A stretch of DNA of 64,000 bases from Jannaschia sp. Os4 (lineage in GTDB: Bacteria > Pseudomonadota > Alphaproteobacteria > Rhodobacterales > Rhodobacteraceae). Both the position numbers and the translations under genes were made by a program. Position 1 is the stretch's first letter. Each line of letters opens with the position of its first letter. Shown here in pieces: positions 1 to 64,000 of this stretch. Where the stretch lies: NCBI RefSeq assembly GCF_016820245.1, contig NZ_JAFCAR010000003.1, positions 701,001-765,000 of the forward strand, given 5' to 3'. The notes below the pieces were generated by a model. The model was not told the origin of the DNA, made no database searches, and worked only from the letters and a program-made list of their open reading frames with translations.

Positions 1-471
1 ATCGTCCTGCCGCTGCCCTTCGTGCTGGCCTTCGCCGCCTTCCTCGCCCTGTCGCTCGTCGCGGGCGAGGCCTTCGACGCCTACGAGCGCGTCTGGTGGT
101 GGGACCTCGCCCTCCACGGGGCCTCGGCCACGGGGCTGGGCCTCGCGGGGTTCCTGTTCGTCCTCATGCTCTTCGAGGGGGACCGCTACGCCGCGCCGCC
201 TTGGGCTCTCGCCGCCATCGCCGCCTGCCTCGCGGTCACGGCGGGCACGGCGTGGGAGCTGTTCGAGTACGCGATGGATCACGGGTTCGGCCTCTCGATG
301 CAGAAGTCCGGCCTGCCGGACACGATGGGCGACCTCGCCGTGAACCTTGCGGGGGCGGCCCTCGGGGCGGCGGCGGGCTGGGGCTACCTGCGCGGCCGGG
401 GACGCCATCCCGCGACGTGGCTGATCGTGCAGTTCGTCCGGCTGAACGCCCGGCGCTTCCGCCGTCGGTGA
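1..471 (+). CDS. YjdF/DUF2238-type inner-membrane protein, 5' truncated
   Basis: The reading frame is open from base 1 and a GTG at 22 is in frame, so the window start probably cuts the gene. The visible product is hydrophobic with about four membrane segments. It carries features I associate with the DUF2238/YjdF family: an Asp-Leu-x-Leu-His after the first segment, Trp-Glu-Leu-Phe-Glu in the middle, and Asp-Thr-Met-Gly-Asp-Leu-x-x-Asn before the last helix. The C-terminus is basic. These proteins sit in the inner membrane and have no settled function. Family call is moderately sure; the true start is outside the window. Confidence 0.7.
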   Translation: MVLPLPFVLAFAAFLALSLVAGEAFDAYERVWWWDLALHGASATGLGLAGFLFVLMLFEGDRYAAPPWALAAIAACLAVTAGTAWELFEYAMDHGFGLSMQKSGLPDTMGDLAVNLAGAALGAAAGWGYLRGRGRHPATWLIVQFVRLNARRFRRR

Positions 472-561
472 CGCGCCGCCGCGCGCATGTCCTTGATCGC
501 GCTCAATAGGGGACGCCGCGCGGCGTGTATGTCTGGACCCATCGTCCCGATGGAGGACCCC

Positions 562-1011
562 ATGAGCGCGCAGGATCTAGAAGTGATCGACCACACCGTC
601 CAGCTGACCCACGAATGGGTGAACGAGCTGCGCGAGCGGCTGGGATGGCCCAGCAGCCGCGACGCGATGCGCCTGATGCGCACCGTCCTGTCCGAGCTGC
701 GCGACCGCCTTCCCCACGCGGAGGTGGCCGACCTCGCGGCGCAGATGCCGCTGCTCATCCGGGGCATGTACTACGAGGGCTGGCAGCCCGCGCGGACGCC
801 GGTCCATGACCGCTCGGCGGACGCCTTCGAGGCGGCGGTCGCGGCCCGGCTCGGGCGGGTCGAGGGCTACCGGGGCCACGCCGACATCGCCGCCGTCTTC
901 GCCACGCTCGCCAACCGGATGACCGAGGGGGAGCTCCGGCAGGCCCGCGCGGCCCTGCCGCGCGGGGTGCGCGACCTGTGGGACGCGGACCTGACGTGGA
1001 CGGGAGGCTAG
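562..1011 (+). CDS. DUF2267 family protein
   Basis: The product is about 149 residues, small, soluble and helical. It reads as a DUF2267 protein, with repeats of the type 'DAMRLMRTVLSELRDRLP' followed by a 'Met-Tyr-Tyr-Glu-Gly-Trp' segment. DUF2267 proteins often occur in stress-related gene sets, but their biochemical role is unknown. The start at ATG 562 is chosen because GGAGGA lies at 552-557; an in-frame ATG at 550 and a far-upstream 487 start are less well supported. It is a single gene on the plus strand, separated from the convergent operon that ends at 1355. Confidence 0.75.
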   Translation: MSAQDLEVIDHTVQLTHEWVNELRERLGWPSSRDAMRLMRTVLSELRDRLPHAEVADLAAQMPLLIRGMYYEGWQPARTPVHDRSADAFEAAVAARLGRVEGYRGHADIAAVFATLANRMTEGELRQARAALPRGVRDLWDADLTWTGG

Positions 1012-1354
1012 GCGCCGTCTCGCTCGGGGGTGGTCCCGACGCGTTCTTGCGCCGTCCAGCAGGACGCGCGCGGTCGGCCCGTCACGGCGCGGAGGCCCCG
1101 CGCGGCATGTCCGCGTCTGCGTCAGGCTGACCGCGTCCGTCGTCGGGCAGGGATGGTCCGAGGTGTCCGTGCACGGCATCTCGGTGCCGTCGCGCATCCG
1201 CTCCGGCCCCCGCGTGCCGTGCCGCCATGCGCGGTCGAGCAGGGACGGGGCGCACCGCCGTCACGACCTGCCCTTGGGGAGGTCTTGTCCTCCCGCCGAT
1301 GCGCTTGGAGCGACGAACCGGCACGGGCGAGGCCCGTCCGCCCCCGCGACTCCA
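1012..1354. other. Intergenic region between convergent genes
   Basis: No convincing gene was seen; the open frames here look like shadows of the high GC content. A perfect 6-bp inverted repeat (GGGAGG / CCTCCC with a 6-nt loop) lies at 1277-1294. It could end transcription of the minus-strand operon or be chance; there is no T-run next to it. Confidence 0.4.
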
Positions 1355-4300
1355 TCACCGCTCCAGATCGCGCAGGGCCCGCGTCGCGGCGGTCTCGAGC
1401 GCGTCCAGCCCTTCGGTCGCGGCCGCGCCGCGCGCGCGCTGCAGGTGCGCCCGGGCCTCTGCCTCCCGGCGGGCGGCTGCGGCGATGCGGGCGAGGCCCA
1501 TCTCGCACCGCGCGACGTGGCTGCCCCGGCCCGAGAGGTCGAGCGCGAGGCAGCGCCGGAGATCGGCGGCCGCACGGCGCCGGGCTCCGATCCGCAGCCG
1601 CGCGGCGGTCAGGAGGTCGGGCAGGCCCGGCCGTCCCACGCTCGGGCGCCGCCCCGGCGCGGGAAGGCCGCCGATCGCGAGCAGCACCTCGCCGCGCAGG
1701 AGGAGGACCTGACGGATCAGGTTCACGTTGCCGGCCGCCTCGACGAGACGGGCCAGCTTGGCGATGCGCCGCCACGCGGCCCGGAGGCGTCCGGAGCGCA
1801 GGTCCACCACGGCGCGGAGCCACAGCACCGCGTGGGCGATGTTGATGTCCCCGACCGCCTCGGCCTCGGCGAGAAGGGCGTCCACCTCCGGCAGGACGCG
1901 GTCCGGGGCCTCGAGCATGACGCGCGCGTAGAGGTCCATGGCCCGTCCGACCCGCTCGTCGCCCGACCCGGGGATCGCGCGCTCCAGCGCCGGGGCGACT
2001 GTGGCCCGGACCCGCTGGGGATCGTCCTCGATCGCGTGGAGCAGGGCGCGCGCCCACGCCGCGTAGGCACCCGCGCGCCGGTCCCCGCACCGCGCCTCGA
2101 CCGCCTCCAGCCGCGCGATCGCGTCCAAGGACTCCAGCCTCCGCCCCGCCGACCGCAGCGCCGAGCTGAGGAGGTAGAGCGCGGTCATCTCGAGATGGAT
2201 GTCGCCGGTGGCGCGCGCGACCGGGGCGATCAGCGCGGCGAGGCGCTCGATCTCCTCTGTGGGGCGGCCGGTCTCGTCGTGATGGCGCATGAGCGCGGCG
2301 CGGGCCCAAGCCGCGCCGTGCGCGTCAGCGGCCGCCTCGGACTCGGAGAGGCTGCGCTGTGCGAGGGCCTCGGCGCCGGCATAGTCGCGCAGATGGCAGA
2401 GGGCGATCGCGTCGAGCGTGCGCGCGAGCGTCAGCTCGGGACTGTGGCCCATGGACTGGAGGCGGGGCAGGAGCGCCTCGGCGACGCGGTTGAGCGCGGC
2501 GTAGTTCCCGAGGTGGTCGAGCCCGCGCAGCCATGTCGCCGCGAGGCTGCGGTAGAGCGCGTCGTCCAGCATGGCCGGGGCCCCGACCGCGCCCTCCGCG
2601 ATCTCGGCGGCGCGCTCGCAGTCGCGGACGGCTTCGCGCACCGCGTAGCCGGCCAGGCGGTGCGCGGCGGCCCGGACGAGATGGCCCGCGCCCTCGGCCT
2701 CGCGCCCTGCGGCCAAGGCGTGGCCGGCGAGGCGGCCGGCGTGCTCGCCCGCGTCCCCGCCCTCGACCGCCGTGAGCGTGTCGAGGATGCGCCCGTGCGC
2801 CTCGCGCAGCCGCGAGGGCAGGACGCTTTCGGCGATGGCGTCGCGCACGAGCGCGTGGGCGAAGCGCCACCGACCGTCGCCCGTCGGTTCCACGAGGCCC
2901 GGCGCCGCCATCGCCCCACGGAGGCCGGCCGGGTAGCCGAGCGCCGCCGAGACGACCCCCTCGTCGACCTCCCGCCCGACGAGGGCGGCGAGGCGCAGCG
3001 CCTCGCGCAGGGGGTCCGGCAGGCGATCGAGACGGGACAGGACGAGTTGCTGCACGTTGCCGGTCAGCGCCGGGCCGGGGTCGCCGACGAGCTCGACCGC
3101 GCCGTCGCGCACAGCGAGCCGGCCATCCTCGCGCAGGGCGCGGACGATCTCCTCCGCGGCGAAGGGGAGCCCCTCGGCGCGGGCGGCGACGAAGGCGGCG
3201 AGCCCGGCGGAGATGGGCCCATCCGCCGCGGCCTCGGCGATCCGGCGCACGCCCGCCTCGCCCAACGGGTGGAGGGCGATCTCCACGGCGGTCCGGGCGA
3301 ACGCCTGCGCGGTCGTCCCGGGCCGCGCGGTCAGGAGCAGGTCGATCGGCTCGGCAGCGAGGTCGCGCAGGATCGTCCGGCTGGCACCGTCGATCCAGTG
3401 GACGTCCTCGACCCAGAGGACGGCGTCCCGCCGCGCGGCGACCCGGCGCAGGAGGTCCGACAGGAGGTCGCGCGTCGCCTCGGCCCGTCCGACGGGGTCG
3501 GTCGCGGCGCGCCCGCCCGCCTCGTGGAAGGCCGCGAGCGCCGCCGCGTCGCCGGAGCGTGGCTCCTCGGCGAGGAGGCGCTCGAGCAGGACGGCGCGCG
3601 GCAACCCGCGCGCGGCCCCGGCGGCGTCGCGCAGCAGGTCGAAGACAGGCGCGAGGTCCGCGCCGAGGTCGTCCGGCGCGCATCGGCCGACGAGGACCGC
3701 GCGGCCATCCGCAAGCTGCCGCCCGATCTCGTGGGCGAGGCGGGACTTGCCGATCCCGGCCTCCCCCTCGATCCACACGGTCCGCCCGCGCGCGGCCCCC
3801 GCGAACGCCGCGACGCCCTCCGCCAGCTCGGTTCCGCGCTCGGCGAGGGGCGGCGCGCCCCTGTCGGGACCGAAGCGCAGGTCCGGCCCCGCGAGGTCCA
3901 AGAGCGCGGCGGGCGAGACGGGGGCGTCGAACCCCTTCAGGTCGAGCGGCTGGCGCGCCTCGACCCGGATCGCGGCCCCGGCCTCCGACGCCAGGGCGGG
4001 GTCGAGCAGGATCTCGCCCGGCGCGGCGGCGGCCTCGAGGCGGGCGGCGAGCACGACCGCGTCGCCGACGACCGCGATGCCACGACCCTCGCGCGCGACC
4101 ATGACCGGGCCCTCGGCGAGGCCGATGCGTATCTGGAGCCCGGCCGCGCCGTCCATCCGCCCGCGCGCGTCGAGCGCCGCCCGGCAGGCGAGGAGTGCGG
4201 CGCTCTCGACCCCGGCATGGGCCCCGAACGCGGCGAGGATGCCGTCGCCGGCCTCGTCCACGACCCATCCGCCCGCCGCCTCGACCGCGGCGCGGGCGGC

Positions 4301-4429
4301 ATCGCGCAGGGCGCTGAGGCGGGCATGCGCCTCCTCGGGTCCGAGCCGGCGCGCGAGGGCCGTGGACCCGACGGCGTCGAGCGCGAGGATAGCCGCCCTG
4401 CGGAGGTCTGGGATGGACCCATCCCTCAT
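1355..4429 (-). CDS. Class III nucleotide cyclase-like domain fused to AAA ATPase and TPR-like region
   Basis: The product is 1024 residues. Residues 1-170 form a class III adenylate/guanylate cyclase homology domain. Both metal-binding Asp positions look present (D18, and D62 in a Gly-Asp-Gly). The substrate-specifying Lys position is Asp (D58), and the transition-state Asn in the usual Gly-Asp-Ala-Val-Asn motif is Val (V126); the following Arg (R130) remains. Residues from about 195 form a STAND/AAA ATPase with Walker A GEAGIGKS (222-229) and a Walker B-like Val-Glu-Asp-Val-His-Trp-Ile-Asp. The C-terminal half is alpha-helical with TPR-like repeats. The ATG (4429-4427) overlaps the upstream stop as ATGA, so it is coupled to the GMC gene. 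Cyclase::AAA::TPR architecture is known; here the cyclase part may only sense or bind. Longer in-frame extensions toward 7096 are shadow of the upstream gene. Confidence 0.88.
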   Translation of the reverse strand: MRDGSIPDLRRAAILALDAVGSTALARRLGPEEAHARLSALRDAARAAVEAAGGWVVDEAGDGILAAFGAHAGVESAALLACRAALDARGRMDGAAGLQIRIGLAEGPVMVAREGRGIAVVGDAVVLAARLEAAAAPGEILLDPALASEAGAAIRVEARQPLDLKGFDAPVSPAALLDLAGPDLRFGPDRGAPPLAERGTELAEGVAAFAGAARGRTVWIEGEAGIGKSRLAHEIGRQLADGRAVLVGRCAPDDLGADLAPVFDLLRDAAGAARGLPRAVLLERLLAEEPRSGDAAALAAFHEAGGRAATDPVGRAEATRDLLSDLLRRVAARRDAVLWVEDVHWIDGASRTILRDLAAEPIDLLLTARPGTTAQAFARTAVEIALHPLGEAGVRRIAEAAADGPISAGLAAFVAARAEGLPFAAEEIVRALREDGRLAVRDGAVELVGDPGPALTGNVQQLVLSRLDRLPDPLREALRLAALVGREVDEGVVSAALGYPAGLRGAMAAPGLVEPTGDGRWRFAHALVRDAIAESVLPSRLREAHGRILDTLTAVEGGDAGEHAGRLAGHALAAGREAEGAGHLVRAAAHRLAGYAVREAVRDCERAAEIAEGAVGAPAMLDDALYRSLAATWLRGLDHLGNYAALNRVAEALLPRLQSMGHSPELTLARTLDAIALCHLRDYAGAEALAQRSLSESEAAADAHGAAWARAALMRHHDETGRPTEEIERLAALIAPVARATGDIHLEMTALYLLSSALRSAGRRLESLDAIARLEAVEARCGDRRAGAYAAWARALLHAIEDDPQRVRATVAPALERAIPGSGDERVGRAMDLYARVMLEAPDRVLPEVDALLAEAEAVGDINIAHAVLWLRAVVDLRSGRLRAAWRRIAKLARLVEAAGNVNLIRQVLLLRGEVLLAIGGLPAPGRRPSVGRPGLPDLLTAARLRIGARRRAAADLRRCLALDLSGRGSHVARCEMGLARIAAAARREAEARAHLQRARGAAATEGLDALETAATRALRDLER

Positions 4430-7400
4430 CGTAGGAAGCCGGCCACGTGCGGGAACACCGTCTCGGCCGACTCGCGGCCGATGATCGTGTCCATGTGTCC
4501 GTGCTCCGGGAGCACGAGGCGCGTCGTCGCGCGGTTCCCGATCCCCTCCAGCCATGCCCTCGTCCTGAGGGTCGCCTCGGGCAGCATCTCGCGGTTCCGG
4601 GCGCCGGCGAGGAGCAGGATCGGCATGTCGCGCAGGGCGGAGCGACCCGGCGCGGCGGCATGGAGATACCGCTCGGAGCCGTCGGCGGCGACGGCGTGCC
4701 CCGTCTCGAAGATGCGGGCGACGTGGGCGAAGGGCGCGGAGGAGAGCGGCGAGAACATCTCGCGGATGCGGTCGTGCGTGGGCGCATCCAGCACCGCGTG
4801 CCGGTAGCTCGGGCCGAAGAGGGCGTCGATCCGGCGGCAGGTCGGGCTGTGGCAGCGCGGCGCGACCAGCCCGGGCATCGTCCACAGCAGGGCGTCCAGC
4901 GCCGCGTCGGCCTCCTGCGAGAGGCCGGATGGCGACGTGCCGCCGGTGCCGGACCGGGGGTCGACGACCTCCAGGCCGTCCCGCAGGGCCTCCGACAGCG
5001 CGGGCGGCAGGCCCATCCGGGCGGCGAGGGCCAGAACCTCGGGCGGCGCGCCTTCGGCGATCATCCGCGCCACGCCGGCATCGGCCTTGGCATGGTTGCT
5101 CCACGACGTGATCGCGTGGAGCCCCAACTGCGACAGGACGAGGCGGCGGATGCGGGCCTCGCCCGCGAGGACCGCCATCGCGGCCGTCATGCCGCCGACG
5201 CAATGGGCGAAGACGTCCACCTGCGCGGCCCCGGTGACCGCGAGGACGCGGGAGATGGCGGCGGGCCAGTCCTTCGTCGCGACGTCGTCGAGGTCGAAGG
5301 GCAGCAGGCTGGCCGGGATGCCGCCGCAGCCGCGATAGTCCAGCAACCAGACGTCGCGTCCCTCCGCCGCCAGCGCGCCGGCGAGGCTGGACCCTCGGAC
5401 GTCGGCGGCGAAGGCGGCCGCGTTGGTGCCGAAGCGCCCGGCGAGGATCACCGGCGGCCGGTCCCCGGGCGACGGGCGCGGGGCGTGGCGCAGCAGGCGC
5501 ACGTGCCGGTCGGGGCCGACCTGCGTCCAGTGGATCTCGGGCGGGTCGAGGCCCGGGCTGCGGGGCAGCCCCAGCCCGCCCTCGGACGGGCTCGCCGTCG
5601 CGGCGGGGGCGCGGGGCGCGACGACCTCGGCCATATAGGCGTGGAAGCCCCCATGCGCGCCCGCGACCACCTCGGCCATGCGGGCGAACAGGCGCGACCT
5701 GTAGGCGGCGGCGAGCATGGCGGATGGGGCGCCGCCCGCGTCCGTCGCCGCGACCGCTTCGTTGGCCGCATGAAGCGCGACCGCCGCGAGCCTCGGGCCG
5801 AACCGTGGATCGCGGATCCTGTCCGTGAGCGCGCCGTGGTCGGACAGCGCCAGTTCCAGCAGCTCGAAGGCGGTCTCGTCCGCCCGCCGCCCGAGCGCGG
5901 CGCGGTCGTAGGCGACCTCGAGGGCAGAGGCTTGGCGGATCGCCTCCTGCAGCGTCACCCGCAGCCGTCCGCGGGCATGGGCGGGGGCATCCGCCTCCGG
6001 GCCGGTCCGCAGCGTGACCGCCATGTCCGTCAGATCGGTCCAAGGATCGCCCCCGTCGCGGCGGGCGATGGTCTTGCGCCCGTCCAGCCAGAGGTCCGGG
6101 CCGTCGGTCGGGCGGAGGCGGCCCCGGTAGGTCATCTCCCACCTGTCGACACGGTCGGGGACCGGCATCAGGATCCGCATCTCCCCCTCGTGGATGTCCA
6201 TCTCTCGACCCAGCGCGGCGAGGCGGCCCGACAGCGCGACCGTGCCGTCCGGCGGGGTGAGCGCCCCGAGGAGGCGGTCGGCGTGCAGCCGCACTCTCAG
6301 CGTCGCCTCGGTCTCGAAGGTACGGGGCGGGACGAACGGGTCGGCGCCGGGCGGGTCGCCCGGGACCATGAGCGCGAGGTGGCCCCGCATGACCTCGTCG
6401 AGGGTGGCGGGCGGCGAGAAGTCCCCCAGCCCCGCCTCGGCCGCGCGGAGCGCCTCGGGCCAGTCGCCCGCGTCCACGGCTGCCAAGACGGGACGGAGGA
6501 CGGCACGCAGATGCGCCGTGATGGGCGCGACCGCATCGCGCAGCGCCGCGGGGTCGCTCAGTTTCTCGGCGGCCACCTCGACGAGGTTCATGTCCGACCC
6601 CGCCGCCATGCGGAGGGCGCCCTTCACGAGCATTCCCGCCAGTTCGTACATGCGCCCTTGGATGGCGGTCCCGATCTGGCCGAGCGCCGAGTCCGTCGCG
6701 CGCAGCAGGGCGGCCGGATCTGGAGGCGGAGCGGCCCGGAGGAGGTCGCGCCGGCCCGCCACGGGCGGCGTGGCGGCCATCCGGCCCGGCGTCTCGGCAA
6801 TCATCGCGTCGACCGCCCGCTCGGCCAGCGCCGCGATGGTGAGCAGCGGGTTGATCCCCACCGAGCCGGGCAGCAGCGAGCCGTCCATCACCCGGAGCCC
6901 TGCGTGCAGGCCACCCGCGCCGTCCCTGACGCGACCCTCCGTGTCGGTGACGTCGCGTGCCCCGTCCTCGCCCATGCGGCAGCCACCGAGGGGATGGACC
7001 GTCAGCGCGCGCCGTCCCAGCGAGTCCTGCCAGAGCGGATTGGCAAGGAACTCCGCCCCGATGCCGTCGGCGGCGCGCGCGGCGGCCGCGTTGCAACGCA
7101 CCACACCGTCGTCTGCGCCCGCGCGGTCCCAGTCGAGGATCGCGGCCCCGTCGGCGCCCAGCACGACGCGCCCGCGGGCCGCGTCATGCGCCATCCCGAG
7201 GAGCGGGAGCGTGCGGGAGACGGGACCGGAGCGCACCGTCCGCGCGATCCGATCGGCACGGGTCCGGGCCGCGTCGGCGATCCCGGCCAAGCCCTCCAGC
7301 CGACGCGCGGCGTCGCCGTGGCGGAACGGGTCGCCCGTCAGCGCTGCCAGCGCGGGCAGCGCGATCGCGTAGCCCGCCGCCAGCGCGCCGGGCATGGCAC

Positions 7401-8517
7401 CGTCCTCCAGCACGACGCCGCGTCCGGGCTCCTGCGGGTCGCGCAGGTCGATCATGCCGGTGATCGTCGGGCCGGGGCGCCACGGCGCCTCCCCCTCGCG
7501 CTCGGGGCCGGTGGGCAAGGACCGGGAGCCGGCGCCGACTGGGTGGACCGGGGCGGGCGCATCGCCCGCGCCCGCGTGGCCCGCATCGTAGGCGAAGGCC
7601 CAGATGTCGCCGTTGCCCGACACGTCCGCGCCTAGGCGCGCGCCGAAGCGCAGCGTGTCCGAGCGGCTCCGCAGGAGGATCGCCGTGCTGCCGAGGGTGC
7701 CCGCCGCGAGCACGACCTCGGGGGCCTCGACGGTTCGGGCCTCCGCGCCCCGGCCGACCACGACCCGCCAGCCGCCGCCCGGACCTGGCGCGAGGCGGTC
7801 CACCTCCGCGCCGGTGGCGATCACCGCCCCGGCGGCCTCTGCGGCGACGAGGTAGGTCATCAGGACCGTGTTCTTGGCGCCGTAGTTGCAGCCCGAGACG
7901 CAGTCGCCGCAATCGGTGCAGGCGGCCTGCCACTGGCCCGCGGCGTTCCATCCGTCCTCGAAGGTGACGGCGATGGCGGGACGCCGGACCTCCCGCCCCA
8001 TCCCCTTGGCTGCGCGCTCGAGCGCCTCGAGCTTCGGCCGCGTCCGCCCCTCGGGATAGGGCGCGGCGCCGAGCATTCGCCGCGCTTCCTCCATCCACGG
8101 CGTCAGCGCCTCCGCCGACAGGGCGCCCGGCAGCGCGTCGAGCACCGCCTCGGCCGGCGGCTCGACCACCCCCGCGTTGATGAGCGACGTCCCCCCCAGC
8201 CCGCATCCCACGAGCGCCGCCATGCCCGGCCCGAGCCGGACGTCGTAGAGGCCGTCCGCCCGTCCCAGCGTTTCGGGATGGTCGTGCAGGTGGGTCTGGA
8301 ACTCGGCCGCCGCCGAGGGGCCATCGTCCGGGTAGCCGCCCGGCCCGATCTCGCGCCCCCGCTCCAGCACCAGCACGCGGCGGTTCGCCTGCGCGAGGCG
8401 GCAGGCCGCGACGCCGCCGCCGTAGCCGGAGCCGACCACGATCGCATCGAACGGCCCCGCCAGATCCGGTCCAATCTCCGCGAAGGGCCGCGACAGGGGG
8501 CGCCACCCCGCCCTCAC
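4426..8517 (-). CDS. GMC-family oxidoreductase fused to C-terminal alpha/beta hydrolase
   Basis: The product is 1363 residues, far longer than an ordinary GMC enzyme (about 500-550). The N-terminus has an FAD-binding VVGSGYGGG (about 27-35). Near residue 250 lies a C-x2-C-x2-C-x3-C cluster (CTDCGDCVSGC). At about 510 lies the HPLGGCRMG active-site region followed by a Gly-Ser-Val-Gly-Ile-Asn-Pro C-terminal GMC motif, as in cholesterol-oxidase-like enzymes. A beta-rich linker of unknown fold (about 580-950) follows. The C-terminal hydrolase (about 990-1363) has the nucleophile elbow Ala-His-Cys-Val-Gly-Gly with Cys about 1106 in place of Ser, and a late Glu-His-Gly-His. The GTG start at 8517 overlaps the upstream stop (GTGA). 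The role is probably oxidation and hydrolysis of a lipid or sterol-like substrate; the substrate is not deducible. Confidence 0.87.
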   Translation of the reverse strand: MRAGWRPLSRPFAEIGPDLAGPFDAIVVGSGYGGGVAACRLAQANRRVLVLERGREIGPGGYPDDGPSAAAEFQTHLHDHPETLGRADGLYDVRLGPGMAALVGCGLGGTSLINAGVVEPPAEAVLDALPGALSAEALTPWMEEARRMLGAAPYPEGRTRPKLEALERAAKGMGREVRRPAIAVTFEDGWNAAGQWQAACTDCGDCVSGCNYGAKNTVLMTYLVAAEAAGAVIATGAEVDRLAPGPGGGWRVVVGRGAEARTVEAPEVVLAAGTLGSTAILLRSRSDTLRFGARLGADVSGNGDIWAFAYDAGHAGAGDAPAPVHPVGAGSRSLPTGPEREGEAPWRPGPTITGMIDLRDPQEPGRGVVLEDGAMPGALAAGYAIALPALAALTGDPFRHGDAARRLEGLAGIADAARTRADRIARTVRSGPVSRTLPLLGMAHDAARGRVVLGADGAAILDWDRAGADDGVVRCNAAAARAADGIGAEFLANPLWQDSLGRRALTVHPLGGCRMGEDGARDVTDTEGRVRDGAGGLHAGLRVMDGSLLPGSVGINPLLTIAALAERAVDAMIAETPGRMAATPPVAGRRDLLRAAPPPDPAALLRATDSALGQIGTAIQGRMYELAGMLVKGALRMAAGSDMNLVEVAAEKLSDPAALRDAVAPITAHLRAVLRPVLAAVDAGDWPEALRAAEAGLGDFSPPATLDEVMRGHLALMVPGDPPGADPFVPPRTFETEATLRVRLHADRLLGALTPPDGTVALSGRLAALGREMDIHEGEMRILMPVPDRVDRWEMTYRGRLRPTDGPDLWLDGRKTIARRDGGDPWTDLTDMAVTLRTGPEADAPAHARGRLRVTLQEAIRQASALEVAYDRAALGRRADETAFELLELALSDHGALTDRIRDPRFGPRLAAVALHAANEAVAATDAGGAPSAMLAAAYRSRLFARMAEVVAGAHGGFHAYMAEVVAPRAPAATASPSEGGLGLPRSPGLDPPEIHWTQVGPDRHVRLLRHAPRPSPGDRPPVILAGRFGTNAAAFAADVRGSSLAGALAAEGRDVWLLDYRGCGGIPASLLPFDLDDVATKDWPAAISRVLAVTGAAQVDVFAHCVGGMTAAMAVLAGEARIRRLVLSQLGLHAITSWSNHAKADAGVARMIAEGAPPEVLALAARMGLPPALSEALRDGLEVVDPRSGTGGTSPSGLSQEADAALDALLWTMPGLVAPRCHSPTCRRIDALFGPSYRHAVLDAPTHDRIREMFSPLSSAPFAHVARIFETGHAVAADGSERYLHAAAPGRSALRDMPILLLAGARNREMLPEATLRTRAWLEGIGNRATTRLVLPEHGHMDTIIGRESAETVFPHVAGFLR

Positions 8518-9869
8518 GCGTCCGTCCGCCCGAGCAGGTCGGCTTGGATCGCGGCATAGTGGGCCGCCGCCGCCTCCGAGAGGGCGGTCCAAGCCGCGCG
8601 CGATCCTTCGAGGCGCGCCTCCACGTCCCTTCGGAACGCCCCCCCGTCGCCGGACCCGAACCCCTCGACCCGGGGCTCGGGCGCCACGCCGTTCCGGGGC
8701 GTGCCGACCGCGCGGAGCAGCACGGCGTTCATCGCGTCGTCGATCAGCACCACGCCCGCGCCCTCCGCGTTGTCGAGCCGCGGCCCGTTGAGGGTCCATC
8801 CCCCGGAGTTCAGAACCTCCACCGGGACGGGCAGGCCCGGCGCGGCGATGCGCTCGGCATAGGGCTTGTGGGTGTGGCCGCAGACGTAGGTCAGCGCTGC
8901 GGGCGGGGCGTCGAGCTCTTCCGCGACCTGCGCCGCGACGGGGGCGCCGAGGTACCACGTCAGCCCCCGTCGCCCGTCCGGGGGCAGGGCATCGACCTCG
9001 TGATGGCGCTCGTCCTCGCGCATCCGGCCGAGGGTGGCACCGAGGATCGCGCGGGTGGCGGCGCCGATCGCGGCGCGCGGCTCTGGAAGGGCGCCGCCGG
9101 GGACGCGGTCCGCGATGGCGTCGGTCGCGATGTCCGACCAACGCGTCAGCGCACGGCGGAAGCCCGTGGGCGTCAGGAGCCGCTGGTACAGGTCCTCGGC
9201 CTCGCGCCCCAGCCCGGCGGCGTCGCCCAATCCGGACCACGCGAAGTCGATCCAGCCCGCGTTCTCGGCCGCCAAGGTCGCGGCGGTCGGCGGCGGTCGC
9301 GGACCCTCGGCCAGCACGTCCCGGAGCCGGGTGACGGCGCGGTAGGCGGCCTCGTGGAAGTGCCCGTGATGCAGGAGGACCGCGCGTCCGCCCGCGCGCA
9401 GCCCGACGTTGGGGTATCGCAGTTCCGCCCCCGCGAAGCCGGCCTCCCGCGCGGCGCGGTCCAGGAGACGGGCGCGGCCGGCCCCGCGCGCGTCGAAGGC
9501 GGGGGTGCCGTGGACGGGATGGGTCTGGAGCCGTGCCTTCGGCTCGACCTCGAGGCCGTGGCGGGCGTCGGTCCACAGCGCGTGGTCGTGGTTGCCCGCC
9601 GTCGCGAGGATGTCGCCCCGCCAAGCCGCCGCGTCCCGGAGCGCGGCCAGGATCCGCGCGGCCTCGCCGGCGGCCGTGCCCCATTCGGAGAACTGGAGGT
9701 CCATCGTGTCGCCGAGCAGCACGAGCCGCGGCTCGCCCCGCCCGTCGGAGAGGAGCGCCCCGAGCGCCCGCGCGAGGGCGCCCGCGACGTCGGGCAGGCC
9801 GTCGCGCGGCGAGAACAGGCCCGCCGGAGCGCCGGCATGCAGGTCCGACAGACAAACGTAGGCGATCAC
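8514..9869 (-). CDS. Metallophosphoesterase (calcineurin-like)
   Basis: The product is about 451 residues. All dinuclear-metal motifs are visible: Asp-x-His at residues 9-11, Gly-Asp-Thr-Met-Asp at 53-57, Gly-Asn-His-Asp at 92-95, a His-His-Gly-His further on, and Gly-His-Thr-His near the C-terminal third. The family hydrolyses phosphomono- or diesters; class III cyclic-nucleotide phosphodiesterases belong to it, but at about 270 residues those are shorter. The protein is the first gene of a three-gene operon whose next two starts overlap preceding stops. The start is taken as GTG 9869; a TTG three codons upstream (9878) is possible. It is divergent from the Crp-type gene across 91 bp. Enzyme family is sure; substrate is not. 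Confidence 0.85.
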   Translation of the reverse strand: MIAYVCLSDLHAGAPAGLFSPRDGLPDVAGALARALGALLSDGRGEPRLVLLGDTMDLQFSEWGTAAGEAARILAALRDAAAWRGDILATAGNHDHALWTDARHGLEVEPKARLQTHPVHGTPAFDARGAGRARLLDRAAREAGFAGAELRYPNVGLRAGGRAVLLHHGHFHEAAYRAVTRLRDVLAEGPRPPPTAATLAAENAGWIDFAWSGLGDAAGLGREAEDLYQRLLTPTGFRRALTRWSDIATDAIADRVPGGALPEPRAAIGAATRAILGATLGRMREDERHHEVDALPPDGRRGLTWYLGAPVAAQVAEELDAPPAALTYVCGHTHKPYAERIAAPGLPVPVEVLNSGGWTLNGPRLDNAEGAGVVLIDDAMNAVLLRAVGTPRNGVAPEPRVEGFGSGDGGAFRRDVEARLEGSRAAWTALSEAAAAHYAAIQADLLGRTDA

Positions 9870-9960
9870 TGAAACCAAGGCCCCCGCGCAAGGGGCACAT
9901 CTCGCCCCCAACGAGTCAAGCCTTGCGCCCCGCGGGCATCGCGCGAATGGTCCGGGCCCT

Positions 9961-10635
9961 ATGGCGTCGACCCTCGATACCGCCAGCACGCTGGCCGCGA
10001 CGATGCCGCCGCAGGCGTGGCGCAGGCTCGTCGCGGAGGGACGCCCCCGCCACTGGGCGCGGGGCGCGACCATCTATCCCCAAGGCTCGCCCGGCCACTC
10101 GATGCTCCTCGTCCGGACCGGCCGCGTGGAGATCACCGTCGTGGACGCGGAGGGCCGGCCCTCCGCGCTCAACCTGATGGGGCCCGGCGACCTCGTGGGG
10201 GAGGTCGCCCTGCTGGACGGGGGGACGCGCAGCGCGAGCGCGGTCGCCTCGACCGAGGTGACGGGGGTGGTGATCGAGCGCAGCGCGCTCCGCGCGTTCC
10301 TCGCGCGCGATCCCGACGGCGCGCTCGCCCTGATCGCCGAACTCTGCGCCAAGCTGCGCCACGCCTCGGCCATCGCCGAGACGCGCGCCCGTCCGTCCGG
10401 CAGGGCACGGCTGGCGCGGTGCTTGCTACAACTGGCCGATCGCCCGGACGACCGGAGCGGCGCGGTGCTGGAGGGGCTGAGCCAAAGCGCGCTCGGCGCC
10501 CATGCCGGCCTGACGCGCGAGAGCGTCAACCGCATCCTGCGGGGCTGGGCCGCCGAGGGGCTGGTCGAGTTGGACGGGGCCGCGCGGCGCATCCGCATCC
10601 ACGACGCGGCGGCGCTGGCCAGACGCACCGAATGA
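9961..10635 (+). CDS. Crp/Fnr-family transcriptional regulator (CRP-like)
   Basis: The product is 224 residues. An N-terminal cyclic-nucleotide-binding beta-roll (about 15-125) contains a phosphate-binding-cassette-like Gly-Glu (80-81) and Arg-Ser-Ala (90-92), resembling the cAMP pocket of E. coli CRP. The C-terminal winged helix has the recognition helix TRESVNRIL (185-193), matching the CRP Arg-Glu-x-x-x-Arg contacts, so it is predicted to bind TGTGA half-sites. No Fnr-type N-terminal Cys cluster is present. It is divergent from the metallophosphoesterase operon, whose last gene carries a cyclase-like domain. A CRP-consensus palindrome lies 12 bp past its stop. The ATG at 9961 has no strong ribosome-binding site. 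Confidence 0.9.
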   Translation: MASTLDTASTLAATMPPQAWRRLVAEGRPRHWARGATIYPQGSPGHSMLLVRTGRVEITVVDAEGRPSALNLMGPGDLVGEVALLDGGTRSASAVASTEVTGVVIERSALRAFLARDPDGALALIAELCAKLRHASAIAETRARPSGRARLARCLLQLADRPDDRSGAVLEGLSQSALGAHAGLTRESVNRILRGWAAEGLVELDGAARRIRIHDAAALARRTE

Positions 10636-10647
10636 ACGGTCCGGGGG

Positions 10648-10663
10648 TGTGACGCACGTCACA
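10648..10663. promoter_or_regulatory. CRP-type operator TGTGA-N6-TCACA
   Basis: TGTGACGCACGTCACA has perfect TGTGAC/GTCACA arms and matches the E. coli CRP consensus spacing. It lies between the stop of the CRP-like gene and the ATG of the next gene (10738), about 75 bp upstream of that ATG, a plausible activator position. The recognition helix of the neighbouring regulator fits this half-site. Confidence 0.65.
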
Positions 10664-10737
10664 TCGCCCGCCGGGCCATCACGCCATTCCGGCCGCGACG
10701 GGGCCCACGGAGGACCCCGAACGCCGGGAGCCATCCG

Positions 10738-11400
10738 ATGCAAGACCAACCCTTCGACGCCCGCCGCCTGCCGGTCGAGACCCTCAAGGCCAAGCTCCTC
10801 GCGGAGCGCCCGGGCCTGTCGGCCCTCGACCGCGAGGCCCTCCTCGGAAGCGCGGCGCTGGAGCGCAACACCGACAACTGGGTCCGGAGCTGGATCGACA
10901 CCGAGCATGTCGTCACCCACCGCTCCAAGCGGGTCGTGGCGACGCGGGCGATCACCGACTCCGGCCTCCTGATCTGGATGGTCCGGCTGCAGGGGAACCG
11001 CTTCGCCTTCCACTCGGACCGGGAGGGCGTGGACGACGCCTTTCGACAGGCCTCGGAGGCGCGGCGGGCGCGCAAGGCCATCGCCTCGCGGTGGGACGAG
11101 TATCGCGCGCTGCGCCGCCGCATCTTCCTCGGGGGGCGGAGGCTGACGATCACCGTGGACGACGCCCGGCGGGCCGGGCTGTGCGAGCTCGGGATCCAAG
11201 GCTTCCTCCATCGCGTGGGCCTCGGCGGGCGGACGCACTTTCCCGGTCGGCTCCTCGCGGCGCTGTCCTACGTCGATCGGCAGGTGGGCTACGCGGTGTT
11301 CGCCGGGCACCTGCGGCAGCAGGCCGAGGAGGCCTCCCGCCTCGGCGGCGGCGCGGAGGCGGCGGCCGATCGGGCCGTGGGTCATTCCAATGCGCTGTGA
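10738..11400 (+). CDS. Hypothetical protein, possibly CRP-regulated
   Basis: The product is 220 residues, soluble, without signal peptide or membrane segment, rich in Arg and Ala, and ends in an Ala-rich helix. I do not recognise a family. It starts at ATG 10738 with GGGAG just upstream. It overlaps the following nitroreductase gene by 11 nt, so the two are probably one transcript. The CRP-type palindrome at 10648-10663 is the only regulatory site seen upstream. Confidence 0.7.
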   Translation: MQDQPFDARRLPVETLKAKLLAERPGLSALDREALLGSAALERNTDNWVRSWIDTEHVVTHRSKRVVATRAITDSGLLIWMVRLQGNRFAFHSDREGVDDAFRQASEARRARKAIASRWDEYRALRRRIFLGGRRLTITVDDARRAGLCELGIQGFLHRVGLGGRTHFPGRLLAALSYVDRQVGYAVFAGHLRQQAEEASRLGGGAEAAADRAVGHSNAL

Positions 11401-12103
11401 CCCCGTCCCCTATCTCGCCGATCCCCGCGGCATCGGCGGCGTGGCCGAGGCCGTGGCCGCCCGCTGCTCGACCCGCGCCTTCGCGCGGTCCGGGATCGAG
11501 ACGGCCGAGGCGATCGAGGTCCTGCGCCTCGCGGCCCGCGCGCCGTCGGGCGGCAACATGCAGCCGTGGCAGGCCTACCTCCTCGGGCGGCCCGCCATCG
11601 AGCGCGTTGCGACCGCGATCCGCGCCACGGGCGTGGCGCCGCACAAGGCCGAGTGGGACGACTACCGCTACTACCCCGAGCGGTTCTTCGGCGCCTACGA
11701 CCAGCGGCGGAAGGCCCTCGGGCGGGCGCTCTACGCGCTGCTCGGCATCGAACGGCGCGAGGTCCGCCGGATGCGCGCCCAGTTCGATCGGAACTTCGAC
11801 TTCTTTGGCGCTCCGATCGGCGTCCTGCTCACGATCGACCGCGGGCTGGAGAAGGGGTCGTGGATCGACCTCGGGATGTTCGTGCAGAACGTGACCCTGT
11901 TGGCGCAGGAGCGGGGTTGGGGCAGTTGCGTGCAAGCGGCCTTCGCGCCGTATCACCGCGCGATCCGCCCCCTCGTCGGCATCGGGCCGGACGAGGTGCT
12001 CGTCTGCGGCATCGCCATCGGCCATCCGGACCGCCACGATCCGGTCAACGACCTCCGCACGGAGCGGGCCCCGAACGCGGAGTGGCTCCGGCTGGTCGGA
12101 TAG
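11390..12103 (+). CDS. Nitroreductase family protein
   Basis: The product is 237 residues, typical for FMN-dependent nitroreductase-fold enzymes that reduce nitro groups, quinones or related acceptors with NAD(P)H. Visible family features are the N-terminal Arg-Cys-Ser-Thr-Arg-Ala-Phe, the FMN-contacting APSGGNMQPW (about 51-60), and the C-terminal Gly-Met-Phe-Val-Gln-Asn...Gly-Trp-Gly-Ser-Cys stretch. It overlaps the preceding unknown gene by 11 nt, indicating co-transcription. The AraC regulator downstream is convergent. Substrate cannot be inferred. Confidence 0.85.
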   Translation: MRCDPVPYLADPRGIGGVAEAVAARCSTRAFARSGIETAEAIEVLRLAARAPSGGNMQPWQAYLLGRPAIERVATAIRATGVAPHKAEWDDYRYYPERFFGAYDQRRKALGRALYALLGIERREVRRMRAQFDRNFDFFGAPIGVLLTIDRGLEKGSWIDLGMFVQNVTLLAQERGWGSCVQAAFAPYHRAIRPLVGIGPDEVLVCGIAIGHPDRHDPVNDLRTERAPNAEWLRLVG

Positions 12104-12220
12104 CGGTGGCGACCGGAGGGATCGGCGCGGCCCCTGCGTCGGTCGCCGTCTTCTGCCTCCTCGGCGCCGCCCCGCCTGCGCGCCGGGCCCGGGCCCCGGT
12201 TCGCCACCCGCGGGGCCGCG

Positions 12221-13105
12221 CTACATCACCGCGCCCGGCTGCCCCGCGCCCCGCCAGTCCCGTGGCGAGCGCCCGTAGGCGCGGCGGAACTCCCGGCTGA
12301 ACTGGGAGGGGCTGGCGTAGCCCACGTCCGCCGCCGCCGCGCTCACGGTGGTGCCGGAGGCGATCCGCATGGCGGCGGCGTTGAGGCGCATGGCCTTGGC
12401 GAACTGGATCGGCGACTGGCGCGTCGCCTCCTTGAAGCGGCGGTGGAACACGGCGCGGCTCATGTGGGCGCGGGCGGCCATGTCGTCGATGGTGACCGGC
12501 TCGTCCAAGCGCGACGCCAGATGCTCGATCGCCCGCGCGATGCCGTTGCCGATCCCGTAGGCGCGCCGCGCGGCCGTTCCGGCCCCGCCCATGAGGACGG
12601 CGTGGCACAGTTCGCGCACCCGGCCCTCGCCCAGCACGGCGGCCTCGGCCGGGCGGTCCGCAAGCCGGACGAGGCGCAGCAGCGCCTCGGCGAAGGCGTC
12701 GTCCCAGGGCGCGAGGGCGAGGCCCGACGTGGCGGCCGGGCCGGACGGCGCTCCGCCGCCCGCGCGGTCCATGGCCAGCACGAGGTCCGTCATCACCCGC
12801 GCATCCAGCATGATCTGCACCCCCAGGAGCGGGGCGTCGGGCGAGGCGAGCGGCGTGCCCGCCTCCACCGGCAGGGGCAGTGGGCAGACGAGGTAGCGGT
12901 CGGCGCCATAGACGTGGCGCGTCCCGTCCAGCACGGCCTCCTTGGTGCCGCCGACGATCGCCACCACGGTCGGCTCGTAGACCGCCGGGGCGCAGCGCAC
13001 CGGCTCCTCGACGCGGAAGAGGCGCATCCCGGGCACGCCGGTCTCGACCATGCCGGGCTCGGGGAGGCGGGCCTCGACGAGGCGCTTGATCTCGGTCTGG
13101 CTCAT
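12221..13105 (-). CDS. AraC-family transcriptional regulator
   Basis: The product is 294 residues. An N-terminal cupin-like ligand domain of the AraC_N type (about 20-160) is followed by two helix-turn-helix units: the first around 205-225 (TIDDMAARAHMSRAVFHRRF), the second around 255-275 with Gly-Tyr-Ala-Ser-Pro-Ser-Gln-Phe-Ser-Arg-Glu-Phe. The start is taken at ATG 13105, where the conserved Met-Ser-Gln-Thr-Glu opening of this group begins; an in-frame ATG at 13198 would add an unconserved leader. It is divergent from the SDR gene at 13276. This arrangement commonly means the regulator controls that dehydrogenase and itself. Confidence 0.88.
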   Translation of the reverse strand: MSQTEIKRLVEARLPEPGMVETGVPGMRLFRVEEPVRCAPAVYEPTVVAIVGGTKEAVLDGTRHVYGADRYLVCPLPLPVEAGTPLASPDAPLLGVQIMLDARVMTDLVLAMDRAGGGAPSGPAATSGLALAPWDDAFAEALLRLVRLADRPAEAAVLGEGRVRELCHAVLMGGAGTAARRAYGIGNGIARAIEHLASRLDEPVTIDDMAARAHMSRAVFHRRFKEATRQSPIQFAKAMRLNAAAMRIASGTTVSAAAADVGYASPSQFSREFRRAYGRSPRDWRGAGQPGAVM

Positions 13106-13275
13106 GCTGGCGAGACTGGACCGCCTCGCTGCGCCGATCAAGGCGACCGAGACGAATGGGCAAGCGATCGAGAGGATCGCGTCTCCTTCGGCATCCACCT
13201 AAGCGAAATCTGCAAGTCCGACGCGAGGGGGATCGGCCCCGCCCGCGGCACCCTCGCTCCGGAAAGGACGCCCCG

Positions 13276-14226
13276 ATGACCACCACCCCGTTCGGCCCCG
13301 AGGGCTGGACCCCCGACCGCCTCGGCTCGCGCGCGGGCCGGACCTACCTGATCACCGGCGCCAATGCGGGCGCGGGCTTCCAAGCGGCGCGCATCCTGCT
13401 GTCGAAGGGCGCGGGCGTCGTCATGCTCAACCGCAGCGCCGAGAGGTCCGCCGCCGCCGTGGCCGACCTGAAGGCCGAGTTCGGCGCGGACGCCGCGGCG
13501 TCCTTCGTGCGGATGGACCTCGCCGACCTCGCCTCGGTCCGGTCGGCCGCCGCCGAGGTGCTGGCCACCGTGCCGCGCATCGACGCGCTGATCTGCAACG
13601 CGGCCATCGCGCAGGTGCCCGAGCGCCGCCTCACGCCCGACGGGTTCGAGAGCCAGCTCGGCACGAACCATTACGGCCACTTCGTGCTGGCCGGGATGCT
13701 GTTCGACCGGATCGAGGCGTCGCGGGGCCGGATCGTCGTGGTGGCGAGCCTCGGCTACCGGATGGGTCTGAGGACGATCAACTTCGCGGACATGAACTGG
13801 GAGGAGGGCTATGCGGCCAACACCGCCTACTCGCAGTCCAAGCTCGCGCAGATGATGTTCGCCTACGAGTTGCAGGATCGGCTGGCGGCGGCGGGCCGGA
13901 CGGGCGTCGGGGTCTATGTCTGCCACCCCGGATCGTCCGCCACGTCCCTCATCGCCACCAGCGGCGGACGGCTGACGCGGGCCGTCTGGTGGCTGATGAC
14001 CAAGACGCCGCTGGTCCAGTCTGCCGAGCGCGGCGCCTGGCCGGAGGTGATGTGCGCGACCGAGGACGGGCTGGAGCTGCGCGCCCTGTATGGGCCCACG
14101 GGACGCATGGAGACCGGCGGCCCCGTGGGTCGGGGCACGCTCCAGCCGCATGCCACCGACAAGGACGTCATGGCGCGGCTGTGGGAGCGGTCGGAGAAGG
14201 AGACGGGGTTCGTCTGGCAACTCTGA
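13276..14226 (+). CDS. Short-chain dehydrogenase/reductase (retinol-dehydrogenase-like)
   Basis: The product is 316 residues. Classical SDR features are the nucleotide-binding TGANAGAG (27-34), Asn-Ala-Ala (108-110), catalytic Ser about 158, and Tyr185-x3-Lys189. The extra length beyond 250 residues and the Asn-His-Tyr-Gly-His stretch resemble the retinol dehydrogenase-like/WW-oxidoreductase group. It would oxidise or reduce a carbonyl/alcohol with NAD(P). ATG 13276 is preceded by GGAAAGGA at 13261-13268. The AraC-type regulator is divergent upstream and a likely controller. Confidence 0.87.
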   Translation: MTTTPFGPEGWTPDRLGSRAGRTYLITGANAGAGFQAARILLSKGAGVVMLNRSAERSAAAVADLKAEFGADAAASFVRMDLADLASVRSAAAEVLATVPRIDALICNAAIAQVPERRLTPDGFESQLGTNHYGHFVLAGMLFDRIEASRGRIVVVASLGYRMGLRTINFADMNWEEGYAANTAYSQSKLAQMMFAYELQDRLAAAGRTGVGVYVCHPGSSATSLIATSGGRLTRAVWWLMTKTPLVQSAERGAWPEVMCATEDGLELRALYGPTGRMETGGPVGRGTLQPHATDKDVMARLWERSEKETGFVWQL

Positions 14227-14255
14227 GGCGGGCGATCCGCCGCGTCCGGCCCGGG

Positions 14256-14271
14256 CGGGGGACGGCCCCCG
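14256..14271. terminator. GC hairpin after the SDR gene
   Basis: A perfect 6-bp stem CGGGGG / CCCCCG with a 4-nt loop lies 30 bp past the SDR stop, between convergent genes. No T-run follows, so termination is only suggested. Confidence 0.3.
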
Positions 14272-14483
14272 GCCGAGGCCCCGCGTTGACGTGCAGAGCC
14301 GGCATTGGAAGTCGCCGAGGCGCCCGACCCCGGAGACGCCGCGCATGTCCGCGCGGCTCCCGTCGATCTGCGGCGTCACGACCACCACGTCGACCGCGAA
14401 GCAGAGGACGCGCGCGCGGTCGCCTCGAAGCGGCGGCGGCCCGCGTCCGAGGCGACGCCCGGCCGCGCCAGCGAGGGCGAGGG

Positions 14484-14972
14484 TCAGTCCCGCATGGCGT
14501 GGCGCAGGGCGACGTTGGGGACGAAGCCGCGCAGGAACTCCTCGTGGCTCATCGCGCCGTCGCCGTCCCGGTCGGCGAAGTCGAGCGCGCGGTCCATGGC
14601 GCCCGCGAACTCCGCCTCGTCGAGCCGCCCGTCGCCCGAGCGGTCGAAGAGGTCGAAGACCAGACCGAAGGCCGCGTGATAGGCCTGCGCGCGGTCGCGG
14701 TGGAGGGCCATGTCGTAGAAGCCGAAGGGCCATTCCTCCCACTCGCGCGGGTCGATGTCGCCCGACCCGTCCGCGTCGAAGGTCGGGAAGCTCGCGGCGA
14801 CGGCCGCGGCGACCTCGGCCCGCCCGATCAGGCCGTCGCCGTCCGCGTCGAGGTCGAGCGCTTGCGCCTCCACGGCCGCGCGGGCGGCATCGACGGAGGC
14901 GGCGGCGTCCGTTTCCTGGCCGGAGGCGGGCGCGGCGGCGAGCAGGAGGGTCGAGGCGAGGAAGCGGAGCAT
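14484..14972 (-). CDS. Secreted EF-hand calcium-binding protein
   Basis: The product is 162 residues with a Sec-type signal peptide (MLRFLASTLLLAAAPASGQ). Four Asp-rich EF-hand loops start near residues 42, 66, 110 and 134, for example DADGDGLIGRAE and DRDGDGAMSHEE. It would bind calcium in the periplasm or outside the cell. The ATG at 14972 is preceded by AAAGGA. The C-terminal 30 residues closely resemble the EF-hand protein at 48228-48707, so the two are paralogues. It lies 35 bp downstream of the MarR gene on the same strand and may be co-transcribed with it. The longer open frame upstream is not supported. Confidence 0.88.
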   Translation of the reverse strand: MLRFLASTLLLAAAPASGQETDAAASVDAARAAVEAQALDLDADGDGLIGRAEVAAAVAASFPTFDADGSGDIDPREWEEWPFGFYDMALHRDRAQAYHAAFGLVFDLFDRSGDGRLDEAEFAGAMDRALDFADRDGDGAMSHEEFLRGFVPNVALRHAMRD

Positions 14973-15007
14973 GCCGTGTCCTTTCGTAGGTTGCGGGACG
15001 GGCCGCC

Positions 15008-15493
15008 TCATTCGGTGGCGAGGCGGTGGAGGGTGGTGTCGTCCTCTCGCGGGGCGTCCGACCCCGGCGCCCGGCCGCCCAAGGCGTCGCGCAGCGCCCG
15101 CGCGGCGGCGGTCAGGCGGGCGGCCTCCTCGGCGCCGATCCTCTCCTCGATCAGCCGGTCGACGTCGCGCCACGCGGCGTGGATGTCGTCCACGAGGCCC
15201 CGCCCGCGATCCGTCAGCCGCAGGAGGTGCGCGCGGGCCTCCGCCGGATCGACCTCGCGCGCGACGAAGCCGCCGTCGATCAGCCGGGCGGTCATCGTGC
15301 TCATGGAGGCGGGGGTGACGTCGAACTCGCGCGCGAGGCGGACTTGGCTGATCGGCTCCATCCGCGACAGGGCGGCGAGGACGCGGGCCTGCCGGGGGCG
15401 CAGGCCCAGCGCCCCGAGCCTCTCCCGCAGGCGGTCGTCCACGAGATCCGCGGCGTGCAGGAGCATGTGAAGCGCGAACGCGTTAGTTGCCAT
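15008..15493 (-). CDS. MarR-family transcriptional regulator
   Basis: The product is 161 residues with a MarR winged helix: helix-turn-helix around 48-70 (ISQVRLAREFDVTPASMSTM) and the wing Asp-Pro-Ala-Glu-Ala-Arg-Ala-His. It is divergent from the CPBP-like membrane protein; the short spacer between them contains a GTATAC core (about 15505-15510), a possible operator. The EF-hand gene follows on the same strand. Ligand unknown. Confidence 0.87.
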   Translation of the reverse strand: MATNAFALHMLLHAADLVDDRLRERLGALGLRPRQARVLAALSRMEPISQVRLAREFDVTPASMSTMTARLIDGGFVAREVDPAEARAHLLRLTDRGRGLVDDIHAAWRDVDRLIEERIGAEEAARLTAAARALRDALGGRAPGSDAPREDDTTLHRLATE

Positions 15494-15547
15494 GCTGACA
15501 GTTCGTATACTATTGGTCCGATGGCAGGCAAGGGCGAAGGCGGCGGG

Positions 15548-16273
15548 ATGGGCGACGCGACGGTCACCACCGCACCGACGGGGTCCCTGCGCCGCCTCGC
15601 GCCGACCTTCGCGCTCGTGGCGATGCTCTGGTCAGCCTCGTCGTGGGGCTACTACGCGCTGGCGGACGGGCTGGACCTCTCCAACGGCTACGACGAGGCG
15701 CCGGTCCTCTTCGCCGCCTACTACCTCGCGTGGGCGGGCGCGGCGCTGGCGCTGCTGCGCGGGGCCTTCCCGGACCGCCTCACGCGGGCGAACGCGGCGG
15801 CGCAGACGCGGGCGCTCGCGCCGATCCTTTTGGCCTACGGGGCCTTCGTCACCTTCGTGCTGCCGCTCCTGCCGGACGTCTCGATGCTGCGCGCGCCGCG
15901 CGACCCGCCCGAGTTCATGTTCGCCTCCGCGTGGTACTACCTGCCCAAGTCCGCCGACATCCTGTTCCAGCAGGTGCTGATCGCCGCGATGGTCCGGCGC
16001 TGCGACGCGGCCAGGCTGCGGCTGCGCGCGATCTCGCTGCTGATGGCGCTGCTCTTCGGGGGCTTCCACCTGACGCTGGCGTTGGACGGCTTCACCCCGC
16101 TCTACGTCGCGCGCTTCACGCTCGCCGCGGCCCTGTTCGGCGTGGTGGTCCCCCGCCTCTACCTGCGGACCCGCCACGGCTTCCGCTGGGCCTACGGCCT
16201 GCACTGGGGGTGGTACGCGCTGGACGCCACGATCACCCACCTCGTGCTGGCCGTGCCGCCATGGGCGATGTGA
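15548..16273 (+). CDS. CPBP-like polytopic membrane protein, possibly inactive
   Basis: The product is about 241 residues with seven or eight membrane segments. The order of motifs resembles CPBP (Abi/CaaX-processing-type) intramembrane metalloproteases: a Phe-x3-His (Phe-His at 173-174) and a later His-Trp-Gly-Trp-Tyr (His 219). Where active members have Glu-Glu-x3-x3-Arg, this protein has Gln141-Gln142 ... Arg150, so proteolytic activity is doubtful. Start ATG 15548 is chosen for its purine-rich GAAGG upstream; ATG 15521 is possible. It is divergent from the MarR gene. The family call is tentative because the key Glu pair is missing. Confidence 0.6.
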   Translation: MGDATVTTAPTGSLRRLAPTFALVAMLWSASSWGYYALADGLDLSNGYDEAPVLFAAYYLAWAGAALALLRGAFPDRLTRANAAAQTRALAPILLAYGAFVTFVLPLLPDVSMLRAPRDPPEFMFASAWYYLPKSADILFQQVLIAAMVRRCDAARLRLRAISLLMALLFGGFHLTLALDGFTPLYVARFTLAAALFGVVVPRLYLRTRHGFRWAYGLHWGWYALDATITHLVLAVPPWAM

Positions 16274-16517
16274 GGGGCGCGGCCTTTCCGCTCCGCCCGT
16301 CCGCAGGTCATCCGCACGAGCGTCGCGTCCCGGTCCCGGAATCGGTGCTTGAGCGCGCCGAGGAACGCCGCGGCCGCCGCCCAGTGCAGCGCGCGCGAGT
16401 CGGGCCGTGGGCGGACGGGCGGGGGGCGGGGGCGTCGAAGGATGCGCCGGTCATGGTCGCGTCGCAATCGAAGGGGAGGGGGGAAGGGGCCGGGCGGCGT
16501 GCCCGGCCCCCGCCGCG

Positions 16518-17081
16518 TCAGTTCCGGCCGCGGCGGCCGTCCTGGAGCGTCAGCGCGTCGTCGCCGTCGCGGTCCAGCCGCTCGACCACCCGCCCGAACC
16601 GGTCGTCCAGTTCGTCCTGCGTGACCGTGCCCGACCCGTCCGCGTCGAGCCGCTGGAAGGCGTCGACCATGCGCGGGCGCATCTGCTCGAAGAACACGGG
16701 CGCGAACTCCTCCAGCGCCAGCGCGCCGTCGGCGTCCGTGTCCGCCTCCGCCACCTGCGCGGCCACGTAGGCGTCGATCTCCGCTTGGGTGACGCTGCCG
16801 TCGGCATCGGCGTCGACCGCCTCGAAGAGCTGCGCGCCGCCCGCCGGGCCGAAGGCGCCGAGCATCGCGCCGCGCCCGCCGCCCCGGCGGTGGCCGTGGT
16901 CGCCGCGCCCGCCGCGCCCGTCCCGGTCGCCGCGGAAGTCCGCCCGCATGGGCCGCTCCTCGGCGGATCGGGCCGCCTCCGGCGCCGGGCCGGGGGCCGG
17001 GGCGCCTTGGGCGTGGGCCAGCGCCCCGCCGCCCGTGGCGAGCAGCGCGGCGGCGATCATCGTCTTGCTGAGGGTGTTCAT
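16518..17081 (-). CDS. Secreted EF-hand protein with Arg/Gly/His-rich linker
   Basis: The product is 187 residues. A signal peptide (about 1-24) is followed by an Arg/Gly/Asp/His-rich low-complexity linker (about 44-75) and four EF-hand loops beginning near 90, 114, 146 and 170. The last loop ends in Asp rather than Glu. It is likely a periplasmic calcium-binding protein. ATG 17081 has AGGA directly upstream. It is divergent from the response regulator at 17285 across about 200 bp, which makes it a candidate target of that two-component system. It is a more distant relative of the two other EF-hand proteins in the window. Confidence 0.85.
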   Translation of the reverse strand: MNTLSKTMIAAALLATGGGALAHAQGAPAPGPAPEAARSAEERPMRADFRGDRDGRGGRGDHGHRRGGGRGAMLGAFGPAGGAQLFEAVDADADGSVTQAEIDAYVAAQVAEADTDADGALALEEFAPVFFEQMRPRMVDAFQRLDADGSGTVTQDELDDRFGRVVERLDRDGDDALTLQDGRRGRN

Positions 17082-17284
17082 TCCTGTCTCCGATCCTTGT
17101 CTGCGGCCGGCCTCGGTGCCGGCTCGGGGATGACGTGGGAGCGGGATGCGGCACCGGGAGCCGCCATGCGAGGACGGCCGTGTCGCCACCTGTCGCAGCG
17201 ATCCGCGCTGACACATCCTGCGACAAACGGGGCGCGCGGCGCCCCGCCCGAGGGGCTAGGAAGGCCCCGACGAGAGGAGCCGCG

Positions 17285-18025
17285 ATGACCGATGCCCCAC
17301 CCCGGACGCCCCCGCCCGAGACCGGGCCCCACCTGCTGCTGGTCGACGACGCGCGCGACATCCGCGAGCCGCTGGCGCGCTACCTGCGCGGCCACGGGAT
17401 GCGCGTGACGCTCGCCGCCGACGCGGCCCGCGCGCGCGCGGCGGCCGAGGCGGGCGCGATCGACCTCGCGCTGGTGGACGTGATGATGCCGGGCGAGGAC
17501 GGGCTGTCGCTGACGCGCTGGCTGGCGGGGCGTGGGGTGCCGGTGATCCTGCTGACCGCGATGGCCGAGGAGGCCGACCGCATCCTCGGGCTGGAACTCG
17601 GGGCCGACGACTACGTGGTCAAGCCGTTCAGCCCCCGCGAACTGCTGGCCCGCATCCGCGCCGTGCTGCGGCGCGCCCCGCCTCCGGCCCCGACCATCCC
17701 GGCCGGGCGGCGGCGCTTCGCGGGCTGGACCTATGACGGGGCCGCGCGCGAGGCCGCGCACGACGACGGGCGGCGCGCGGCGCTCACCTCCCACGAGGGC
17801 CGCCTGCTGGACGTCTTCCTCGCCCACCCGCGCGAGGTGCTGTCGCGCGCGCGCCTCCTGGACGTCACGCAGGGCCGCGAGGCCAAGCCCTACGACCGCG
17901 CCGTCGACAACGCCGTGGCCCGCCTGCGCCGCAAGCTGGAGGACGACCCCGCGCGGCCCCGGCTGCTGGTGACCGAATGGGGCGGCGGCTACGCGCTGGC
18001 CGCCGACGTGGAGGACGACGCATGA
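17285..18025 (+). CDS. OmpR/PhoB-family response regulator
   Basis: The product is 246 residues. The receiver domain has the acidic pair D21-D22, phospho-acceptor D65 in LVDVMMPG, and the switch Lys in Tyr-Val-Val-Lys-Pro-Phe. A C-terminal winged-helix DNA-binding domain follows (about 140-240), with Arg-Ala-Val-Asp-Asn-Ala-Val-Ala-Arg-Leu-Arg-type recognition helix content. ATG 17285 follows GAGAGGAG. Its stop overlaps the ATG of the histidine kinase gene (ATGA), so they form one operon. The sensed signal is unknown; the divergent EF-hand gene suggests envelope or divalent-cation stress as one possibility. Confidence 0.92.
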   Translation: MTDAPPRTPPPETGPHLLLVDDARDIREPLARYLRGHGMRVTLAADAARARAAAEAGAIDLALVDVMMPGEDGLSLTRWLAGRGVPVILLTAMAEEADRILGLELGADDYVVKPFSPRELLARIRAVLRRAPPPAPTIPAGRRRFAGWTYDGAAREAAHDDGRRAALTSHEGRLLDVFLAHPREVLSRARLLDVTQGREAKPYDRAVDNAVARLRRKLEDDPARPRLLVTEWGGGYALAADVEDDA

Positions 18026-19338
18026 GGCGGTGGCGCCCCGACCGGCTGGCGGCCCGCTTCGCCCTGCTGCTGACGGCGGCGCTGCTGGCGGCCAACCTCG
18101 CGGCGCTGGGGCTGCTGGCCTTGGAGCGCGACCGGCTGGAGGGCCGCGCGCGCGACGAGGCGGTGCTGGCCCGCCTGCTGGCCGTGGCCCCGCTCATGGA
18201 CGGCGCGGCGGACGCGACCCGCGCGCGGCTAGCGGAGGGGCTGTCGCGCCGCGGCCTGCGCGTGCGCATCGACGACCGCCCGGCCGTCGCCCCGGACGCG
18301 GGCGACCGGCGGACACGGCGCCTGCGCACGCGCGTCGAGGCGGCCCTCGAAGGGCGCGCCCTGCGCCTCGCCCCCGCGTCCGCCCGGGGCGGGCCGGCGG
18401 CGTCGCTCGCGCTGTCGGACCCGCCGGGCTGGCTCAACGCGACGTGGCGCGGCGGCCCGCCGCCGCGGCGCGGGGAGGCGTGGCCGGTGGTGCTGCTGCT
18501 CGCGCTCGGCCTCGCCGCCACGTTGGCGGTCGGCCTCGCGTTCGTCCGGCAGCTGACGCGGCCGCTCGGCGCGCTCGCCGCCGCCGCGCGCGCTGCGGGG
18601 CGGGGCGACCGCGCCGTCCGCGTGCCCGAGGACGGCGCGCGCGAACTGCGCGAGGCGGCGGCGGCCTTCAACGACATGCAGGCCCGCATCGCCCGCGCGG
18701 ACGCCGAGCGGATGCGCCTCGTCGCGGCCCTCGGCCACGACCTCCGCACCCCGATCACGTCCCTGCGCATCCGCGCCGAGATGCTGGAGGAGGCGGGCGG
18801 GGAGACCGGCGCGGAGGCCGCCGCGATGGGCGATACCCTGCGCGAGATGGAGGTGATGGCCGACGGCCTGCTGGCCTTCGCCCGCGGCGAGGGGGAGGCG
18901 GAGGCCCCCGAGCGGATCGACCTCGCGCCGTGGCTCGGACGGCTGGCCGCCGCGCGGGGCGCGGCGGTGGGCGACATGGCTGCCGTGGCGGCGCAGGCCC
19001 GCCCCGTCGCCCTCGGGCGTGCGGTGGGCAACCTCGTCGACAACGCCCTGCGCTACGCGGGCGGCGCGACGCTGCGGCTGGACCGCGAGGGGGCCGAGGC
19101 GGTGATCGCCGTCGAGGACGACGGCCCCGGTATCCCGCCCGAGCGCTTGGGCGAGATGACCGAGCCCTTCCGCCGCGGCGAGGCCTCGCGCGGGAGGGAC
19201 ACCGGCGGCGCGGGCCTCGGCCTCGCCATCGCCCGTGCCGTGGCGGAGGCCCATGGCGGCGCCCTGCGGCTGCGCAACCGCGCGGGCGGCGGGCTGGCGG
19301 CGGAGATCAGGCTGCCGGCCGAGGCGGACGGCGCCTAG
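18022..19338 (+). CDS. Sensor histidine kinase
   Basis: The product is 438 residues. TM1 (about 12-34) and TM2 (about 154-176) flank a periplasmic region of about 120 Arg-rich residues. A HAMP linker (177-230) leads to the H-box Gly-His239-Asp-Leu-Arg-Thr-Pro. The ATPase domain has an N-box Gly-Asn-Leu-Val-Asp-Asn-Ala, a G1 Asp-Asp-Gly-Pro-Gly-Ile, and a G2 Gly-Ala-Gly-Leu-Gly-Leu. The architecture is EnvZ-like. It starts 4 nt inside the response regulator gene (ATGA overlap) and is its cognate kinase. Confidence 0.92.
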   Translation: MRRWRPDRLAARFALLLTAALLAANLAALGLLALERDRLEGRARDEAVLARLLAVAPLMDGAADATRARLAEGLSRRGLRVRIDDRPAVAPDAGDRRTRRLRTRVEAALEGRALRLAPASARGGPAASLALSDPPGWLNATWRGGPPPRRGEAWPVVLLLALGLAATLAVGLAFVRQLTRPLGALAAAARAAGRGDRAVRVPEDGARELREAAAAFNDMQARIARADAERMRLVAALGHDLRTPITSLRIRAEMLEEAGGETGAEAAAMGDTLREMEVMADGLLAFARGEGEAEAPERIDLAPWLGRLAAARGAAVGDMAAVAAQARPVALGRAVGNLVDNALRYAGGATLRLDREGAEAVIAVEDDGPGIPPERLGEMTEPFRRGEASRGRDTGGAGLGLAIARAVAEAHGGALRLRNRAGGGLAAEIRLPAEADGA

Positions 19339-19438
19339 GGCGGCACGATCCCGTCCCGCAGCGGCGTGGAGCGGCCGAGGAGGGGCGCGCGGCGGCACCC
19401 GTCATGCGCGCGTCGCGTCCGTGCCCTAGGCTCCCCTG

Positions 19439-20647
19439 ATGGCGGGCGCGACGGAACAGCACGACGGCCCGGAGGCACGGGGGCGCGCCGGCGCTTGGAA
19501 CGCGCCCCCCGTGGCCGGACCGGATGGAGGAGGCGCGTCGCGGCGGCCCGCCGACCTCTCGCCCGCCCTGTCCTTATGGCTCGACGTCCTGCGCGTGCTC
19601 GCCGCCCTCGTCGTGGTGCTGGGACATGCGGGGAACAGGCGCTTCACGGACGGCGCCCTCTTCTGGGTCCGGGACTGGACGCTCGCCCCCGACGCGGTGA
19701 TCGCCTTCTTCGTGGTCTCGGGGCTCGTCGTCGGGCGGGCGGCGGCGCGCGACGGCACGGGGCGAACGTATGCCTTCAACCGCCTCACGCGCCTCCTCGG
19801 CGTCGTGGGGCCGGCGCTGGTCCTCACGCTCGCGCTGGACGCCGCGGGCCGCGCGATCGATCCGGGGGCGTACCGGCCCGCGCATTTCGGCGACCTCGGC
19901 CCGGGTGAGCTCCTCGCCCGCGGCCTGACCTTCTCGCAGCAGTGGCGCGGGGTGGGGCCGCCGGTGCAGCTCGGCTCGAACGCGCCCCTGTGGTCGCTGA
20001 GCTTCGAGGCGGCCTACTATCTCCTCCTCGGCATCGCGCTCTTCGTCCGGGGGTGGCGGGTGCGGACGGCGCTCCTCGCGGCGCTCGGATGGCTTTTCGG
20101 CCTCTCGATCCTGCTCCTGCTCCCGACATGGCTGGCGGGGCTCGGCGTCTGGCACCTCATCCGCGCCGGGCGGATCCCGGCGCGGCGCGCCACGGCCATC
20201 CTCCTCGCCGTCCTCCCCGTCGCGGCCCTCGTCGCGGCCAAGCTGGCCCATCTCGACGAGGCGCTCCTGCAGGCCACCCCGCACTGGCTCGGCCCCGTCC
20301 GGCACCGGCAGGCCTTCGACTTCGCCCAGGAGGCCGCATGGAACGCCCTGCTGGCCGCAGGGCTCGCGCTGCACCTCGTCGGCATGGCCCGCGTCGCGCC
20401 GCGCCTCGGCACCGCCGCCGCCCGCGCCGTGCGCTGGTGGGCGGGGGCGAGCTTCTCGATCTACGTCGTCCACTACCCGGTGATGCACCTGATGGACGCG
20501 GTCCTGCCCGAGGACGTGCCGGCGAAGGCCGTCCTCTTCGTCGCGCTCCCCATTGCGGCGGGGCTGGCCTTCGCGCAGGTCTTCGAGCGGACGCTGCCCG
20601 GGATGCGGCGGGCGGTGGGACGGGCGATGCGGCACGGGGGGCGGTGA
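19439..20647 (+). CDS. Acyltransferase family 3 membrane protein
   Basis: The product is 402 residues with roughly ten membrane helices. It opens with the acyltransferase-3 signature Leu-Asp-x-Leu-Arg (49-52) and a conserved His (about 63) at the end of the first helix. A later Ser-Phe-Glu and Ser-Ile-Tyr-Val-Val-His motif fit the same family. These inner-membrane enzymes transfer acyl groups to cell-surface or exported sugars. The first 45 residues are soluble and Pro/Gly-rich. The gene stands alone, 100 bp after the kinase gene. Acceptor substrate unknown. Confidence 0.85.
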   Translation: MAGATEQHDGPEARGRAGAWNAPPVAGPDGGGASRRPADLSPALSLWLDVLRVLAALVVVLGHAGNRRFTDGALFWVRDWTLAPDAVIAFFVVSGLVVGRAAARDGTGRTYAFNRLTRLLGVVGPALVLTLALDAAGRAIDPGAYRPAHFGDLGPGELLARGLTFSQQWRGVGPPVQLGSNAPLWSLSFEAAYYLLLGIALFVRGWRVRTALLAALGWLFGLSILLLLPTWLAGLGVWHLIRAGRIPARRATAILLAVLPVAALVAAKLAHLDEALLQATPHWLGPVRHRQAFDFAQEAAWNALLAAGLALHLVGMARVAPRLGTAAARAVRWWAGASFSIYVVHYPVMHLMDAVLPEDVPAKAVLFVALPIAAGLAFAQVFERTLPGMRRAVGRAMRHGGR

Positions 20648-20928
20648 CGCCGCGCGGCGCGGCGGTCCGCTTCGCATGGCGCCGTTCGCATCGGCCGGCG
20701 CACGCGCGCGCCCCGCCGAGCCGGACCGCGTCGCATCCCCGAGGGAAGCAACGGTTCGTCCGACCCTGGCCGGCTCGGCCCGGACGCGGGCGCTGGGCTG
20801 TTCCGTCCATGCTGAAACGGCTGGCAGGTCGCTGCAGGGCCGGGCAGGCCGCGGGACCATCGCGCCTTGGGGCGCGGGCGGCGCGCCGCAGGCTTGTCCC
20901 CGCGCGCGCCCGATGATCCCCCGAGCGG

Positions 20929-21531
20929 ATGATGGACCGGCCGGATCCCTCCCGAGACCTCAGGATCGTCGTGGTCGAGCCCGACCGGGACCGCGCCCTG
21001 ATGATCGTCGACGCCCTGCGCGCGGCCGGATCCTACGAGGCGGTGGTCGTCGGCCAGACCTCCGGCCTCGCGCGGCGCGTGGCCGAGGCGGCGCCGGACC
21101 TCGTCCTGATCGACCTCGCCAGTCCGTCGCGCGACGTGATCGAGGAGCTTGCCCTCGCCTCCTCGCCGATGGAGCGGCCCGTCGCGCTCTTCGTGGACGA
21201 GAGCGAGGAGGGCCTCGCCGCTGCGGCGATCGATGCGGGGTTGTCGGCCTACGTGGTGGCGGGGCTGACGGGCGAGCGCATCAAGCCGGTGCTGGACGCC
21301 GCCATCGCGCGCTTCGGGATGATCCAGCGGATGCGGGCCGAACTGGAGGCCACCCGCCGCGCCCTCGAGGAGCGCAAGGTGATCGACCGCGCCAAGGGTG
21401 TGCTGATGAAGGCGCGGGGCATACCGGAGGACGAGGCCTACGCCCTGCTGCGCCGCACCGCGATGAGCCAGAACAAGAGGCTCGCCGAGGTGGCGCAGGC
21501 GCTCGTGACGGCGGCGGACCTCTTGGGATGA
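20929..21531 (+). CDS. nasT: Nitrate-responsive ANTAR antiterminator NasT
   Basis: The product is about 200 residues. An N-terminal receiver-like domain with D62 in Leu-Ile-Asp-Leu is joined by a coiled coil to a C-terminal ANTAR RNA-binding domain (about 143-197) containing Lys-Gly-x-Leu-Met and Ala-Tyr-Ala-Leu-Leu-Arg-Arg. In NasTS systems NasT binds a two-hairpin leader RNA and prevents termination; without nitrate it is held by NasS. It overlaps nasS by 4 nt (ATGA) and lies upstream of the nitrate assimilation operon. Two adjacent ATGs (20929 and 20932) are possible starts. Confidence 0.9.
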   Translation: MMDRPDPSRDLRIVVVEPDRDRALMIVDALRAAGSYEAVVVGQTSGLARRVAEAAPDLVLIDLASPSRDVIEELALASSPMERPVALFVDESEEGLAAAAIDAGLSAYVVAGLTGERIKPVLDAAIARFGMIQRMRAELEATRRALEERKVIDRAKGVLMKARGIPEDEAYALLRRTAMSQNKRLAEVAQALVTAADLLG

Positions 21532-22691
21532 GGCGGCCGCTCCGGATCGCGCATCTCCCCCTCGTGGACGCCGCCCCCCTCGTCGTGGCTCGGGACCTCG
21601 GGCTGGCCGAGGCCGAGGGGCTCACGCTCGAACTCGTCGCCGCGCCGAGCTGGTCGGCCCTGCGCGACATGCTCGGCACGGGGCAGGCGGAGGCCGCGCA
21701 GATGCTCTCGCCGATGCCGGTGGCCATGGCGCTCGGCCTCGGCGGGGTGCCCGGCGCCGTCGAGGCGCTCCAGGTGCTGTCGGTCAACGGCGACGTGATC
21801 GGGGTGTCTCCGGCCCTCGCCGCCCGCATGGGGCCGGTCCGCTTCGGCGACGCGGGCGGGGCCGGCGCCGCGCTGCTGGCCGCGGCGCGGCGCGCGCCGG
21901 TGCGGATCGGTGTTCCGTTCCCCTTCTCCATGCATGCGGAGCTCGTTCACTACCTGCTGGAGAGATGCGGTCCTCCCGCGCCCGGCGAGATCGTCATCCG
22001 CACCGTCCCGCCGCCGCTCATGGCCGACGCGCTCGGGGCCGGCGAGGTCGACGCCTTCTGCGTGGGCGAGCCGTGGGGCTCGGACGCGGTGGAGCGCGGG
22101 GCGGGCGCGCTGATCCTGCCGGGACGCGCGATCTGGGCCTTCTCGCCGGAGAAGGTCCTCGCCGCGCGCACCGGCTGGGCCGAGGCGCAGCCCGCGCGGG
22201 CGAGCGCGCTCATGCGGGCGCTGCACCGCGCCGCCCGCTGGCTGTCGGCGCCGGCCAACCTGCCGCTGGCGGCCGAGATGATGGCGCGCGACGGCGCGCT
22301 CGGCCTGTCGGTGGAGATGGTCGAGCCCGCCCTCACGGGACGTCTGCGTGCGGGATCCTCGGGCGAGGCGCACGTCCCCGGCTTCCTCGAGTTCCACGCC
22401 GGGGCCGCCGCCTTCCCGTGGCGCAGCCAAGGGGCGTGGATCGCGGACCGGCTCGCGCGGCGGCACGGGCTGGACCGGAAGGCGGCGCAGGCGGCGGGGC
22501 GGCGGGTGTTCCGCTCGGACCTCTACCGCCGCCTCGTGGGCGACCTCGCCGCCGACATGCCCGGCGCGTCGAGCAAGGTGGAGGGCGCGCTCGCGGTGCC
22601 CACGGCCGTCGCCTCGCGCCGCGGAATGCTGACGCTGCGCCCGGACGCGTTCTTCGATGGCCGCGTCTTCGAGCCGTTGCCGGGAGAGTGA
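21528..22691 (+). CDS. nasS: Nitrate sensor NasS (NrtA-like, cytoplasmic)
   Basis: The product is 387 residues and homologous to the nitrate-binding protein NrtA encoded at 22964, but it has no signal peptide, as expected for the cytoplasmic sensor NasS. Shared positions include the Phe-Cys-Val-Gly-Glu-Pro-Trp segment, which NrtA has as Tyr-Cys-Val-Gly-Glu-Pro-Trp. NasS binds nitrate or nitrite and then releases NasT. ATG 21528 overlaps the nasT stop. The downstream 272-bp region is the probable RNA target. Confidence 0.9.
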   Translation: MRRPLRIAHLPLVDAAPLVVARDLGLAEAEGLTLELVAAPSWSALRDMLGTGQAEAAQMLSPMPVAMALGLGGVPGAVEALQVLSVNGDVIGVSPALAARMGPVRFGDAGGAGAALLAAARRAPVRIGVPFPFSMHAELVHYLLERCGPPAPGEIVIRTVPPPLMADALGAGEVDAFCVGEPWGSDAVERGAGALILPGRAIWAFSPEKVLAARTGWAEAQPARASALMRALHRAARWLSAPANLPLAAEMMARDGALGLSVEMVEPALTGRLRAGSSGEAHVPGFLEFHAGAAAFPWRSQGAWIADRLARRHGLDRKAAQAAGRRVFRSDLYRRLVGDLAADMPGASSKVEGALAVPTAVASRRGMLTLRPDAFFDGRVFEPLPGE

Positions 22692-22963
22692 CGCGAAATT
22701 GTGCATTTGCGGCGCGACCGATGCCGCAGCGCAGAAAGTCCGCCGCCCCCTGCTTGCGGCACAGCCACGGGGCGTGCCAGCGAAGGGCATCGCCGGGCGG
22801 GCAACGGAGCCAGCCGGGGCGTCCGGTCCCATGACGCGGGCCTCTCCAGAGCATGGCCGCTCGATGCTTCGCCTGTCCCGAAGGGACCGGGCCGGAGCCG
22901 TCGCGCGGCCTTTTCCGTCTTCCCCCGTCGCCAGTCCGAGGGGGGCCAAATCCGAGGACCGTC
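22692..22963 (+). promoter_or_regulatory. nas operon promoter/leader, probable NasT antitermination target
   Basis: A 272-bp gap precedes nrtA. It contains an inverted repeat TGCCGCA (22722-22728) / TGCGGCA (22755-22761) and a small hairpin GTCCC-GAA-GGGAC (22875-22887). A terminator-like stem lies at 22890-22910, followed by TTTT. The small hairpin and the terminator stem share bases around 22889-22891, as alternative structures would. The link to NasT rests on gene order and known NasTS biology; I did not confirm the A1/G4 hexaloops of the ANTAR target motif. Confidence 0.55.
22890..22914 (+). terminator. Candidate leader attenuator upstream of nrtA
   Basis: GGCCG (22890-22894) pairs with CGGCC (22906-22910), and TTTT follows directly (22911-22914). 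It lies about 50 bp before the nrtA ATG. A 4-bp alternative stem (GCCG/CGGC) exists inside it. This is the only T-tract hairpin I saw near the operon. Confidence 0.45.
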
Positions 22964-24334
22964 ATGATCCGCCACGTCGCCGCCGGCCTGCTCTCGGCCA
23001 CCGCCATCGCCTCCCCCGCCTTCGCGCAGATGCTCGACCTCGAGGTCGACGAGCTGAAGCTGGGCTTCATCAAGCTCACCGACATGGCCCCGCTCGCGGT
23101 CGCCTACGAGCAGGGCTACTTCCTCGACGAGGGGCTGTTCGTGACCCTCGAAGCGCAGGCCAACTGGAAGGTGCTGCTCGACGGCGTCATCTCGGGCGAG
23201 CTGCAGGGCGCGCACATGCTCGCCGGCCAGCCCTTGGCCGCGACCATCGGCTACGGCACCGAGGCGCACATCGTCACGCCCTTCTCCATGGACCTCAACG
23301 GCAACGGCATCACCGTGTCGAACGAGGTCTGGGAGATGATGAAGCCGAACATCCCCGAGAACGCCGACGGCCTGCCGCAGCACCCCATCGGGGCCGAGTA
23401 CCTCGCCCCCGTGGTCGAGGAGTTCAACGACCGCGGCGAGCCGTTCAAGATGGGCATGGTCTTCCCCGTCTCCACCCACAACTACGAGCTGCGCTACTGG
23501 CTGGCCGCCGGGGGCCTGAACCCCGGCTTCTACGGCGACGGGGACGCCACGGGGCAGATCGGGGCGGACGTGCTGCTGTCGGTGACGCCGCCGCCGCAGA
23601 TGCCCGCGACGCTCGAGGCGGGGACGATCCACGGCTACTGCGTGGGCGAGCCGTGGAACCAGCAGGCGGTGTTCAAGGGCATCGGGGTGCCGGTCATCAC
23701 CGACTACGAAATCTGGAAGAACAACCCGGAGAAGGTGTTCGGGATGACCGCCGAATTCGTGGAGGAGAACCCGAACACCGCGCTGGCCGTGACCAAGGCG
23801 CTGATCCGGGCGGCGATCTGGCTGGACGAGAACGACAACGCGAATCGGATGGAGGCCGTCGAGATGCTGTCACGGCCGGAATACGTCGGCGCCGACGCCG
23901 AGGTGATCGCCAACTCGATGACGGGGACCTTCGAGTACGAGAAGGGCGACGTGCGGGACGTGCCCGACTTCAATGTCTTCTTCCGCTACAACGCGACCTA
24001 CCCGTTCTACTCGGACGCGGTCTGGTACCTGACGCAGATGCGCCGCTGGGGGCAGATCGCGGAGCCGAAGTCGGACGAGTGGTTCTTCGAGACCGCCGAG
24101 CGCGTCTATCGCCCCGACGTCTATCTCGAGGCGGCCCGGATGCTGGTCGACCAAGGCCTCGCGGACGAGGCGGATTTCCCTTGGGAGACTGACGGCTACA
24201 AGGCGCCGACGCCGGCCGAGGACATCATCGACGGGCTCGCCTACGACGGGCGGGCGCCCAACGCCTACCTCGAGAGCCTGACCATCGGCCTCAAGGGCGA
24301 GCAGGTTGTCGTGGGCGACCAGATCCAAGGCTGA
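22964..24334 (+). CDS. nrtA: Nitrate ABC transporter substrate-binding protein NrtA
   Basis: The product is 456 residues with a Sec signal peptide ending Ala-Phe-Ala-Gln (about 22). It matches the CmpA/NrtA family: Leu-Gly-Phe-Ile-Lys-Leu-Thr-Asp near the start, a Tyr-Cys-Val-Gly-Glu-Pro-Trp-Asn segment, and a long C-terminal extension. It binds nitrate (and nitrite) in the periplasm and delivers it to NrtB. ATG 22964 is preceded by GAGGA. It is the first gene of the structural operon, behind the NasT-type leader, and followed by a strong stem-loop. Confidence 0.93.
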
Positions 24335-24345
24335 GGGACGCGGAG

Positions 24346-24369
24346 CGGCGGGGCGGTCAAGCCCCGCCG
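24346..24369 (+). promoter_or_regulatory. Perfect 9-bp stem-loop between nrtA and nrtB
   Basis: CGGCGGGGC / GCCCCGCCG with a 6-nt loop GGTCAA, 11 bp after the nrtA stop, with no T-run. Such loops after binding-protein genes commonly stabilise the upstream message or reduce read-through, giving more binding protein than permease. Confidence 0.6.
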
Positions 24370-24468
24370 GACCACCGTTCGCAGAGGGCGCCCCCCGTGC
24401 ACCCCCCGTACATACGCCCGTTCATACGCGCGGCCGCCGCCGCAGCGCAGCAATCCCGGAGAGAGACC

Positions 24469-25545
24469 ATGACCGCCGTCGATCCCGACCACCTCGAAGC
24501 CGAGCACCGCGAGGCGCGCCGCGCCCGGTGGTTCACCCGCATCAACCGCGCCGACGCATGGCTCACGGTGGCCGGCCTCGGCTGGCTGACGCCGATGCTG
24601 CGCGCCGCCGCGGGCGACGACCCTAAGGCGCAGGCGCGCGAGATCTGGCGCCTCGCCGGGGTGCCGCTCTTGGCGATCGTGGGCTTCCTCGTGGCGTGGG
24701 GGGTGCTTGCCCCGCAGGTGCAGACGTCGCTGGGCGCGGTGCCCGGCCCGGCGCAGGTCTGGGAGCAGGCGGTGAGCCTGCACGAGGACGCCGCGCGCAA
24801 GGCCGCGTCGGAGGCGCGGTTCCAAGAGCAGGTGGCCGCGCTCAACGAGCGGCGTGCGGCCAACGGCGAGGCCCCGGTCGAGCGGGCCTACACGGGCGCG
24901 CCCTCCTACTACGACCAGATCGGGACGAGCATCGGCACGGTCTTCTTCGGCTTCCTGATCGCCACGGTGATCGCGGTGCCCTTGGGCATCCTCGCGGGGC
25001 TGTCGCGGACGGCGAACGCGGCGCTCAACCCGCTGATCCAGATCTTCAAGCCAGTCTCGCCGCTGGCGTGGCTGCCGATCGTCACGATGGTCGTCTCGGC
25101 GGTCTACGTCACGAACGACGGCCTCTTCGCCAAGTCGTTCCTCGTCTCGGCGATCACGGTCACGCTCTGCTCGCTCTGGCCGACGCTGATCAACACGGCG
25201 CTCGGCGTGGCCCAGGTCGATCCCGACCTCGTGAACGTCTCCAAGGTGCTGAAGATGGGGACGTGGGCCAAGATCCGGAAGCTGATCCTGCCCTCGGCCC
25301 TGCCGCTGATCTTCACGGGGCTGCGGCTGTCCTTGGGCGTGGGCTGGATGGTGCTGATCGCTGCCGAGATGCTGGCGCAGAACCCGGGGCTGGGGAAGTT
25401 CGTCTGGCACGAGTTCCAGAACGGCTCCAGCCAGTCGCTGGCGCGGATCATGGTGGCCGTGCTGACCATCGGCATCATCGGCTTCCTGCTGGACCGCCTG
25501 ATGTTCGCGGCGCAGGCCGCCTTCACCTTCACGAAGGACCGCTGA
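24469..25545 (+). CDS. nrtB: Nitrate ABC transporter permease NrtB
   Basis: The product is 358 residues. A cytoplasmic N-terminus and first helix (about 63-82) are followed by a charged periplasmic stretch and the five-helix BPD transport domain. The EAA-like loop with ...Ile-Leu-Pro-Ser-Ala-Leu-Pro contacts the ATPase. It forms the membrane channel for nitrate. ATG 24469 is preceded by GGAGAGAG. It ends one base before the ATG of the tandem ATPase gene. Confidence 0.92.
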
Positions 25546-25546
25546 G

Positions 25547-27211
25547 ATGGGCATCCTCACCCTGAAGGGCGCGAGCGTCAGCCACGGCGAGACCCCCGTG
25601 CTGCGCGCCATCGACCTCGACGTCGCGGAGGGCGAGTTCGTCGTCCTGCTGGGCTTCTCGGGGACCGGCAAGACGACGCTGATCAACCTGCTGGCCGGGC
25701 TCCAGGCGCCCACGTCCGGCGAGGCGACGTTCCGCGGTGCCCCGATCACCGGCCCCGGCCCCGAGCGCGGGGTGATCTTCCAGTCCTACAGCCTGATGCC
25801 GTGGCTGACGGTGTCGGGGAACGTCCGCCTCGCGGTCGAGTCGGTCTTCCCGGACCTGCCGCGCGCCGAGGTGGACGCGCGCACGGCGCATTACGTCGGC
25901 ATGGTGGGCCTGTCCCACGCCGCCGCGCGCCGCCCGGCCGAGCTGTCGGGGGGGATGCGCCAGCGGGTCAACGTGGCCCGCGCCTTGGCGATGCGGCCCG
26001 AGGTGCTGCTGCTGGACGAGCCGCTCTCGGCGCTCGACGCGCTGACCCGCGCCAACCTCGCCGACGAGATCGAGCGCATCTGGGCCGCCGAGCGCCAGAC
26101 CTGCGTCCTAATCACCAACGACGTGGACGAGGCCATCGTGCTGGCCGACCGGATCATCGCCCTGCGCCCCGACGGCACCTTGGGCGATGCGTTCGAGGTG
26201 GACATCCCGCGCCCCCGCGAGCGCGGCGCGATGAACCACCACGAGGGGTTCAAGCGCCTGCGCGCGGAGGTCACGCGCTACCTGATGGACCTCGGGATCG
26301 AGGCCAAGGCGGAGGCCACGCGCAGCCTGCCGAACGTCACGCCGATCCACGGCGTGCCCGCCGCGCAGAAGGCGGCGACCGAGGGCCTCTTGGACGAGCG
26401 GTTCCTGACCTTCAGCCAGCTCCACAAGGTGTATCCGACGCCCAAGGGGCCGCTGACGGTGGTCGAGGACTTCGACCTGCGGATGGACCGCGGCGAGTTC
26501 ATCTCGCTGATCGGGCATTCGGGCTGCGGCAAGTCCACGGTGCTGACGATGGCGGCGGGGCTGAACGAGATCTCCAAGGGGGCGATCAAGCTGGACGGGC
26601 GGCACGTGATGGGCGCCGACCCCGAGCGGGCGGTGGTGTTCCAGAGCCCGAGCCTCTTCCCGTGGCTGACGGCCAAGGAGAACGTGGCGGTGGGCGTGGA
26701 CCGCGTCTATCCCTGCGCCAGCCGCGCCGAGCGGCAGGAGGTGGTGGAGTACTACCTCGAGCGGGTGGGCCTCGGCTCGGCAATGGACAAGCCCGCGGCC
26801 GAGCTGTCGAACGGCATGAGGCAGCGGGTGGGCATCGCGCGGGCCTTCGCGCTGTCGCCCAAGCTGCTGCTGCTCGACGAGCCGTTCGGGATGCTCGACT
26901 CGCTCACGCGGTGGGAGCTGCAGGAGGTGCTGATGGAGGTGTGGGCCGCGACGCGGGTCACGGCCATCTGCGTCACGCACGACGTGGACGAGGCGATCCT
27001 CTTGGCGGACCGGGTGGTAATGATGACCAACGGGCCGCAGGCGACGATCGGCAAGGTCGTGGACGTGGACCTGCCGCGCCCGCGCTCGCGCAAGGCGCTG
27101 CTCGCGCATCCCGCCTACTACGCCTACCGGCAGGAGGTTCTCGACTTCCTCGAGGAGTACGAGCACGGCGCCACGCCGAAGCCCAAGGCCGAGCTGGAGG
27201 ACGCGGCATGA
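25547..27211 (+). CDS. nrtC: Tandem nitrate ABC ATPase (NrtC/NrtD-type fusion)
   Basis: The product is 554 residues with two complete ABC ATPase domains in one chain. Domain 1: Walker [10 protein letters not shown], signature LSGGMRQR, Walker B LLLDEP, H-loop position Asn (Ile-Thr-Asn-Asp-Val-Asp-Glu). Domain 2 (from about 282): Walker [10 protein letters not shown], signature LSNGMRQR, Walker B LLLDEP, normal H-loop Thr-His-Asp-Val-Asp-Glu. Cyanobacterial transporters use separate NrtC (with regulatory domain) and NrtD; here both ATPases are joined and no NrtA-like regulatory domain is attached. The stop overlaps the nirB ATG (ATGA). Confidence 0.9.
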
Positions 27212-29631
27212 AGCGCCTCGTCGTGATCGGGGCGGGCATGGCCACGGGCCGGGCCTTGGAGCACCTGTTCGAGCGCGAGCCGGGTGAATGGGCGGTCACG
27301 CTCTTCAACGCGGAGCCGCGCGGCAACTACGACCGGATCATGCTGTCGCCCGTTCTGTCGGGCGAGAAGGCCTTCGAGGAGATCGTGATCCACGACGCCG
27401 CGTGGTACGAGGCCCACGGCGTCGACTACCGCTTCGGCACGCGTGTGGCCGCGATCGACCGCGCGGCGCGCACCGTCACCTCCGAGGCGGGGGAGACCGT
27501 CGCCTACGACAAGCTGTTGATCGGCACGGGGTCGGACCCGTTCATGATCCCCCTGCCGGGCCACGACCTCGGCGGCGTCATCGCCTACCGCGACCTCGAG
27601 GACACGGAGCGGATGATGGCGATGGGCGAAGGCCGGAAGGTCGTCGTGATCGGCGGCGGCCTGCTCGGGCTGGAGGCCGCCGCCGGGATGGCCGCGCGGG
27701 GGGCGGACGTCACCGTGGTGCACCTCATGCCGCACCTAATGGAGCGGCAGTTGGACGAGGCGGCGGGCTACCTGCTGCGCCGGGCGCTGACGGAGAAGGG
27801 CATCGCGGTGCGCTGCGGGGCCAACTCGAAGGAGATCCTCGGGCGGGACGGGCAGGTCCGCGCGCTGCGCCTCGACGACGGGGCTGAACTGCCCTGCGAC
27901 CTGCTGGTGATGGCGGTGGGCATCCGACCCAACGTCGCGCTGGCCAAGGCGGCGGGGCTGGCGGTGGGGCGGGGCATCCACGTGGACGACCACATGGTCA
28001 CCTCGGACCCGGACGTGCTGGCCGTGGGCGAGTGCGTGGAGCACGACGGCGCGGTCTTCGGCCTCGTGGCGCCGCTCTACGACCAAGCGAAGGTGGTGGC
28101 GGCGACGCTGGCGGGCGAGGAGGCCCGCTTCGTGCAGCGCGACCTGTCGACCAAGCTGAAGGTGACGGGCTGCGACCTGTTCTCGGCTGGCGACTTCGCC
28201 GAGGGCGAGGGGCGCGAGGACATCGTGCTGCGCGACCCCGCGCGGGGGGTCTATCGCCGCCTCCTGCTGGAGGGGGACCGGGTGGTCGGCGCGGTGATGT
28301 ACGGCGACACGTCGGACAGCGCGTGGTTCTTCGGCCTCATCAAGGACCGCGCGGACGTGTCGGGGATGCGCGACACGCTCATCTTCGGGCCCGCCTACCA
28401 AGGGGGGGCGCAAGCGGACCCTATGGCGGCCGTTGCAGCCTTGCCGGATGACGCGGAGATCTGCGGCTGCAACGGCGTGTGCAAGGGGGCCATCGTGGCC
28501 TCCGTGGAGGGGGGCGCCACCGATCTGGACGCGGTGCGCGCGGCGACCAAGGCGTCGGCGTCCTGCGGGACCTGCACGGGGCTGGTGAGCCAGCTGATCG
28601 CGCTGACGACGGGCGCGGAGGTGGAGGCGCGGCAGTCCATCTGCGGCTGCTCGGACCTGTCCCACGAGGAGGTGCGGCGCCTGATCAAGTCGCAGTCCCT
28701 CAAGACCATGCCCGCCGTCTGGCAGGAACTGGGTTGGCGCACCGTGGATGGCTGCCACGTCTGCCGCCCGGCGCTGAACTACTACCTGCTGGCGGACTGG
28801 CCCTTGGACTACGCGGACGACCCGCAGAGCCGCTTCGTCAACGAGCGCCGCCACGCCAACATCCAGAAGGACGGCACGTTCAGCGTCGTGCCCCGCATGT
28901 GGGGCGGCGTGACGACGGCGGACGAGCTGCGCGCCATCGCGGACGCGGCGGACAAGTTCGCCGTGCCCACGATCAAGGTTACCGGCGGCCAGCGCATCGA
29001 CCTGCTGGGCGTGCGCGGCGAGAACCTGCCCGCGATCTGGCGCGACCTGAACGCGGCCGGGATGGTTTCGGGCTATGCCTACTCCAAGGGGCTGCGGACG
29101 GTGAAGACCTGCGTGGGCACGGACCATTGCCGCTTCGGGACGCAGGACAGCACGGGGCTGGGGATCGAGCTGGAGAAGGTACTCCACGGGTCGTGGACGC
29201 CCCACAAGCTGAAGCTCGCGGTGTCGGGCTGCCCGCGCAACTGCGCCGAGGCGACCTGCAAGGACATCGGCATCGTGTGCGTCGACTCGGGCTACCAGGT
29301 CGGCATCGGCGGCGCGGCGGGGATGGACGTGAAGGAGACCGAGCGATTGGCCGACGTCGCCACGGCGGAGGAGGCCATCGCGGTCGTCAAGGCGGTGACC
29401 CAACTCTACCGCGAGCAGGCCAAGTACCTGGACCGCATCTACAAGTGGGTGGCCAAGGTCGGGATGGACTGGGTGCGCGCGCGCATCGCGGACGAGGTCG
29501 AGCGCGCGGCGCTGGTCGAGCGGTTCGAGGTCTCGCAGTCGGTCTACCGCCATGACCCGTGGGCGCGGGAGGTGGAGAAGGCGGCCAAGTACGCGCCCGC
29601 CGCCGACCTGACGCTGGAGGCGGCGGAATGA
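27208..29631 (+). CDS. nirB: Assimilatory nitrite reductase large subunit NirB
   Basis: The product is 807 residues. N-terminal FAD (Gly-Ala-Gly-Met-Ala) and NAD(P)H (Gly-Gly-Gly-Leu-Leu-Gly) domains are followed by two BFD-like [2Fe-2S] segments (Cys-Gly-Cys-Asn-Gly-Val-Cys ... Cys-Gly-Thr-Cys, then Cys-Gly-Cys-Ser). The siroheme/4Fe-4S domain has the ligands Cys-x5-Cys (CVGTDHC) and Cys-x3-Cys (CPRNC). It reduces nitrite to ammonium in the cytoplasm with NAD(P)H. ATG 27208 overlaps the nrtC stop, and its own stop overlaps nirD. Siroheme is made by the CysG product of the same operon. Confidence 0.95.
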   Translation: MKRLVVIGAGMATGRALEHLFEREPGEWAVTLFNAEPRGNYDRIMLSPVLSGEKAFEEIVIHDAAWYEAHGVDYRFGTRVAAIDRAARTVTSEAGETVAYDKLLIGTGSDPFMIPLPGHDLGGVIAYRDLEDTERMMAMGEGRKVVVIGGGLLGLEAAAGMAARGADVTVVHLMPHLMERQLDEAAGYLLRRALTEKGIAVRCGANSKEILGRDGQVRALRLDDGAELPCDLLVMAVGIRPNVALAKAAGLAVGRGIHVDDHMVTSDPDVLAVGECVEHDGAVFGLVAPLYDQAKVVAATLAGEEARFVQRDLSTKLKVTGCDLFSAGDFAEGEGREDIVLRDPARGVYRRLLLEGDRVVGAVMYGDTSDSAWFFGLIKDRADVSGMRDTLIFGPAYQGGAQADPMAAVAALPDDAEICGCNGVCKGAIVASVEGGATDLDAVRAATKASASCGTCTGLVSQLIALTTGAEVEARQSICGCSDLSHEEVRRLIKSQSLKTMPAVWQELGWRTVDGCHVCRPALNYYLLADWPLDYADDPQSRFVNERRHANIQKDGTFSVVPRMWGGVTTADELRAIADAADKFAVPTIKVTGGQRIDLLGVRGENLPAIWRDLNAAGMVSGYAYSKGLRTVKTCVGTDHCRFGTQDSTGLGIELEKVLHGSWTPHKLKLAVSGCPRNCAEATCKDIGIVCVDSGYQVGIGGAAGMDVKETERLADVATAEEAIAVVKAVTQLYREQAKYLDRIYKWVAKVGMDWVRARIADEVERAALVERFEVSQSVYRHDPWAREVEKAAKYAPAADLTLEAAE

Positions 29632-29966
29632 CCGTGCAGGACGCCGCTTGGATCGACCTCGGCCCGCTCGACGCCTTCCCCGCGCGGGGCGCGCGCACGC
29701 TGCGGACCGAACATGGCTGCGTCGCGGTCTTCCGCACCGGGGCGGACGAGGTCTTCGCGCTGGACGACCGCTGCCCCCATGCGGGCGGGCCGCTCTCCGA
29801 GGGGATCGTGCACGGGCGGTCGGTGACCTGCCCGCTCCACAACTGGGTGTTCGACCTCGAGACCGGCGCCGCGCGGGGCGCCGACGAGGGGCGGGTCGCC
29901 ACCCATCCCTGCCGCGTCGAAGGGGGCCGCGTCCTGATCGACGCGGCCCGTCTGGTGCGGCGATGA
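29628..29966 (+). CDS. nirD: Nitrite reductase small subunit NirD (Rieske-type)
   Basis: The product is 112 residues with a Rieske fold carrying both ligand pairs: Cys-Pro-His and Cys-Pro-Leu-His. A [2Fe-2S] cluster can therefore be expected; many NirD homologues have lost these ligands. It partners NirB. Both its start and stop overlap neighbours by 4 nt (ATGA). Confidence 0.92.
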   Translation: MTVQDAAWIDLGPLDAFPARGARTLRTEHGCVAVFRTGADEVFALDDRCPHAGGPLSEGIVHGRSVTCPLHNWVFDLETGAARGADEGRVATHPCRVEGGRVLIDAARLVRR

Positions 29967-32557
29967 CCCGGACGACCTGCGCCTATTGCGGCGTGGGCTG
30001 CGGCGTGGTCGCGACGCCCGCGGCGGACGGCCTGCGGATCGAGGGCGACCCCGACCACCCGGCCAACTTCGGGCGCCTCTGCTCGAAGGGCGCGGCGCTC
30101 GGCGAGACGGTGGGGCTGGAGGACCGGCTGCTGCACCCCATGGTCGAGGGCGCGCGCGCCACGTGGGACGAGGCGATGGGGCGGGCGGCGGGCGGGTTCG
30201 CGGACACGATCGCGGCGCACGGGCCGGACTCGGTCGCCTTCTACGTCTCCGGCCAGCTGCTGACCGAGGACTACTACGTGGTGAACAAGCTCGCGAAGGG
30301 CTTCGTCGGCACCGCGAACATCGACACCAACAGCCGCCTCTGCATGGCCTCCACCGTGGCGGGCCACCGCCGGGCCTTCGGCGCGGACACGGTCCCGGGG
30401 CTCTACGCGGACCTCGAGGAGGCGGACGTCGTGGTCCTCGTCGGCTCCAACCTCGCGTGGTGCCACCCGGTCCTGTTCCAGAGGCTCCGCGCGGCCAAGG
30501 ATGCCCGACCGGGGATGCGCGTGGTCAACGTCGATCCGCGCCGGACGGCGACCTCGGAGATCGCGGACCTCGACCTGCGGGTCGCGCCCGGAGGCGACGC
30601 GGCGCTCTTCGCGCGGCTCCTCGCCCATCTGCACGAGGCGGGCGCGGTCGACGCCGGATGGGTGCTGGGCCACGTCGCGGGCTTCGACGCCGCGCTCGAC
30701 GCCGCGCGGGCCGCCCCCGGCGAGACCGGCCTTTCGGCGGCCGACCTCGGCGCCTTCCTCTCGCTGTGGACCCGCACGGAGAAGGTGGTGACCGTCTTCG
30801 GCCAAGGCGTGAACCAGAGCGCGCGGGGCACCGACACGGTGAGCGCGATCATCAACTGCCACTTGGCCACCGGCCGCATCGGGCGCCCCGGCATGGGCCC
30901 GCTCTCGGTGACGGGCCAGCCCAACGCGATGGGCGGGCGCGAGGTGGGCGGGCTCTCAAACACGCTCGCCTGTCACCTGTCGCTCACCGAGCCGGCCCAC
31001 CGCTACGCCGTGCGCGCGTTCTGGGACGCGCCGGCAATGCCCGAGGCGGACGGGCCGAAGGCGGTGGAGATGTTCGAGCGGGTGGCGGACGGCACGATCC
31101 GCGCGATCTGGATCGCCTGCACCAACCCGGCCGTCAGCCTGCCCGGATCGGGCGCGGTGCGCGCGGCGCTCGAGGCCTGTCCGCTGGTCGTCGTGCAGGA
31201 CGTCACCGCCCGCACCGACACCGCGCGCCTCGCGCATGTCCTGCTGCCCGCCCTCGCGTGGGGCGAGAAGGACGGGACGGTGACGAACTCCGACCGCTGC
31301 ATCTCGCGCCAGCGCGCCGTGCTGCCGCCCCCGGGCGAGGCCCGCGCCGACTGGGCGATCTTCGCGGAGCTCGCGGCGCGGCTCGGCCACGGCCCGGCCT
31401 TCGACTACCGCGGTCCCGCCCAGGTCTTCCGCGAGCACGCGGCGCTGTCGGGCGTGGCGGCCGCGCTCGGCTCGGATTTCGACATATCCGCGCTCGCCGC
31501 CCTGACGGACGCCGCCTACGACGCGCTGGCGCCCGTCCACTGGCCGGTGACGGGCGCGCGCAGCGGGGGCCGCTTCTTCGGGGACGGGCGCTTCCTCACG
31601 CCCGACGGGCGCGCGCGGATGCACCCGGTGCGCGCCGGGGCGGCGGCCCCCGCGGGCGCTCCGCTGCGCCTCAACACGGGCCGGGTGCGCGACCAGTGGC
31701 ACACGATGACCCGCTCCGGCGCGGCCGCGCGGCTGTCGGCCCACACGGCGGAGCCCTTCCTCGAGATCCACCCCGCCGACGCGGCCGCGCGCGACATCGC
31801 GCCCGCCTCCATCGTGGAGGTGTCCGGGGCCGGAGGAACGGCGCTCCTGCGGGCCCTCGTGACGGACCGCGTGCGCCCCGGCGACGCCTTCGCGCCGATC
31901 CACTGGTCGGGCGAGACCTCCGCGCGGGCCTGCGTGTCGGCGCTGGTGCCGCCGGTGACCGACCCGGTCTCCGGCCAGCCCGCCTCGAAGTCCGCCCGCG
32001 TGGAGGCGCGCGCGTGGCCCGCCCGCTGGTTCGCCTTCGCGGTGTCGATGGCCCGCCCTGACCCCGAGGCGCTTCCCGGCGCCTACTGGGCGCGGGCGCG
32101 CGTCGGCGCGGGCTGGCAGACCGAGCTGGCGGGCCTCGATCCGGTCGGGGATTGGGAGGGGGCCGCGCGGGCGCTCCTCGGCCTGCCCGACGCCGAACTC
32201 TCGGCGGTCGGCGACGCGGCGCGGGGGCGCCACCGCCTCGCCTTCCGGCGGGACGGCGCGCTCGCCGGCGCGCTGTTCGTCTCGCCCGAGCCGGTCGCGC
32301 TCCAGCGCGCCCACGTGGCCGCGCTCCTCGGAGAGGCCGGCAGCCCGCTCGCGGGGCGGCCTGCGGGGGACGTGCCCGACCCCGGTCCGACGGTGTGCGC
32401 CTGCCTCGGCGTCGGGTCGGTCGCCATCGCCGCCTGCGGTGCCCGCACCGTGGAGGCGGCGGGTGCGGCGACGGGCGCCGGGACGTCCTGCGGCTCCTGC
32501 CGACCGGAGATCGCCGCCATCCTCGCCGCGCAGGTCCGGCTGGAGGCGGCGGAATGA
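29963..32557 (+). CDS. nasA: Assimilatory nitrate reductase catalytic subunit NasA
   Basis: The product is 864 residues. An N-terminal [4Fe-4S] motif (CAYCGVGC with a later Leu-Cys-Ser-Lys-Gly) is followed by the molybdopterin-bisMGD oxidoreductase core (for example Ser-Gly-Gln-Leu-Leu-Thr-Glu-Asp-Tyr-Tyr, and Thr-Gly-Arg-Val-Arg-Asp-Gln-Trp-His-Thr-Met-Thr in the C-terminal part). The extreme C-terminus is a BFD-like [2Fe-2S] segment (Cys-Ala-Cys-Leu-Gly-Val and Cys-Gly-Ser-Cys-Arg-Pro-Glu). There is no signal peptide, so it is cytoplasmic. It reduces nitrate to nitrite. No separate electron-transfer subunit gene is in the operon. Confidence 0.94.
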   Translation: MTRTTCAYCGVGCGVVATPAADGLRIEGDPDHPANFGRLCSKGAALGETVGLEDRLLHPMVEGARATWDEAMGRAAGGFADTIAAHGPDSVAFYVSGQLLTEDYYVVNKLAKGFVGTANIDTNSRLCMASTVAGHRRAFGADTVPGLYADLEEADVVVLVGSNLAWCHPVLFQRLRAAKDARPGMRVVNVDPRRTATSEIADLDLRVAPGGDAALFARLLAHLHEAGAVDAGWVLGHVAGFDAALDAARAAPGETGLSAADLGAFLSLWTRTEKVVTVFGQGVNQSARGTDTVSAIINCHLATGRIGRPGMGPLSVTGQPNAMGGREVGGLSNTLACHLSLTEPAHRYAVRAFWDAPAMPEADGPKAVEMFERVADGTIRAIWIACTNPAVSLPGSGAVRAALEACPLVVVQDVTARTDTARLAHVLLPALAWGEKDGTVTNSDRCISRQRAVLPPPGEARADWAIFAELAARLGHGPAFDYRGPAQVFREHAALSGVAAALGSDFDISALAALTDAAYDALAPVHWPVTGARSGGRFFGDGRFLTPDGRARMHPVRAGAAAPAGAPLRLNTGRVRDQWHTMTRSGAAARLSAHTAEPFLEIHPADAAARDIAPASIVEVSGAGGTALLRALVTDRVRPGDAFAPIHWSGETSARACVSALVPPVTDPVSGQPASKSARVEARAWPARWFAFAVSMARPDPEALPGAYWARARVGAGWQTELAGLDPVGDWEGAARALLGLPDAELSAVGDAARGRHRLAFRRDGALAGALFVSPEPVALQRAHVAALLGEAGSPLAGRPAGDVPDPGPTVCACLGVGSVAIAACGARTVEAAGAATGAGTSCGSCRPEIAAILAAQVRLEAAE

Positions 32558-33516
32558 GCCTCGCGCCCATGGTGGCGGCCCTCGCGCGGGGGCCGGGCCG
32601 CTCGCGCCATCTGACGATGGCGGAGGCGGAGGAGGCCATGCGGCTCGTCCTCGCCGGGGATGCGGAGCCGGAAGCCGTCGGCGCGCTGCTGATGCTGATG
32701 CGCTACCGCGGCGAGAGCGCCGAGGAGGTGGCGGGCCTCGTGCGGGGGCTGCGCGCCGCGCTGCCCCGATGGCCCGGCCCGGCCCCCGCGCTGGACTGGC
32801 CGAGCTATGCCGCGGGACGAACGCGCGGCGCTCCGTGGTTCCTGCTGGCCGCGCGGCTCGTGGCCATGGCCGGCGGGCCGGTCCTGCTCCACGGCTGGAA
32901 CAGCCACCAGGGCGCGCGGGCGGACGTGCGGGCGGCCTTGCCCCACGCCGGCATCCGCGTGGCCCGCGGCGTGGCGGAGGCGGGCGCGATCCTCGCCCGC
33001 GACCGCATCGCCTACCTGCCCGCGGAGGCGGCGCTGCCGCAGCTCGTGGACCTGCTGCGCCTGCGCTCGGTTCTGGGCCTGCGCTCGCCGCTCAACACGG
33101 CGGCGCGCGCGCTCAACCCGGGCGGCGCGCCCGCCTCGGTGCAGGGCGTGTTCCACCCGCCCTACCGCGCGCTCGCCGCCGAGGCGGCGGCCCTCCTCGG
33201 GCTGCCGCGCCTCGCCGTCCTCAAGGGCGGGGGCGGCGAGTTCGAGCGCCATCCCGGCAAGCCCACGCAAATCGACGGGCGGCGCGACGGCGCGCCCTTC
33301 GCCGCCGAGCTGCCGCCGCTGGCGGAGGCGCACCGTCGCCTCGCGGAGGACGACCACGGCCCGGACGCGCTCGCGGCGCTCTGGTCCGGCGCCCTCGCCG
33401 ACCCCTTCGCCGAGGCGGTGGTCCTCGGAACCGCCGCGCTCGCGCTGGACGCGGCGGGCATCGACGCGGACCCGGTCGCGCTGTGGGCGCGCCGCACCCG
33501 GACGGAGGCCGCGTGA
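32554..33516 (+). CDS. TrpD2/YbiB-like glycosyltransferase-family protein
   Basis: The product is 320 residues and resembles the anthranilate phosphoribosyltransferase fold, closest to the TrpD2/YbiB group described as nucleic-acid-binding rather than tryptophan-biosynthetic. The glycine-rich PRPP loop is weak, while Leu-Arg-Ser-Pro-Leu-Asn-Thr and the Lys-Gly-Gly-Gly-Gly-Glu region are conserved in the group. It starts inside the nasA stop (ATGA) and overlaps cysG (GTGA), so it is a fixed part of the operon. Its role in nitrate assimilation is unknown to me. Confidence 0.8.
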   Translation: MSLAPMVAALARGPGRSRHLTMAEAEEAMRLVLAGDAEPEAVGALLMLMRYRGESAEEVAGLVRGLRAALPRWPGPAPALDWPSYAAGRTRGAPWFLLAARLVAMAGGPVLLHGWNSHQGARADVRAALPHAGIRVARGVAEAGAILARDRIAYLPAEAALPQLVDLLRLRSVLGLRSPLNTAARALNPGGAPASVQGVFHPPYRALAAEAAALLGLPRLAVLKGGGGEFERHPGKPTQIDGRRDGAPFAAELPPLAEAHRRLAEDDHGPDALAALWSGALADPFAEAVVLGTAALALDAAGIDADPVALWARRTRTEAA

Positions 33517-34934
33517 AGTCCTTCCCGATGTTCCTGACCCTCTTGGGCCGCCGCGTGGTGATCGCGGGCGGCGGCGAGGGGGCGGCGCAGAAGATGCGCC
33601 TGATGCTCAAGACCGAGGCGGAGATCGTCGTCGCGGCCCCCGGCCTCGACGAGGAGATCGCGGGCGAGGTCGCCGCGGGCCGCGTCCGGCACGTGCTGGG
33701 GCCCGTCTCCCCCGCCACCTTCGCGGGGGCCGCGCTCGTCTTCATCGCCACGGGCTCGGCGGCCGCCGACGCCTGCCTGCACGCGCTCGCCAAGGAGGCC
33801 GGGGCGCTCGTCAACGTCGTGGACCGCCCCGCGCTCTGCGACGCGACCACGCCGAGCCTCGTGGACCGCGACCCGGTGGTCGTCGCCATCGGCACCGAAG
33901 GGACGGCCCCCGTGCTGGCGCGGCGCATCAAGACAGAGATCGAGGCGATGCTCGACCCGCGGCTCGGCCCCTTCGCCGCCCTCATGGGACGGCTGCGGGG
34001 CGCCGCCGCGCGCCATGTGGCCCCCGCCCGCCGCCGCGCCCTGTGGGCTTGGGCGCTCGACGGGCCGTGGCATCGCTTCCGCGCGGGCGCGGAGCGGGAG
34101 GCGGCGGCCGCGCTGAAGGCGGCGATCCGCGCGGGCGGGCCCGGCGCCGAGGCGGGCGGGCGCATCGACCTCGTGGGCGCAGGCCCCGGCGCGCGCGACC
34201 TGCTGACGCTGCGCGCGGTGCGGCGCCTGCAGGAGGCGGACGTTATCTTCTACGACCGGCTCGTCGATCCGGCCGTGCTGGAGCTCGCCCGCCGCGACGC
34301 CGAGCGCGTCCTCTCGGGCAAGGCGGCGGGCGCCCATTCGTGGCCGCAGGCGCGGATCGACGCGGCCATCGTCGCGGAGGCGCGCAAGGGCCGCCGCGTC
34401 GTGCGCCTGAAGTCGGGCGACCCGTCCGTCTTCGGGCGCGCCGCCGAGGAGATGGAGGCCGCGCGGGCCGCGGGCATCCCCAGCGAGATCATCCCCGGCG
34501 TCACCGCCGCCTCCGCCGCAGCGTCGGCCCTCGGGCGTCCCCTCACCGAGCGGGGCCGGACCGATCGCCTCGTGATGGCGACCGGGACCAGCCGTCCCGG
34601 CGACGCGGATCCGGACTGGGCCGCGATGCTGACCCCCGGCACCACGCTGGCGCTCTACATGGCGGCCGGCCGCGCCGGCGAGATCGCGGCGCGCCTGCGG
34701 GCGGCGGGCGTGCCGGCGGGCACGGAGGTCGAGATCGCGGCCTCCGTCTCCACCCCGCGGGAGACCCTGCGCCGCTGCGACCTCGCCTCGCTCGGCGCCG
34801 AGCCGGTCGAGGCGCCGGCCGTGCTGCTGCTGCGCCATCCAAAGCGAGGGCCACGGGTCGCGGCGCCCCCCGACGTCGAGGCCGCGCGCGGGCCCGCATG
34901 CGCGCGGGCGCGACGGGCCGCCGCGGAGGCGTAG
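33513..34934 (+). CDS. cysG: Siroheme synthase CysG (fused dehydrogenase/ferrochelatase and methyltransferase)
   Basis: The product is 473 residues. The N-terminal CysG_N/Met8p-like part (about 1-205) has the NAD-binding VVIAGGGEGAAQKM. The C-terminal uroporphyrinogen-III methyltransferase (about 220-455) has Leu-Val-Gly-Ala-Gly-Pro-Gly and Arg-Leu-Lys-Ser-Gly-Asp-Pro-Ser-Val-Phe-Gly. Together they make siroheme, the NirB cofactor. The GTG start (33513) overlaps the upstream stop; conservation of Lys-Ser-Phe-Pro-Met-Phe-Leu supports it over ATG 33528. An unconserved Arg/Ala-rich tail follows the methyltransferase. Confidence 0.93.
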   Translation: MKSFPMFLTLLGRRVVIAGGGEGAAQKMRLMLKTEAEIVVAAPGLDEEIAGEVAAGRVRHVLGPVSPATFAGAALVFIATGSAAADACLHALAKEAGALVNVVDRPALCDATTPSLVDRDPVVVAIGTEGTAPVLARRIKTEIEAMLDPRLGPFAALMGRLRGAAARHVAPARRRALWAWALDGPWHRFRAGAEREAAAALKAAIRAGGPGAEAGGRIDLVGAGPGARDLLTLRAVRRLQEADVIFYDRLVDPAVLELARRDAERVLSGKAAGAHSWPQARIDAAIVAEARKGRRVVRLKSGDPSVFGRAAEEMEAARAAGIPSEIIPGVTAASAAASALGRPLTERGRTDRLVMATGTSRPGDADPDWAAMLTPGTTLALYMAAGRAGEIAARLRAAGVPAGTEVEIAASVSTPRETLRRCDLASLGAEPVEAPAVLLLRHPKRGPRVAAPPDVEAARGPACARARRAAAEA

Positions 34935-34965
34935 GAGCGGGGCGGTGCGGGGCGTCCGCCCCCGT

Positions 34966-35019
34966 CCCTCGACAGGCTGGAGCGGCGGCGGACGCGCGAT
35001 CCGCGCCTTCGGTCGAGGG
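34966..35019. terminator. Nested inverted repeat between nas operon and TRAP genes
   Basis: Outer arms CCCTCGAC (34966-34973) and GTCGAGGG (35012-35019) are perfect; an inner GCGGA/TCCGC stem lies at 34988-35004. It sits between the convergent cysG and TRAP permease genes and could end transcription from both sides. No long T-run. Confidence 0.5.
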
Positions 35020-35069
35020 GCCCCACCGTCGGGCCGAAGCTCAGGCGCACGACCTCCGGGCGGCGGCCC

Positions 35070-37355
35070 CTAGGCGCGACGGGATTTCGCGAGGTGGTCG
35101 AAGGCCACGAGGCCCACGGCGAGGGCGCCGCCGACCGCGACCACCAGCGGCACCTTCCAGAGCACGAGGATCGCGGCCGCCAATCGGAGGAGGACCTCCC
35201 AGCGGGCGAGGGCGGACCGGTCGAAGCCGGCCAAGGCGGAGGCGATCAGGTAGAGGGCCCCCGCCAGCCGCACGAGCAGCAGGAGCAGGGCGCCGACCTC
35301 GGTCTCCCCCGTGTAGCCGTCGAGCAGCACGCGGCGCCCCGTCGCGTCGGTGACGGTGACGGCCTCGGGGATCAGCAGGAGTTCGGGATACCACGCGAAG
35401 ACGAAGGGGATGGTGAACATCACGATGCCGACCCGGACGGCCGAGAGGGCCGTTCGCATCGGCTCGGTCCGGGTGATGGAGGCGGCGGCGAAGGCGGCCA
35501 CGGCCACGGGCGGCGTGATGGCCGAGGCGACCGCGAAGTAGAAGACGAACATGTTCGCGGTGAAGAAGCTGACGCCCAACTGCGCCAGCAACGGCCCCAG
35601 CAGCAGCGCCACGTTCACGTAGGCGGGCACGGTCGGCATCCCCATGCCCAGCAGGATGGCGCAGAGCATCGCGCAGGTGAGCGCCAGCATCAGGTAGACG
35701 CCGCCGGTGATCGGGATCTGGAGGCCAAGGACCGTCAGGGACGTGACTTGGGCCAGCCACGACGTCACCGCGCGGGTCAGCTCGCCGGTCAGGCCGCTCT
35801 CGTTGAGGAAGGCGGCGATGATCGACACCGCGAAGAGCAGCAGGAAGAGGCGCGAGATCAGCAGGCCGCCCTCGGCCAAGGCGACGGCGATCCGGGAGGG
35901 CCGCGCCCGCGTGCCGGGGTCCAGCAGCATCAGCGGCAGGAGCAGCGCGACCGCCCACCAGCCCGCCGAGACCGCGTCGCCCGCCGCGTTGACGATGGTC
36001 TGCACGACCGGGTCCGGCAGGATGGCCGCGAGCCATCCGCCCGCGATGGCGTCCTTGTTGCCGAGCAGCAGGAACAGGATCACCGCGATCGGCAGGAAGA
36101 TGATCCACAGGTTCCGCCAGTCCTGGCGGTCCATGACGAGATCCTCGGGGATGTCGCGCATGGGCTCGACGGCCTCGCGGCGCGCTTGGAACATCACGGC
36201 GAGGAAGATCGAGAGGAAGAACGCGATGGCCGGGATGAAGGCGGCGGTGATGACCTTGGTGTAGGGCACCGCCGTCAGCGCCACGAGGACGAAGGCCGCG
36301 ATGCCCATCACCGGCGGCATGATCTGCCCGCCCGACGACGCCGCCGCCTCGACCCCGCCCGCGAACTGGGGCGAGAACCCGTTGCGGCGCATCATCGGAA
36401 TGGTCAGGCGCCCCGTTGACAGCACGTTCGTCACCGGCCCGCCCGTGATCGTCCCGAACATGGCCGAGGACACGATCGCCGCGTGCGCCGGGCCGCCGCG
36501 CAGGCCCCGCGTCCACCGCACCGCCAGCTTGATCAGCGAGGTCCCCCCCGCCGACGAGCCGAAGAGCGCGCCGAGCACCACGTAGGGGAAGACCTGGTTG
36601 ATGATGATGTCCATGAACCGGCCCATGAACCCGTCGGGCGTGATGAACACGTTCGTCGCCTTCTGGACGGCGGCGGCCAGCGCGTCGCCGCCGTCGGCGC
36701 CCAGCTTGGTCAGCAGGAAGCTGTTGTCGCTCAGGTCGAGGACCCAGATCAGCGCCGTCACGACGGTGTAGAGGACGACGGTGCTGGCCACGATCACCAG
36801 CGGCAGGCCCCAGACCCGGACGTTGTAGGCGAAGAACAGCGCGATGATCCCGAAGAGCAGCGGCAGGCTCCAGACGCCCAGCCGGGCTCGGCAAGCGGGA
36901 ACCTCGGCCTCCAGCGTGATGCCGGGGATCAGGCCGACCGACCGCTCGGCCGCGTCCGCGATGAGGCGCGCGCGCTCGCCGGTCACCTGGTCGATCAGGC
37001 AGACCGAGTCGATCTCGATCCAGTAGCCGAGCGCCCCCGCGAGGGCGGCGAGGACGAGGCCCGCGTCCAGCACGGCCCCGAGCCACGCGCGCTCCGGGCG
37101 GGTGACGCGCCATGCGCGATAGAGGCTCGCGTCGAGGGCGACGATCACCATCATCAGCACGAAGAGCGCCGGGAAGAGATACTCCGTCGGGAAGCCGGAG
37201 ACGCGGAGGAAGCGGATGCCGGTGGCGCCGCGGGCCCAGTCCTGCAGGCCCGCGATCTCCGGCAAGGTGTTGGCCATGCCCACCACCACCAGCACGAACG
37301 CGAGGGACAGCGCGATGCGCTGCCCCGTCGACGTCGTCTCGGCCGGTTCGGTCAC
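35070..37355 (-). CDS. TAXI-type TRAP transporter fused permease
   Basis: The product is 761 residues with about 18 predicted membrane helices: an N-terminal DctQ-like part joined to a DctM-like permease, the usual form for TAXI TRAP systems (4TM/12TM fusion). Gly-Gln-Ile-Met-Pro-Pro-Val-Met-Gly and Gly-Met-Gly-Met-Pro-Thr-Val-Pro-Ala-Tyr match that family. It is a secondary, ion-driven importer. The GTG start at 37355 is preceded by GGAGGG. The binding-protein gene lies 29 bp upstream in the same operon. Substrate unknown. Confidence 0.92.
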   Translation of the reverse strand: MTEPAETTSTGQRIALSLAFVLVVVGMANTLPEIAGLQDWARGATGIRFLRVSGFPTEYLFPALFVLMMVIVALDASLYRAWRVTRPERAWLGAVLDAGLVLAALAGALGYWIEIDSVCLIDQVTGERARLIADAAERSVGLIPGITLEAEVPACRARLGVWSLPLLFGIIALFFAYNVRVWGLPLVIVASTVVLYTVVTALIWVLDLSDNSFLLTKLGADGGDALAAAVQKATNVFITPDGFMGRFMDIIINQVFPYVVLGALFGSSAGGTSLIKLAVRWTRGLRGGPAHAAIVSSAMFGTITGGPVTNVLSTGRLTIPMMRRNGFSPQFAGGVEAAASSGGQIMPPVMGIAAFVLVALTAVPYTKVITAAFIPAIAFFLSIFLAVMFQARREAVEPMRDIPEDLVMDRQDWRNLWIIFLPIAVILFLLLGNKDAIAGGWLAAILPDPVVQTIVNAAGDAVSAGWWAVALLLPLMLLDPGTRARPSRIAVALAEGGLLISRLFLLLFAVSIIAAFLNESGLTGELTRAVTSWLAQVTSLTVLGLQIPITGGVYLMLALTCAMLCAILLGMGMPTVPAYVNVALLLGPLLAQLGVSFFTANMFVFYFAVASAITPPVAVAAFAAASITRTEPMRTALSAVRVGIVMFTIPFVFAWYPELLLIPEAVTVTDATGRRVLLDGYTGETEVGALLLLLVRLAGALYLIASALAGFDRSALARWEVLLRLAAAILVLWKVPLVVAVGGALAVGLVAFDHLAKSRRA

Positions 37356-37384
37356 GCGCGGACCCTCCGCGGACGCCTAGGCGC

Positions 37385-38440
37385 TCACGGCTTCACGCAG
37401 TCGGCGATCGTGTGGCCCGCCTCCTCGTAGGCGCGCACCGCGCCCGCGTGCAGCTTCACCGTCACCGCGCCGCAGACGCCTTGGCTCGGGCCGTCGATGT
37501 CCCCGAAGCTGAGGAACAGGTAGGGGCCGCGGGGCGAGCCGGTCTCGAACCGCTCCTGCCCCGCGAGGTAGGCCTTGGTGATCTCGTAGGCGAGCTTCTC
37601 GTCCATCGTGGCGGGCACGATCTGGGCGAAGGCCAAGGCGAAGGTGTCGAACGTGTCGTCGTCCGTGACGATCGTGATGTCGTTGCCCGCGTAGGCGGCG
37701 CGATACTCGTCCACGGGGATGGAGTAGGGCGCGTTGCCGGGTGCGGCGAGGATCTGCTGGCCCAGCTCGCTCTCCAGCAGTTCGGACGGCATGTCGTAGA
37801 GCGTCGTCGCCCCCGCCGCCGCGATGGCGATCTGTCGCCCGGAGGGCAGGCCCTCGGGCAGCGTCCAGCCGTCCACCGCGCCGCCGGTGATCGTGGACAC
37901 GGTGTCGGGCCACGGCGACTGCACGCCCTCGTAGCCCTCGCCGTCCTGCAGGCCGGACAGGAGCTGGATGGCGGCCCGGCCGGTCGTCAACGCGGCGCCG
38001 CGGGGCGGGCCGTTGTAGATGCGCTTGCCCTCGATGTCGCCCAGGCCTTGGATCGCGCCGCTGTCGTAATGGCCGAAGAGCTGCGCCGAGGGGGCCGAGA
38101 AGAACAGCGCCCGCAGGTTGCCCGCCAGTTCGGCGCCCCGCTCCGCGCCGACGGCGGAATAGGGGCCGACGCCGCGCGACAGCAGGAAGGGCAGGATCAG
38201 CGGCGCGGGCGCCATGTCGAGCTGCCCCTCGGCGACCGCTTGGACCGAGTTGGTCAGCGTGGCGCCCTCGGTGATCTGCATCGCCGCGACGCCTTCCGCG
38301 TCGAGGATCGCGGCCAGCGTGGTGTCGATGTAGTGCGGCGTGGAGCCCGGCGAGGTCGTCTCGGCCGTCAGCGTGACCTGCGCGATGCTCGCGGCCGGCA
38401 GAAGGGCCAGCACCGCCCCGGCGATGGTTGTCTTGAACAT
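37385..38440 (-). CDS. TAXI family TRAP transporter substrate-binding protein
   Basis: The product is 351 residues with a signal peptide (MFKTTIAGAVLALLPAASIA). It reads as a TAXI-family solute-binding protein: Ser-Pro-Gly-Ser early in the mature chain, and a C-terminal Ala-Gly-Ala-Val-Arg-Ala-Tyr-Glu-Glu-Ala-Gly. ATG 38440 has GGGAGAGAG upstream. It is divergent from a MarR-type regulator, and the shared spacer holds a palindrome, so MarR control is likely. Ligand not deducible. Confidence 0.9.
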   Translation of the reverse strand: MFKTTIAGAVLALLPAASIAQVTLTAETTSPGSTPHYIDTTLAAILDAEGVAAMQITEGATLTNSVQAVAEGQLDMAPAPLILPFLLSRGVGPYSAVGAERGAELAGNLRALFFSAPSAQLFGHYDSGAIQGLGDIEGKRIYNGPPRGAALTTGRAAIQLLSGLQDGEGYEGVQSPWPDTVSTITGGAVDGWTLPEGLPSGRQIAIAAAGATTLYDMPSELLESELGQQILAAPGNAPYSIPVDEYRAAYAGNDITIVTDDDTFDTFALAFAQIVPATMDEKLAYEITKAYLAGQERFETGSPRGPYLFLSFGDIDGPSQGVCGAVTVKLHAGAVRAYEEAGHTIADCVKP

Positions 38441-38518
38441 GTCTCTCTCCCTTGGCGGCGCGACGGCGCGCGGGGACACCCCGCTCCCCCGGGGCTCCCA
38501 TCGTCAAGGTTCCAGAAA

Positions 38519-38538
38519 TTATGTGACTTGTCACGCAA
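38519..38538. promoter_or_regulatory. Palindromic operator in TRAP/MarR divergent spacer
   Basis: The core GTGAC-TT-GTCAC (38523-38534) is a perfect inverted repeat flanked by TT and AA at matching positions. It lies between the TAXI binding-protein gene and the MarR gene, 40 bp before the MarR start, the expected location of a MarR dimer site. Confidence 0.6.
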
Positions 38539-38573
38539 AATTCCGGCTGCTCTTATCGGCGGCGGGAGGTCCC

Positions 38574-39080
38574 ATGACCGCAGATCAGCTAGACCGCGCC
38601 GAACGGTGCGAGGCCCGGCGCCGCGCGCAGCGGCGCAACCTCTTCGGGCGTGTGCAGGCGGCCGCCTCGGCGTCCCGGACGCAGGCCCAGCGGCTGCTGC
38701 GGGCCAAAGGCGACCTCTCGATCACCGAGTGGCGCGTGCTCTGGGACCTCGCCGAGGCCGGCCCCCTGACCGTGACCGAGATGGCCTCGATCCAGCGCAC
38801 GGACCACGCGCTCGTCAGCCGCGCCGTCCCGTCCCTTGCCAAGAAGGGCCTCGTGACAACCACGACCGGCGCGGACGACCGCCGCACGTCCTCCGTCGCG
38901 CTGACCCCGGCGGGCCGGTCCGCCTTCGAGGCGACCGCGGGGACCATGTCCGCGCGCCGCGCCGCGCTGGCGGCCACCTTCTCGCAGGCCGAGATGGACA
39001 CGTTCCTCGACCTGATCGGCCGCTTCGAGCGGTTCGTCGAAGGCCCCGTGCCGCCGCTCGCCGAGACCGGAGGCGCGTGA
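38574..39080 (+). CDS. MarR-family transcriptional regulator
   Basis: The product is 168 residues with a basic N-terminal helix and a MarR winged helix around 55-105 (LTVTEMASIQRTDHALVSRA; wing Gly-Ala-Asp-Asp-Arg-Arg-Thr). ATG 38574 follows GGGAGGT. It overlaps the downstream hydrolase gene by 1 nt (TGATG). It probably controls both this pair and the divergent TAXI-TRAP operon through the GTGAC-TT-GTCAC site. The inducer is presumably related to the transported or hydrolysed compound. Confidence 0.88.
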   Translation: MTADQLDRAERCEARRRAQRRNLFGRVQAAASASRTQAQRLLRAKGDLSITEWRVLWDLAEAGPLTVTEMASIQRTDHALVSRAVPSLAKKGLVTTTTGADDRRTSSVALTPAGRSAFEATAGTMSARRAALAATFSQAEMDTFLDLIGRFERFVEGPVPPLAETGGA

Positions 39081-40726
39081 TGGCCCGCACCCCCAACGTC
39101 CTGTGGATCATGGCGGACCAGCTCCGGTTCGACTACCTCAGCTGCACCGGGCATCCCCATCTCCACACGCCGCATATCGACGCCTTGGCGGCGCGGGGCG
39201 TCCGCTTCGACCGGGCCTACGTCCAGTCGCCGGTCTGCGGGCCGTCGCGCATGTCCGCCTACACGGGCCGCTACGTGCGCAGCCACGGCTCGACGTGGAA
39301 CGGGATGCCGCTGCGGGTGGGGGAGCCGACGCTGGGCGACCACCTTCGCGACGCGGGCGCCCGCGCCGTCCTCGTCGGCAAGACGCACATGATCGCGGAC
39401 CGCGAGGGGATGGCGTGGCTCGGCATCGACCCGGCCAGCGAGATCGGCGTGCGCCGCTCCGAATGCGGGTTCGAGCCCTTCGAGCGCGACGACGGCCTGC
39501 ACCCCGACAGCCAGCGCCAGAACTGGTCCGCCTACGACGACTACCTCGTGGCGCACGGCTACGAGAGCGAGAACCCGTGGGAGGACTTCGCCAACTCCGG
39601 GCTGGACGACGACGGCGAGCTGCTCTCGGCGTGGCTGCTCAAGAACTCCCGCCTGCCGGCGAACGTGCCGGAAGAGCATTCCGAGACCGCCTACATGACG
39701 GACCGGGCCATCGCCTTCATGGAGGAGGCCGAGCGGGACGGGCGCCCGTGGATGTGCCACCTCAGCTACATCAAGCCGCACTGGCCCTACATCGTGCCCG
39801 CGCCCTACCACGACATGTACGACGAGCGGCACATCGTGGACCCGGTCCGCAGCCGGGCCGAGCGCGACACCGACCATCCGCTGATGCGCGCCTATCTCGA
39901 CGCCCGCGTCTGCCGCAGCTTCTCGCGCGACCATGTCCGCCGCCACGTGATCCCGGCCTACATGGGCCTCATCAAGCAGCTCGACGACAACCTCGGGCGC
40001 CTCTTCGCGTGGATGGACGAGACGGGGCGGAGCGAGGACACGATCGTCGCCTTCACCTCCGACCACGGCGACTACATGGGCGACCACTGGATGGGGGATA
40101 AGGATTTCTACCACGAGATGGCGGTGAAGGTGCCGCTGATCGTGGCCGACCCCCGGCCCGAGGCCGACGCGACCCGCGGCACGGTCTCGGACGCGCTGGT
40201 CGAGATGATCGACCTCGCGCCGACCTTCATGGCCGCCTTGGGCTGCGAGGCGAAGCCGCACGTGATCGAGGGGCGCGACCTGACGCCGATCCTGCATGGG
40301 CGGGACGGCTTCTCCCGCCGCTACGCGATCAGCGAGCACGACTACCACTGGTCCGAGATGGCGGCGACGCTGGACGTCCCGCAGGAGGATGCCCGCACCA
40401 CGATGATCTTCGACGGCCGCTGGAAGTATGTCCGCTGCGAGGGCTTCGCGCCCATCCTCTTCGACCTGGAGGCCGACCCGGACGAGGTGGTCGACATCGG
40501 ACGGTCCGAGGCGCCGGAGCACGCCGCCGTCCGCGCCCGGATGGAGGCCGCCCTGCTGGACTGGGCCACGCGCCACCACACCCGGATCACCGCGACCCCC
40601 GCCGTGCTGGCCCGCCAGAAGACGGCGGCGAAGGACGGCATCCTGATCGGCTTCTGGGACGAGGACGAGTACGAGCGCGCCGTCGGCCAGGCCTTCTCCG
40701 ACCTGAAGCCCCGGGGGAAGGGGTAG
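39080..40726 (+). CDS. Sulfatase-superfamily hydrolase (phosphonate monoester hydrolase/arylsulfatase-like)
   Basis: The product is 548 residues without signal peptide, so probably cytoplasmic. The formylglycine site Cys53-Gly-Pro-Ser-Arg57 is intact, the first metal Asp-Gln lies at 13-14, and the later metal site is Ser-Asp-His-Gly-Asp. The stretch Pro-His-Trp-Pro-Tyr ... Tyr-His-Asp-Met-Tyr and the overall order resemble rhizobial phosphonate monoester hydrolases. It would cleave a sulfate or phosph(on)ate ester after import. The start overlaps the MarR stop. No formylglycine-generating enzyme gene is in the window. Confidence 0.87.
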   Translation: MARTPNVLWIMADQLRFDYLSCTGHPHLHTPHIDALAARGVRFDRAYVQSPVCGPSRMSAYTGRYVRSHGSTWNGMPLRVGEPTLGDHLRDAGARAVLVGKTHMIADREGMAWLGIDPASEIGVRRSECGFEPFERDDGLHPDSQRQNWSAYDDYLVAHGYESENPWEDFANSGLDDDGELLSAWLLKNSRLPANVPEEHSETAYMTDRAIAFMEEAERDGRPWMCHLSYIKPHWPYIVPAPYHDMYDERHIVDPVRSRAERDTDHPLMRAYLDARVCRSFSRDHVRRHVIPAYMGLIKQLDDNLGRLFAWMDETGRSEDTIVAFTSDHGDYMGDHWMGDKDFYHEMAVKVPLIVADPRPEADATRGTVSDALVEMIDLAPTFMAALGCEAKPHVIEGRDLTPILHGRDGFSRRYAISEHDYHWSEMAATLDVPQEDARTTMIFDGRWKYVRCEGFAPILFDLEADPDEVVDIGRSEAPEHAAVRARMEAALLDWATRHHTRITATPAVLARQKTAAKDGILIGFWDEDEYERAVGQAFSDLKPRGKG

Positions 40727-40731
40727 GGGAG

Positions 40732-40750
40732 GGGGCATTCGGTATGCCTC
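40732..40750. terminator. Hairpin between convergent sulfatase and permease genes
   Basis: GGCAT / ATGCC with a 5-nt loop (TCGGT) at 40734-40748, extendable by G-T and G-C pairs, lies just after the hydrolase stop. No T-run. Confidence 0.35.
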
Positions 40751-40828
40751 GGTGCGTCCGCTGTGCCCGTGTCCACCGTCGCGCGCCGGTCGTCGACCTC
40801 ACCGACGGAGCTTGTCACTGGACCTGCG

Positions 40829-41767
40829 TCACTTCACGCCCGTCGCGATGTCCGCGCTCACGAACAGGCGCTGGAGCAGGGCGAAGACGACGACCACCGG
40901 CAGGATCGAGATCGCCAGCGCCGCCTGCTGGAGCGACTTCTGGTCGAGATCCTCGAAGGCGCCCTGCAGCAGGTAGATGCCCACGGGCAGCGTCTGGAGG
41001 TCGGGCGCGGTGCGGGTCACCGTCATCGTCCAGATGAACTCGTTCCAGTGGTAGACGAAGGAGAACAGCGTCAGCGTCGCGATGGCGGGCTTGACCAAGG
41101 GCAGCATGATCCGCCGGAAGATCGCCCATTCCGACGCCCCGTCGAGCCGCGCCGCCTCGGCGAGGTCCTCGGGGATCGTGAGGAAGAACTGCCGCATCAG
41201 GAACACGCCGTACCACGTCACCACGAAGGGCAGCACGAGCGCGGCGTAGGTCCCGAGCAGTCCCGCGCCGCCCTGTCCGGCCATGTCGTTGCCGCCCATC
41301 AGCGGCACGAAGCGCAGGATGAAGAAGATCGGGATGATGAAGAGGAAGAACGGGAACATCTGCGCGCCCACGACCATGCGGAAGATCGAGGCGCGCCCCG
41401 CGAAGCGGTAGCGGGCCAGCGCGTAGCCGGCCATCGTCGAGGTGGCGACTTGGCACCCCGTGATCGTCGCCGTGACCACCACCGAGTTGAGGAGCCACGT
41501 CCCGATCGGCAGTTCGCGGAACACGCGGGCGTAGACCCCCCATTGCGGATCCGAGGGGAAGTAGCGCGGCGGGTTGGCGAACACGTCCGCGGGCGAGCGC
41601 AGCGCGCCGACGAACATGTCCGCGAAGGGCAGCACCGTGACGAGCGCCCCCAGCGCCAGCGCCACGTACTTCAGGGCGCCGCCGAGGCCCCGCAGCGGGT
41701 GGCGGCGCGGACGGACGACCCGCGCCTGCGCGGCGGCGCCCGCCCGCTGCCCCTCGGCGATCGTCAT
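40829..41767 (-). CDS. Sugar-type ABC transporter permease (MalG-like)
   Basis: The product is 312 residues with six main helices. The EAA loop reads Glu-Ala-Ala-Arg-Leu-Asp-Gly-Ala-Ser-x-x-x-x-x-x-x-x-Ile-Met-Leu-Pro, as in MalG-type (carbohydrate uptake family 1) permeases. The N-terminal 35 residues are basic and cytoplasmic. ATG 41767 overlaps the stop of the partner permease (ATGA). It forms the second half of the channel. Confidence 0.92.
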   Translation of the reverse strand: MTIAEGQRAGAAAQARVVRPRRHPLRGLGGALKYVALALGALVTVLPFADMFVGALRSPADVFANPPRYFPSDPQWGVYARVFRELPIGTWLLNSVVVTATITGCQVATSTMAGYALARYRFAGRASIFRMVVGAQMFPFFLFIIPIFFILRFVPLMGGNDMAGQGGAGLLGTYAALVLPFVVTWYGVFLMRQFFLTIPEDLAEAARLDGASEWAIFRRIMLPLVKPAIATLTLFSFVYHWNEFIWTMTVTRTAPDLQTLPVGIYLLQGAFEDLDQKSLQQAALAISILPVVVVFALLQRLFVSADIATGVK

Positions 41768-42648
41768 GCCCGCTCCCGCAGGAGGCGGAACTGCACGAGG
41801 CTGAGCACCGCGATCAGGGCGAAGAGGATCAGCGCGGCGGCCGAGGCGCGCCCCATGCGCAGGTCCTCGAACGCCATGCGGTAGGCGTAGAGCGCGGTCA
41901 CGTCCGTGGCCCCGCGCGGCCCGCCCCCGGTCATGGCGAGGATCAGGGCGAAGAAGCCCATCCCGGTGATGAAGGAGGTGATCGTCACGAAGATCGCCGC
42001 CGGACGGATGATCGGCAGCGTGATCGAGCGCAGCGTCCGCCACGCCGACGCCCCGTCGAGCTCCGCCGCCTCGTAGATCTCCCGGTCCACGCCCTCCAAG
42101 GCGGCGGAGAACACCAGCATGTTCTTGCCCGCGTCGTACCAGACCATCACGAGGATCACGCTGACCATCGCCATCACGGGGTCGGTCAGCCAGTCCGGCC
42201 CGCGCAGGCCGACCGCGCCCAGCATCCGGTTGATCAGCCCGTATCTGTCGTCGAGCACGAACTGCCACAGGTAGGCGATGGCCACGATGTTGGTCAGTTG
42301 GGGCAGGTAGTAGATCGACCGCCAGACCGCCTTGCCCCGCGCGCGCGAGAAGACGAAGGCGAGGCCCAGCGAGATCGGGACGACGAGGACGACGAAGCCC
42401 ACCGCGAAGACGAACGTGTTCGCGAGCGAGCGCAGAAAGTCATCGTCGCGGGTGAGCAGGAACTCGAACTGCCGCATCCCCACCCATGACGGCGTGCCGA
42501 GCGGGTTCCACCGCGTGAAGGCGAGGTAGACCGAGAAGCCCAAGGGCAGGATCAGGAAGACCGCCGCGAAGACCAGCAGCGGCGCGAGGAACAGCCAAGG
42601 GGCGGGGCCGGGGACCTCGGCCCCCGGCTCTGGGTCGCGTCCGCTCAT
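41764..42648 (-). CDS. Sugar-type ABC transporter permease (MalF-like)
   Basis: The product is 294 residues with six helices and an EAA loop Glu-Ala-Ala-Glu-Leu-Asp-Gly-Ala-Ser-x-x-x-x-x-x-x-x-Ile-Thr-Leu-Pro typical of MalF/UgpA permeases. It lies 13 bp after the binding-protein gene and overlaps the next permease gene. No strong ribosome-binding site is seen at ATG 42648. No ATPase gene accompanies this importer in the window. Confidence 0.92.
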   Translation of the reverse strand: MSGRDPEPGAEVPGPAPWLFLAPLLVFAAVFLILPLGFSVYLAFTRWNPLGTPSWVGMRQFEFLLTRDDDFLRSLANTFVFAVGFVVLVVPISLGLAFVFSRARGKAVWRSIYYLPQLTNIVAIAYLWQFVLDDRYGLINRMLGAVGLRGPDWLTDPVMAMVSVILVMVWYDAGKNMLVFSAALEGVDREIYEAAELDGASAWRTLRSITLPIIRPAAIFVTITSFITGMGFFALILAMTGGGPRGATDVTALYAYRMAFEDLRMGRASAAALILFALIAVLSLVQFRLLRERA

Positions 42649-42661
42649 CGGACGGGCGGCG

Positions 42662-43900
42662 TCACTGGAACTCGAACAGGATGTCCTCGACCTCGCCGTT
42701 GAGGTCCTCCAGCGCGGCGCCGACCTCGGCCTCGCCCGCGAGCACCTCCTCGAAGGTGCGGGCCATCGTGCGCTCGATCTCGGAGGCCTGCATCACGTTG
42801 GGCTGGCTGACGACACGGTCCTCGGCCAAGGCGTCCACGTAGGGCTGCGTGAAGGCGTCCGGCGTGGGCAGGGCGGCGGTGTCGGCGGCGGAGGCCGTCA
42901 GCGCACCAAGCCCGTCGAGCATCTGCGCCACGCAGGACGGCTCGCCGTCGCGCGGCTCGTTGAGATGGCGCACCAAGGCCCACGCGTCGTCCTGGCGGTC
43001 GGACCCGCTGTCGACGCCCATGAAGAACGCGTATTGCAGCGTCCGCCAGTCCTCGCCCATCGGGATGGCCGACACCACCACGTCGTCGAGCGAGCCGAGG
43101 CCGTCCTCGATCGCGCTCTCGTACCAGTTGGCCATGATCATCATCGCCGCGCCCCCGGCGGGGAAGGCGTCGTAGGCGTCCACGGTCGGGTCCACGATCC
43201 CGTCGCGCACGAGGCCCGCCATCCGCTCCAAGGCGGCCTGCCCGGCCTCGGACGATAGCTGGACCTCGCCGTCCGCGCCATAGGGCGCGCCGCCCTCGGA
43301 GGCGGTCAGGGCATACCACGGATGGACCATCCCCGCGCCCGACCCGGACTGGAAGAAGGCGAAGCCCGCCGTGTCCGTGCGGCCTTGCTCGTTGGTGGTC
43401 TGCACGGCCTCGGCCATCTCGCGCAGCTCGTCCCACGTCGCGGGCGGCGCGTCGAAGCCCGTCTCGCGCAGCAGCGCCATGTTCGAGACCAGCATGTAGA
43501 CCGACACCTCCGTCGGCACGCCGTAGAGCGTCCCGCCGATGGTCGCCGCCTCGACCGTGCCGCCCGCGTAGCCGTCGCGCACGAACGCCTCGAGGTCGTC
43601 CGGCACGGGCGCGAGCACCCCGTTCTCGACCATCTGCGCGCCCCAGACCGCGCCGTAGACGTTGTAGATGTCCGGCGACTGCCCCGCGAGGCGCCCGGTC
43701 AGCACCGTCTGGAGGTAGTCGCCATAGCTGATCTGCTGGTACTCCGCCGCGCCGCCGTCCCACGCCTCGATGCAGGCGATCAGGGGGGCCGCCTGCTCCT
43801 GCGTGTAGTGCATGGCGACCTGGAGCGGCGCGTCCTGCGCGGACGCGGCGGAGGCCGCCATCGCGGCACCGATGGCGAGGGGGATCGTGCGTCGGGACAT
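42662..43900 (-). CDS. Extracellular solute-binding protein (family 1)
   Basis: The product is 412 residues with a signal peptide ending Ala-Ser-Ala-Gln. It reads as a family 1 (maltose/glycerol-phosphate-type) binding protein, with Pro-Asp-Ile-Tyr-Asn-Val-Tyr and Thr-Trp-Asp-Glu-Leu features. ATG 43900 is preceded by AAGGAG; the longer upstream frame lacks such a site. It is first in a three-gene importer operon. Ligand is probably a sugar or sugar derivative. Confidence 0.9.
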   Translation of the reverse strand: MSRRTIPLAIGAAMAASAASAQDAPLQVAMHYTQEQAAPLIACIEAWDGGAAEYQQISYGDYLQTVLTGRLAGQSPDIYNVYGAVWGAQMVENGVLAPVPDDLEAFVRDGYAGGTVEAATIGGTLYGVPTEVSVYMLVSNMALLRETGFDAPPATWDELREMAEAVQTTNEQGRTDTAGFAFFQSGSGAGMVHPWYALTASEGGAPYGADGEVQLSSEAGQAALERMAGLVRDGIVDPTVDAYDAFPAGGAAMMIMANWYESAIEDGLGSLDDVVVSAIPMGEDWRTLQYAFFMGVDSGSDRQDDAWALVRHLNEPRDGEPSCVAQMLDGLGALTASAADTAALPTPDAFTQPYVDALAEDRVVSQPNVMQASEIERTMARTFEEVLAGEAEVGAALEDLNGEVEDILFEFQ

Positions 43901-44241
43901 GGCAGGGCTCCTTCCGTGGGTCGCCGCTTCCGCGGCGGGGCATCCCCGGCACCATAGCGCGCTGATTTGATGCAGAAAGAACAAACGACGCCGCAGCGGG
44001 CCCGGGATCGGCGGTCACCCGGCCCATCTGTCCGCGGCGCCGTCGTCGGCGGCGTCCCCCGTCGCGACGGGATCGCAGGGCCTCCTCGGGAGGGCGCGAT
44101 CCGCGTCTTCCCCGCTCGTCCACTACGCAGGCGCAACGCGTCAGTGGGACGGCCGCAAGCAGCGCATCGGAAGGGCCTCAGCTATCGCGATCCAGATGCG
44201 TCGCGTAACCTCACGTCGGAGGGCGAACCTGCTCCAGTAGA
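43901..44241. other. Intergenic region upstream of the ABC importer operon
   Basis: No gene was seen in these 341 bp. A comparatively AT-rich stretch at about 43960-43990 probably contains the minus-strand promoter of the binding-protein gene. The DUF900 gene ends at the other side. Confidence 0.4.
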
Positions 44242-45300
44242 TCACCGACCTATCCCCCCAGACTCGATCAGCCCGCCGATGAGCCGGATCGCAGAAGGGG
44301 ATGCGGCGAAGGTCGAATGGTTGTTCCCGCCCTCGCCATGGTCGGTAAGGTCGATCACGGTGATCCCTTGGGCGCGGAGGCGTCCAACGTCGTCGGTCGA
44401 GCCGAGCCGCTCGGTCTGTCGCGTCAGGAAGGCCGAGAGGCCGAGCGCACGATCGGCTTGGCTGACGGTCAGGACGAACCGGTCGGGTCGGGGCCCGACC
44501 CGGTCCAACTCGGACCGAAACAGCTCGATCCCGATGTCGGGCGATACGAGAACGATCCCGTTGAGCCGCAGGGCGATGCCCGGGCGCGCCGCCGACATCC
44601 GCGCCAGTGTCTCCATCGACAGGAAGGCCCCCATGGAGTGCCCGACGAGCGTGACGCGGCCGGGTACGCGGTCGATCAGATAGAGCAGGAGCGCTTCGAG
44701 ATCGGTCCGCGCCGCGAGCGCAGCATCGCGATCGGCCACGTATCCGGTCGCGCGTGCGACGGAGGGCCAATGGAAGGTGATCTGCGGCCCGCCACCCGCA
44801 CCGGCATCGACGTAGTCATGGGCGATCTGGGCGTGACGGAAGACGGACTCGGCGGCCGTGTTGTTGTAGCCGTGGACGAAGACATGGACCTCCTCGCCCG
44901 GTCCGAGGGAGGCGATGGCGGCATCGGCCAAGGCGTCTGCCGAGCCGAGATCGCGCGCCGCAGCGATCGTGAAGCTGCGGTTCGGGTCACCGCCGGGGGC
45001 ATGTTCGATCCGACCGGGACGATGGTTCGGTGGGATCGAGACGTCCACCAGCGCGGCGCTCAACCCATGTCCTCCCGAGGTCCGCAATCCGGCGATCGCG
45101 CGATCGGCGGCAAGGAGGTGGATGCGCTGCATGACGGGAGTGACATCGTTCGATGATGCGGAGATCGGTGCGACGAAGTGCATTCGGCCGCCGCAAGCCG
45201 TCACCGACGTTGCGAGGCCGCCGAGGAGGACGGCCCGGCGGGCCGGTCGGAGCTGACCGGGTCCGAACGTGACGGACCGGTGCCGTATCCGCGTCGCCAT
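44242..45300 (-). CDS. DUF900-type alpha/beta hydrolase, probable lipoprotein
   Basis: The product is 352 residues. The N-terminus is basic, then hydrophobic, ending in Val-Thr-Ala-Cys, which fits a lipobox (Cys about 36 from ATG 45300). The hydrolase part has His-Val-Phe-Val-His-Gly-Tyr-Asn and the nucleophile elbow Gly-His-Ser-Met-Gly, and a late Asn-Asn-His near the expected catalytic His. DUF900 proteins are esterase-like with unknown substrates. ATG 45300 overlaps the MscS stop by one base (TGATG); GTG 45303 is an alternative start. It is the last gene of the nine-gene array. Confidence 0.82.
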   Translation of the reverse strand: MATRIRHRSVTFGPGQLRPARRAVLLGGLATSVTACGGRMHFVAPISASSNDVTPVMQRIHLLAADRAIAGLRTSGGHGLSAALVDVSIPPNHRPGRIEHAPGGDPNRSFTIAAARDLGSADALADAAIASLGPGEEVHVFVHGYNNTAAESVFRHAQIAHDYVDAGAGGGPQITFHWPSVARATGYVADRDAALAARTDLEALLLYLIDRVPGRVTLVGHSMGAFLSMETLARMSAARPGIALRLNGIVLVSPDIGIELFRSELDRVGPRPDRFVLTVSQADRALGLSAFLTRQTERLGSTDDVGRLRAQGITVIDLTDHGEGGNNHSTFAASPSAIRLIGGLIESGGIGR

Positions 45301-46991
45301 CACGCCGCCTCCTCGACGGGACGGTCGTCGGCCGTCCGGAGGCGTCCGTCGAGGTGGAGGTTCTGGGTCGGGAACGCGAACTCCGCCCCCGCTCCTTCGA
45401 CGGCGTCCACGATCCGAAGGAACAGCTCCTCCTGGATCGCGAGATAGGCGTTCCAGTCCTCCGCCTGGACATAGGCGAAGAGTTCGACGTCCTTGCTATG
45501 TGCGCCGAGCGCGGTGAGCCGGACGCGCGCCGGATCGGGCAGGACGTCCGGATCATCATGCAGGATCGTGCGAAGCGCGGAGAGGACCATCCGCAGGGTT
45601 CGGCCGTCGGTGTCGTAGGTGAGATTGATCGTATGGTGGAAGAGGAACTGGTCCCGGTGGGTGAAGTCCTCGAGATGGAGGTTCGAGAACTCTCCGTTGG
45701 GCACGGTGACCACGGTCCGGCCCAGCGTCCGAATGCGCGTGGAGCGGATGCCGATGGCCTCGACGGTTCCGAGGGTCGGTCCGAAGCGACAGAATTCGCC
45801 CACCCGGACCGGGCGGTCGGCGATCAGCGTCACCGAGCCGATGAGGTTCTCCATGAGCTTCTGCGCGCCGAGGGCGAGGGCGAGGCCGCCTACGCCCAAC
45901 GCCGCGAGCCCCGCGGTGATGTCGATGCCGAGCGCGCGCAGGGCGATGGCCGCGAAAATCGCCACGAGCAGGGCCTTCACGACCCGCGAGAAGAAGGTGA
46001 CGGCGGAGAAGGCCGTGACCTGGCCACGTCGGGACATGCCGTCCAGAAGCGCGCCTGCCCCTGCATCGACCGCGCGCCAGAGGATCCACGCCACCGATAG
46101 CCAGAGCGCGAGGCCCGCGAGCCAATCGAGCTGGGCGCGGGCGACGACGGAGACGCCGAGGAAGCGTGCCCCGGCCGTGAAGATCAGCACGGCCAGAAGG
46201 AGACGAAGCGGCGCGCTTGACAGGGCGACGAAGCGTCCGAGACGACCGTCGCCGCCGGTGGTGTAGCGTCCGACGATCCCCCGGAAGGCCACGAGCAGCC
46301 ACGCTGCCCCGTAGGCGAAGGCAGCATATCCCAAGAGGACGAGCCAGTCCCGCGTCGGTGCGCCGAACAGCGTCGGGCCTTCTGGGAAATCGGCGATCCA
46401 GTCCCCCAGTGAGCTGTCGATGAGATCGCGCGTGTCGAGCGCGAGCATCGCCGCGATGCTCTCGTCCGAGATCCGCCAGACCTCCGTTTCGCCGCCTTCG
46501 GGCGTGAGCCCTCGCGCCGCGAGCATGGGCACGTCTTCCCCGTCGGGGGCCGCGAGGCTCCCGATGCGTTCGAGGTTCGGCGCGAGCCCGTCGTCGAGAC
46601 GTCCACTTGCGGCCATGCTCAATTCGGAGGTCGCCGTGAGATGCCCGGCCACGTCCAAGGCCGCCTGGACGCGCCGCAGCTGCAAGACGTTGAGACCCTC
46701 AACCCCTTCGGGCGCGGCGACGTATGGCTCGGACCTGCTCGGATCGCCTGCCGCAAGCGCGCCGAGGAAGCCCTCGACGAGACCGCGCGGCGTCTCCCTG
46801 CCGTGCGGGTCGATCGGGGCCTGCACAGCCTCCTCGCCTGCCGCGCCAGGCAATCCCGGGATCTGCGTCGAGACCGGCGTCGTAATCAACGCGGGAGCGA
46901 GGATCATGAGCAGCGTCGCGACCCTCCAAAAGGTCTTGCGGACCGCGGAGCTCGAGTGCCCCGATCGCCGGTGGAGGATGGATGGTCTCAT
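45300..46991 (-). CDS. MscS-family mechanosensitive channel with periplasmic N-terminal domain
   Basis: The product is 563 residues. A signal/first helix (about 22-42) is followed by a periplasmic domain of about 170 residues with an opening like NTF2-type folds (Thr-Pro-Arg-Gly-Leu-Val-Glu-Gly-Phe-Leu), then four to five helices. The MscS pore helix and beta domain contain Gly-Leu-Ala-Ala-Leu-Gly-Val-Gly-Gly-Leu-Ala-Leu-Ala-Leu-Gly and Val-Pro-Asn-Gly-Glu-Phe. The start at ATG 46991 follows GAGGA; the 47051 start lacks this. It opens under membrane tension. It lies 81 bp after the phosphatase gene. Confidence 0.88.
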   Translation of the reverse strand: MRPSILHRRSGHSSSAVRKTFWRVATLLMILAPALITTPVSTQIPGLPGAAGEEAVQAPIDPHGRETPRGLVEGFLGALAAGDPSRSEPYVAAPEGVEGLNVLQLRRVQAALDVAGHLTATSELSMAASGRLDDGLAPNLERIGSLAAPDGEDVPMLAARGLTPEGGETEVWRISDESIAAMLALDTRDLIDSSLGDWIADFPEGPTLFGAPTRDWLVLLGYAAFAYGAAWLLVAFRGIVGRYTTGGDGRLGRFVALSSAPLRLLLAVLIFTAGARFLGVSVVARAQLDWLAGLALWLSVAWILWRAVDAGAGALLDGMSRRGQVTAFSAVTFFSRVVKALLVAIFAAIALRALGIDITAGLAALGVGGLALALGAQKLMENLIGSVTLIADRPVRVGEFCRFGPTLGTVEAIGIRSTRIRTLGRTVVTVPNGEFSNLHLEDFTHRDQFLFHHTINLTYDTDGRTLRMVLSALRTILHDDPDVLPDPARVRLTALGAHSKDVELFAYVQAEDWNAYLAIQEELFLRIVDAVEGAGAEFAFPTQNLHLDGRLRTADDRPVEEAA

Positions 46992-47072
46992 GCCGGTTCC
47001 TCGGTAAGGTTCGATGCGGCCCGGCCCGACCTCGCAGACCTCGGCGGGCATCTTCGACGTCTGCGTGCCGGC

Positions 47073-48215
47073 TCAATCTCGGATGAGGGACATCAAGGTG
47101 GTCCAGTCGACCATCTGCCAACTCTCGGCGATGGCGCCGTCCTCGATCCGGTGCAGCGCGATGCCCCCGAACGCGACGTCGCGCCCCGTCGCGGGCACGC
47201 CGAAGAGGTCGCCCGTATGGCGTCCGGTCACGGTCCCCCTCACGGTGATCGTGTCGTCGGACATCTGGAGGTCGTCGATCGAGAAGTCGGCGTCCGAGAG
47301 CCCTGCGGTGATCCGCGCGATCTCGTCCAGGAATCCGCTCGTGTCTCCGTCCGGGACGGATGGTGAGGGACCGCGATCGACCCACTCGGGTGAGAGGATG
47401 CCACGCAGCGTATCGGCGTCCCCCTCGACGAGGGCGGCGTAGTAGCGCTCGACCATGTCGGTCGCGCGATCGCGCTCCAGGAGGGGCGAGGCCAGCGCGT
47501 CGGCGAAGTGGCCCACGTCGGGCTGGGCCGACTTCAAGCGAACGTAGCCGAGCACGTAGTTGTCGCGCTTAGGGTCGAGGACGAGGAATTCGCCTTCGAA
47601 GACCCTGAACTGCGTCAACTCCTCGATGTTGGTGTAATGGCTCACGACGAGCAGAGGGCCTGGCCTGGTCGCGCTACCCTCCCAGCCCGAGACGAGTGCG
47701 CGGAGCGGCGACACGTCCGTCGAGCCGCGCAGTGACAGGAGCAGGTTCAGCCCGGGCTCCGTGCGGTGGGGGATCGCCTCGGGCAGGGATGCATCGATCC
47801 GTTCCATCCCCTCGAGCAGGGCCGAGAGCGTCTGCTGGTTGCGGCACCACTGGCTGACGACGATCTCGGCGGGCAGGATGTCGTTGACGGCCATCAGCGC
47901 GCCGAGGTCGCGCATGTTGCGCGTGCCGTCGGGGCTGAGGATCCGCTGATTGGCGCAGTCGTCGGGCGCCACGCCCTTCTCGTCGAGCTTGGACCAGTCC
48001 GTCGGCCCATGCCGCATGAGGAAGACCACGTCGTCGCGCATGAACATCTCTTCGAGCTGCTGGTAGGGCTCGAAGCGGAGCGCGTCGTCGACCTCGACCG
48101 GCCCGCCCGCCTCGACGGTCATCTCCCCCATGTGGGTCGAGATCTGGCGCACCTCCTGCGCTGGCGCGGCCGTGGCCAGCAACGTGGCGGCGATCATCGT
48201 GGGAAGACGTGTCAT
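47073..48215 (-). CDS. Secreted histidine phosphatase fused to SnoaL-like domain
   Basis: The product is 380 residues with a signal peptide (about 1-19). Residues about 60-245 form a histidine-phosphatase (phosphoglycerate-mutase-like) domain: Leu-Met-Arg-His-Gly-Pro-Thr and a second catalytic His in Val-Val-Ser-His-Tyr. The C-terminal 130 residues look like a SnoaL/NTF2-type domain (Glu-Arg-Tyr-Tyr-Ala-Ala-Leu-Val-Glu-Gly-Asp ... Gly-Arg-His-Thr-Gly). It is likely periplasmic. ATG 48215 has GGAGGG upstream, and the EF-hand gene ends 12 bp before it. Substrate unknown. Confidence 0.82.
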   Translation of the reverse strand: MTRLPTMIAATLLATAAPAQEVRQISTHMGEMTVEAGGPVEVDDALRFEPYQQLEEMFMRDDVVFLMRHGPTDWSKLDEKGVAPDDCANQRILSPDGTRNMRDLGALMAVNDILPAEIVVSQWCRNQQTLSALLEGMERIDASLPEAIPHRTEPGLNLLLSLRGSTDVSPLRALVSGWEGSATRPGPLLVVSHYTNIEELTQFRVFEGEFLVLDPKRDNYVLGYVRLKSAQPDVGHFADALASPLLERDRATDMVERYYAALVEGDADTLRGILSPEWVDRGPSPSVPDGDTSGFLDEIARITAGLSDADFSIDDLQMSDDTITVRGTVTGRHTGDLFGVPATGRDVAFGGIALHRIEDGAIAESWQMVDWTTLMSLIRD

Positions 48216-48227
48216 CGTACCCTCCAG

Positions 48228-48707
48228 TCAGCGGACGAGCGCGTTGCGCATCGCGATGTTGAAGATGAAGCCAGAGAGGTACTCCTCCCGGCTCAGCGTC
48301 CCGTCGCCGTCGCGGTCGGCGTAGCGGGCGGAATGGGCGGCAGCGGCGACATGCTCCGATGGAGTGACGCGTCCGTCGTCATCGCGGTCGAAGATGTCGA
48401 AGACCACGTTGACCGTCGCGCGGAACGCCTCGTCCCGCCCGCGGAATGCGGCGAGGTCCGCGAAGCCGTATTCCCAGCCGACCATCTCGTCGCGCGTCAC
48501 GGCGCCGTCTCCGTCCGCGTCGATCGATGGGAAGACCGCTTTCGCCAACGCGTCGACCTCCGGATACGAAATCCTCCCATCCCCATCCGCATCGGCGGTT
48601 TCGGCCATGCGCTCGACCATGGCCCTCCCGTAATCAGGGGTGCCGTCGTAGCTCTCTTGCGCGGCGACGGGGGCGGCGAGCAGGATCAGGGCGATAAGGC
48701 GCATCAT
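48228..48707 (-). CDS. Secreted EF-hand calcium-binding protein
   Basis: The product is 159 residues with a signal peptide (MMRLIALILLAAPVAAQ). Four EF-hand loops start near 39, 63, 107 and 131 (for example DADGDGRISYPE and DRDGDGTLSREE). The ending Gly-Phe-Ile-Phe-Asn-Ile-Ala-Met-Arg-Asn matches the paralogue at 14484-14972. ATG 48707 overlaps the RND pump stop (ATGA) and has AAGGAG upstream, so synthesis is tied to the pump. A calcium-binding partner co-translated with an RND pump is unusual. Confidence 0.87.
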   Translation of the reverse strand: MMRLIALILLAAPVAAQESYDGTPDYGRAMVERMAETADADGDGRISYPEVDALAKAVFPSIDADGDGAVTRDEMVGWEYGFADLAAFRGRDEAFRATVNVVFDIFDRDDDGRVTPSEHVAAAAHSARYADRDGDGTLSREEYLSGFIFNIAMRNALVR

Positions 48708-51700
48708 GCCGGGGCTCCTTCCGGTTCAGGCGTGGAGTCGGCGCGGACGTCGCGGGCGAAGAGCGCCGCGTAGAGCAACGGGACGACCCCTAGGGTGAGC
48801 GCCGTGCCGACGAAGAGGCCGGCGGCCATCACGGCCGCCATGCCGTAGAAGAGCGGGTCGTTCGACAGGATCAGAGGCAGGAGTCCCAGCACCGTCGTGA
48901 GCGTGGTCATGACGATGGGGCGCAGGCGGCGGGCCGCCGCGTCGATGATCGCGTCATGGCCCGATTTTCCGTCGGCCCGCTCGATGTCGATCCGGTCGAT
49001 CAGGACGATCGCGTTGTTGAGGATGATCCCCGCCAGGGACAGCATGCCAAGTATCGGCATGAACCCGAAGTTGGCCCCGAAGAGACGCAGACCGAGGGCC
49101 ACGCCTGTGACGATCAGCGGAACGGTCGCGAGGATGACGAGCGGCCGGCGAAACGAGTTGAACTGCGCCACCAGCAGCACGACCATGATCCCGAAGCAAA
49201 GCGGCATGTTCACGAGGAGCGACGCGCGCCCTTCCGCGGATTGCGTGATAATCCCGTCGAACTCGATGGAGTGGTTCGGCGGAAGCTCGGCGCGCAGCTC
49301 GTCGAGCGCGCCCTCGATCTGCGGCGCCATGTCCTCGGCGGCGGCCTCGGTCGAACGGGCTTGGACCGTTACGGTCCGCATCAGGTTCTCCCGCTCGATC
49401 CGGGCATATCCGTTGGCGAGCCGCACGTCGGCCACCTGCGCGAGCGGAACGGCAGTGCCGTCCGCGCCGAAGACGGCGAGCGTTCGGATGCGGTCGAGAT
49501 CGGTGCGCTCGGCCTCCGAGGCACGCGCGATCACCGGGATTACGTCGTCGCCCTCGCGGTACTCGGTGACGGCGCGGCCGGAGTAGAAGGACGACATGGA
49601 CCGGGCGACGTCGGCCGAGGTCACGCCTGCGCGCCGGGCCCGGTTCTGGTCCACCTCGACCACTAGGCGTTGGATGCGGTTCTCCCAGTCCTGGCGAATG
49701 TCGATGGCCCCCGGGATCTCGGCCAAGGCCATCTCGATCCGGCCGGCCATGGCGTAGAGGAGGTCGCGATCCGGTCCCTTGACTTGGACCTCGAGGATCG
49801 AGCTGTCGGAGGGGCCGAGGAACATCGTCGTGACCCTGGCCTGGACGTCCGGCAGGGCCCGGGTCAGGTGGTCGCGCAGCTCCTCGACCGCCCGCCCGAC
49901 GTTCTCGGGGGCATCCACGTTGGCGATCAGCACCGCGCGGTTCGGCGCGGGGTCGATTGGGGTGAGCGAGAGGACGAAGCGGGGACCGCCGTAGCCGACA
50001 TAGGCGACCTGGTCCTCCAGCCAGTCGAAGCGGTCGGCCGTGAGGCTGGGAAGGAGGTCACGCACCTGCGCCTCGGTCGCGTCCGCGGTGACGCCCGCCG
50101 GAAGGTCGAGATAGGTGATGATCTGCGCGCGGTCCGACCCGGGAAAGAACCGGCTCGGCGCGGTCGCGACGCCTGCCGCGCCTCCAATGAAGCAGGCCAC
50201 GACCACGAGGCCGGAGATCAGCCGGTGCGACAGGACCCAGCCGAGGAGGCGTCGGTAGCTCGCGATCAGCGGGTCGAACATGCGCTCGTTCCACGGCCTC
50301 TTGGCGTCCGGGTCCGGTGCCGTCGCGAAGCGGTGGCAGAGGATCGGGGTGACGGTCATCGCCACCAGCCAAGAAAGGCTCAGCGCGATCGCGATCACGA
50401 TGGAGATCGACCGGGTGTATTCGCCAGCCACGTGCTCCGCGAGCATGAGCGGCAGGAACACGAGGACCGTCGTGGCCGTCGACGAGAGGAGCGGGAGCGA
50501 CAGTTCCTTGCCGACGCCGTCCAACGCGGCGTCGCGATCGTCGCCCTGCGCGAGACGGGTCTTGAAGTCCTCGGCGACCACGACCCCGCCATCCACGAGA
50601 AGGCCGAGCGCGATCACCAGCGTGGCGAGGCTCATCCGCTCGAGCGGCAGGCCGAGGAAGCCCATGACCGCCAAGGTCGCCAACATCACGATCGGGACGA
50701 TCGCGCCCACGATGAAGCCGGTGCGGAAGCCGAGCAGCAGCACGACCACGGCCAGCACGATGCCGAGCGTCTGGAGGACGCTGATCGTGACGCCGTAGAC
50801 CGCACGCTCGACGGGGACGGATTGGTCAGTGATCGCGTCCAGCGCCGTGCCGACGGGCAGGTCGGCGCGCAAGGCCTCCAGCCGCTCCTCGAGAAGGGGG
50901 ATGAAGGCGAGGACGTTCTGGCCCTCCTGCATCGACACGGCGAGCACGATCGCGGGCTCCCCTTGGTAGAACGCGGCCTGCGGGATCGGATCGGCATAGT
51001 CCCGGCGCACCTCGGCCACGTCGCGCAGCGCGATCGTGCCGCCATCCGGGGTGCGGATCAGCGCATCGCGCAGATCGTCCAAGGTCCGGAAATCGCCGGT
51101 GGGCTCGATCAGGAAGGCCTTGTCCCCGGTGTCGATCTCTCCGCCCGGGCGGATGACGTTCTGGGCGCGCAAAGCGCCGATGATCGCCTCCGTCGAGATG
51201 CCCAGCTCGGCCAGTTGCGTGTTGCGCGTCTCGACGTAGATGCGCTCGGGGCGAAGGCCGCTGACCTCGACCCTCTTGGCGCCGGGCACGGCGACCAGCA
51301 TGTCGCGGACGTGGTCGGAGAGTTCCTCAAGCTCGGCCAGCGTGTAGTCCGGGCCTCGCAGGGCCACGGTCATGACCGCCACGTCGCCCACGTCGTCCGT
51401 CACCACGGGCGGCGTGGCGCCGTCGGGGAGATCCGGGGCCGCTCGTTCGACGAGAACCCGCAGATCGTCCCAGATCTGGTCCAGTTCGAAGAAGCGGTCG
51501 GCCACCTCGACGTGGATGATCGACAAGCCGTTGGTCGACGAGGACCGGATCTCCTCGACCTCCGGCATCGTGTTGATCGCCACTTCGAGGGGCTTCGTGA
51601 CCAGTTGCTCCATCCGTTCGGGCGACAGGCCGGGATAGCGTGTCGTGACGATGGCCTCGCGGATCGTGATCGCGGGGTCCTCCTGCGCGGGCAGCGTCAG

Positions 51701-51784
51701 GTAGGAATAGGCGCCGAACGCCATCAGGATGGCGACGAGGAAGAAGACGAGGCGGGGATAGCGGGAGGCGGGGCGGGTCAGCAT
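48704..51784 (-). CDS. RND-family efflux pump inner-membrane subunit
   Basis: The product is about 1026 residues with the RND layout: TM1, large periplasmic loop, TM2-6, second loop, TM7-12. The opening Leu-Pro-Ala-Gln-Glu-Asp-Pro-Ala and Ser-Pro-Glu-Arg-Met-Glu are typical of the AcrB/hydrophobe-type clade. In TM4 the usual Asp-Asp proton relay reads Val-Asp-Gly-Gly, keeping only the first Asp; in TM10 an Asn-Asn pair stands where AcrB has Lys-Asn. The start is taken as ATG 51784, four bases after the fusion-protein stop; ATG 51808 would overlap it. No outer-membrane channel gene is present. Confidence 0.9.
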   Translation of the reverse strand: MLTRPASRYPRLVFFLVAILMAFGAYSYLTLPAQEDPAITIREAIVTTRYPGLSPERMEQLVTKPLEVAINTMPEVEEIRSSSTNGLSIIHVEVADRFFELDQIWDDLRVLVERAAPDLPDGATPPVVTDDVGDVAVMTVALRGPDYTLAELEELSDHVRDMLVAVPGAKRVEVSGLRPERIYVETRNTQLAELGISTEAIIGALRAQNVIRPGGEIDTGDKAFLIEPTGDFRTLDDLRDALIRTPDGGTIALRDVAEVRRDYADPIPQAAFYQGEPAIVLAVSMQEGQNVLAFIPLLEERLEALRADLPVGTALDAITDQSVPVERAVYGVTISVLQTLGIVLAVVVLLLGFRTGFIVGAIVPIVMLATLAVMGFLGLPLERMSLATLVIALGLLVDGGVVVAEDFKTRLAQGDDRDAALDGVGKELSLPLLSSTATTVLVFLPLMLAEHVAGEYTRSISIVIAIALSLSWLVAMTVTPILCHRFATAPDPDAKRPWNERMFDPLIASYRRLLGWVLSHRLISGLVVVACFIGGAAGVATAPSRFFPGSDRAQIITYLDLPAGVTADATEAQVRDLLPSLTADRFDWLEDQVAYVGYGGPRFVLSLTPIDPAPNRAVLIANVDAPENVGRAVEELRDHLTRALPDVQARVTTMFLGPSDSSILEVQVKGPDRDLLYAMAGRIEMALAEIPGAIDIRQDWENRIQRLVVEVDQNRARRAGVTSADVARSMSSFYSGRAVTEYREGDDVIPVIARASEAERTDLDRIRTLAVFGADGTAVPLAQVADVRLANGYARIERENLMRTVTVQARSTEAAAEDMAPQIEGALDELRAELPPNHSIEFDGIITQSAEGRASLLVNMPLCFGIMVVLLVAQFNSFRRPLVILATVPLIVTGVALGLRLFGANFGFMPILGMLSLAGIILNNAIVLIDRIDIERADGKSGHDAIIDAAARRLRPIVMTTLTTVLGLLPLILSNDPLFYGMAAVMAAGLFVGTALTLGVVPLLYAALFARDVRADSTPEPEGAPA

Positions 51785-51788
51785 CGCG

Positions 51789-53312
51789 TCACCCGTCGTA
51801 GCGGGCATAGTCCCGCCCCAAGAGTTCGACGCGCTCCCCGTCCTCGAGGAAGGCGACTCCGCGGGTGACGATGACCGATCCGTCCAGACCGTCCCCGGCC
51901 ACGAGCAGGTCGGATCCCTCGAAGGACAGGATTTCGATGGGGACTCTGCTCAGCCGCCCGGTCGCGTCGTCGTGGACGAAGACATGGGTCTCGTCGCCCT
52001 CGCCGGGCAGGACGGCGGTGGCAGGGATGCGGAGGCCCGCCCCGCCTTCGGCGTTGACGGAAAGCCGGACCTCCGCGCTCATCCCCGCGCGCAGCGCATC
52101 GGGGGCATCCTCGATTCGTAGCGTCACCGGAAAGAGGGACGAGCCGGATGCCCGGGCACCGATCTGATCGACGACGCCGGTGACGGGCCCGCGCAGGGCG
52201 GTGATCTCGACATCTTCGCGCGCGCCGATCTCCATCTGGCCGAGAAGGGTTTCGGGCACGTCGAACGAGATTTCGAACCCGTCCTCCTGGCCTTGGATGT
52301 CGAAGACCGGCTCACCAGCGGTCACGATCTGCGAGGGTTCGACGCGCCGCTCGGCCACGCGCCCCGCATAGGGCGCGCGCAGCACGACGTCCTCCAGGCG
52401 ATCCTCGGCCCGCTCGACCGCCGAGATCGCTACGTCGAGACGGGCACGGGCGGCGTCGCGGCGCAGGCGCTCGTTCTCGACGGCCGCCGCGGCTACGACG
52501 TCGCGGTCGAAGAGGGTCGATTGGCGGACGAAGTCGGCCTCGGCTTCTGCCAGCGCGGCCTGGGCCTCGACGCGGTTCGCCTCGGCCTGATCGAGAGACT
52601 GGCGCAGCGCGGTGTCGTCGAGACGGGCGAGGACATCGCTATATTCGAAGCGGTCGCCGGTCGAGACCTCGACCTCGACGACGCGGCCCGATTCCTCGAA
52701 GGACAGCGGCGCGCGCCGAGCCGCTTCGACGGAGCCCGACAGGCGACGTTCGGCTTGGCCGTCCACCGCTTCGATCCGGGTCCAGACGACCGGGCGCGCG
52801 GGAGGTTCGACCGAGTCCGGTTCGGGGCGGGCGAGGGGAGCGGGAAGCTCGATCCGGTCCGTCTCGACGGCGACCTGTTGGATGACGGAATAGGCCGTCG
52901 CCATCCGGACGCGATCCAACTGGCTCATCGCGCCGGGGATCGGTCCCGCGAAGAGCAACGTGACGGACGTGAGGGCCAGAACGAGGCCTTGGCCGACGCC
53001 GAGCGCACCGCCGGCCAAGCGCGAGACCCACCCCTTCGCTGGGGAGACGCCGCGCTCGACCGCGCTCCGTCCGATCCGGCTGAGGAGGAACGCGCCGAAG
53101 ACCAAGAGGCCGAGCGCGATCAAGGGCCATGGCGCGGGCGGATCGAGTGGTGCGAGACGCGGACCGAAGACGAGCACAAACGCGGCCACGCCCGCCGTCG
53201 CGACGAGAGCGACCAAGCTCCGGATCGCGCCACGGGACAGCCCGAGCAGCGCGAGCGTCGCGATGCCGCCCAAGAGGACGGCATCGACGGGGGTGAGGTC
53301 CGACGGGCTCAT
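51789..53312 (-). CDS. CvpA-like membrane domain fused to RND membrane fusion protein
   Basis: The product is 507 residues. Residues 1-125 hold about four membrane helices resembling CvpA (Asp-Ala-Val-Leu-Leu..., Leu-Ser-Arg-Gly-Ala-Ile-Arg, and Trp-Val-Ser-Arg-Leu-Ala-Gly-Gly-Ala-Leu-Gly). From about 175 a HlyD/AcrA-type fusion protein follows: first lipoyl half (about 186-232), coiled coil (233-308), second lipoyl half with Leu-Arg-Ala-Pro-Tyr-Ala-Gly-Arg-Val (about 311-319), beta barrel and membrane-proximal domain. Ordinary fusion proteins have a single anchor or lipid. ATG 53312 overlaps the DoxX stop (ATGA). It partners the RND pump next to it. Confidence 0.82.
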   Translation of the reverse strand: MSPSDLTPVDAVLLGGIATLALLGLSRGAIRSLVALVATAGVAAFVLVFGPRLAPLDPPAPWPLIALGLLVFGAFLLSRIGRSAVERGVSPAKGWVSRLAGGALGVGQGLVLALTSVTLLFAGPIPGAMSQLDRVRMATAYSVIQQVAVETDRIELPAPLARPEPDSVEPPARPVVWTRIEAVDGQAERRLSGSVEAARRAPLSFEESGRVVEVEVSTGDRFEYSDVLARLDDTALRQSLDQAEANRVEAQAALAEAEADFVRQSTLFDRDVVAAAAVENERLRRDAARARLDVAISAVERAEDRLEDVVLRAPYAGRVAERRVEPSQIVTAGEPVFDIQGQEDGFEISFDVPETLLGQMEIGAREDVEITALRGPVTGVVDQIGARASGSSLFPVTLRIEDAPDALRAGMSAEVRLSVNAEGGAGLRIPATAVLPGEGDETHVFVHDDATGRLSRVPIEILSFEGSDLLVAGDGLDGSVIVTRGVAFLEDGERVELLGRDYARYDG

Positions 53313-53698
53313 GCGGACGGGCCTCGGGGGCGGCGCGCCCACCAGACCGTCCCCGTGACGAGAAGGAGGACGAGTGCCGGAACGAACGACCCGCCGATTA
53401 GGGCGACATGCGTGTAGATCGCCCCGACCATCACGGTCGCGAGCAGCGCGCCGCCGATCCAGGCCGTGGCGGGGATCAGCAGAAGGATCGCGCCCCCGAC
53501 CTCGAGCAGGCCGGTGAGGTAACGGAACCACTGTCCCATGCCGATCTGGTCGAACAGGGCCACCATGCTCTCGGCACCGATCAGCTTTGAACCACCGGCG
53601 GCGAGGAAGGCGAGGGCCGCGAGGACTTGGAACGCCCAGAGGGTAAGGTTCTGCCATTTGGACGTCGCGGGCCGGGCGGCGGGTTCGAAGGTGGTCAT
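53309..53698 (-). CDS. DoxX-family membrane protein
   Basis: The product is 129 residues with four membrane helices after a short cytoplasmic start. It matches the small DoxX/DoxD-like family: Ala-Gly-Gly-Ser-Lys-Leu near helix 1, then Gly-Leu-Leu-Glu-Val-Gly-Gly-Ala in helix 2. DoxX-like proteins recur in bacterial redox and thiol-stress operons. ATG 53698 follows GAGGAG, 22 bp after the flavoprotein gene. Confidence 0.87.
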   Translation of the reverse strand: MTTFEPAARPATSKWQNLTLWAFQVLAALAFLAAGGSKLIGAESMVALFDQIGMGQWFRYLTGLLEVGGAILLLIPATAWIGGALLATVMVGAIYTHVALIGGSFVPALVLLLVTGTVWWARRPRGPSA

Positions 53699-53720
53699 CG
53701 GAAGTCTCCTCTCTGCGGGA

Positions 53721-55124
53721 TCAGGCGGCCTTTGCCGCGGCGTCGTCCTCGACGCGCTGGTGCAGCGGCTCGTCGGCCATGCCGAGGCCGATCATCTCCT
53801 CGGCGATGGAGGGATGGAGCGGCATGGTCAGGTGCAGCTCGTTCGCGGTGAGGCCCGCATGGAGCGCCATCGCGCCGAGCTGCGCGGCCTCGGAGGCGTG
53901 CGGGCCGAAGAAGTGGAAGCCGAGGAGCCGCCCGTCGCCGCGCGCGACCACCGCCTTCATGAAGACGTCCATGTCGGAGCCGGACACGAGGGCTGCGAGC
54001 GGACGGAACGACGTGCGCCGCTCGACGACGTCGTGCCCTTGGTCTCGCGCCTCGTCGGCCGTCAGCCCGACGCTCGCGCATTCCGGCGTGGTGAAGGCGG
54101 CCGTCGGAACGAGATCGGGACGCGGCAGCGGATCGTCCTCGCCCGTGAGAAGATCGACGACCCGACGCGCGCCACGAACGGCCACGGGGGTGAGGGCGAT
54201 GGGCTCGCAGACGTCGCCGACCGCGCGGATCGAGGGGACGGAGGTCCGGCCGTCGTCGTCGACGACGATGTGGCCGCGCTCGGTGGTCTCGATGCCCACG
54301 GTCCCGAGATGCAGCGCGTCCGTGTTCGGCGCGCGACCGACGGCCATCAGCACCTCGCCGTAGGCATCGTCGCCCGTTCCCTCGCCATCGAGGCGCAGGC
54401 CCTCGGCGTTTCGGTCGACCGCATCGACGGAGGCACCGAGCCGAACGGTGATGCCCTGCTTGCGCATCGCGTCGAGCAGAAGGCCGGACACCTCGGCGTC
54501 GAAGGGCTTGATGAGGCGATCGCCGCGCTCGAGGATCGTGACGTCGACCCCGAAGCGCGCCAGCATGCAGGCGAACTCCACGGCGATGTAACCCCCGCCG
54601 ACGATCGCCATGCGCTCCGGAAGCGCGGTCAGCGTGAAGAGATCGTCCGAGGTGATGCAGTGCTCCGCCCCTGGAAGATCCGGAATCATCGGGCGTGCAC
54701 CCGTCGCGATCAGGATCGCGTTAGTCCTGAATATGTCGCTGTCACCGGTGCAGACCGCGTCGGGCCCGATCGGGCGGGCGGCGGACTGGACGAGCGCGAT
54801 GCCGGCCTTTCGCAGCCTGTCGGCGTGGAAGCCCGAGAGCCGATCGACCTCGCCGATCACCGCGTCCCGCAGCGCGGGCCAGTCGAACGTGACCCCGTCG
54901 TGCCGCCAGCCGAGTTGCCGCATCTCGGCGGCGGCGTCCGACATGCGGGCGGCATGGACGAGCAGCTTCTTCGGGACGCAGCCGGCGTTCACGCAGGTGC
55001 CCCCGACATGGGTGCCCTCGAAGACGACGACGGACAGGCCCGCCTCGGCGGCACGCCGGGCCGCCGCCATTCCGCCGGAGCCGGCACCGATCACGGCGAG
55101 GTCGAATGGGGTCGAACGGGTCAT
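53721..55124 (-). CDS. Glutathione-reductase-like pyridine nucleotide-disulfide oxidoreductase
   Basis: The product is 467 residues. FAD motif Gly-Ala-Gly-Ser-Gly-Gly (13-18), redox-active Cys44-x4-Cys49 in Gly-Gly-Thr-Cys-Val-Asn-Ala-Gly-Cys-Val-Pro-Lys-Lys, NAD(P) motif Gly-Gly-Gly-Tyr-Ile-Ala, and C-terminal His-Pro-Ser-Ile-Ala-Glu-Glu. The Val-Asn-x-Gly-Cys-Val-Pro-Lys-Lys form is that of glutathione reductases. Its neighbour encodes a glutaredoxin-containing fusion, which suggests it recycles glutathione or a related thiol for that protein. GGAGG precedes ATG 55124. A mercuric-reductase role is less likely: no N-terminal metal-binding domain is present. Confidence 0.88.
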   Translation of the reverse strand: MTRSTPFDLAVIGAGSGGMAAARRAAEAGLSVVVFEGTHVGGTCVNAGCVPKKLLVHAARMSDAAAEMRQLGWRHDGVTFDWPALRDAVIGEVDRLSGFHADRLRKAGIALVQSAARPIGPDAVCTGDSDIFRTNAILIATGARPMIPDLPGAEHCITSDDLFTLTALPERMAIVGGGYIAVEFACMLARFGVDVTILERGDRLIKPFDAEVSGLLLDAMRKQGITVRLGASVDAVDRNAEGLRLDGEGTGDDAYGEVLMAVGRAPNTDALHLGTVGIETTERGHIVVDDDGRTSVPSIRAVGDVCEPIALTPVAVRGARRVVDLLTGEDDPLPRPDLVPTAAFTTPECASVGLTADEARDQGHDVVERRTSFRPLAALVSGSDMDVFMKAVVARGDGRLLGFHFFGPHASEAAQLGAMALHAGLTANELHLTMPLHPSIAEEMIGLGMADEPLHQRVEDDAAAKAA

Positions 55125-55196
55125 GGTGGAACCTCCGGATGAAAGGGAGAGGCGCGACCGCCGGGGGGAGAGGGGACGTCGGCGGTCGCGCGGGGG

Positions 55197-56882
55197 TCAG
55201 GCGACCTGGGACAGGTCGCCGCCCGCCGCCGCGCGATCGCCGCGCAGCGGATAGCGGATGGCCAAGGTGTCGAGCGGGAGCCGATGCTCGCGCAGGAACG
55301 CATCGACCTGCGGCTCCACCTTCGGCATCGCGATGGCCGAGAAGCGCTGGATCATCGAGGCCATCGCGCAGACCGTGATGAGATGGACCAGCTCGGTCGG
55401 GTCGTAGGCGTCGACGGCGGGCTGGACCCATGCGCGCGGCGTCGTCAGCGGAACCTGCGCCGAAAGCCATGCGAGCTTGAGTGCGGCGCGCTCGGCCTCG
55501 TCGAAGAGATCCTCCGCGTCGGGTCGATCCTTCGCGGCGTCGAAGGCGTGACGCACGCGCTCGACGGCACGCTCGGTGCGACCCGCGGCATGCCACGCGA
55601 GCCAGCCCTCGGAGGCGGCGAGGTAGTCGTTGCCCTTGGCCACATGGGAGACCCGCGCCATCAGATGCTTGAGCTCCGGCGCGATGGACACGTCGCCCGC
55701 GTCCTCGTCGGTCATCACGCCGACGTAGAAGCGCGCGTGCAGCGGACGGAGCGGCAGGGGCCACTCGGCCATCCATGCGGGCTCCATCCCGAGCTTCGCC
55801 TCGGCGTAGCGCGCGGGGCCGCCCGCGGTGATCGCATCCTTGCCGTAATGGGCCAGCATACGCGCCATGGAGGGGCCGCCCTCGGGGATGTCGTGGTCGA
55901 GGTTGCCCTTGGGGCCATCGTCCGCGCCGTGGCGCCCGGTCTCGATGCCCGCCCCGGACTCGGCCTTCTCGGCCCATTCCGCCTCGACCTTCACGCCGGT
56001 AAGGTCGTTGAACACGTTGAGGAAGCCGAACGCGGCGGCGATCATCGAGGCGGCCTCGACGTTGGCGTCGGCGCCGAGCTTCGTGAAGCGCGCCTCGTCG
56101 GCATAGCCGTGCACGAGGGCGAGGTCGTCCTCCGTCACCTCGTTTGTCGACGAATGGGCCACGAGTTCGGCCAAGGCGGCCTCGAAGGGCCCGAAGGTTC
56201 CCGAGTGGTCGCCCCTCCGGGCCCGGTCGATCGCCTTCGCATAGCCGGCGGAATCGTCCTCGCCCACCGAGGCGGAGTGGACCTGGCAATAATTGCACCC
56301 TTGGGCGTTCGACGTGGCGTAGCCGAGCGCGTTCATCACTTCGCTGCCCGTCACCTTCTTGCCACCGCCGATGGCGCCGGCGTTGTGGCAGTAGACGAAC
56401 TGGCGGTAGGCGACCTCCGGCCAATGGTACTGGTAGTAGAAGCAGTTCGGCCAGAAGCCGAAGAACTCCTTGTACATCCGCAGGATCGGCTGGTCCTCCG
56501 GCACGTCGGAGGTCGACCCGTCGACCTCGGGGATGACGTCGCGCAGCTTGAGGTCTTCCGCCCCCTCGCCGACCGCCGCGTCCGACGGGATCGACAGATC
56601 CATCGGCCCGTCCGCGCGGGCCGCCAACGGGATCAGCCGTTCCGCCGCGCGGAGCGCCGAGACGTCGCCGGAGCCGTTCACATGCGTGTCTCCGACGAAG
56701 GTCTGCGGCACGGTTGAGACGCCGGAGAGAAAGACCGCGAGGTTCGCGTTGCGGTCGGAGGCCGTGACGTCGACCTCGCCGTAGGGGAGGCTCGCCTCCG
56801 CGAGGACGTCCTTCACCTTGGCGCAGTAGGGGCAGTCGGGCTTCGTGAAGATCTGGATCGGTTCGTCGGCTCGGTCGGTCAT
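55197..56882 (-). CDS. Glutaredoxin fused to AhpD/carboxymuconolactone-decarboxylase-like protein
   Basis: The product is 561 residues. Residues 1-90 are a glutaredoxin with active site Cys17-Pro-Tyr-Cys20 and cis-Pro in Thr-Val-Pro (57-59). From about 135 an AhpD-like alkylhydroperoxidase/CMD region follows, with Gly-Cys196-Asn-Tyr-Cys199-x2-His202; a second, Cys-poor helical repeat of similar size fills residues about 370-540. AhpD reduces peroxides or peroxiredoxin partners through a Cys-x-x-Cys. It is first in the nine-gene array, divergent from a LysR regulator, and followed after 72 bp by a glutathione-reductase-like gene. A self-contained glutathione-linked peroxidase is the favoured idea, unproven. 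Confidence 0.82.
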   Translation of the reverse strand: MTDRADEPIQIFTKPDCPYCAKVKDVLAEASLPYGEVDVTASDRNANLAVFLSGVSTVPQTFVGDTHVNGSGDVSALRAAERLIPLAARADGPMDLSIPSDAAVGEGAEDLKLRDVIPEVDGSTSDVPEDQPILRMYKEFFGFWPNCFYYQYHWPEVAYRQFVYCHNAGAIGGGKKVTGSEVMNALGYATSNAQGCNYCQVHSASVGEDDSAGYAKAIDRARRGDHSGTFGPFEAALAELVAHSSTNEVTEDDLALVHGYADEARFTKLGADANVEAASMIAAAFGFLNVFNDLTGVKVEAEWAEKAESGAGIETGRHGADDGPKGNLDHDIPEGGPSMARMLAHYGKDAITAGGPARYAEAKLGMEPAWMAEWPLPLRPLHARFYVGVMTDEDAGDVSIAPELKHLMARVSHVAKGNDYLAASEGWLAWHAAGRTERAVERVRHAFDAAKDRPDAEDLFDEAERAALKLAWLSAQVPLTTPRAWVQPAVDAYDPTELVHLITVCAMASMIQRFSAIAMPKVEPQVDAFLREHRLPLDTLAIRYPLRGDRAAAGGDLSQVA

Positions 56883-56911
56883 GTCGGGCTCCGCGTTTCA
56901 GGGTTGCCCAA

Positions 56912-56923
56912 ACATTGCGATGT
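56912..56923. promoter_or_regulatory. Possible LysR-type binding site
   Basis: ACAT-TGCG-ATGT is a short inverted repeat in the 127-bp spacer between the LysR gene and the glutaredoxin-AhpD gene, where a LysR dimer would be expected to bind. Only 4-bp arms, so weak. Confidence 0.3.
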
Positions 56924-57009
56924 AAGCCGTCCCCGGATAGTGACGGAACCCGAACGGGCCGTTCTCGAAGCGGAACGACCCGAGAGGAACGGATACGGCG
57001 AGCCGTGCA

Positions 57010-57966
57010 TTGAACCCATCGGCCTCATCACCCGGAACGGACCCGGACGTCGCGTCGAGCTATTCGATTGACGATCTCCGGCTCTTCGCCTTGGTGGCGG
57101 ATGCAGGGTCCATGAGCGCGGCGGCGCGGCGGCACGGGATCGCGAAATCCGTCCTTTCCCGCGCGGTCGGCAAGATGGAGGGCGCGGCGGGCGGGCCGCT
57201 CTTCGACCGCACCCATGGCGGCATGGTCCCGACCAGCCTCGGGCGCGGCCTCCTGCCGGTGGCGAACCGGGCGCTGGAGGTCGCGAGGGACGCGCAGGAG
57301 GCGATGCGTTCCGCGCAGGGAACGCCTCAGGGCACCCTGCGCATCGCCGCCTCGGCCTTGTCGGGCCAGAAGATCGTTGCGCCCGCGATCGCGCGCATGG
57401 CGCAGCTCCACCCGCAGGTCGCCACGACGCTCGTCGTGACCGGGCACGGCCCTGATCCGATGGAGGGCGATCTCGACCTCGTCCTACGGATCGGCTCGCC
57501 ACCGCAGCCCTACCTTGTCTCCCGAAAGCTGATCGCCTCGCGGCTCGTTCCCTACGTCCACCGCACGGCCGCCGCTCGCATCGACCTGAATGACGTGGCT
57601 GCGGTCGAAGGAATGGGACGGATCGTCATCGCCGTCGAAGGTGTCTCCGCCGACTGGGAACTCTCGGACGAGCACGGAAACATCCGCATCCTCCGAAGCA
57701 GAGCGCTGGTGAAGGTGGGAGATCCGACCGTCGCGCTCGGGATCCTTACCGCGGGCTCGGGCGTGGCCCTCATTCCCGAGGTCTATGGTGGTCCTCTCGT
57801 CCGCGCGGGGGTGCTGGTGCGGGCCCTCCCGAATTGGATCGGCCCCCAGATGGAGATCCGGGCCGTGATGCCGCCGCGTCGCGCGGCGATCCCCGCGGTC
57901 GCCGTCTTCCTCGATATCCTGATGGAGCACGGACGAGCGCTCGCGGAAGACCTGGTTCGGCCGTAG
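57010..57966 (+). CDS. LysR-family transcriptional regulator
   Basis: The product is 318 residues. The helix-turn-helix (about 20-65) reads Leu-Val-Ala-Asp-Ala-Gly-Ser-Met-Ser-Ala-Ala-Ala-Arg-Arg-His. The C-terminal effector domain has the usual two-lobed substrate-binding fold, with Gly-Asp-Pro-Thr-Val-Ala-Leu-Gly-Ile-Leu and Gly-Val-Ala-Leu-Ile-Pro. The start is TTG 57010; no in-frame ATG or GTG exists upstream of the DNA-binding domain. It is divergent from the nine-gene redox/efflux array and is its likely regulator. A redox-sensing OxyR role is possible but the typical Cys pair is not evident. Confidence 0.87.
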   Translation: MNPSASSPGTDPDVASSYSIDDLRLFALVADAGSMSAAARRHGIAKSVLSRAVGKMEGAAGGPLFDRTHGGMVPTSLGRGLLPVANRALEVARDAQEAMRSAQGTPQGTLRIAASALSGQKIVAPAIARMAQLHPQVATTLVVTGHGPDPMEGDLDLVLRIGSPPQPYLVSRKLIASRLVPYVHRTAAARIDLNDVAAVEGMGRIVIAVEGVSADWELSDEHGNIRILRSRALVKVGDPTVALGILTAGSGVALIPEVYGGPLVRAGVLVRALPNWIGPQMEIRAVMPPRRAAIPAVAVFLDILMEHGRALAEDLVRP

Positions 57967-58226
57967 CGCGTCGCCCAAGTTGCGTCAGTGCTCACGCGCA
58001 GTCTTGCTGATTCCGGTCCCCTACGGGAACGAGGCGTTCGTAATCGGGGCGTGTTGGGACGCCATGGCCCGTCCATCTTCTACGAAGTCCCGACCTGTAC
58101 GGAGGCTTCCCATGCCGACGAACAGTCCTTCCACCAAGCCCGACTGCCCTCGTTGACCGCGGGACGTTCACGTCGGACGAATTGGTCAGATGAAACCGTT
58201 GCACCAGTATAGCTGGGGAGAACCGC

Positions 58227-58697
58227 CTAGCGCCCCTTCCGGACGACATCATCCTCCCTGCCCTCATGATCGCTTGCGCAATGCGCGTGATCGGCCAGCG
58301 TCTCGATCACGCGGCATTCCGCGACGGCTCCGCCCTCGTTCGCCTGAACGCAGCCCTCGACCATGCGGACCAGCTCGCGGCGCAGCCCCTCCAGCCGGGC
58401 GATCCGGCTCTCGACGTCCGCGAGGTGCCGCCGCGCTATGACGTCGGCCCGGTCGCAGGGCCGGTCGGGATGGTCGGCGAGGTCCAGAAGTTCGCGCGTG
58501 GCGTCGAGCGAGAAGCCGAGGTCGCGTGCGTGGCGCAGGAAGCCCAGCCGCCGCCGGGCAGCCGCGTCGAAGAGGCGCTGGTTGCCCTCGCTGCGCGCGG
58601 CGGGCGGCAGGAGGCCGATCTTCTCGTAGTGCCGCACGGTGCCCACGGCGATCCCAGTCTCGCGGGCGAGTTGGCCCACGGTGAAGCGCTCCGTCAT
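58227..58697 (-). CDS. MerR-family metal-responsive regulator
   Basis: The product is 156 residues. The MerR helix-turn-helix opens Phe-Thr-Val-Gly-Gln-Leu-Ala-Arg-Glu-Thr-Gly and contains Arg-His-Tyr-Glu-Lys-Ile-Gly-Leu-Leu. A long dimer helix follows, then Cys residues at 81, 116, 128 and 140, with Ala-Glu-Cys-Arg-Val-Ile, a pattern like ZntR/CadR/PbrR thiol metal sensors. GGGAGAAAG precedes ATG 58697. It is divergent from the CDF exporter, and the shared spacer carries the MerR-type promoter. Confidence 0.9.
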   Translation of the reverse strand: MTERFTVGQLARETGIAVGTVRHYEKIGLLPPAARSEGNQRLFDAAARRRLGFLRHARDLGFSLDATRELLDLADHPDRPCDRADVIARRHLADVESRIARLEGLRRELVRMVEGCVQANEGGAVAECRVIETLADHAHCASDHEGREDDVVRKGR

Positions 58698-58728
58698 CGT
58701 CTTTCTCCCTCCACGTCCACATCGGGGC

Positions 58729-58759
58729 TTGAAGCTACAACCGTTGTAGCCCCTACCTG
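58729..58759 (+). promoter_or_regulatory. MerR-type promoter/operator for the CDF exporter
   Basis: The -35-like TTGAAG (58729-58734) and -10-like TACCTG (58754-58759) are separated by 19 bp. Between them is a perfect inverted repeat GCTACAAC-C-GTTGTAGC (58734-58750). Over-long spacing with a central dyad is the hallmark of MerR-activated promoters. It reads toward the CDF gene at 58789. Confidence 0.8.
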
Positions 58760-58788
58760 TGGTCCCGAACAAGATTCGGGAGACGATC

Positions 58789-59451
58789 ATGAGCGGTGGA
58801 TGCTGCGGGCACGGGCCCGAGATGAAGGACGCCTCGGCCCCGTTCCGGCGCGCGCTCTGGGCGGTGATCGCGATCAACGCCACCATGTTCGCCGTCGAGA
58901 TGACGGCCGGCGCGCTGGCGGGCAGCCAGGCGCTCAAGGCCGACGCGCTCGACTTCGCCGCCGACACCGCGACCTACGCGATCAGCCTCGCGGTGCTGGG
59001 AGCGTCGTTGCGCGTGCGCGCCACGGCGGCGCTGGCCAAGGGCACGAGCCTCGCGCTGATGGGCTTGTGGGTGTTCGGGTCGACCATCTGGGCCGCGCTC
59101 GGGCCGGGCCTGCCGGACGCCCCGGTGATGGGCGTGGTGGGGCTGCTGGCGCTCGCGGCGAACCTCGCCTCGGTCCTGCTACTCCTGCGCTTCCGCGACG
59201 GCGACGCGAACGTGCGCTCGGTGTGGCTGTGCTCGCGCAACGACGCCATCGGCAACGTGGCCGTCGTGGCTGCCGCCCTCGGCGTGTTCGGCACCGGCAC
59301 GGCCTGGCCTGACCTCGCAGTCGCGGGCGTCATGTCGGTGCTGTTTCTGTCGGCCTCCGTCTCGATCCTGCGGCAGGCCTTGGGCGAGCTGAAAGAGGCG
59401 AGCAACGCTGCTGGCGGCCACGAGGCACATACAGCGGAGCAACACTCATGA
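58789..59451 (+). CDS. Cation diffusion facilitator-type metal exporter
   Basis: The product is 220 residues. The N-terminus Met-Ser-Gly-Gly-Cys-Cys-Gly-His can bind metal. Six membrane helices follow, with CDF-like acidic pairs: Asp-Ala-Leu-Asp-Phe-Ala-Ala-Asp in helix 2 and Arg-Asn-Asp-Ala-Ile-Gly-Asn in helix 5. The usual C-terminal cytoplasmic domain is missing; a short His-containing tail remains. It would export a divalent metal such as zinc, cadmium or cobalt. ATG 58789 follows GGGAGA, 30 bp behind the MerR-type promoter, so metal induction by the divergent MerR protein is expected. Confidence 0.88.
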   Translation: MSGGCCGHGPEMKDASAPFRRALWAVIAINATMFAVEMTAGALAGSQALKADALDFAADTATYAISLAVLGASLRVRATAALAKGTSLALMGLWVFGSTIWAALGPGLPDAPVMGVVGLLALAANLASVLLLLRFRDGDANVRSVWLCSRNDAIGNVAVVAAALGVFGTGTAWPDLAVAGVMSVLFLSASVSILRQALGELKEASNAAGGHEAHTAEQHS

Positions 59452-59467
59452 CGCGCAAGAGAACCAC

Positions 59468-60199
59468 GTGCTCCTCCGCCCGACCCCGCTTCTGGACTAC
59501 GACCACCCGTCGATCCGCGACCTGATCGCCGCGCGGGGCTGGGCCGACCTGCCGCGCTTCGATCGGGTCGGCGCGGCCTACGACGTCGTGCCCGACGAAG
59601 TCGCCTTCGGCTACAACCGCGACGACGCGATCCCGGCATCGACCGTGCTCACGGACGGCTTCGGGCAGTCCAACACCAAGGCGACGCTGCTGATGGCGCT
59701 GCTGCGGGCATTAGGCGTCCCGTGCCGCCTGCACGGCTTCACCATCCACAAGGCCCTCCAGCGCGGCGTGGTGCCCGAGGTTGCCTACCGCATCGCGCCC
59801 GAGGAGATCCTGCACTTCTGGGTCGAGATCGAATGGGACGGCCGTTGGGTGAACCTTGAAGGGTTCACCCTCGACGCGGCGTTCCTCGGCGTGCTCCAGA
59901 GGAAGTTCGCCGGGCGGTCCTCGCTCTGCGCCTATGGGGCGGGGACGGCCTGCCTCCAAGCGCCGGACGTTATCTGGTCGGGCGGGGACACCTATATCCA
60001 GCGCACCGGCATTGCCCGCGACCTCGGCCTCGGCACAACGGCCACCGCAAAGACCTCACGCCTTCCGAGGCCGACCCCGATCGCAACATGGACCGACCGA
60101 GCCCTCGATCGCAGAGATCGAGGCCGGGCTGCGGGTCGTCGGACGTCTGGCCGTGAACGATCCAGTCTACCTCCCGATTTTCGAGCGACTGCTGGATGA
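59468..60199 (+). CDS. Transglutaminase-like protein, active-site Cys replaced and C-terminus altered
   Basis: The product is about 243 residues from GTG 59468. Residues 60-135 match the transglutaminase-like core: Asp-Gly-Phe-Gly-Gln-Ser68-Asn-Thr-Lys, Leu-Leu-Met-Ala-Leu-Leu-Arg-Ala-Leu-Gly-Val-Pro and His116-Phe-Trp-Val-Glu. Ser68 (TCC, 59669-59671) occupies the usual Cys position, one base from a Cys codon. After about residue 188 the sequence turns into low-complexity Arg-rich text unlike the family, suggesting an altered end. It lies 16 bp after the CDF gene. It is probably a decaying gene, unless the Ser form has a non-catalytic role. Confidence 0.65.
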   Translation: MLLRPTPLLDYDHPSIRDLIAARGWADLPRFDRVGAAYDVVPDEVAFGYNRDDAIPASTVLTDGFGQSNTKATLLMALLRALGVPCRLHGFTIHKALQRGVVPEVAYRIAPEEILHFWVEIEWDGRWVNLEGFTLDAAFLGVLQRKFAGRSSLCAYGAGTACLQAPDVIWSGGDTYIQRTGIARDLGLGTTATAKTSRLPRPTPIATWTDRALDRRDRGRAAGRRTSGRERSSLPPDFRATAG

Positions 60200-60419
60200 G
60201 AGGGCGAAGTCCATGTCCCAAGAGACCTTGCTCGCGGCCGCTCAGGAATGGGCTGCTCGAACCTCCGACGCACATCGAGCGGACCTGCTGGGCACATCCA
60301 CATGCCTGTCGCGTGGAACCCTGGTGCCTGCGAGCGATGCGGCGTTGGCGAACTTCAGACAGAGACGTGTAGCGAAATGTCTAGCAAAGCCGACGCGAAC
60401 ACGCGTGCACGCACAATAA
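60088..60419 (+). pseudogene. Remnant of a small gene, probably frameshifted
   Basis: In the frame ending at 60419, residues such as Ser-Ile-Ala-Glu-Ile-Glu-Ala-Gly-Leu-Arg-Val-Val and Asn-Asp-Pro-Val-Tyr-Leu-Pro-Ile-Phe-Glu-Arg-Leu look like true protein. No in-frame start precedes them except GTG 60153 inside the segment. An ATG at 60088 is in another frame and would join after a one-base shift near 60100-60110. It resembles small unknown genes I recall near integrases in Rhodobacterales, from memory only. No function can be given. Confidence 0.4.
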
Positions 60420-60764
60420 CGTAACGCAAAGGGCAGCTCGCATACATCTAGGCAGACGGATGGTGGCGGAGACGAATCCGCTGGCGGAACGGCAGCAAGA
60501 CTGTAACAACTTGATATATATGGGTTTGAAGGGCCGCTTCAGTGAAGGCTGTGTAGCATTCTGTGTAGCACAGTCTTGAGCGGCCTAGGGTTTTCTCGAC
60601 GTTTCCGTCGAACCTTCGCGAGAGCTTCAGCGAGGAGCAAAAAATGTCTTAGGAGAGGTCAATCCCGTTGTTGGTAGGGCGGGAAGCGGTCGTTCGCTGC
60701 GGGTGTGATAACAGCTTAGACGCGCACGCTCTGGGGTGTCCAAAATTGGCCATGTGTGGGGGGT
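60420..60764. other. AT-rich intergenic region at possible island edge
   Basis: No gene was seen. The stretch is clearly richer in A and T than the rest of the window, with TTGATATATATGGG at about 60511 and the CTGTGTAGCA direct repeat at 60549-60570. It separates the broken genes on the left from the restriction-modification locus on the right. Confidence 0.45.
60549..60570. repeat. Tandem direct repeat CTGTGTAGCA
   Basis: Two perfect 10-bp copies at 60549-60558 and 60561-60570, 12 bp apart centre to centre. It could be part of a recombinase attachment region; no integrase gene is in the window. Confidence 0.5.
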
Positions 60765-63395
60765 CTAGTCGGGGGAGGCGAGAAGCTTTGGTAGCTCTAC
60801 CTTCCAATCCTTGATCTGCACCAAGGCCGCATCGACGGTTTCGCCGGTGTTCGGAACAAGTGTGAACTGTCCGGACGGCGCAGTGCCATCCCATGCGAAA
60901 TGCTTTGACAGGAAAGCTAGCAGCTTGCGCTTATACTCCGTGTCGAGGTTGCCGGCGAGCTGGTCGCCTTTCGTCTCCAGCGCAGTGACCCGTCCGGTTG
61001 TTCCGGACGCCTTGTCGGCATCATCGGCCTTGCAGATCGAGAATACGAAGTCTGGGTAGACCTGGTTCTTCCTCCAGCCCTGGAGCCCGTATTGCGAACG
61101 CGCCTCGTTGCGGTGCCACCAAACCAGAGCGTCCTCACCATCGAGGTAAGCTGCGACGGCCTGCTCATCGGAGTTCAGATCGGCCTCGTAGATTGGCACG
61201 AAGAGGCTCTTCTGGAGCGCCGTGCCTGCATTGCTCATAAGCTGGCGTGCGCCTACGGGTTCGGTTGTCAGGATCGTATCGGGCATCTTCCAGTTGTTGC
61301 CGTCAGCGCGGAGGCGGAACTGGATGCGCCCCGCATGAACCTCAGCCCGGAAGAACGCCTCGGCCTTCTCGTCGCGCGCGGCAATCAGACCATCGCGCAG
61401 GATTTCCACGATCAGCCCGGAGAACTTACCCATCTTTGCCTGGTCAAACCCTCTACTTTCGAGCGAGATCAGAAGCTTACTGACGACCTCCCGACCGACG
61501 AACGGATTGATCACCACGTCCGAGATCATGCGGACAGCGTAGGCCGGATCGAAGGCCATGACCTCGGTACTTTCGGCAACGGGCCGGTTGTCGACCAGCT
61601 CGCCGTCAGCGTCAGACAGCGTGATCCGCTGCAACTGGCTCTCTGCCGCCTGCGGGTTGTCGGGGACGCGGTCGGCAATCGGGGTGGGATCGAACCCGCG
61701 CCAGTCGAGCGCGGCCAGGATGTCGGTCTCGTAATCCAATGGCCGCGCCGTTCCGCCATCGACCCAAAGCACCCGAGGCAGGTAGATGGCTTGGCTCTTG
61801 AACGTATCGCGCCGGTCGACTCGTCGCGAGACCTTGCCCGTCCCGCTCGTGTCGTCGGTCGAGACCTGGAGGACCAAGTCACCTAGGCCATCTCTTTCCA
61901 ACCCGTCCCTGATTGCGGCCACCACGTCCCGGGTCGTCGCGTGGTGGGTGACGATATGGCACTCGTCCAGCGCATCAATCCCAGTCTTCGTCGCGCCAGG
62001 CTGACGCAGGATGCGCCCGATGAGCTGCGTCATCGCCTTGAGGTTCGAGTTCGCCGCGAGGCTGCACAGCACATAGGCGAAGGGACAGTCCCAGCCTTCC
62101 TGCAACGCCTGCTTGGTGATGATCGCTCGGATTCGGTTGGTCGGGGCTAAGAGGTCCTGGTTCTCCGGCGCGTTCAGGTCGTTCTGCTCGGCCGTCTTCA
62201 CCGCAATCTCGGCAGCGTCGAACCCGGCGGACAGCAGCCACTCTCGCACGTCCTCGGCATGGATATGGCCGCTCGACCGCTGGTCGGCGCCCGTGCGCTC
62301 GACTTGGATCAGCATGATGGGACGGATGTAGCGGTCCGTCTCGGCTCGTAGTCGGTCGGCCTCGCTCTGGAGCCGGTTCAGCGTGTCGAGCGAGGCGTTC
62401 AGCGTGGCCTTCCAGTCGGTGCCCTGCCGGGGATCGAGGTTGAGGGGCATCTTGATCATGCCCTCGCGGTCCAGCTCGCGTCCCGTCACCTCCACCAGAA
62501 GGTTCGCATAGCGGGCGCCCTGAGGGTTCGCACCGCCTCGCGCTTTCACGTCCTGCGGCGTCGCCGTCAGCTCCAGCACGTAGCAAGGGTTGAAGCCGTA
62601 GAGCGTCCGGTAGGCGAGGTCGGACACGGCCCGGTGCCCCTCGTCCATCACCACGACGGGACGCAGGACCCGTAGGGCGTTGCCCAGCGAGTCCTTCACC
62701 ATCGGCCACAGCCCATCGTAGGCATCGAGGTTCGGCGTGGCCTCCAGCGCTGCCTTGTGGGCGGACTGGTTGCCCTCGGGCGGGAAGAAGCCGTGAACGT
62801 CGCCGCGGTCCTTGAACATCTTCAAGGTCGCCTGGTCCTGCCGGTTCGAGGACTGGAGCATCAGCAGCATCACGCAGAGGTTCGCGTCGACGTCGCGTCG
62901 GTCGAGGCGGTCGCCTTTCTCCAGCACCTTCACCCGGTTCGCCGCGGCGACGTCGAGCGCCTGGCGGTAGGGGTGCTGGCGGTCTTTCAGGTTCTTCAGC
63001 GTCTGCGTGTAGATCGCCTCGTTAGGCACAATCCACAGCACGAAGCCCGTATTGCGCCCCAGATAGCGGTTCAGGATCCGCGATACGCCCGCGACGGCGA
63101 GGTAAGTCTTGCCGCCACCCGTGGGCACCTTCAGCACTGCGTTCGGCACCGGGCGGCCGGTACCATCGTGGCGCGGAGAATAGTCGATCCCTGCACGCGA
63201 CGGAGGCAGGATGCCGTTCGCCTTCAGCGTATCCCACGCCTGCTTGGCGTAGTCGGGCACCTCGATGCCCAGATCGGGATCGGCAGCGGCCAGCGCCGCC
63301 ACCTTATCCGCCTTCGCCTTCGTCACCGTCAGCGCGTCGAGATGGGCGTCCAGCGCGGTCAGCACGCGGCCCTGGTAGGCGAGGTCGCGGAACAT
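60765..63395 (-). CDS. res: Type III restriction enzyme Res subunit
   Basis: The product is 876 residues. An SF2 helicase core has Walker A Pro-Thr-Gly-Gly-Gly-Lys-Thr (about 91-97), motif II Met-Asp-Glu-Gly-His, Thr-Ala-Thr-Pro, and motif VI Gln-Leu-Ile-Gly-Arg-Ile-Leu-Arg. The C-terminal nuclease shows Tyr-Pro-Asp-Phe-Val followed by Leu-Glu-Thr-Lys-Gly, the PD-(D/E)xK arrangement. It translocates on and cuts unmodified foreign DNA together with Mod. ATG 63395 overlaps the mod stop by one base. Composition is lower in GC than the nas region, in line with transfer. Confidence 0.92.
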   Translation of the reverse strand: MFRDLAYQGRVLTALDAHLDALTVTKAKADKVAALAAADPDLGIEVPDYAKQAWDTLKANGILPPSRAGIDYSPRHDGTGRPVPNAVLKVPTGGGKTYLAVAGVSRILNRYLGRNTGFVLWIVPNEAIYTQTLKNLKDRQHPYRQALDVAAANRVKVLEKGDRLDRRDVDANLCVMLLMLQSSNRQDQATLKMFKDRGDVHGFFPPEGNQSAHKAALEATPNLDAYDGLWPMVKDSLGNALRVLRPVVVMDEGHRAVSDLAYRTLYGFNPCYVLELTATPQDVKARGGANPQGARYANLLVEVTGRELDREGMIKMPLNLDPRQGTDWKATLNASLDTLNRLQSEADRLRAETDRYIRPIMLIQVERTGADQRSSGHIHAEDVREWLLSAGFDAAEIAVKTAEQNDLNAPENQDLLAPTNRIRAIITKQALQEGWDCPFAYVLCSLAANSNLKAMTQLIGRILRQPGATKTGIDALDECHIVTHHATTRDVVAAIRDGLERDGLGDLVLQVSTDDTSGTGKVSRRVDRRDTFKSQAIYLPRVLWVDGGTARPLDYETDILAALDWRGFDPTPIADRVPDNPQAAESQLQRITLSDADGELVDNRPVAESTEVMAFDPAYAVRMISDVVINPFVGREVVSKLLISLESRGFDQAKMGKFSGLIVEILRDGLIAARDEKAEAFFRAEVHAGRIQFRLRADGNNWKMPDTILTTEPVGARQLMSNAGTALQKSLFVPIYEADLNSDEQAVAAYLDGEDALVWWHRNEARSQYGLQGWRKNQVYPDFVFSICKADDADKASGTTGRVTALETKGDQLAGNLDTEYKRKLLAFLSKHFAWDGTAPSGQFTLVPNTGETVDAALVQIKDWKVELPKLLASPD

Positions 63396-64000
63396 CAGCG
63401 CTCGATCCGGTAGAGCGCGAAGGGCAGGGGCGCGAACTCCACCGGCAGCCCTTCGGCATCAAGCATTGCCTGACTGACGAACCGGGCAGGTGCGAAGACC
63501 AGATGCCGCGCGTCCGGCGCGGTCTCGGCGAAACCACGGGAGCGGGCCAGCGTCAGCGCCGCTTCGGGCGATTTCAGCCAATCGAGGTCAGGCTTGTAGA
63601 TCAACCAGACGTGGCGACCGTCCGCCTCACCCAGATACCCGTCCGCCTCCCGCGCAGTGGAGGCGTCAAAGGCTCGGGCCGTCGCCATGTGGAACAGAAC
63701 GCCGCCGAGCGCGTCCCAGGCAGGCAAGTCCGTGCCCTCCAGCACCGCGTTCAGGTCCACCGGCTCGCCCAGGGTGCAGTAGGTGAAGGTCCCGCCCAAC
63801 CCCTCGGCCCGTTCCTCGACCTTCTTCTCGCCGGTGACGATAAGCTCGCCGTCCTTCACCGTTTTCTTGACGGCGTCGTACTCGTGGCCGTGCAGATTCT
63901 CGATCTTCTCGACCGCGTCGGTCAGCTTGTCGGCCTTCTTGAGCTTGGTCCAAGTAAGCTTCTCGCGCAGCAACTCGGTGCGCTGCGTGCCAGTGAAATC
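63395..64000 (-). CDS. mod: Type III DNA methyltransferase Mod, C-terminal part (cut by window end)
   Basis: The frame is open through base 64000, so about 201 C-terminal residues are seen. They match the end of type III Mod subunits: Val-Trp-Leu-Ile-Tyr-Lys-Pro-Asp-Leu, Arg-His-Leu-Val-Phe-Ala-Pro-Ala-Arg-Phe-Val and the ending Leu-Pro-Phe-Ala-Leu-Tyr-Arg-Ile. The methyltransferase motifs and the target-recognition domain lie outside the window. It modifies host DNA and gives sequence specificity to Res. The stop overlaps the res start (TGATG). Confidence 0.88.
   Translation of the reverse strand, partial: DFTGTQRTELLREKLTWTKLKKADKLTDAVEKIENLHGHEYDAVKKTVKDGELIVTGEKKVEERAEGLGGTFTYCTLGEPVDLNAVLEGTDLPAWDALGGVLFHMATARAFDASTAREADGYLGEADGRHVWLIYKPDLDWLKSPEAALTLARSRGFAETAPDARHLVFAPARFVSQAMLDAEGLPVEFAPLPFALYRIER

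Follow-up and report, generated by a model that had tools for sequence, protein, structure and literature searches.

A glutaredoxin-fused protein with two Bmp8-like CMD domains, one of them lacking CxxC, heads a LysR-flanked nine-gene array in Jannaschia sp. Os4

The window analysed here, a 64,000-nucleotide stretch of the Jannaschia sp. Os4 genome, contains nine intact open reading frames that all lie on the minus strand in a single order from gene 1 to gene 9 and that, with a divergent LysR gene, occupy positions 44242 to 57966:

57010–57966, plus strand: LysR-family regulator, divergent from gene 1 (Pfam HTH_1 and LysR_substrate)
56883–57009, no strand: intergenic region between gene 1 and the divergent LysR gene, presumed to hold the LysR operator and the promoters, with the perfect palindrome GAACGGCCCGTTC inside
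55197–56882, minus strand: gene 1, Grx::CMD-A::CMD-C, 561 aa (Pfam Glutaredoxin; Bmp8 matches both halves; AF2, Foldseek and VIA-align)
56613–56861, minus strand: Grx domain of gene 1, residues 8–90, CPYC at 17–20 (56823–56834) (Pfam and alignment)
55947–56507, minus strand: CMD-A, residues 126–312, presumed active half, C196-x-Y-C199-x-x-H202 at 56277–56297
55248–55847, minus strand: CMD-C, residues 346–545, half without CxxC, conserved ELKHLM..VS....G[NH]DYL.A.EG
53721–55124, minus strand: gene 2, glutathione-reductase (GR)-like flavoprotein, 467 aa, C44-VNAG-C49 (Pfam Pyr_redox_2/Pyr_redox_dim)
53309–53698, minus strand: gene 3, DoxX-like membrane protein (Pfam DoxX_2)
51789–53312, minus strand: gene 4, fusion of a CvpA-like membrane domain with an RND periplasmic adaptor (Pfam Colicin_V and HlyD_3; TIGR01730)
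48704–51808, minus strand: gene 5, RND efflux permease (Pfam ACR_tran, E 2.7e-179)
48228–48707, minus strand: gene 6, EF-hand protein (Pfam EF-hand; signal-peptide-like N-terminus, by eye)
47073–48215, minus strand: gene 7, histidine-phosphatase-like (RHG) domain fused to SnoaL (Pfam SnoaL; signal-peptide-like N-terminus, by eye)
45300–47051, minus strand: gene 8, MscS-type channel extended at its N-terminus (Pfam MS_channel 2nd/3rd/1st)
44242–45303, minus strand: gene 9, DUF900 alpha/beta hydrolase (Pfam PF05990, E 8.3e-43; lipobox-like VTAC by eye)

The gene order and the divergent regulator are as the initial annotation had described them, and Pfam supports its domain calls for Grx, Pyr_redox_2/Pyr_redox_dim, DoxX, Colicin_V with HlyD_3, ACR_tran, EF-hand, SnoaL, MscS, DUF900 and LysR. 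From gene 1 to gene 9 the junctions measure 72, 22, −4, −20, −4, 12, 21 and −4 bp, and 127 bp separate gene 1 from the LysR gene. The four overlaps and the upper limit of 81 bp that had been annotated both hold: the largest gap is 72 bp, or 81 bp (before the MscS gene) if that gene starts at 46991. A gene 5 start at 51784 rather than 51808 would remove the −20 overlap. No perfect palindrome of 13–19 bp was found in three other intergenic regions compared with the one upstream of gene 1. A consensus scan of 44–58 kb returned two promoter-like sites (shuffle mean 0.8) and one terminator-like site (shuffle mean 3.4), all intragenic, with a single promoter-like site on the operon strand, within the RND gene; this outcome neither demonstrates nor rules out a single transcript. 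The nine genes are probably co-transcribed. The region had been noted as less GC-rich than the nas block. The GC content of the array (69.1%) is lower than that of 1–22 kb (76.0%) and 22–30 kb (71.2%), but low GC does not mark out the array because 36–44 kb (70.7%) and 58–60.7 kb (66.8%) are similarly low or lower.

Gene 2, with its CVNAGC redox pair, scored 408.8 bits against the NCBIfam glutathione-disulfide reductase model (cut-off 480), the top of the models listed, and its nearest solved chains, 4dna and 2r9z, are glutathione and glutathione-amide reductases. Four further near-full-length GR-like flavoproteins, 30–36% identical to gene 2, are encoded in the same genome. Of a tripartite RND pump, the nine genes supply the permease and the adaptor, the latter joined to a domain that scores 30.3 bits for Colicin_V (cut-off 29.3), and Pfam detected no outer-membrane channel among them. 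Lanmodulin was rejected as an identity for gene 6 (44.7 bits with the curated model, cut-off 135). The phosphatase::SnoaL fusion of gene 7, singled out earlier as unusual, stands as a fusion, with His_Phos_1 at 19.2 bits just under the cut-off of 21.7, but not as unique, near-full-length copies being present at two more places in the same genome, with one further copy in G468 and another on a Jannaschia plasmid. The first 240 residues of the gene 8 product gave no Pfam match at E ≤ 1.

Gene 1 had been annotated as a Grx::AhpD fusion. Its Grx domain is well supported (PF00462, 51.9 bits, cut-off 22.9), but the AhpD call is not, as residues 100–561 match no Pfam family, Sestrin included, at E ≤ 1. 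Sequence and predicted fold instead identify this part as a Bmp8-like CMD domain that is present twice, and hhalign relates CMD-A to CMD-C with P 95 and E 2.8e-8. We found four full-length homologues, giving five sequences with its own. All five retain C17 and C20 of the Grx (as CPYC in four and CVHC in G1131) and C196, Y198, C199 and H202 of CMD-A; invariant positions number 52 of 200 in CMD-C and 49 of 187 in CMD-A. Judged by these residues, the N-terminal CMD half is presumably the active one and the C-terminal half lacks the catalytic cysteine.

Bmp8, a tetrabromopyrrole debrominase of the CMD family (PDB 6OHI/6OHJ), is the best-ranked Foldseek match to the gene 1 model and also the best match in a PDB profile search, in which only Bmp8 and one AhpD-core protein reached E < 0.001. 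The two share the CMD fold and CxxCxxH, with CMYCKSH of Bmp8 aligned opposite C196, C199 and H202; we take these residues to be the Bmp8 active site, as the title of the C82A entry supports. Dehalogenases of this type remove halogen from an aromatic compound in a thiol-dependent reaction. Identity with Bmp8 is about 20–24%, and the Bmp8 chain is a single domain of 195 residues, whereas gene 1 joins a Grx to two CMD domains, the second without CxxC. VIA-align places Bmp8 over CMD-C (model residues 351–536 or 272–536) and not CMD-A, so the case for relating CMD-A to Bmp8 is made by sequence and by the alignment with Sestrin. The Haemophilus influenzae hybrid Prx5–Grx (1NM3) is a thiol reductase that carries a Grx in the same chain, as proposed for gene 1, but differs in having a peroxiredoxin in place of CMD domains and its Grx at the opposite end (match to residues 168–237 of 241). 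M. tuberculosis AhpD and the AhpD-core protein 2PRR share with gene 1 the fold, the CxxC and the Tyr between the cysteines. Assignment to the AhpD alkylhydroperoxidase type was nevertheless rejected, since the His of gene 1 lies at +6 from the first Cys rather than +7 and the AhpD proton-relay Glu at −12 is missing (spacing worked out from the residue numbering of 2PRR in PMC4674687); the five sequences have N, N, M, M and H at position 184 (−12) and E, P, P, P and D at position 181 (−15).

The part of gene 1 that most deserves attention, and that the initial annotation lacked, is the cysteine-less second AhpD-like half with its layout like that of Sestrin, an animal stress protein. The two AhpD-like halves of gene 1 follow one another as in hSesn2, with catalytic Cys in the N-terminal half only, and VIA-align superposes them in the Sestrin arrangement; Foldseek alone ranked Sestrin2 14th (E 0.47, rmsd 15.6), and no Sestrin chain was among the six PDB sequences at profile E ≤ 10. 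Unlike Sestrin, gene 1 retains both CxxC cysteines and carries a Grx. Its C half also keeps the helix-turn-helix (helices 402–416 and 419–432 in the AF2 model), whereas in Sestrin an electronegative DDYDY hinge replaces a helix; all five sequences have G[NH]DYL at that motif. A 2024 review that sought bacterial Sestrin analogues describes YciW and proteins of Rokubacteria, Corynebacterium and Comamonas as fused AhpD-like dimers, two of them with one cysteine-less half (PMC11429811). YciW has cysteines in both halves, unlike gene 1, and those two, the Corynebacterium and Comamonas dimers, keep them C-terminally and have lost them N-terminally, the reverse of gene 1, whose family has the Sestrin order. 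Section 15 of the same review makes no mention of a Grx fusion for the fused dimers.

To place the array among its relatives, we compared five gene 1 loci: its own, G468 (L061), G783 (L032), G098 (L033) and G1131. The stable core is the LysR gene divergent from gene 1, seen at four of them (its own, G783, G098 and G468). The expectation of a co-conserved cluster is partly borne out in that the set is not private to one strain: seven of the ten genes (LysR counted) have homologues that sit together in another genus (G468), and five of the ten families are together in G783; the complete set, however, occurs at its own locus only. G098 retains LysR and gene 1 and no others, and G1131 has gene 1 alone, with no LysR, DoxX or pump in the 38 kb read. 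The GR-like partner is not essential, as the G468 frame is missing the part with the cysteines, the one in G783 aligns with residues 2–74 only, and none turned up in the stretches read for G098 and G1131; RND pump genes in relatives are likewise truncated or not found. A LysR-flanked thiol-redox, efflux and envelope array is present, but the proposal of a single nine-gene system for sensing, removing and exporting an electrophile says more than this evidence supports. The nine-gene set headed by the Grx-fused enzyme is rare.

The analysis establishes the architecture, conserved residues, predicted fold and partly conserved neighbourhood; every electron-transfer step, the substrate, the regulation and the roles of CMD-C and genes 3–9 given here are inferred. 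Most likely, gene 1 reduces an oily or reactive compound using glutathione. C196 of CMD-A would attack a small hydrophobic substrate, such as an organic peroxide, a haloaromatic or another thiol-reactive compound, and C199 would resolve the intermediate to a disulfide. The fused Grx (C17/C20) would then reduce this disulfide at the expense of glutathione, and the gene 2 flavoprotein would regenerate glutathione from its oxidised form. Access of the Grx to CMD-A is presumed here, the AF2 model being poor for the Grx (blocks 26–55) and for residues 121–170 (50–66). CMD-C, the second copy without CxxC, would make up the other half of a pseudo-dimer like that of Sestrin, where its part may be to bind a ligand or to hold the pocket in place. 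Expression of the array would be turned on by LysR. DoxX, the CvpA::MFP–RND pump and four presumably exported proteins (phosphatase::SnoaL, EF-hand, MscS and DUF900) would act as accessories in export and at the envelope, and this accessory part differs from one relative to another. On balance we lean towards this overall scheme of a self-contained, glutathione-fed thiol reductase under LysR control, with gene 2 recycling glutathione and genes 3–9 as accessories. The Grx fusion names a likely reductant, which would make the electron donor of a pseudo-dimeric AhpD, and likewise the reason for keeping a dead half, testable in a bacterial protein.

Two alternatives are narrower forms of the glutathione-fed reductase, so their odds overlap with it. 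In the first, which is credible though we would not bet on it, gene 1 is a Sestrin/AhpD-type peroxidase of lipid hydroperoxides, with lipid hydrolases, OsmC, MscS and the pump handling membrane damage. The Sestrin-like layout, OsmC and patatin genes within the G783 cluster, patatins in G468 and the reduction of cumene hydroperoxide but not H2O2 by hSesn2 (PMC4674687) argue for it; against it stand the CxxCxxH without the AhpD-type Glu, which is Bmp8-like and not AhpD-like, the lack of AhpC and OsmC among the nine genes (Pfam) and the aromatic oxygenases around the G1131 gene. The second is reductive dehalogenation or another reduction of an aromatic compound by Bmp8-like chemistry with a built-in reductant, a somewhat unlikely reading that the Bmp8 matches, the identical CxxCxxH and the G1131 context favour. 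In G1131, gene 1 has a Rieske oxygenase on either side, both with a C-terminal domain of the vanillate-demethylase type (nearest PDB entries in a search with one of them, 7qwt and dicamba demethylase) and adjoins an AraC regulator whose best model, AndR, is below cut-off; this context occurs at one of five loci, however, and no halogen-related gene was recognised by eye in the neighbourhoods read. If gene 1 does act on a haloaromatic, that would also hint at the route by which electrons reach Bmp8-type chemistry in the cell.

More doubtful is a full Sestrin-like division of labour, in which a thiol-active N half and a conserved ligand-binding or sensing C half, with their own Grx, would perform glutathione-only reduction (possibly dehalogenation) of a hydrophobic aromatic or peroxide under LysR. 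It is unlikely that the array is no functional unit and only a chance run of accessory genes with separate roles in a variable region. The complete array at a single locus, its decay in relatives, the absence of full-length gene 1 from the 19 same-genus genomes searched and the different genes on the array side of the flanking sugar-ABC gene in all four genus-mates read would fit such a run; the tight, overlapping spacing and the seven families together in G468, whose MscS and phosphatase::SnoaL matches lie far above those of other family genomes sampled, speak against it. Least probable is a regulator or sensor analogous to Sestrin, with a metabolite bound by the CxxC-less half and a Grx/CMD-A redox switch: the conservation of CMD-C is close to that of CMD-A and includes a long near-invariant motif, and the Sestrin C domain has a non-catalytic role (PMC4674687), but the electronegative hinge is missing, no bacterial partner is known and CMD-A fully retains its thiol residues.

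Nine intact open reading frames run along the minus strand of the window from 56882 to 44242, in the order Grx::CMD-A::CMD-C (gene 1, 561 residues), GR-like (gene 2), DoxX, CvpA-like::MFP, RND, EF-hand, phosphatase::SnoaL, MscS and DUF900, with successive gaps of 72, 22, −4, −20, −4, 12, 21 and −4 bp. A divergent LysR gene lies 127 bp upstream. With all frames intact, on one strand and separated by short or overlapping gaps, the nine-gene array with divergent LysR proposed in the initial annotation is confirmed. The domain content also agrees, except that the region of gene 1 called AhpD has no Pfam match at E ≤ 1 and consists of two copies of a Bmp8/AhpD-like domain, CMD-A with a CxxC motif and CMD-C lacking it. 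The lower GC reported for the region is real but common to its flanks.

Each search used one of three queries (gene 1, its C-terminal region or a profile of that region) on overlapping genome samples with differing limits; only candidates from a loose first look were scored, so misses are possible. Among 120 relatives of Jannaschia sp. Os4 (G000; this genome and 19 of its genus included), 99 genomes matched at E ≤ 0.001, with full-length gene 1 in G000 and G098 only and partial matches, mostly to Grx, in the other 97. The same two genomes matched among 385 of the class (E ≤ 1e-10), and G000, G468 and G783 among 394 of the family (E ≤ 1e-20). At phylum level (398 genomes, E ≤ 1e-8), G000, G098 and G1131 matched over nearly the whole profile, and G895 and G1069 over one half only. 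At E ≤ 1e-20, 110 relatives of G468 yielded G468 and G098, and 118 relatives of G1131 yielded G1131 alone. A pattern scan of named genomes, which detects close relatives only, returned one locus (L032), from an uncultured Rhodobacteraceae bacterium counted with G783 as one genome. In all, gene 1 was found at full length in five genomes and, as far as these searches show, its architecture is new to the CMD/AhpD superfamily.

Residues C17, C20, C196, Y198, C199 and H202 are invariant in all five full-length sequences (the window and four homologues), as is one other cysteine, C505 in CMD-C; CMD-C position 418 is N or H, and 421 is L. Invariant positions number 17 of 83 in Grx, 49 of 187 in CMD-A and 52 of 200 in CMD-C, and CMD-C is therefore about as constrained as CMD-A despite its absent CxxC. 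The CMD-A spacing, CxxCxxH, matches that of the tetrabromopyrrole debrominase Bmp8 and five single-domain relatives (L081, L083–L086); L087 and L088 have CxxCxxxH. For human hSesn2, PMC4674687 gives residues C125, Y127 and H132 and cumene hydroperoxide, not H2O2, as substrate. Sestrins are defined, in PMC11429811, by an electronegative hinge replacing a helix in the C half, whereas gene 1 is predicted to keep that helix, with the motif G[NH]DYL, and therefore does not qualify as a Sestrin.

We compared neighbourhoods by tblastn with the ten window proteins. In G468, where 20 kb of a 45.5-kb contig was covered, LysR (42% identity), gene 1 (56%), DoxX (45%), MscS (48%) and phosphatase::SnoaL (59%) matched, as did parts of GR (51%, residues 88–455 only) and MFP (46%, 174–384), with no homologue of RND, EF-hand or DUF900. 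Extra genes encode patatin-DUF3734, an SDR and a second patatin; on our reading, transposase-like genes flank one side and a TniB-like ATPase follows MFP. The G468 GR-like frame (L061:6205-7386) lacks the redox-cysteine segment, CVNAGC, and overlaps a gene 1 frame with a longer C-terminal tail. In G783 (L032), LysR (62%), a second LysR (47%), gene 1 (71%) and DoxX (58%) matched, GR (73%) over residues 2–74 only and RND (70%) over 402–1034 only; MFP had no match, and OsmC, a short-chain fatty acid transporter, a patatin and, by eye, a patatin-like lipoprotein were additional. G098 has LysR (51%), gene 1 (55%) and next, by eye, an integrase-like gene. Gene 1 is therefore always present and LysR almost always, with the other genes varying between loci, which supports only in part the suggestion that all nine form a single system. 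The co-location in G468 is, in our informal judgement, beyond chance.

Domain fusion and adjacency suggest a route in which electrons would pass from NADPH to gene 2, presumed to use this cofactor, then to glutathione, Grx C17/C20, CMD-A C196/C199 and the substrate. The GR step is the weakest, because the GR of relatives is either broken or was not found; four other GR-like flavoproteins of the genome could serve in its place. Peroxide and haloaromatic readings of the substrate are judged about equally likely. A possible clue comes from G1131 (38 kb read; L097:13983-17141 and L098:954-2009), where gene 1 (37% identical) lies between two VanA-type Rieske oxygenases (Pfam Rieske and VanA_C); a search with one of them placed it closest to 7qwt and dicamba demethylase. 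Nearby are a PhyH protein and an AraC regulator, for which AndR is the top-scoring model (69 bits against a cut-off of 350).

Phosphatase::SnoaL was found in 4 of 120 family genomes (G468 at 4e-143, next 3e-81), MscS in 7 of 120 at E ≤ 1e-30 (G468, with 4e-146, ranks directly behind G000, and the following genome has 8e-91) and CvpA::MFP in 4 of 120, at full length in G000 only (G468 match, 162–388). Pfam recognises nothing at E ≤ 1 in the first 240 MscS residues (window 46330-47051, minus strand); the G468 match covers residues 1–567, this segment included. Phosphatase::SnoaL is near full length at three sites of its own genome (the window, contig C8 and C3:778019), and two further matches lack the SnoaL part. 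Short-chain dehydrogenases lie close by on C8 and C3, with an aldo/keto reductase on C8; by eye, these (L058:3837-9429, L059:12645-13766) carry twin-arginine-like N-termini, and these cytosolic-type NAD(P) enzymes are apparently exported. On plasmid unnamed4 of Jannaschia sp. W003 (L091, 19009-20112), a 63% identical phosphatase::SnoaL, annotated 'ester cyclase', adjoins a MarR-MFP-RND set, but the RND there shares only 27% identity.

The surroundings of the cluster are variable. The flanking sugar-ABC gene is present in 6 of 22 genomes, namely G000 and five of the 13 congeneric genomes; in the four of these five that were read, its cluster side holds neither the cluster nor a common neighbour, the fifth copy lying at a contig end. 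By eye, about 3 kb beyond the cluster, DNA of lower GC (64%; 60765-63973, minus strand) encodes a helicase of 876 aa resembling those of type III restriction systems, together with a fragment possibly derived from the matching methyltransferase, and a MerR-like regulator divergent from a cation-transporter-like gene (58227-59451) adjoins LysR.
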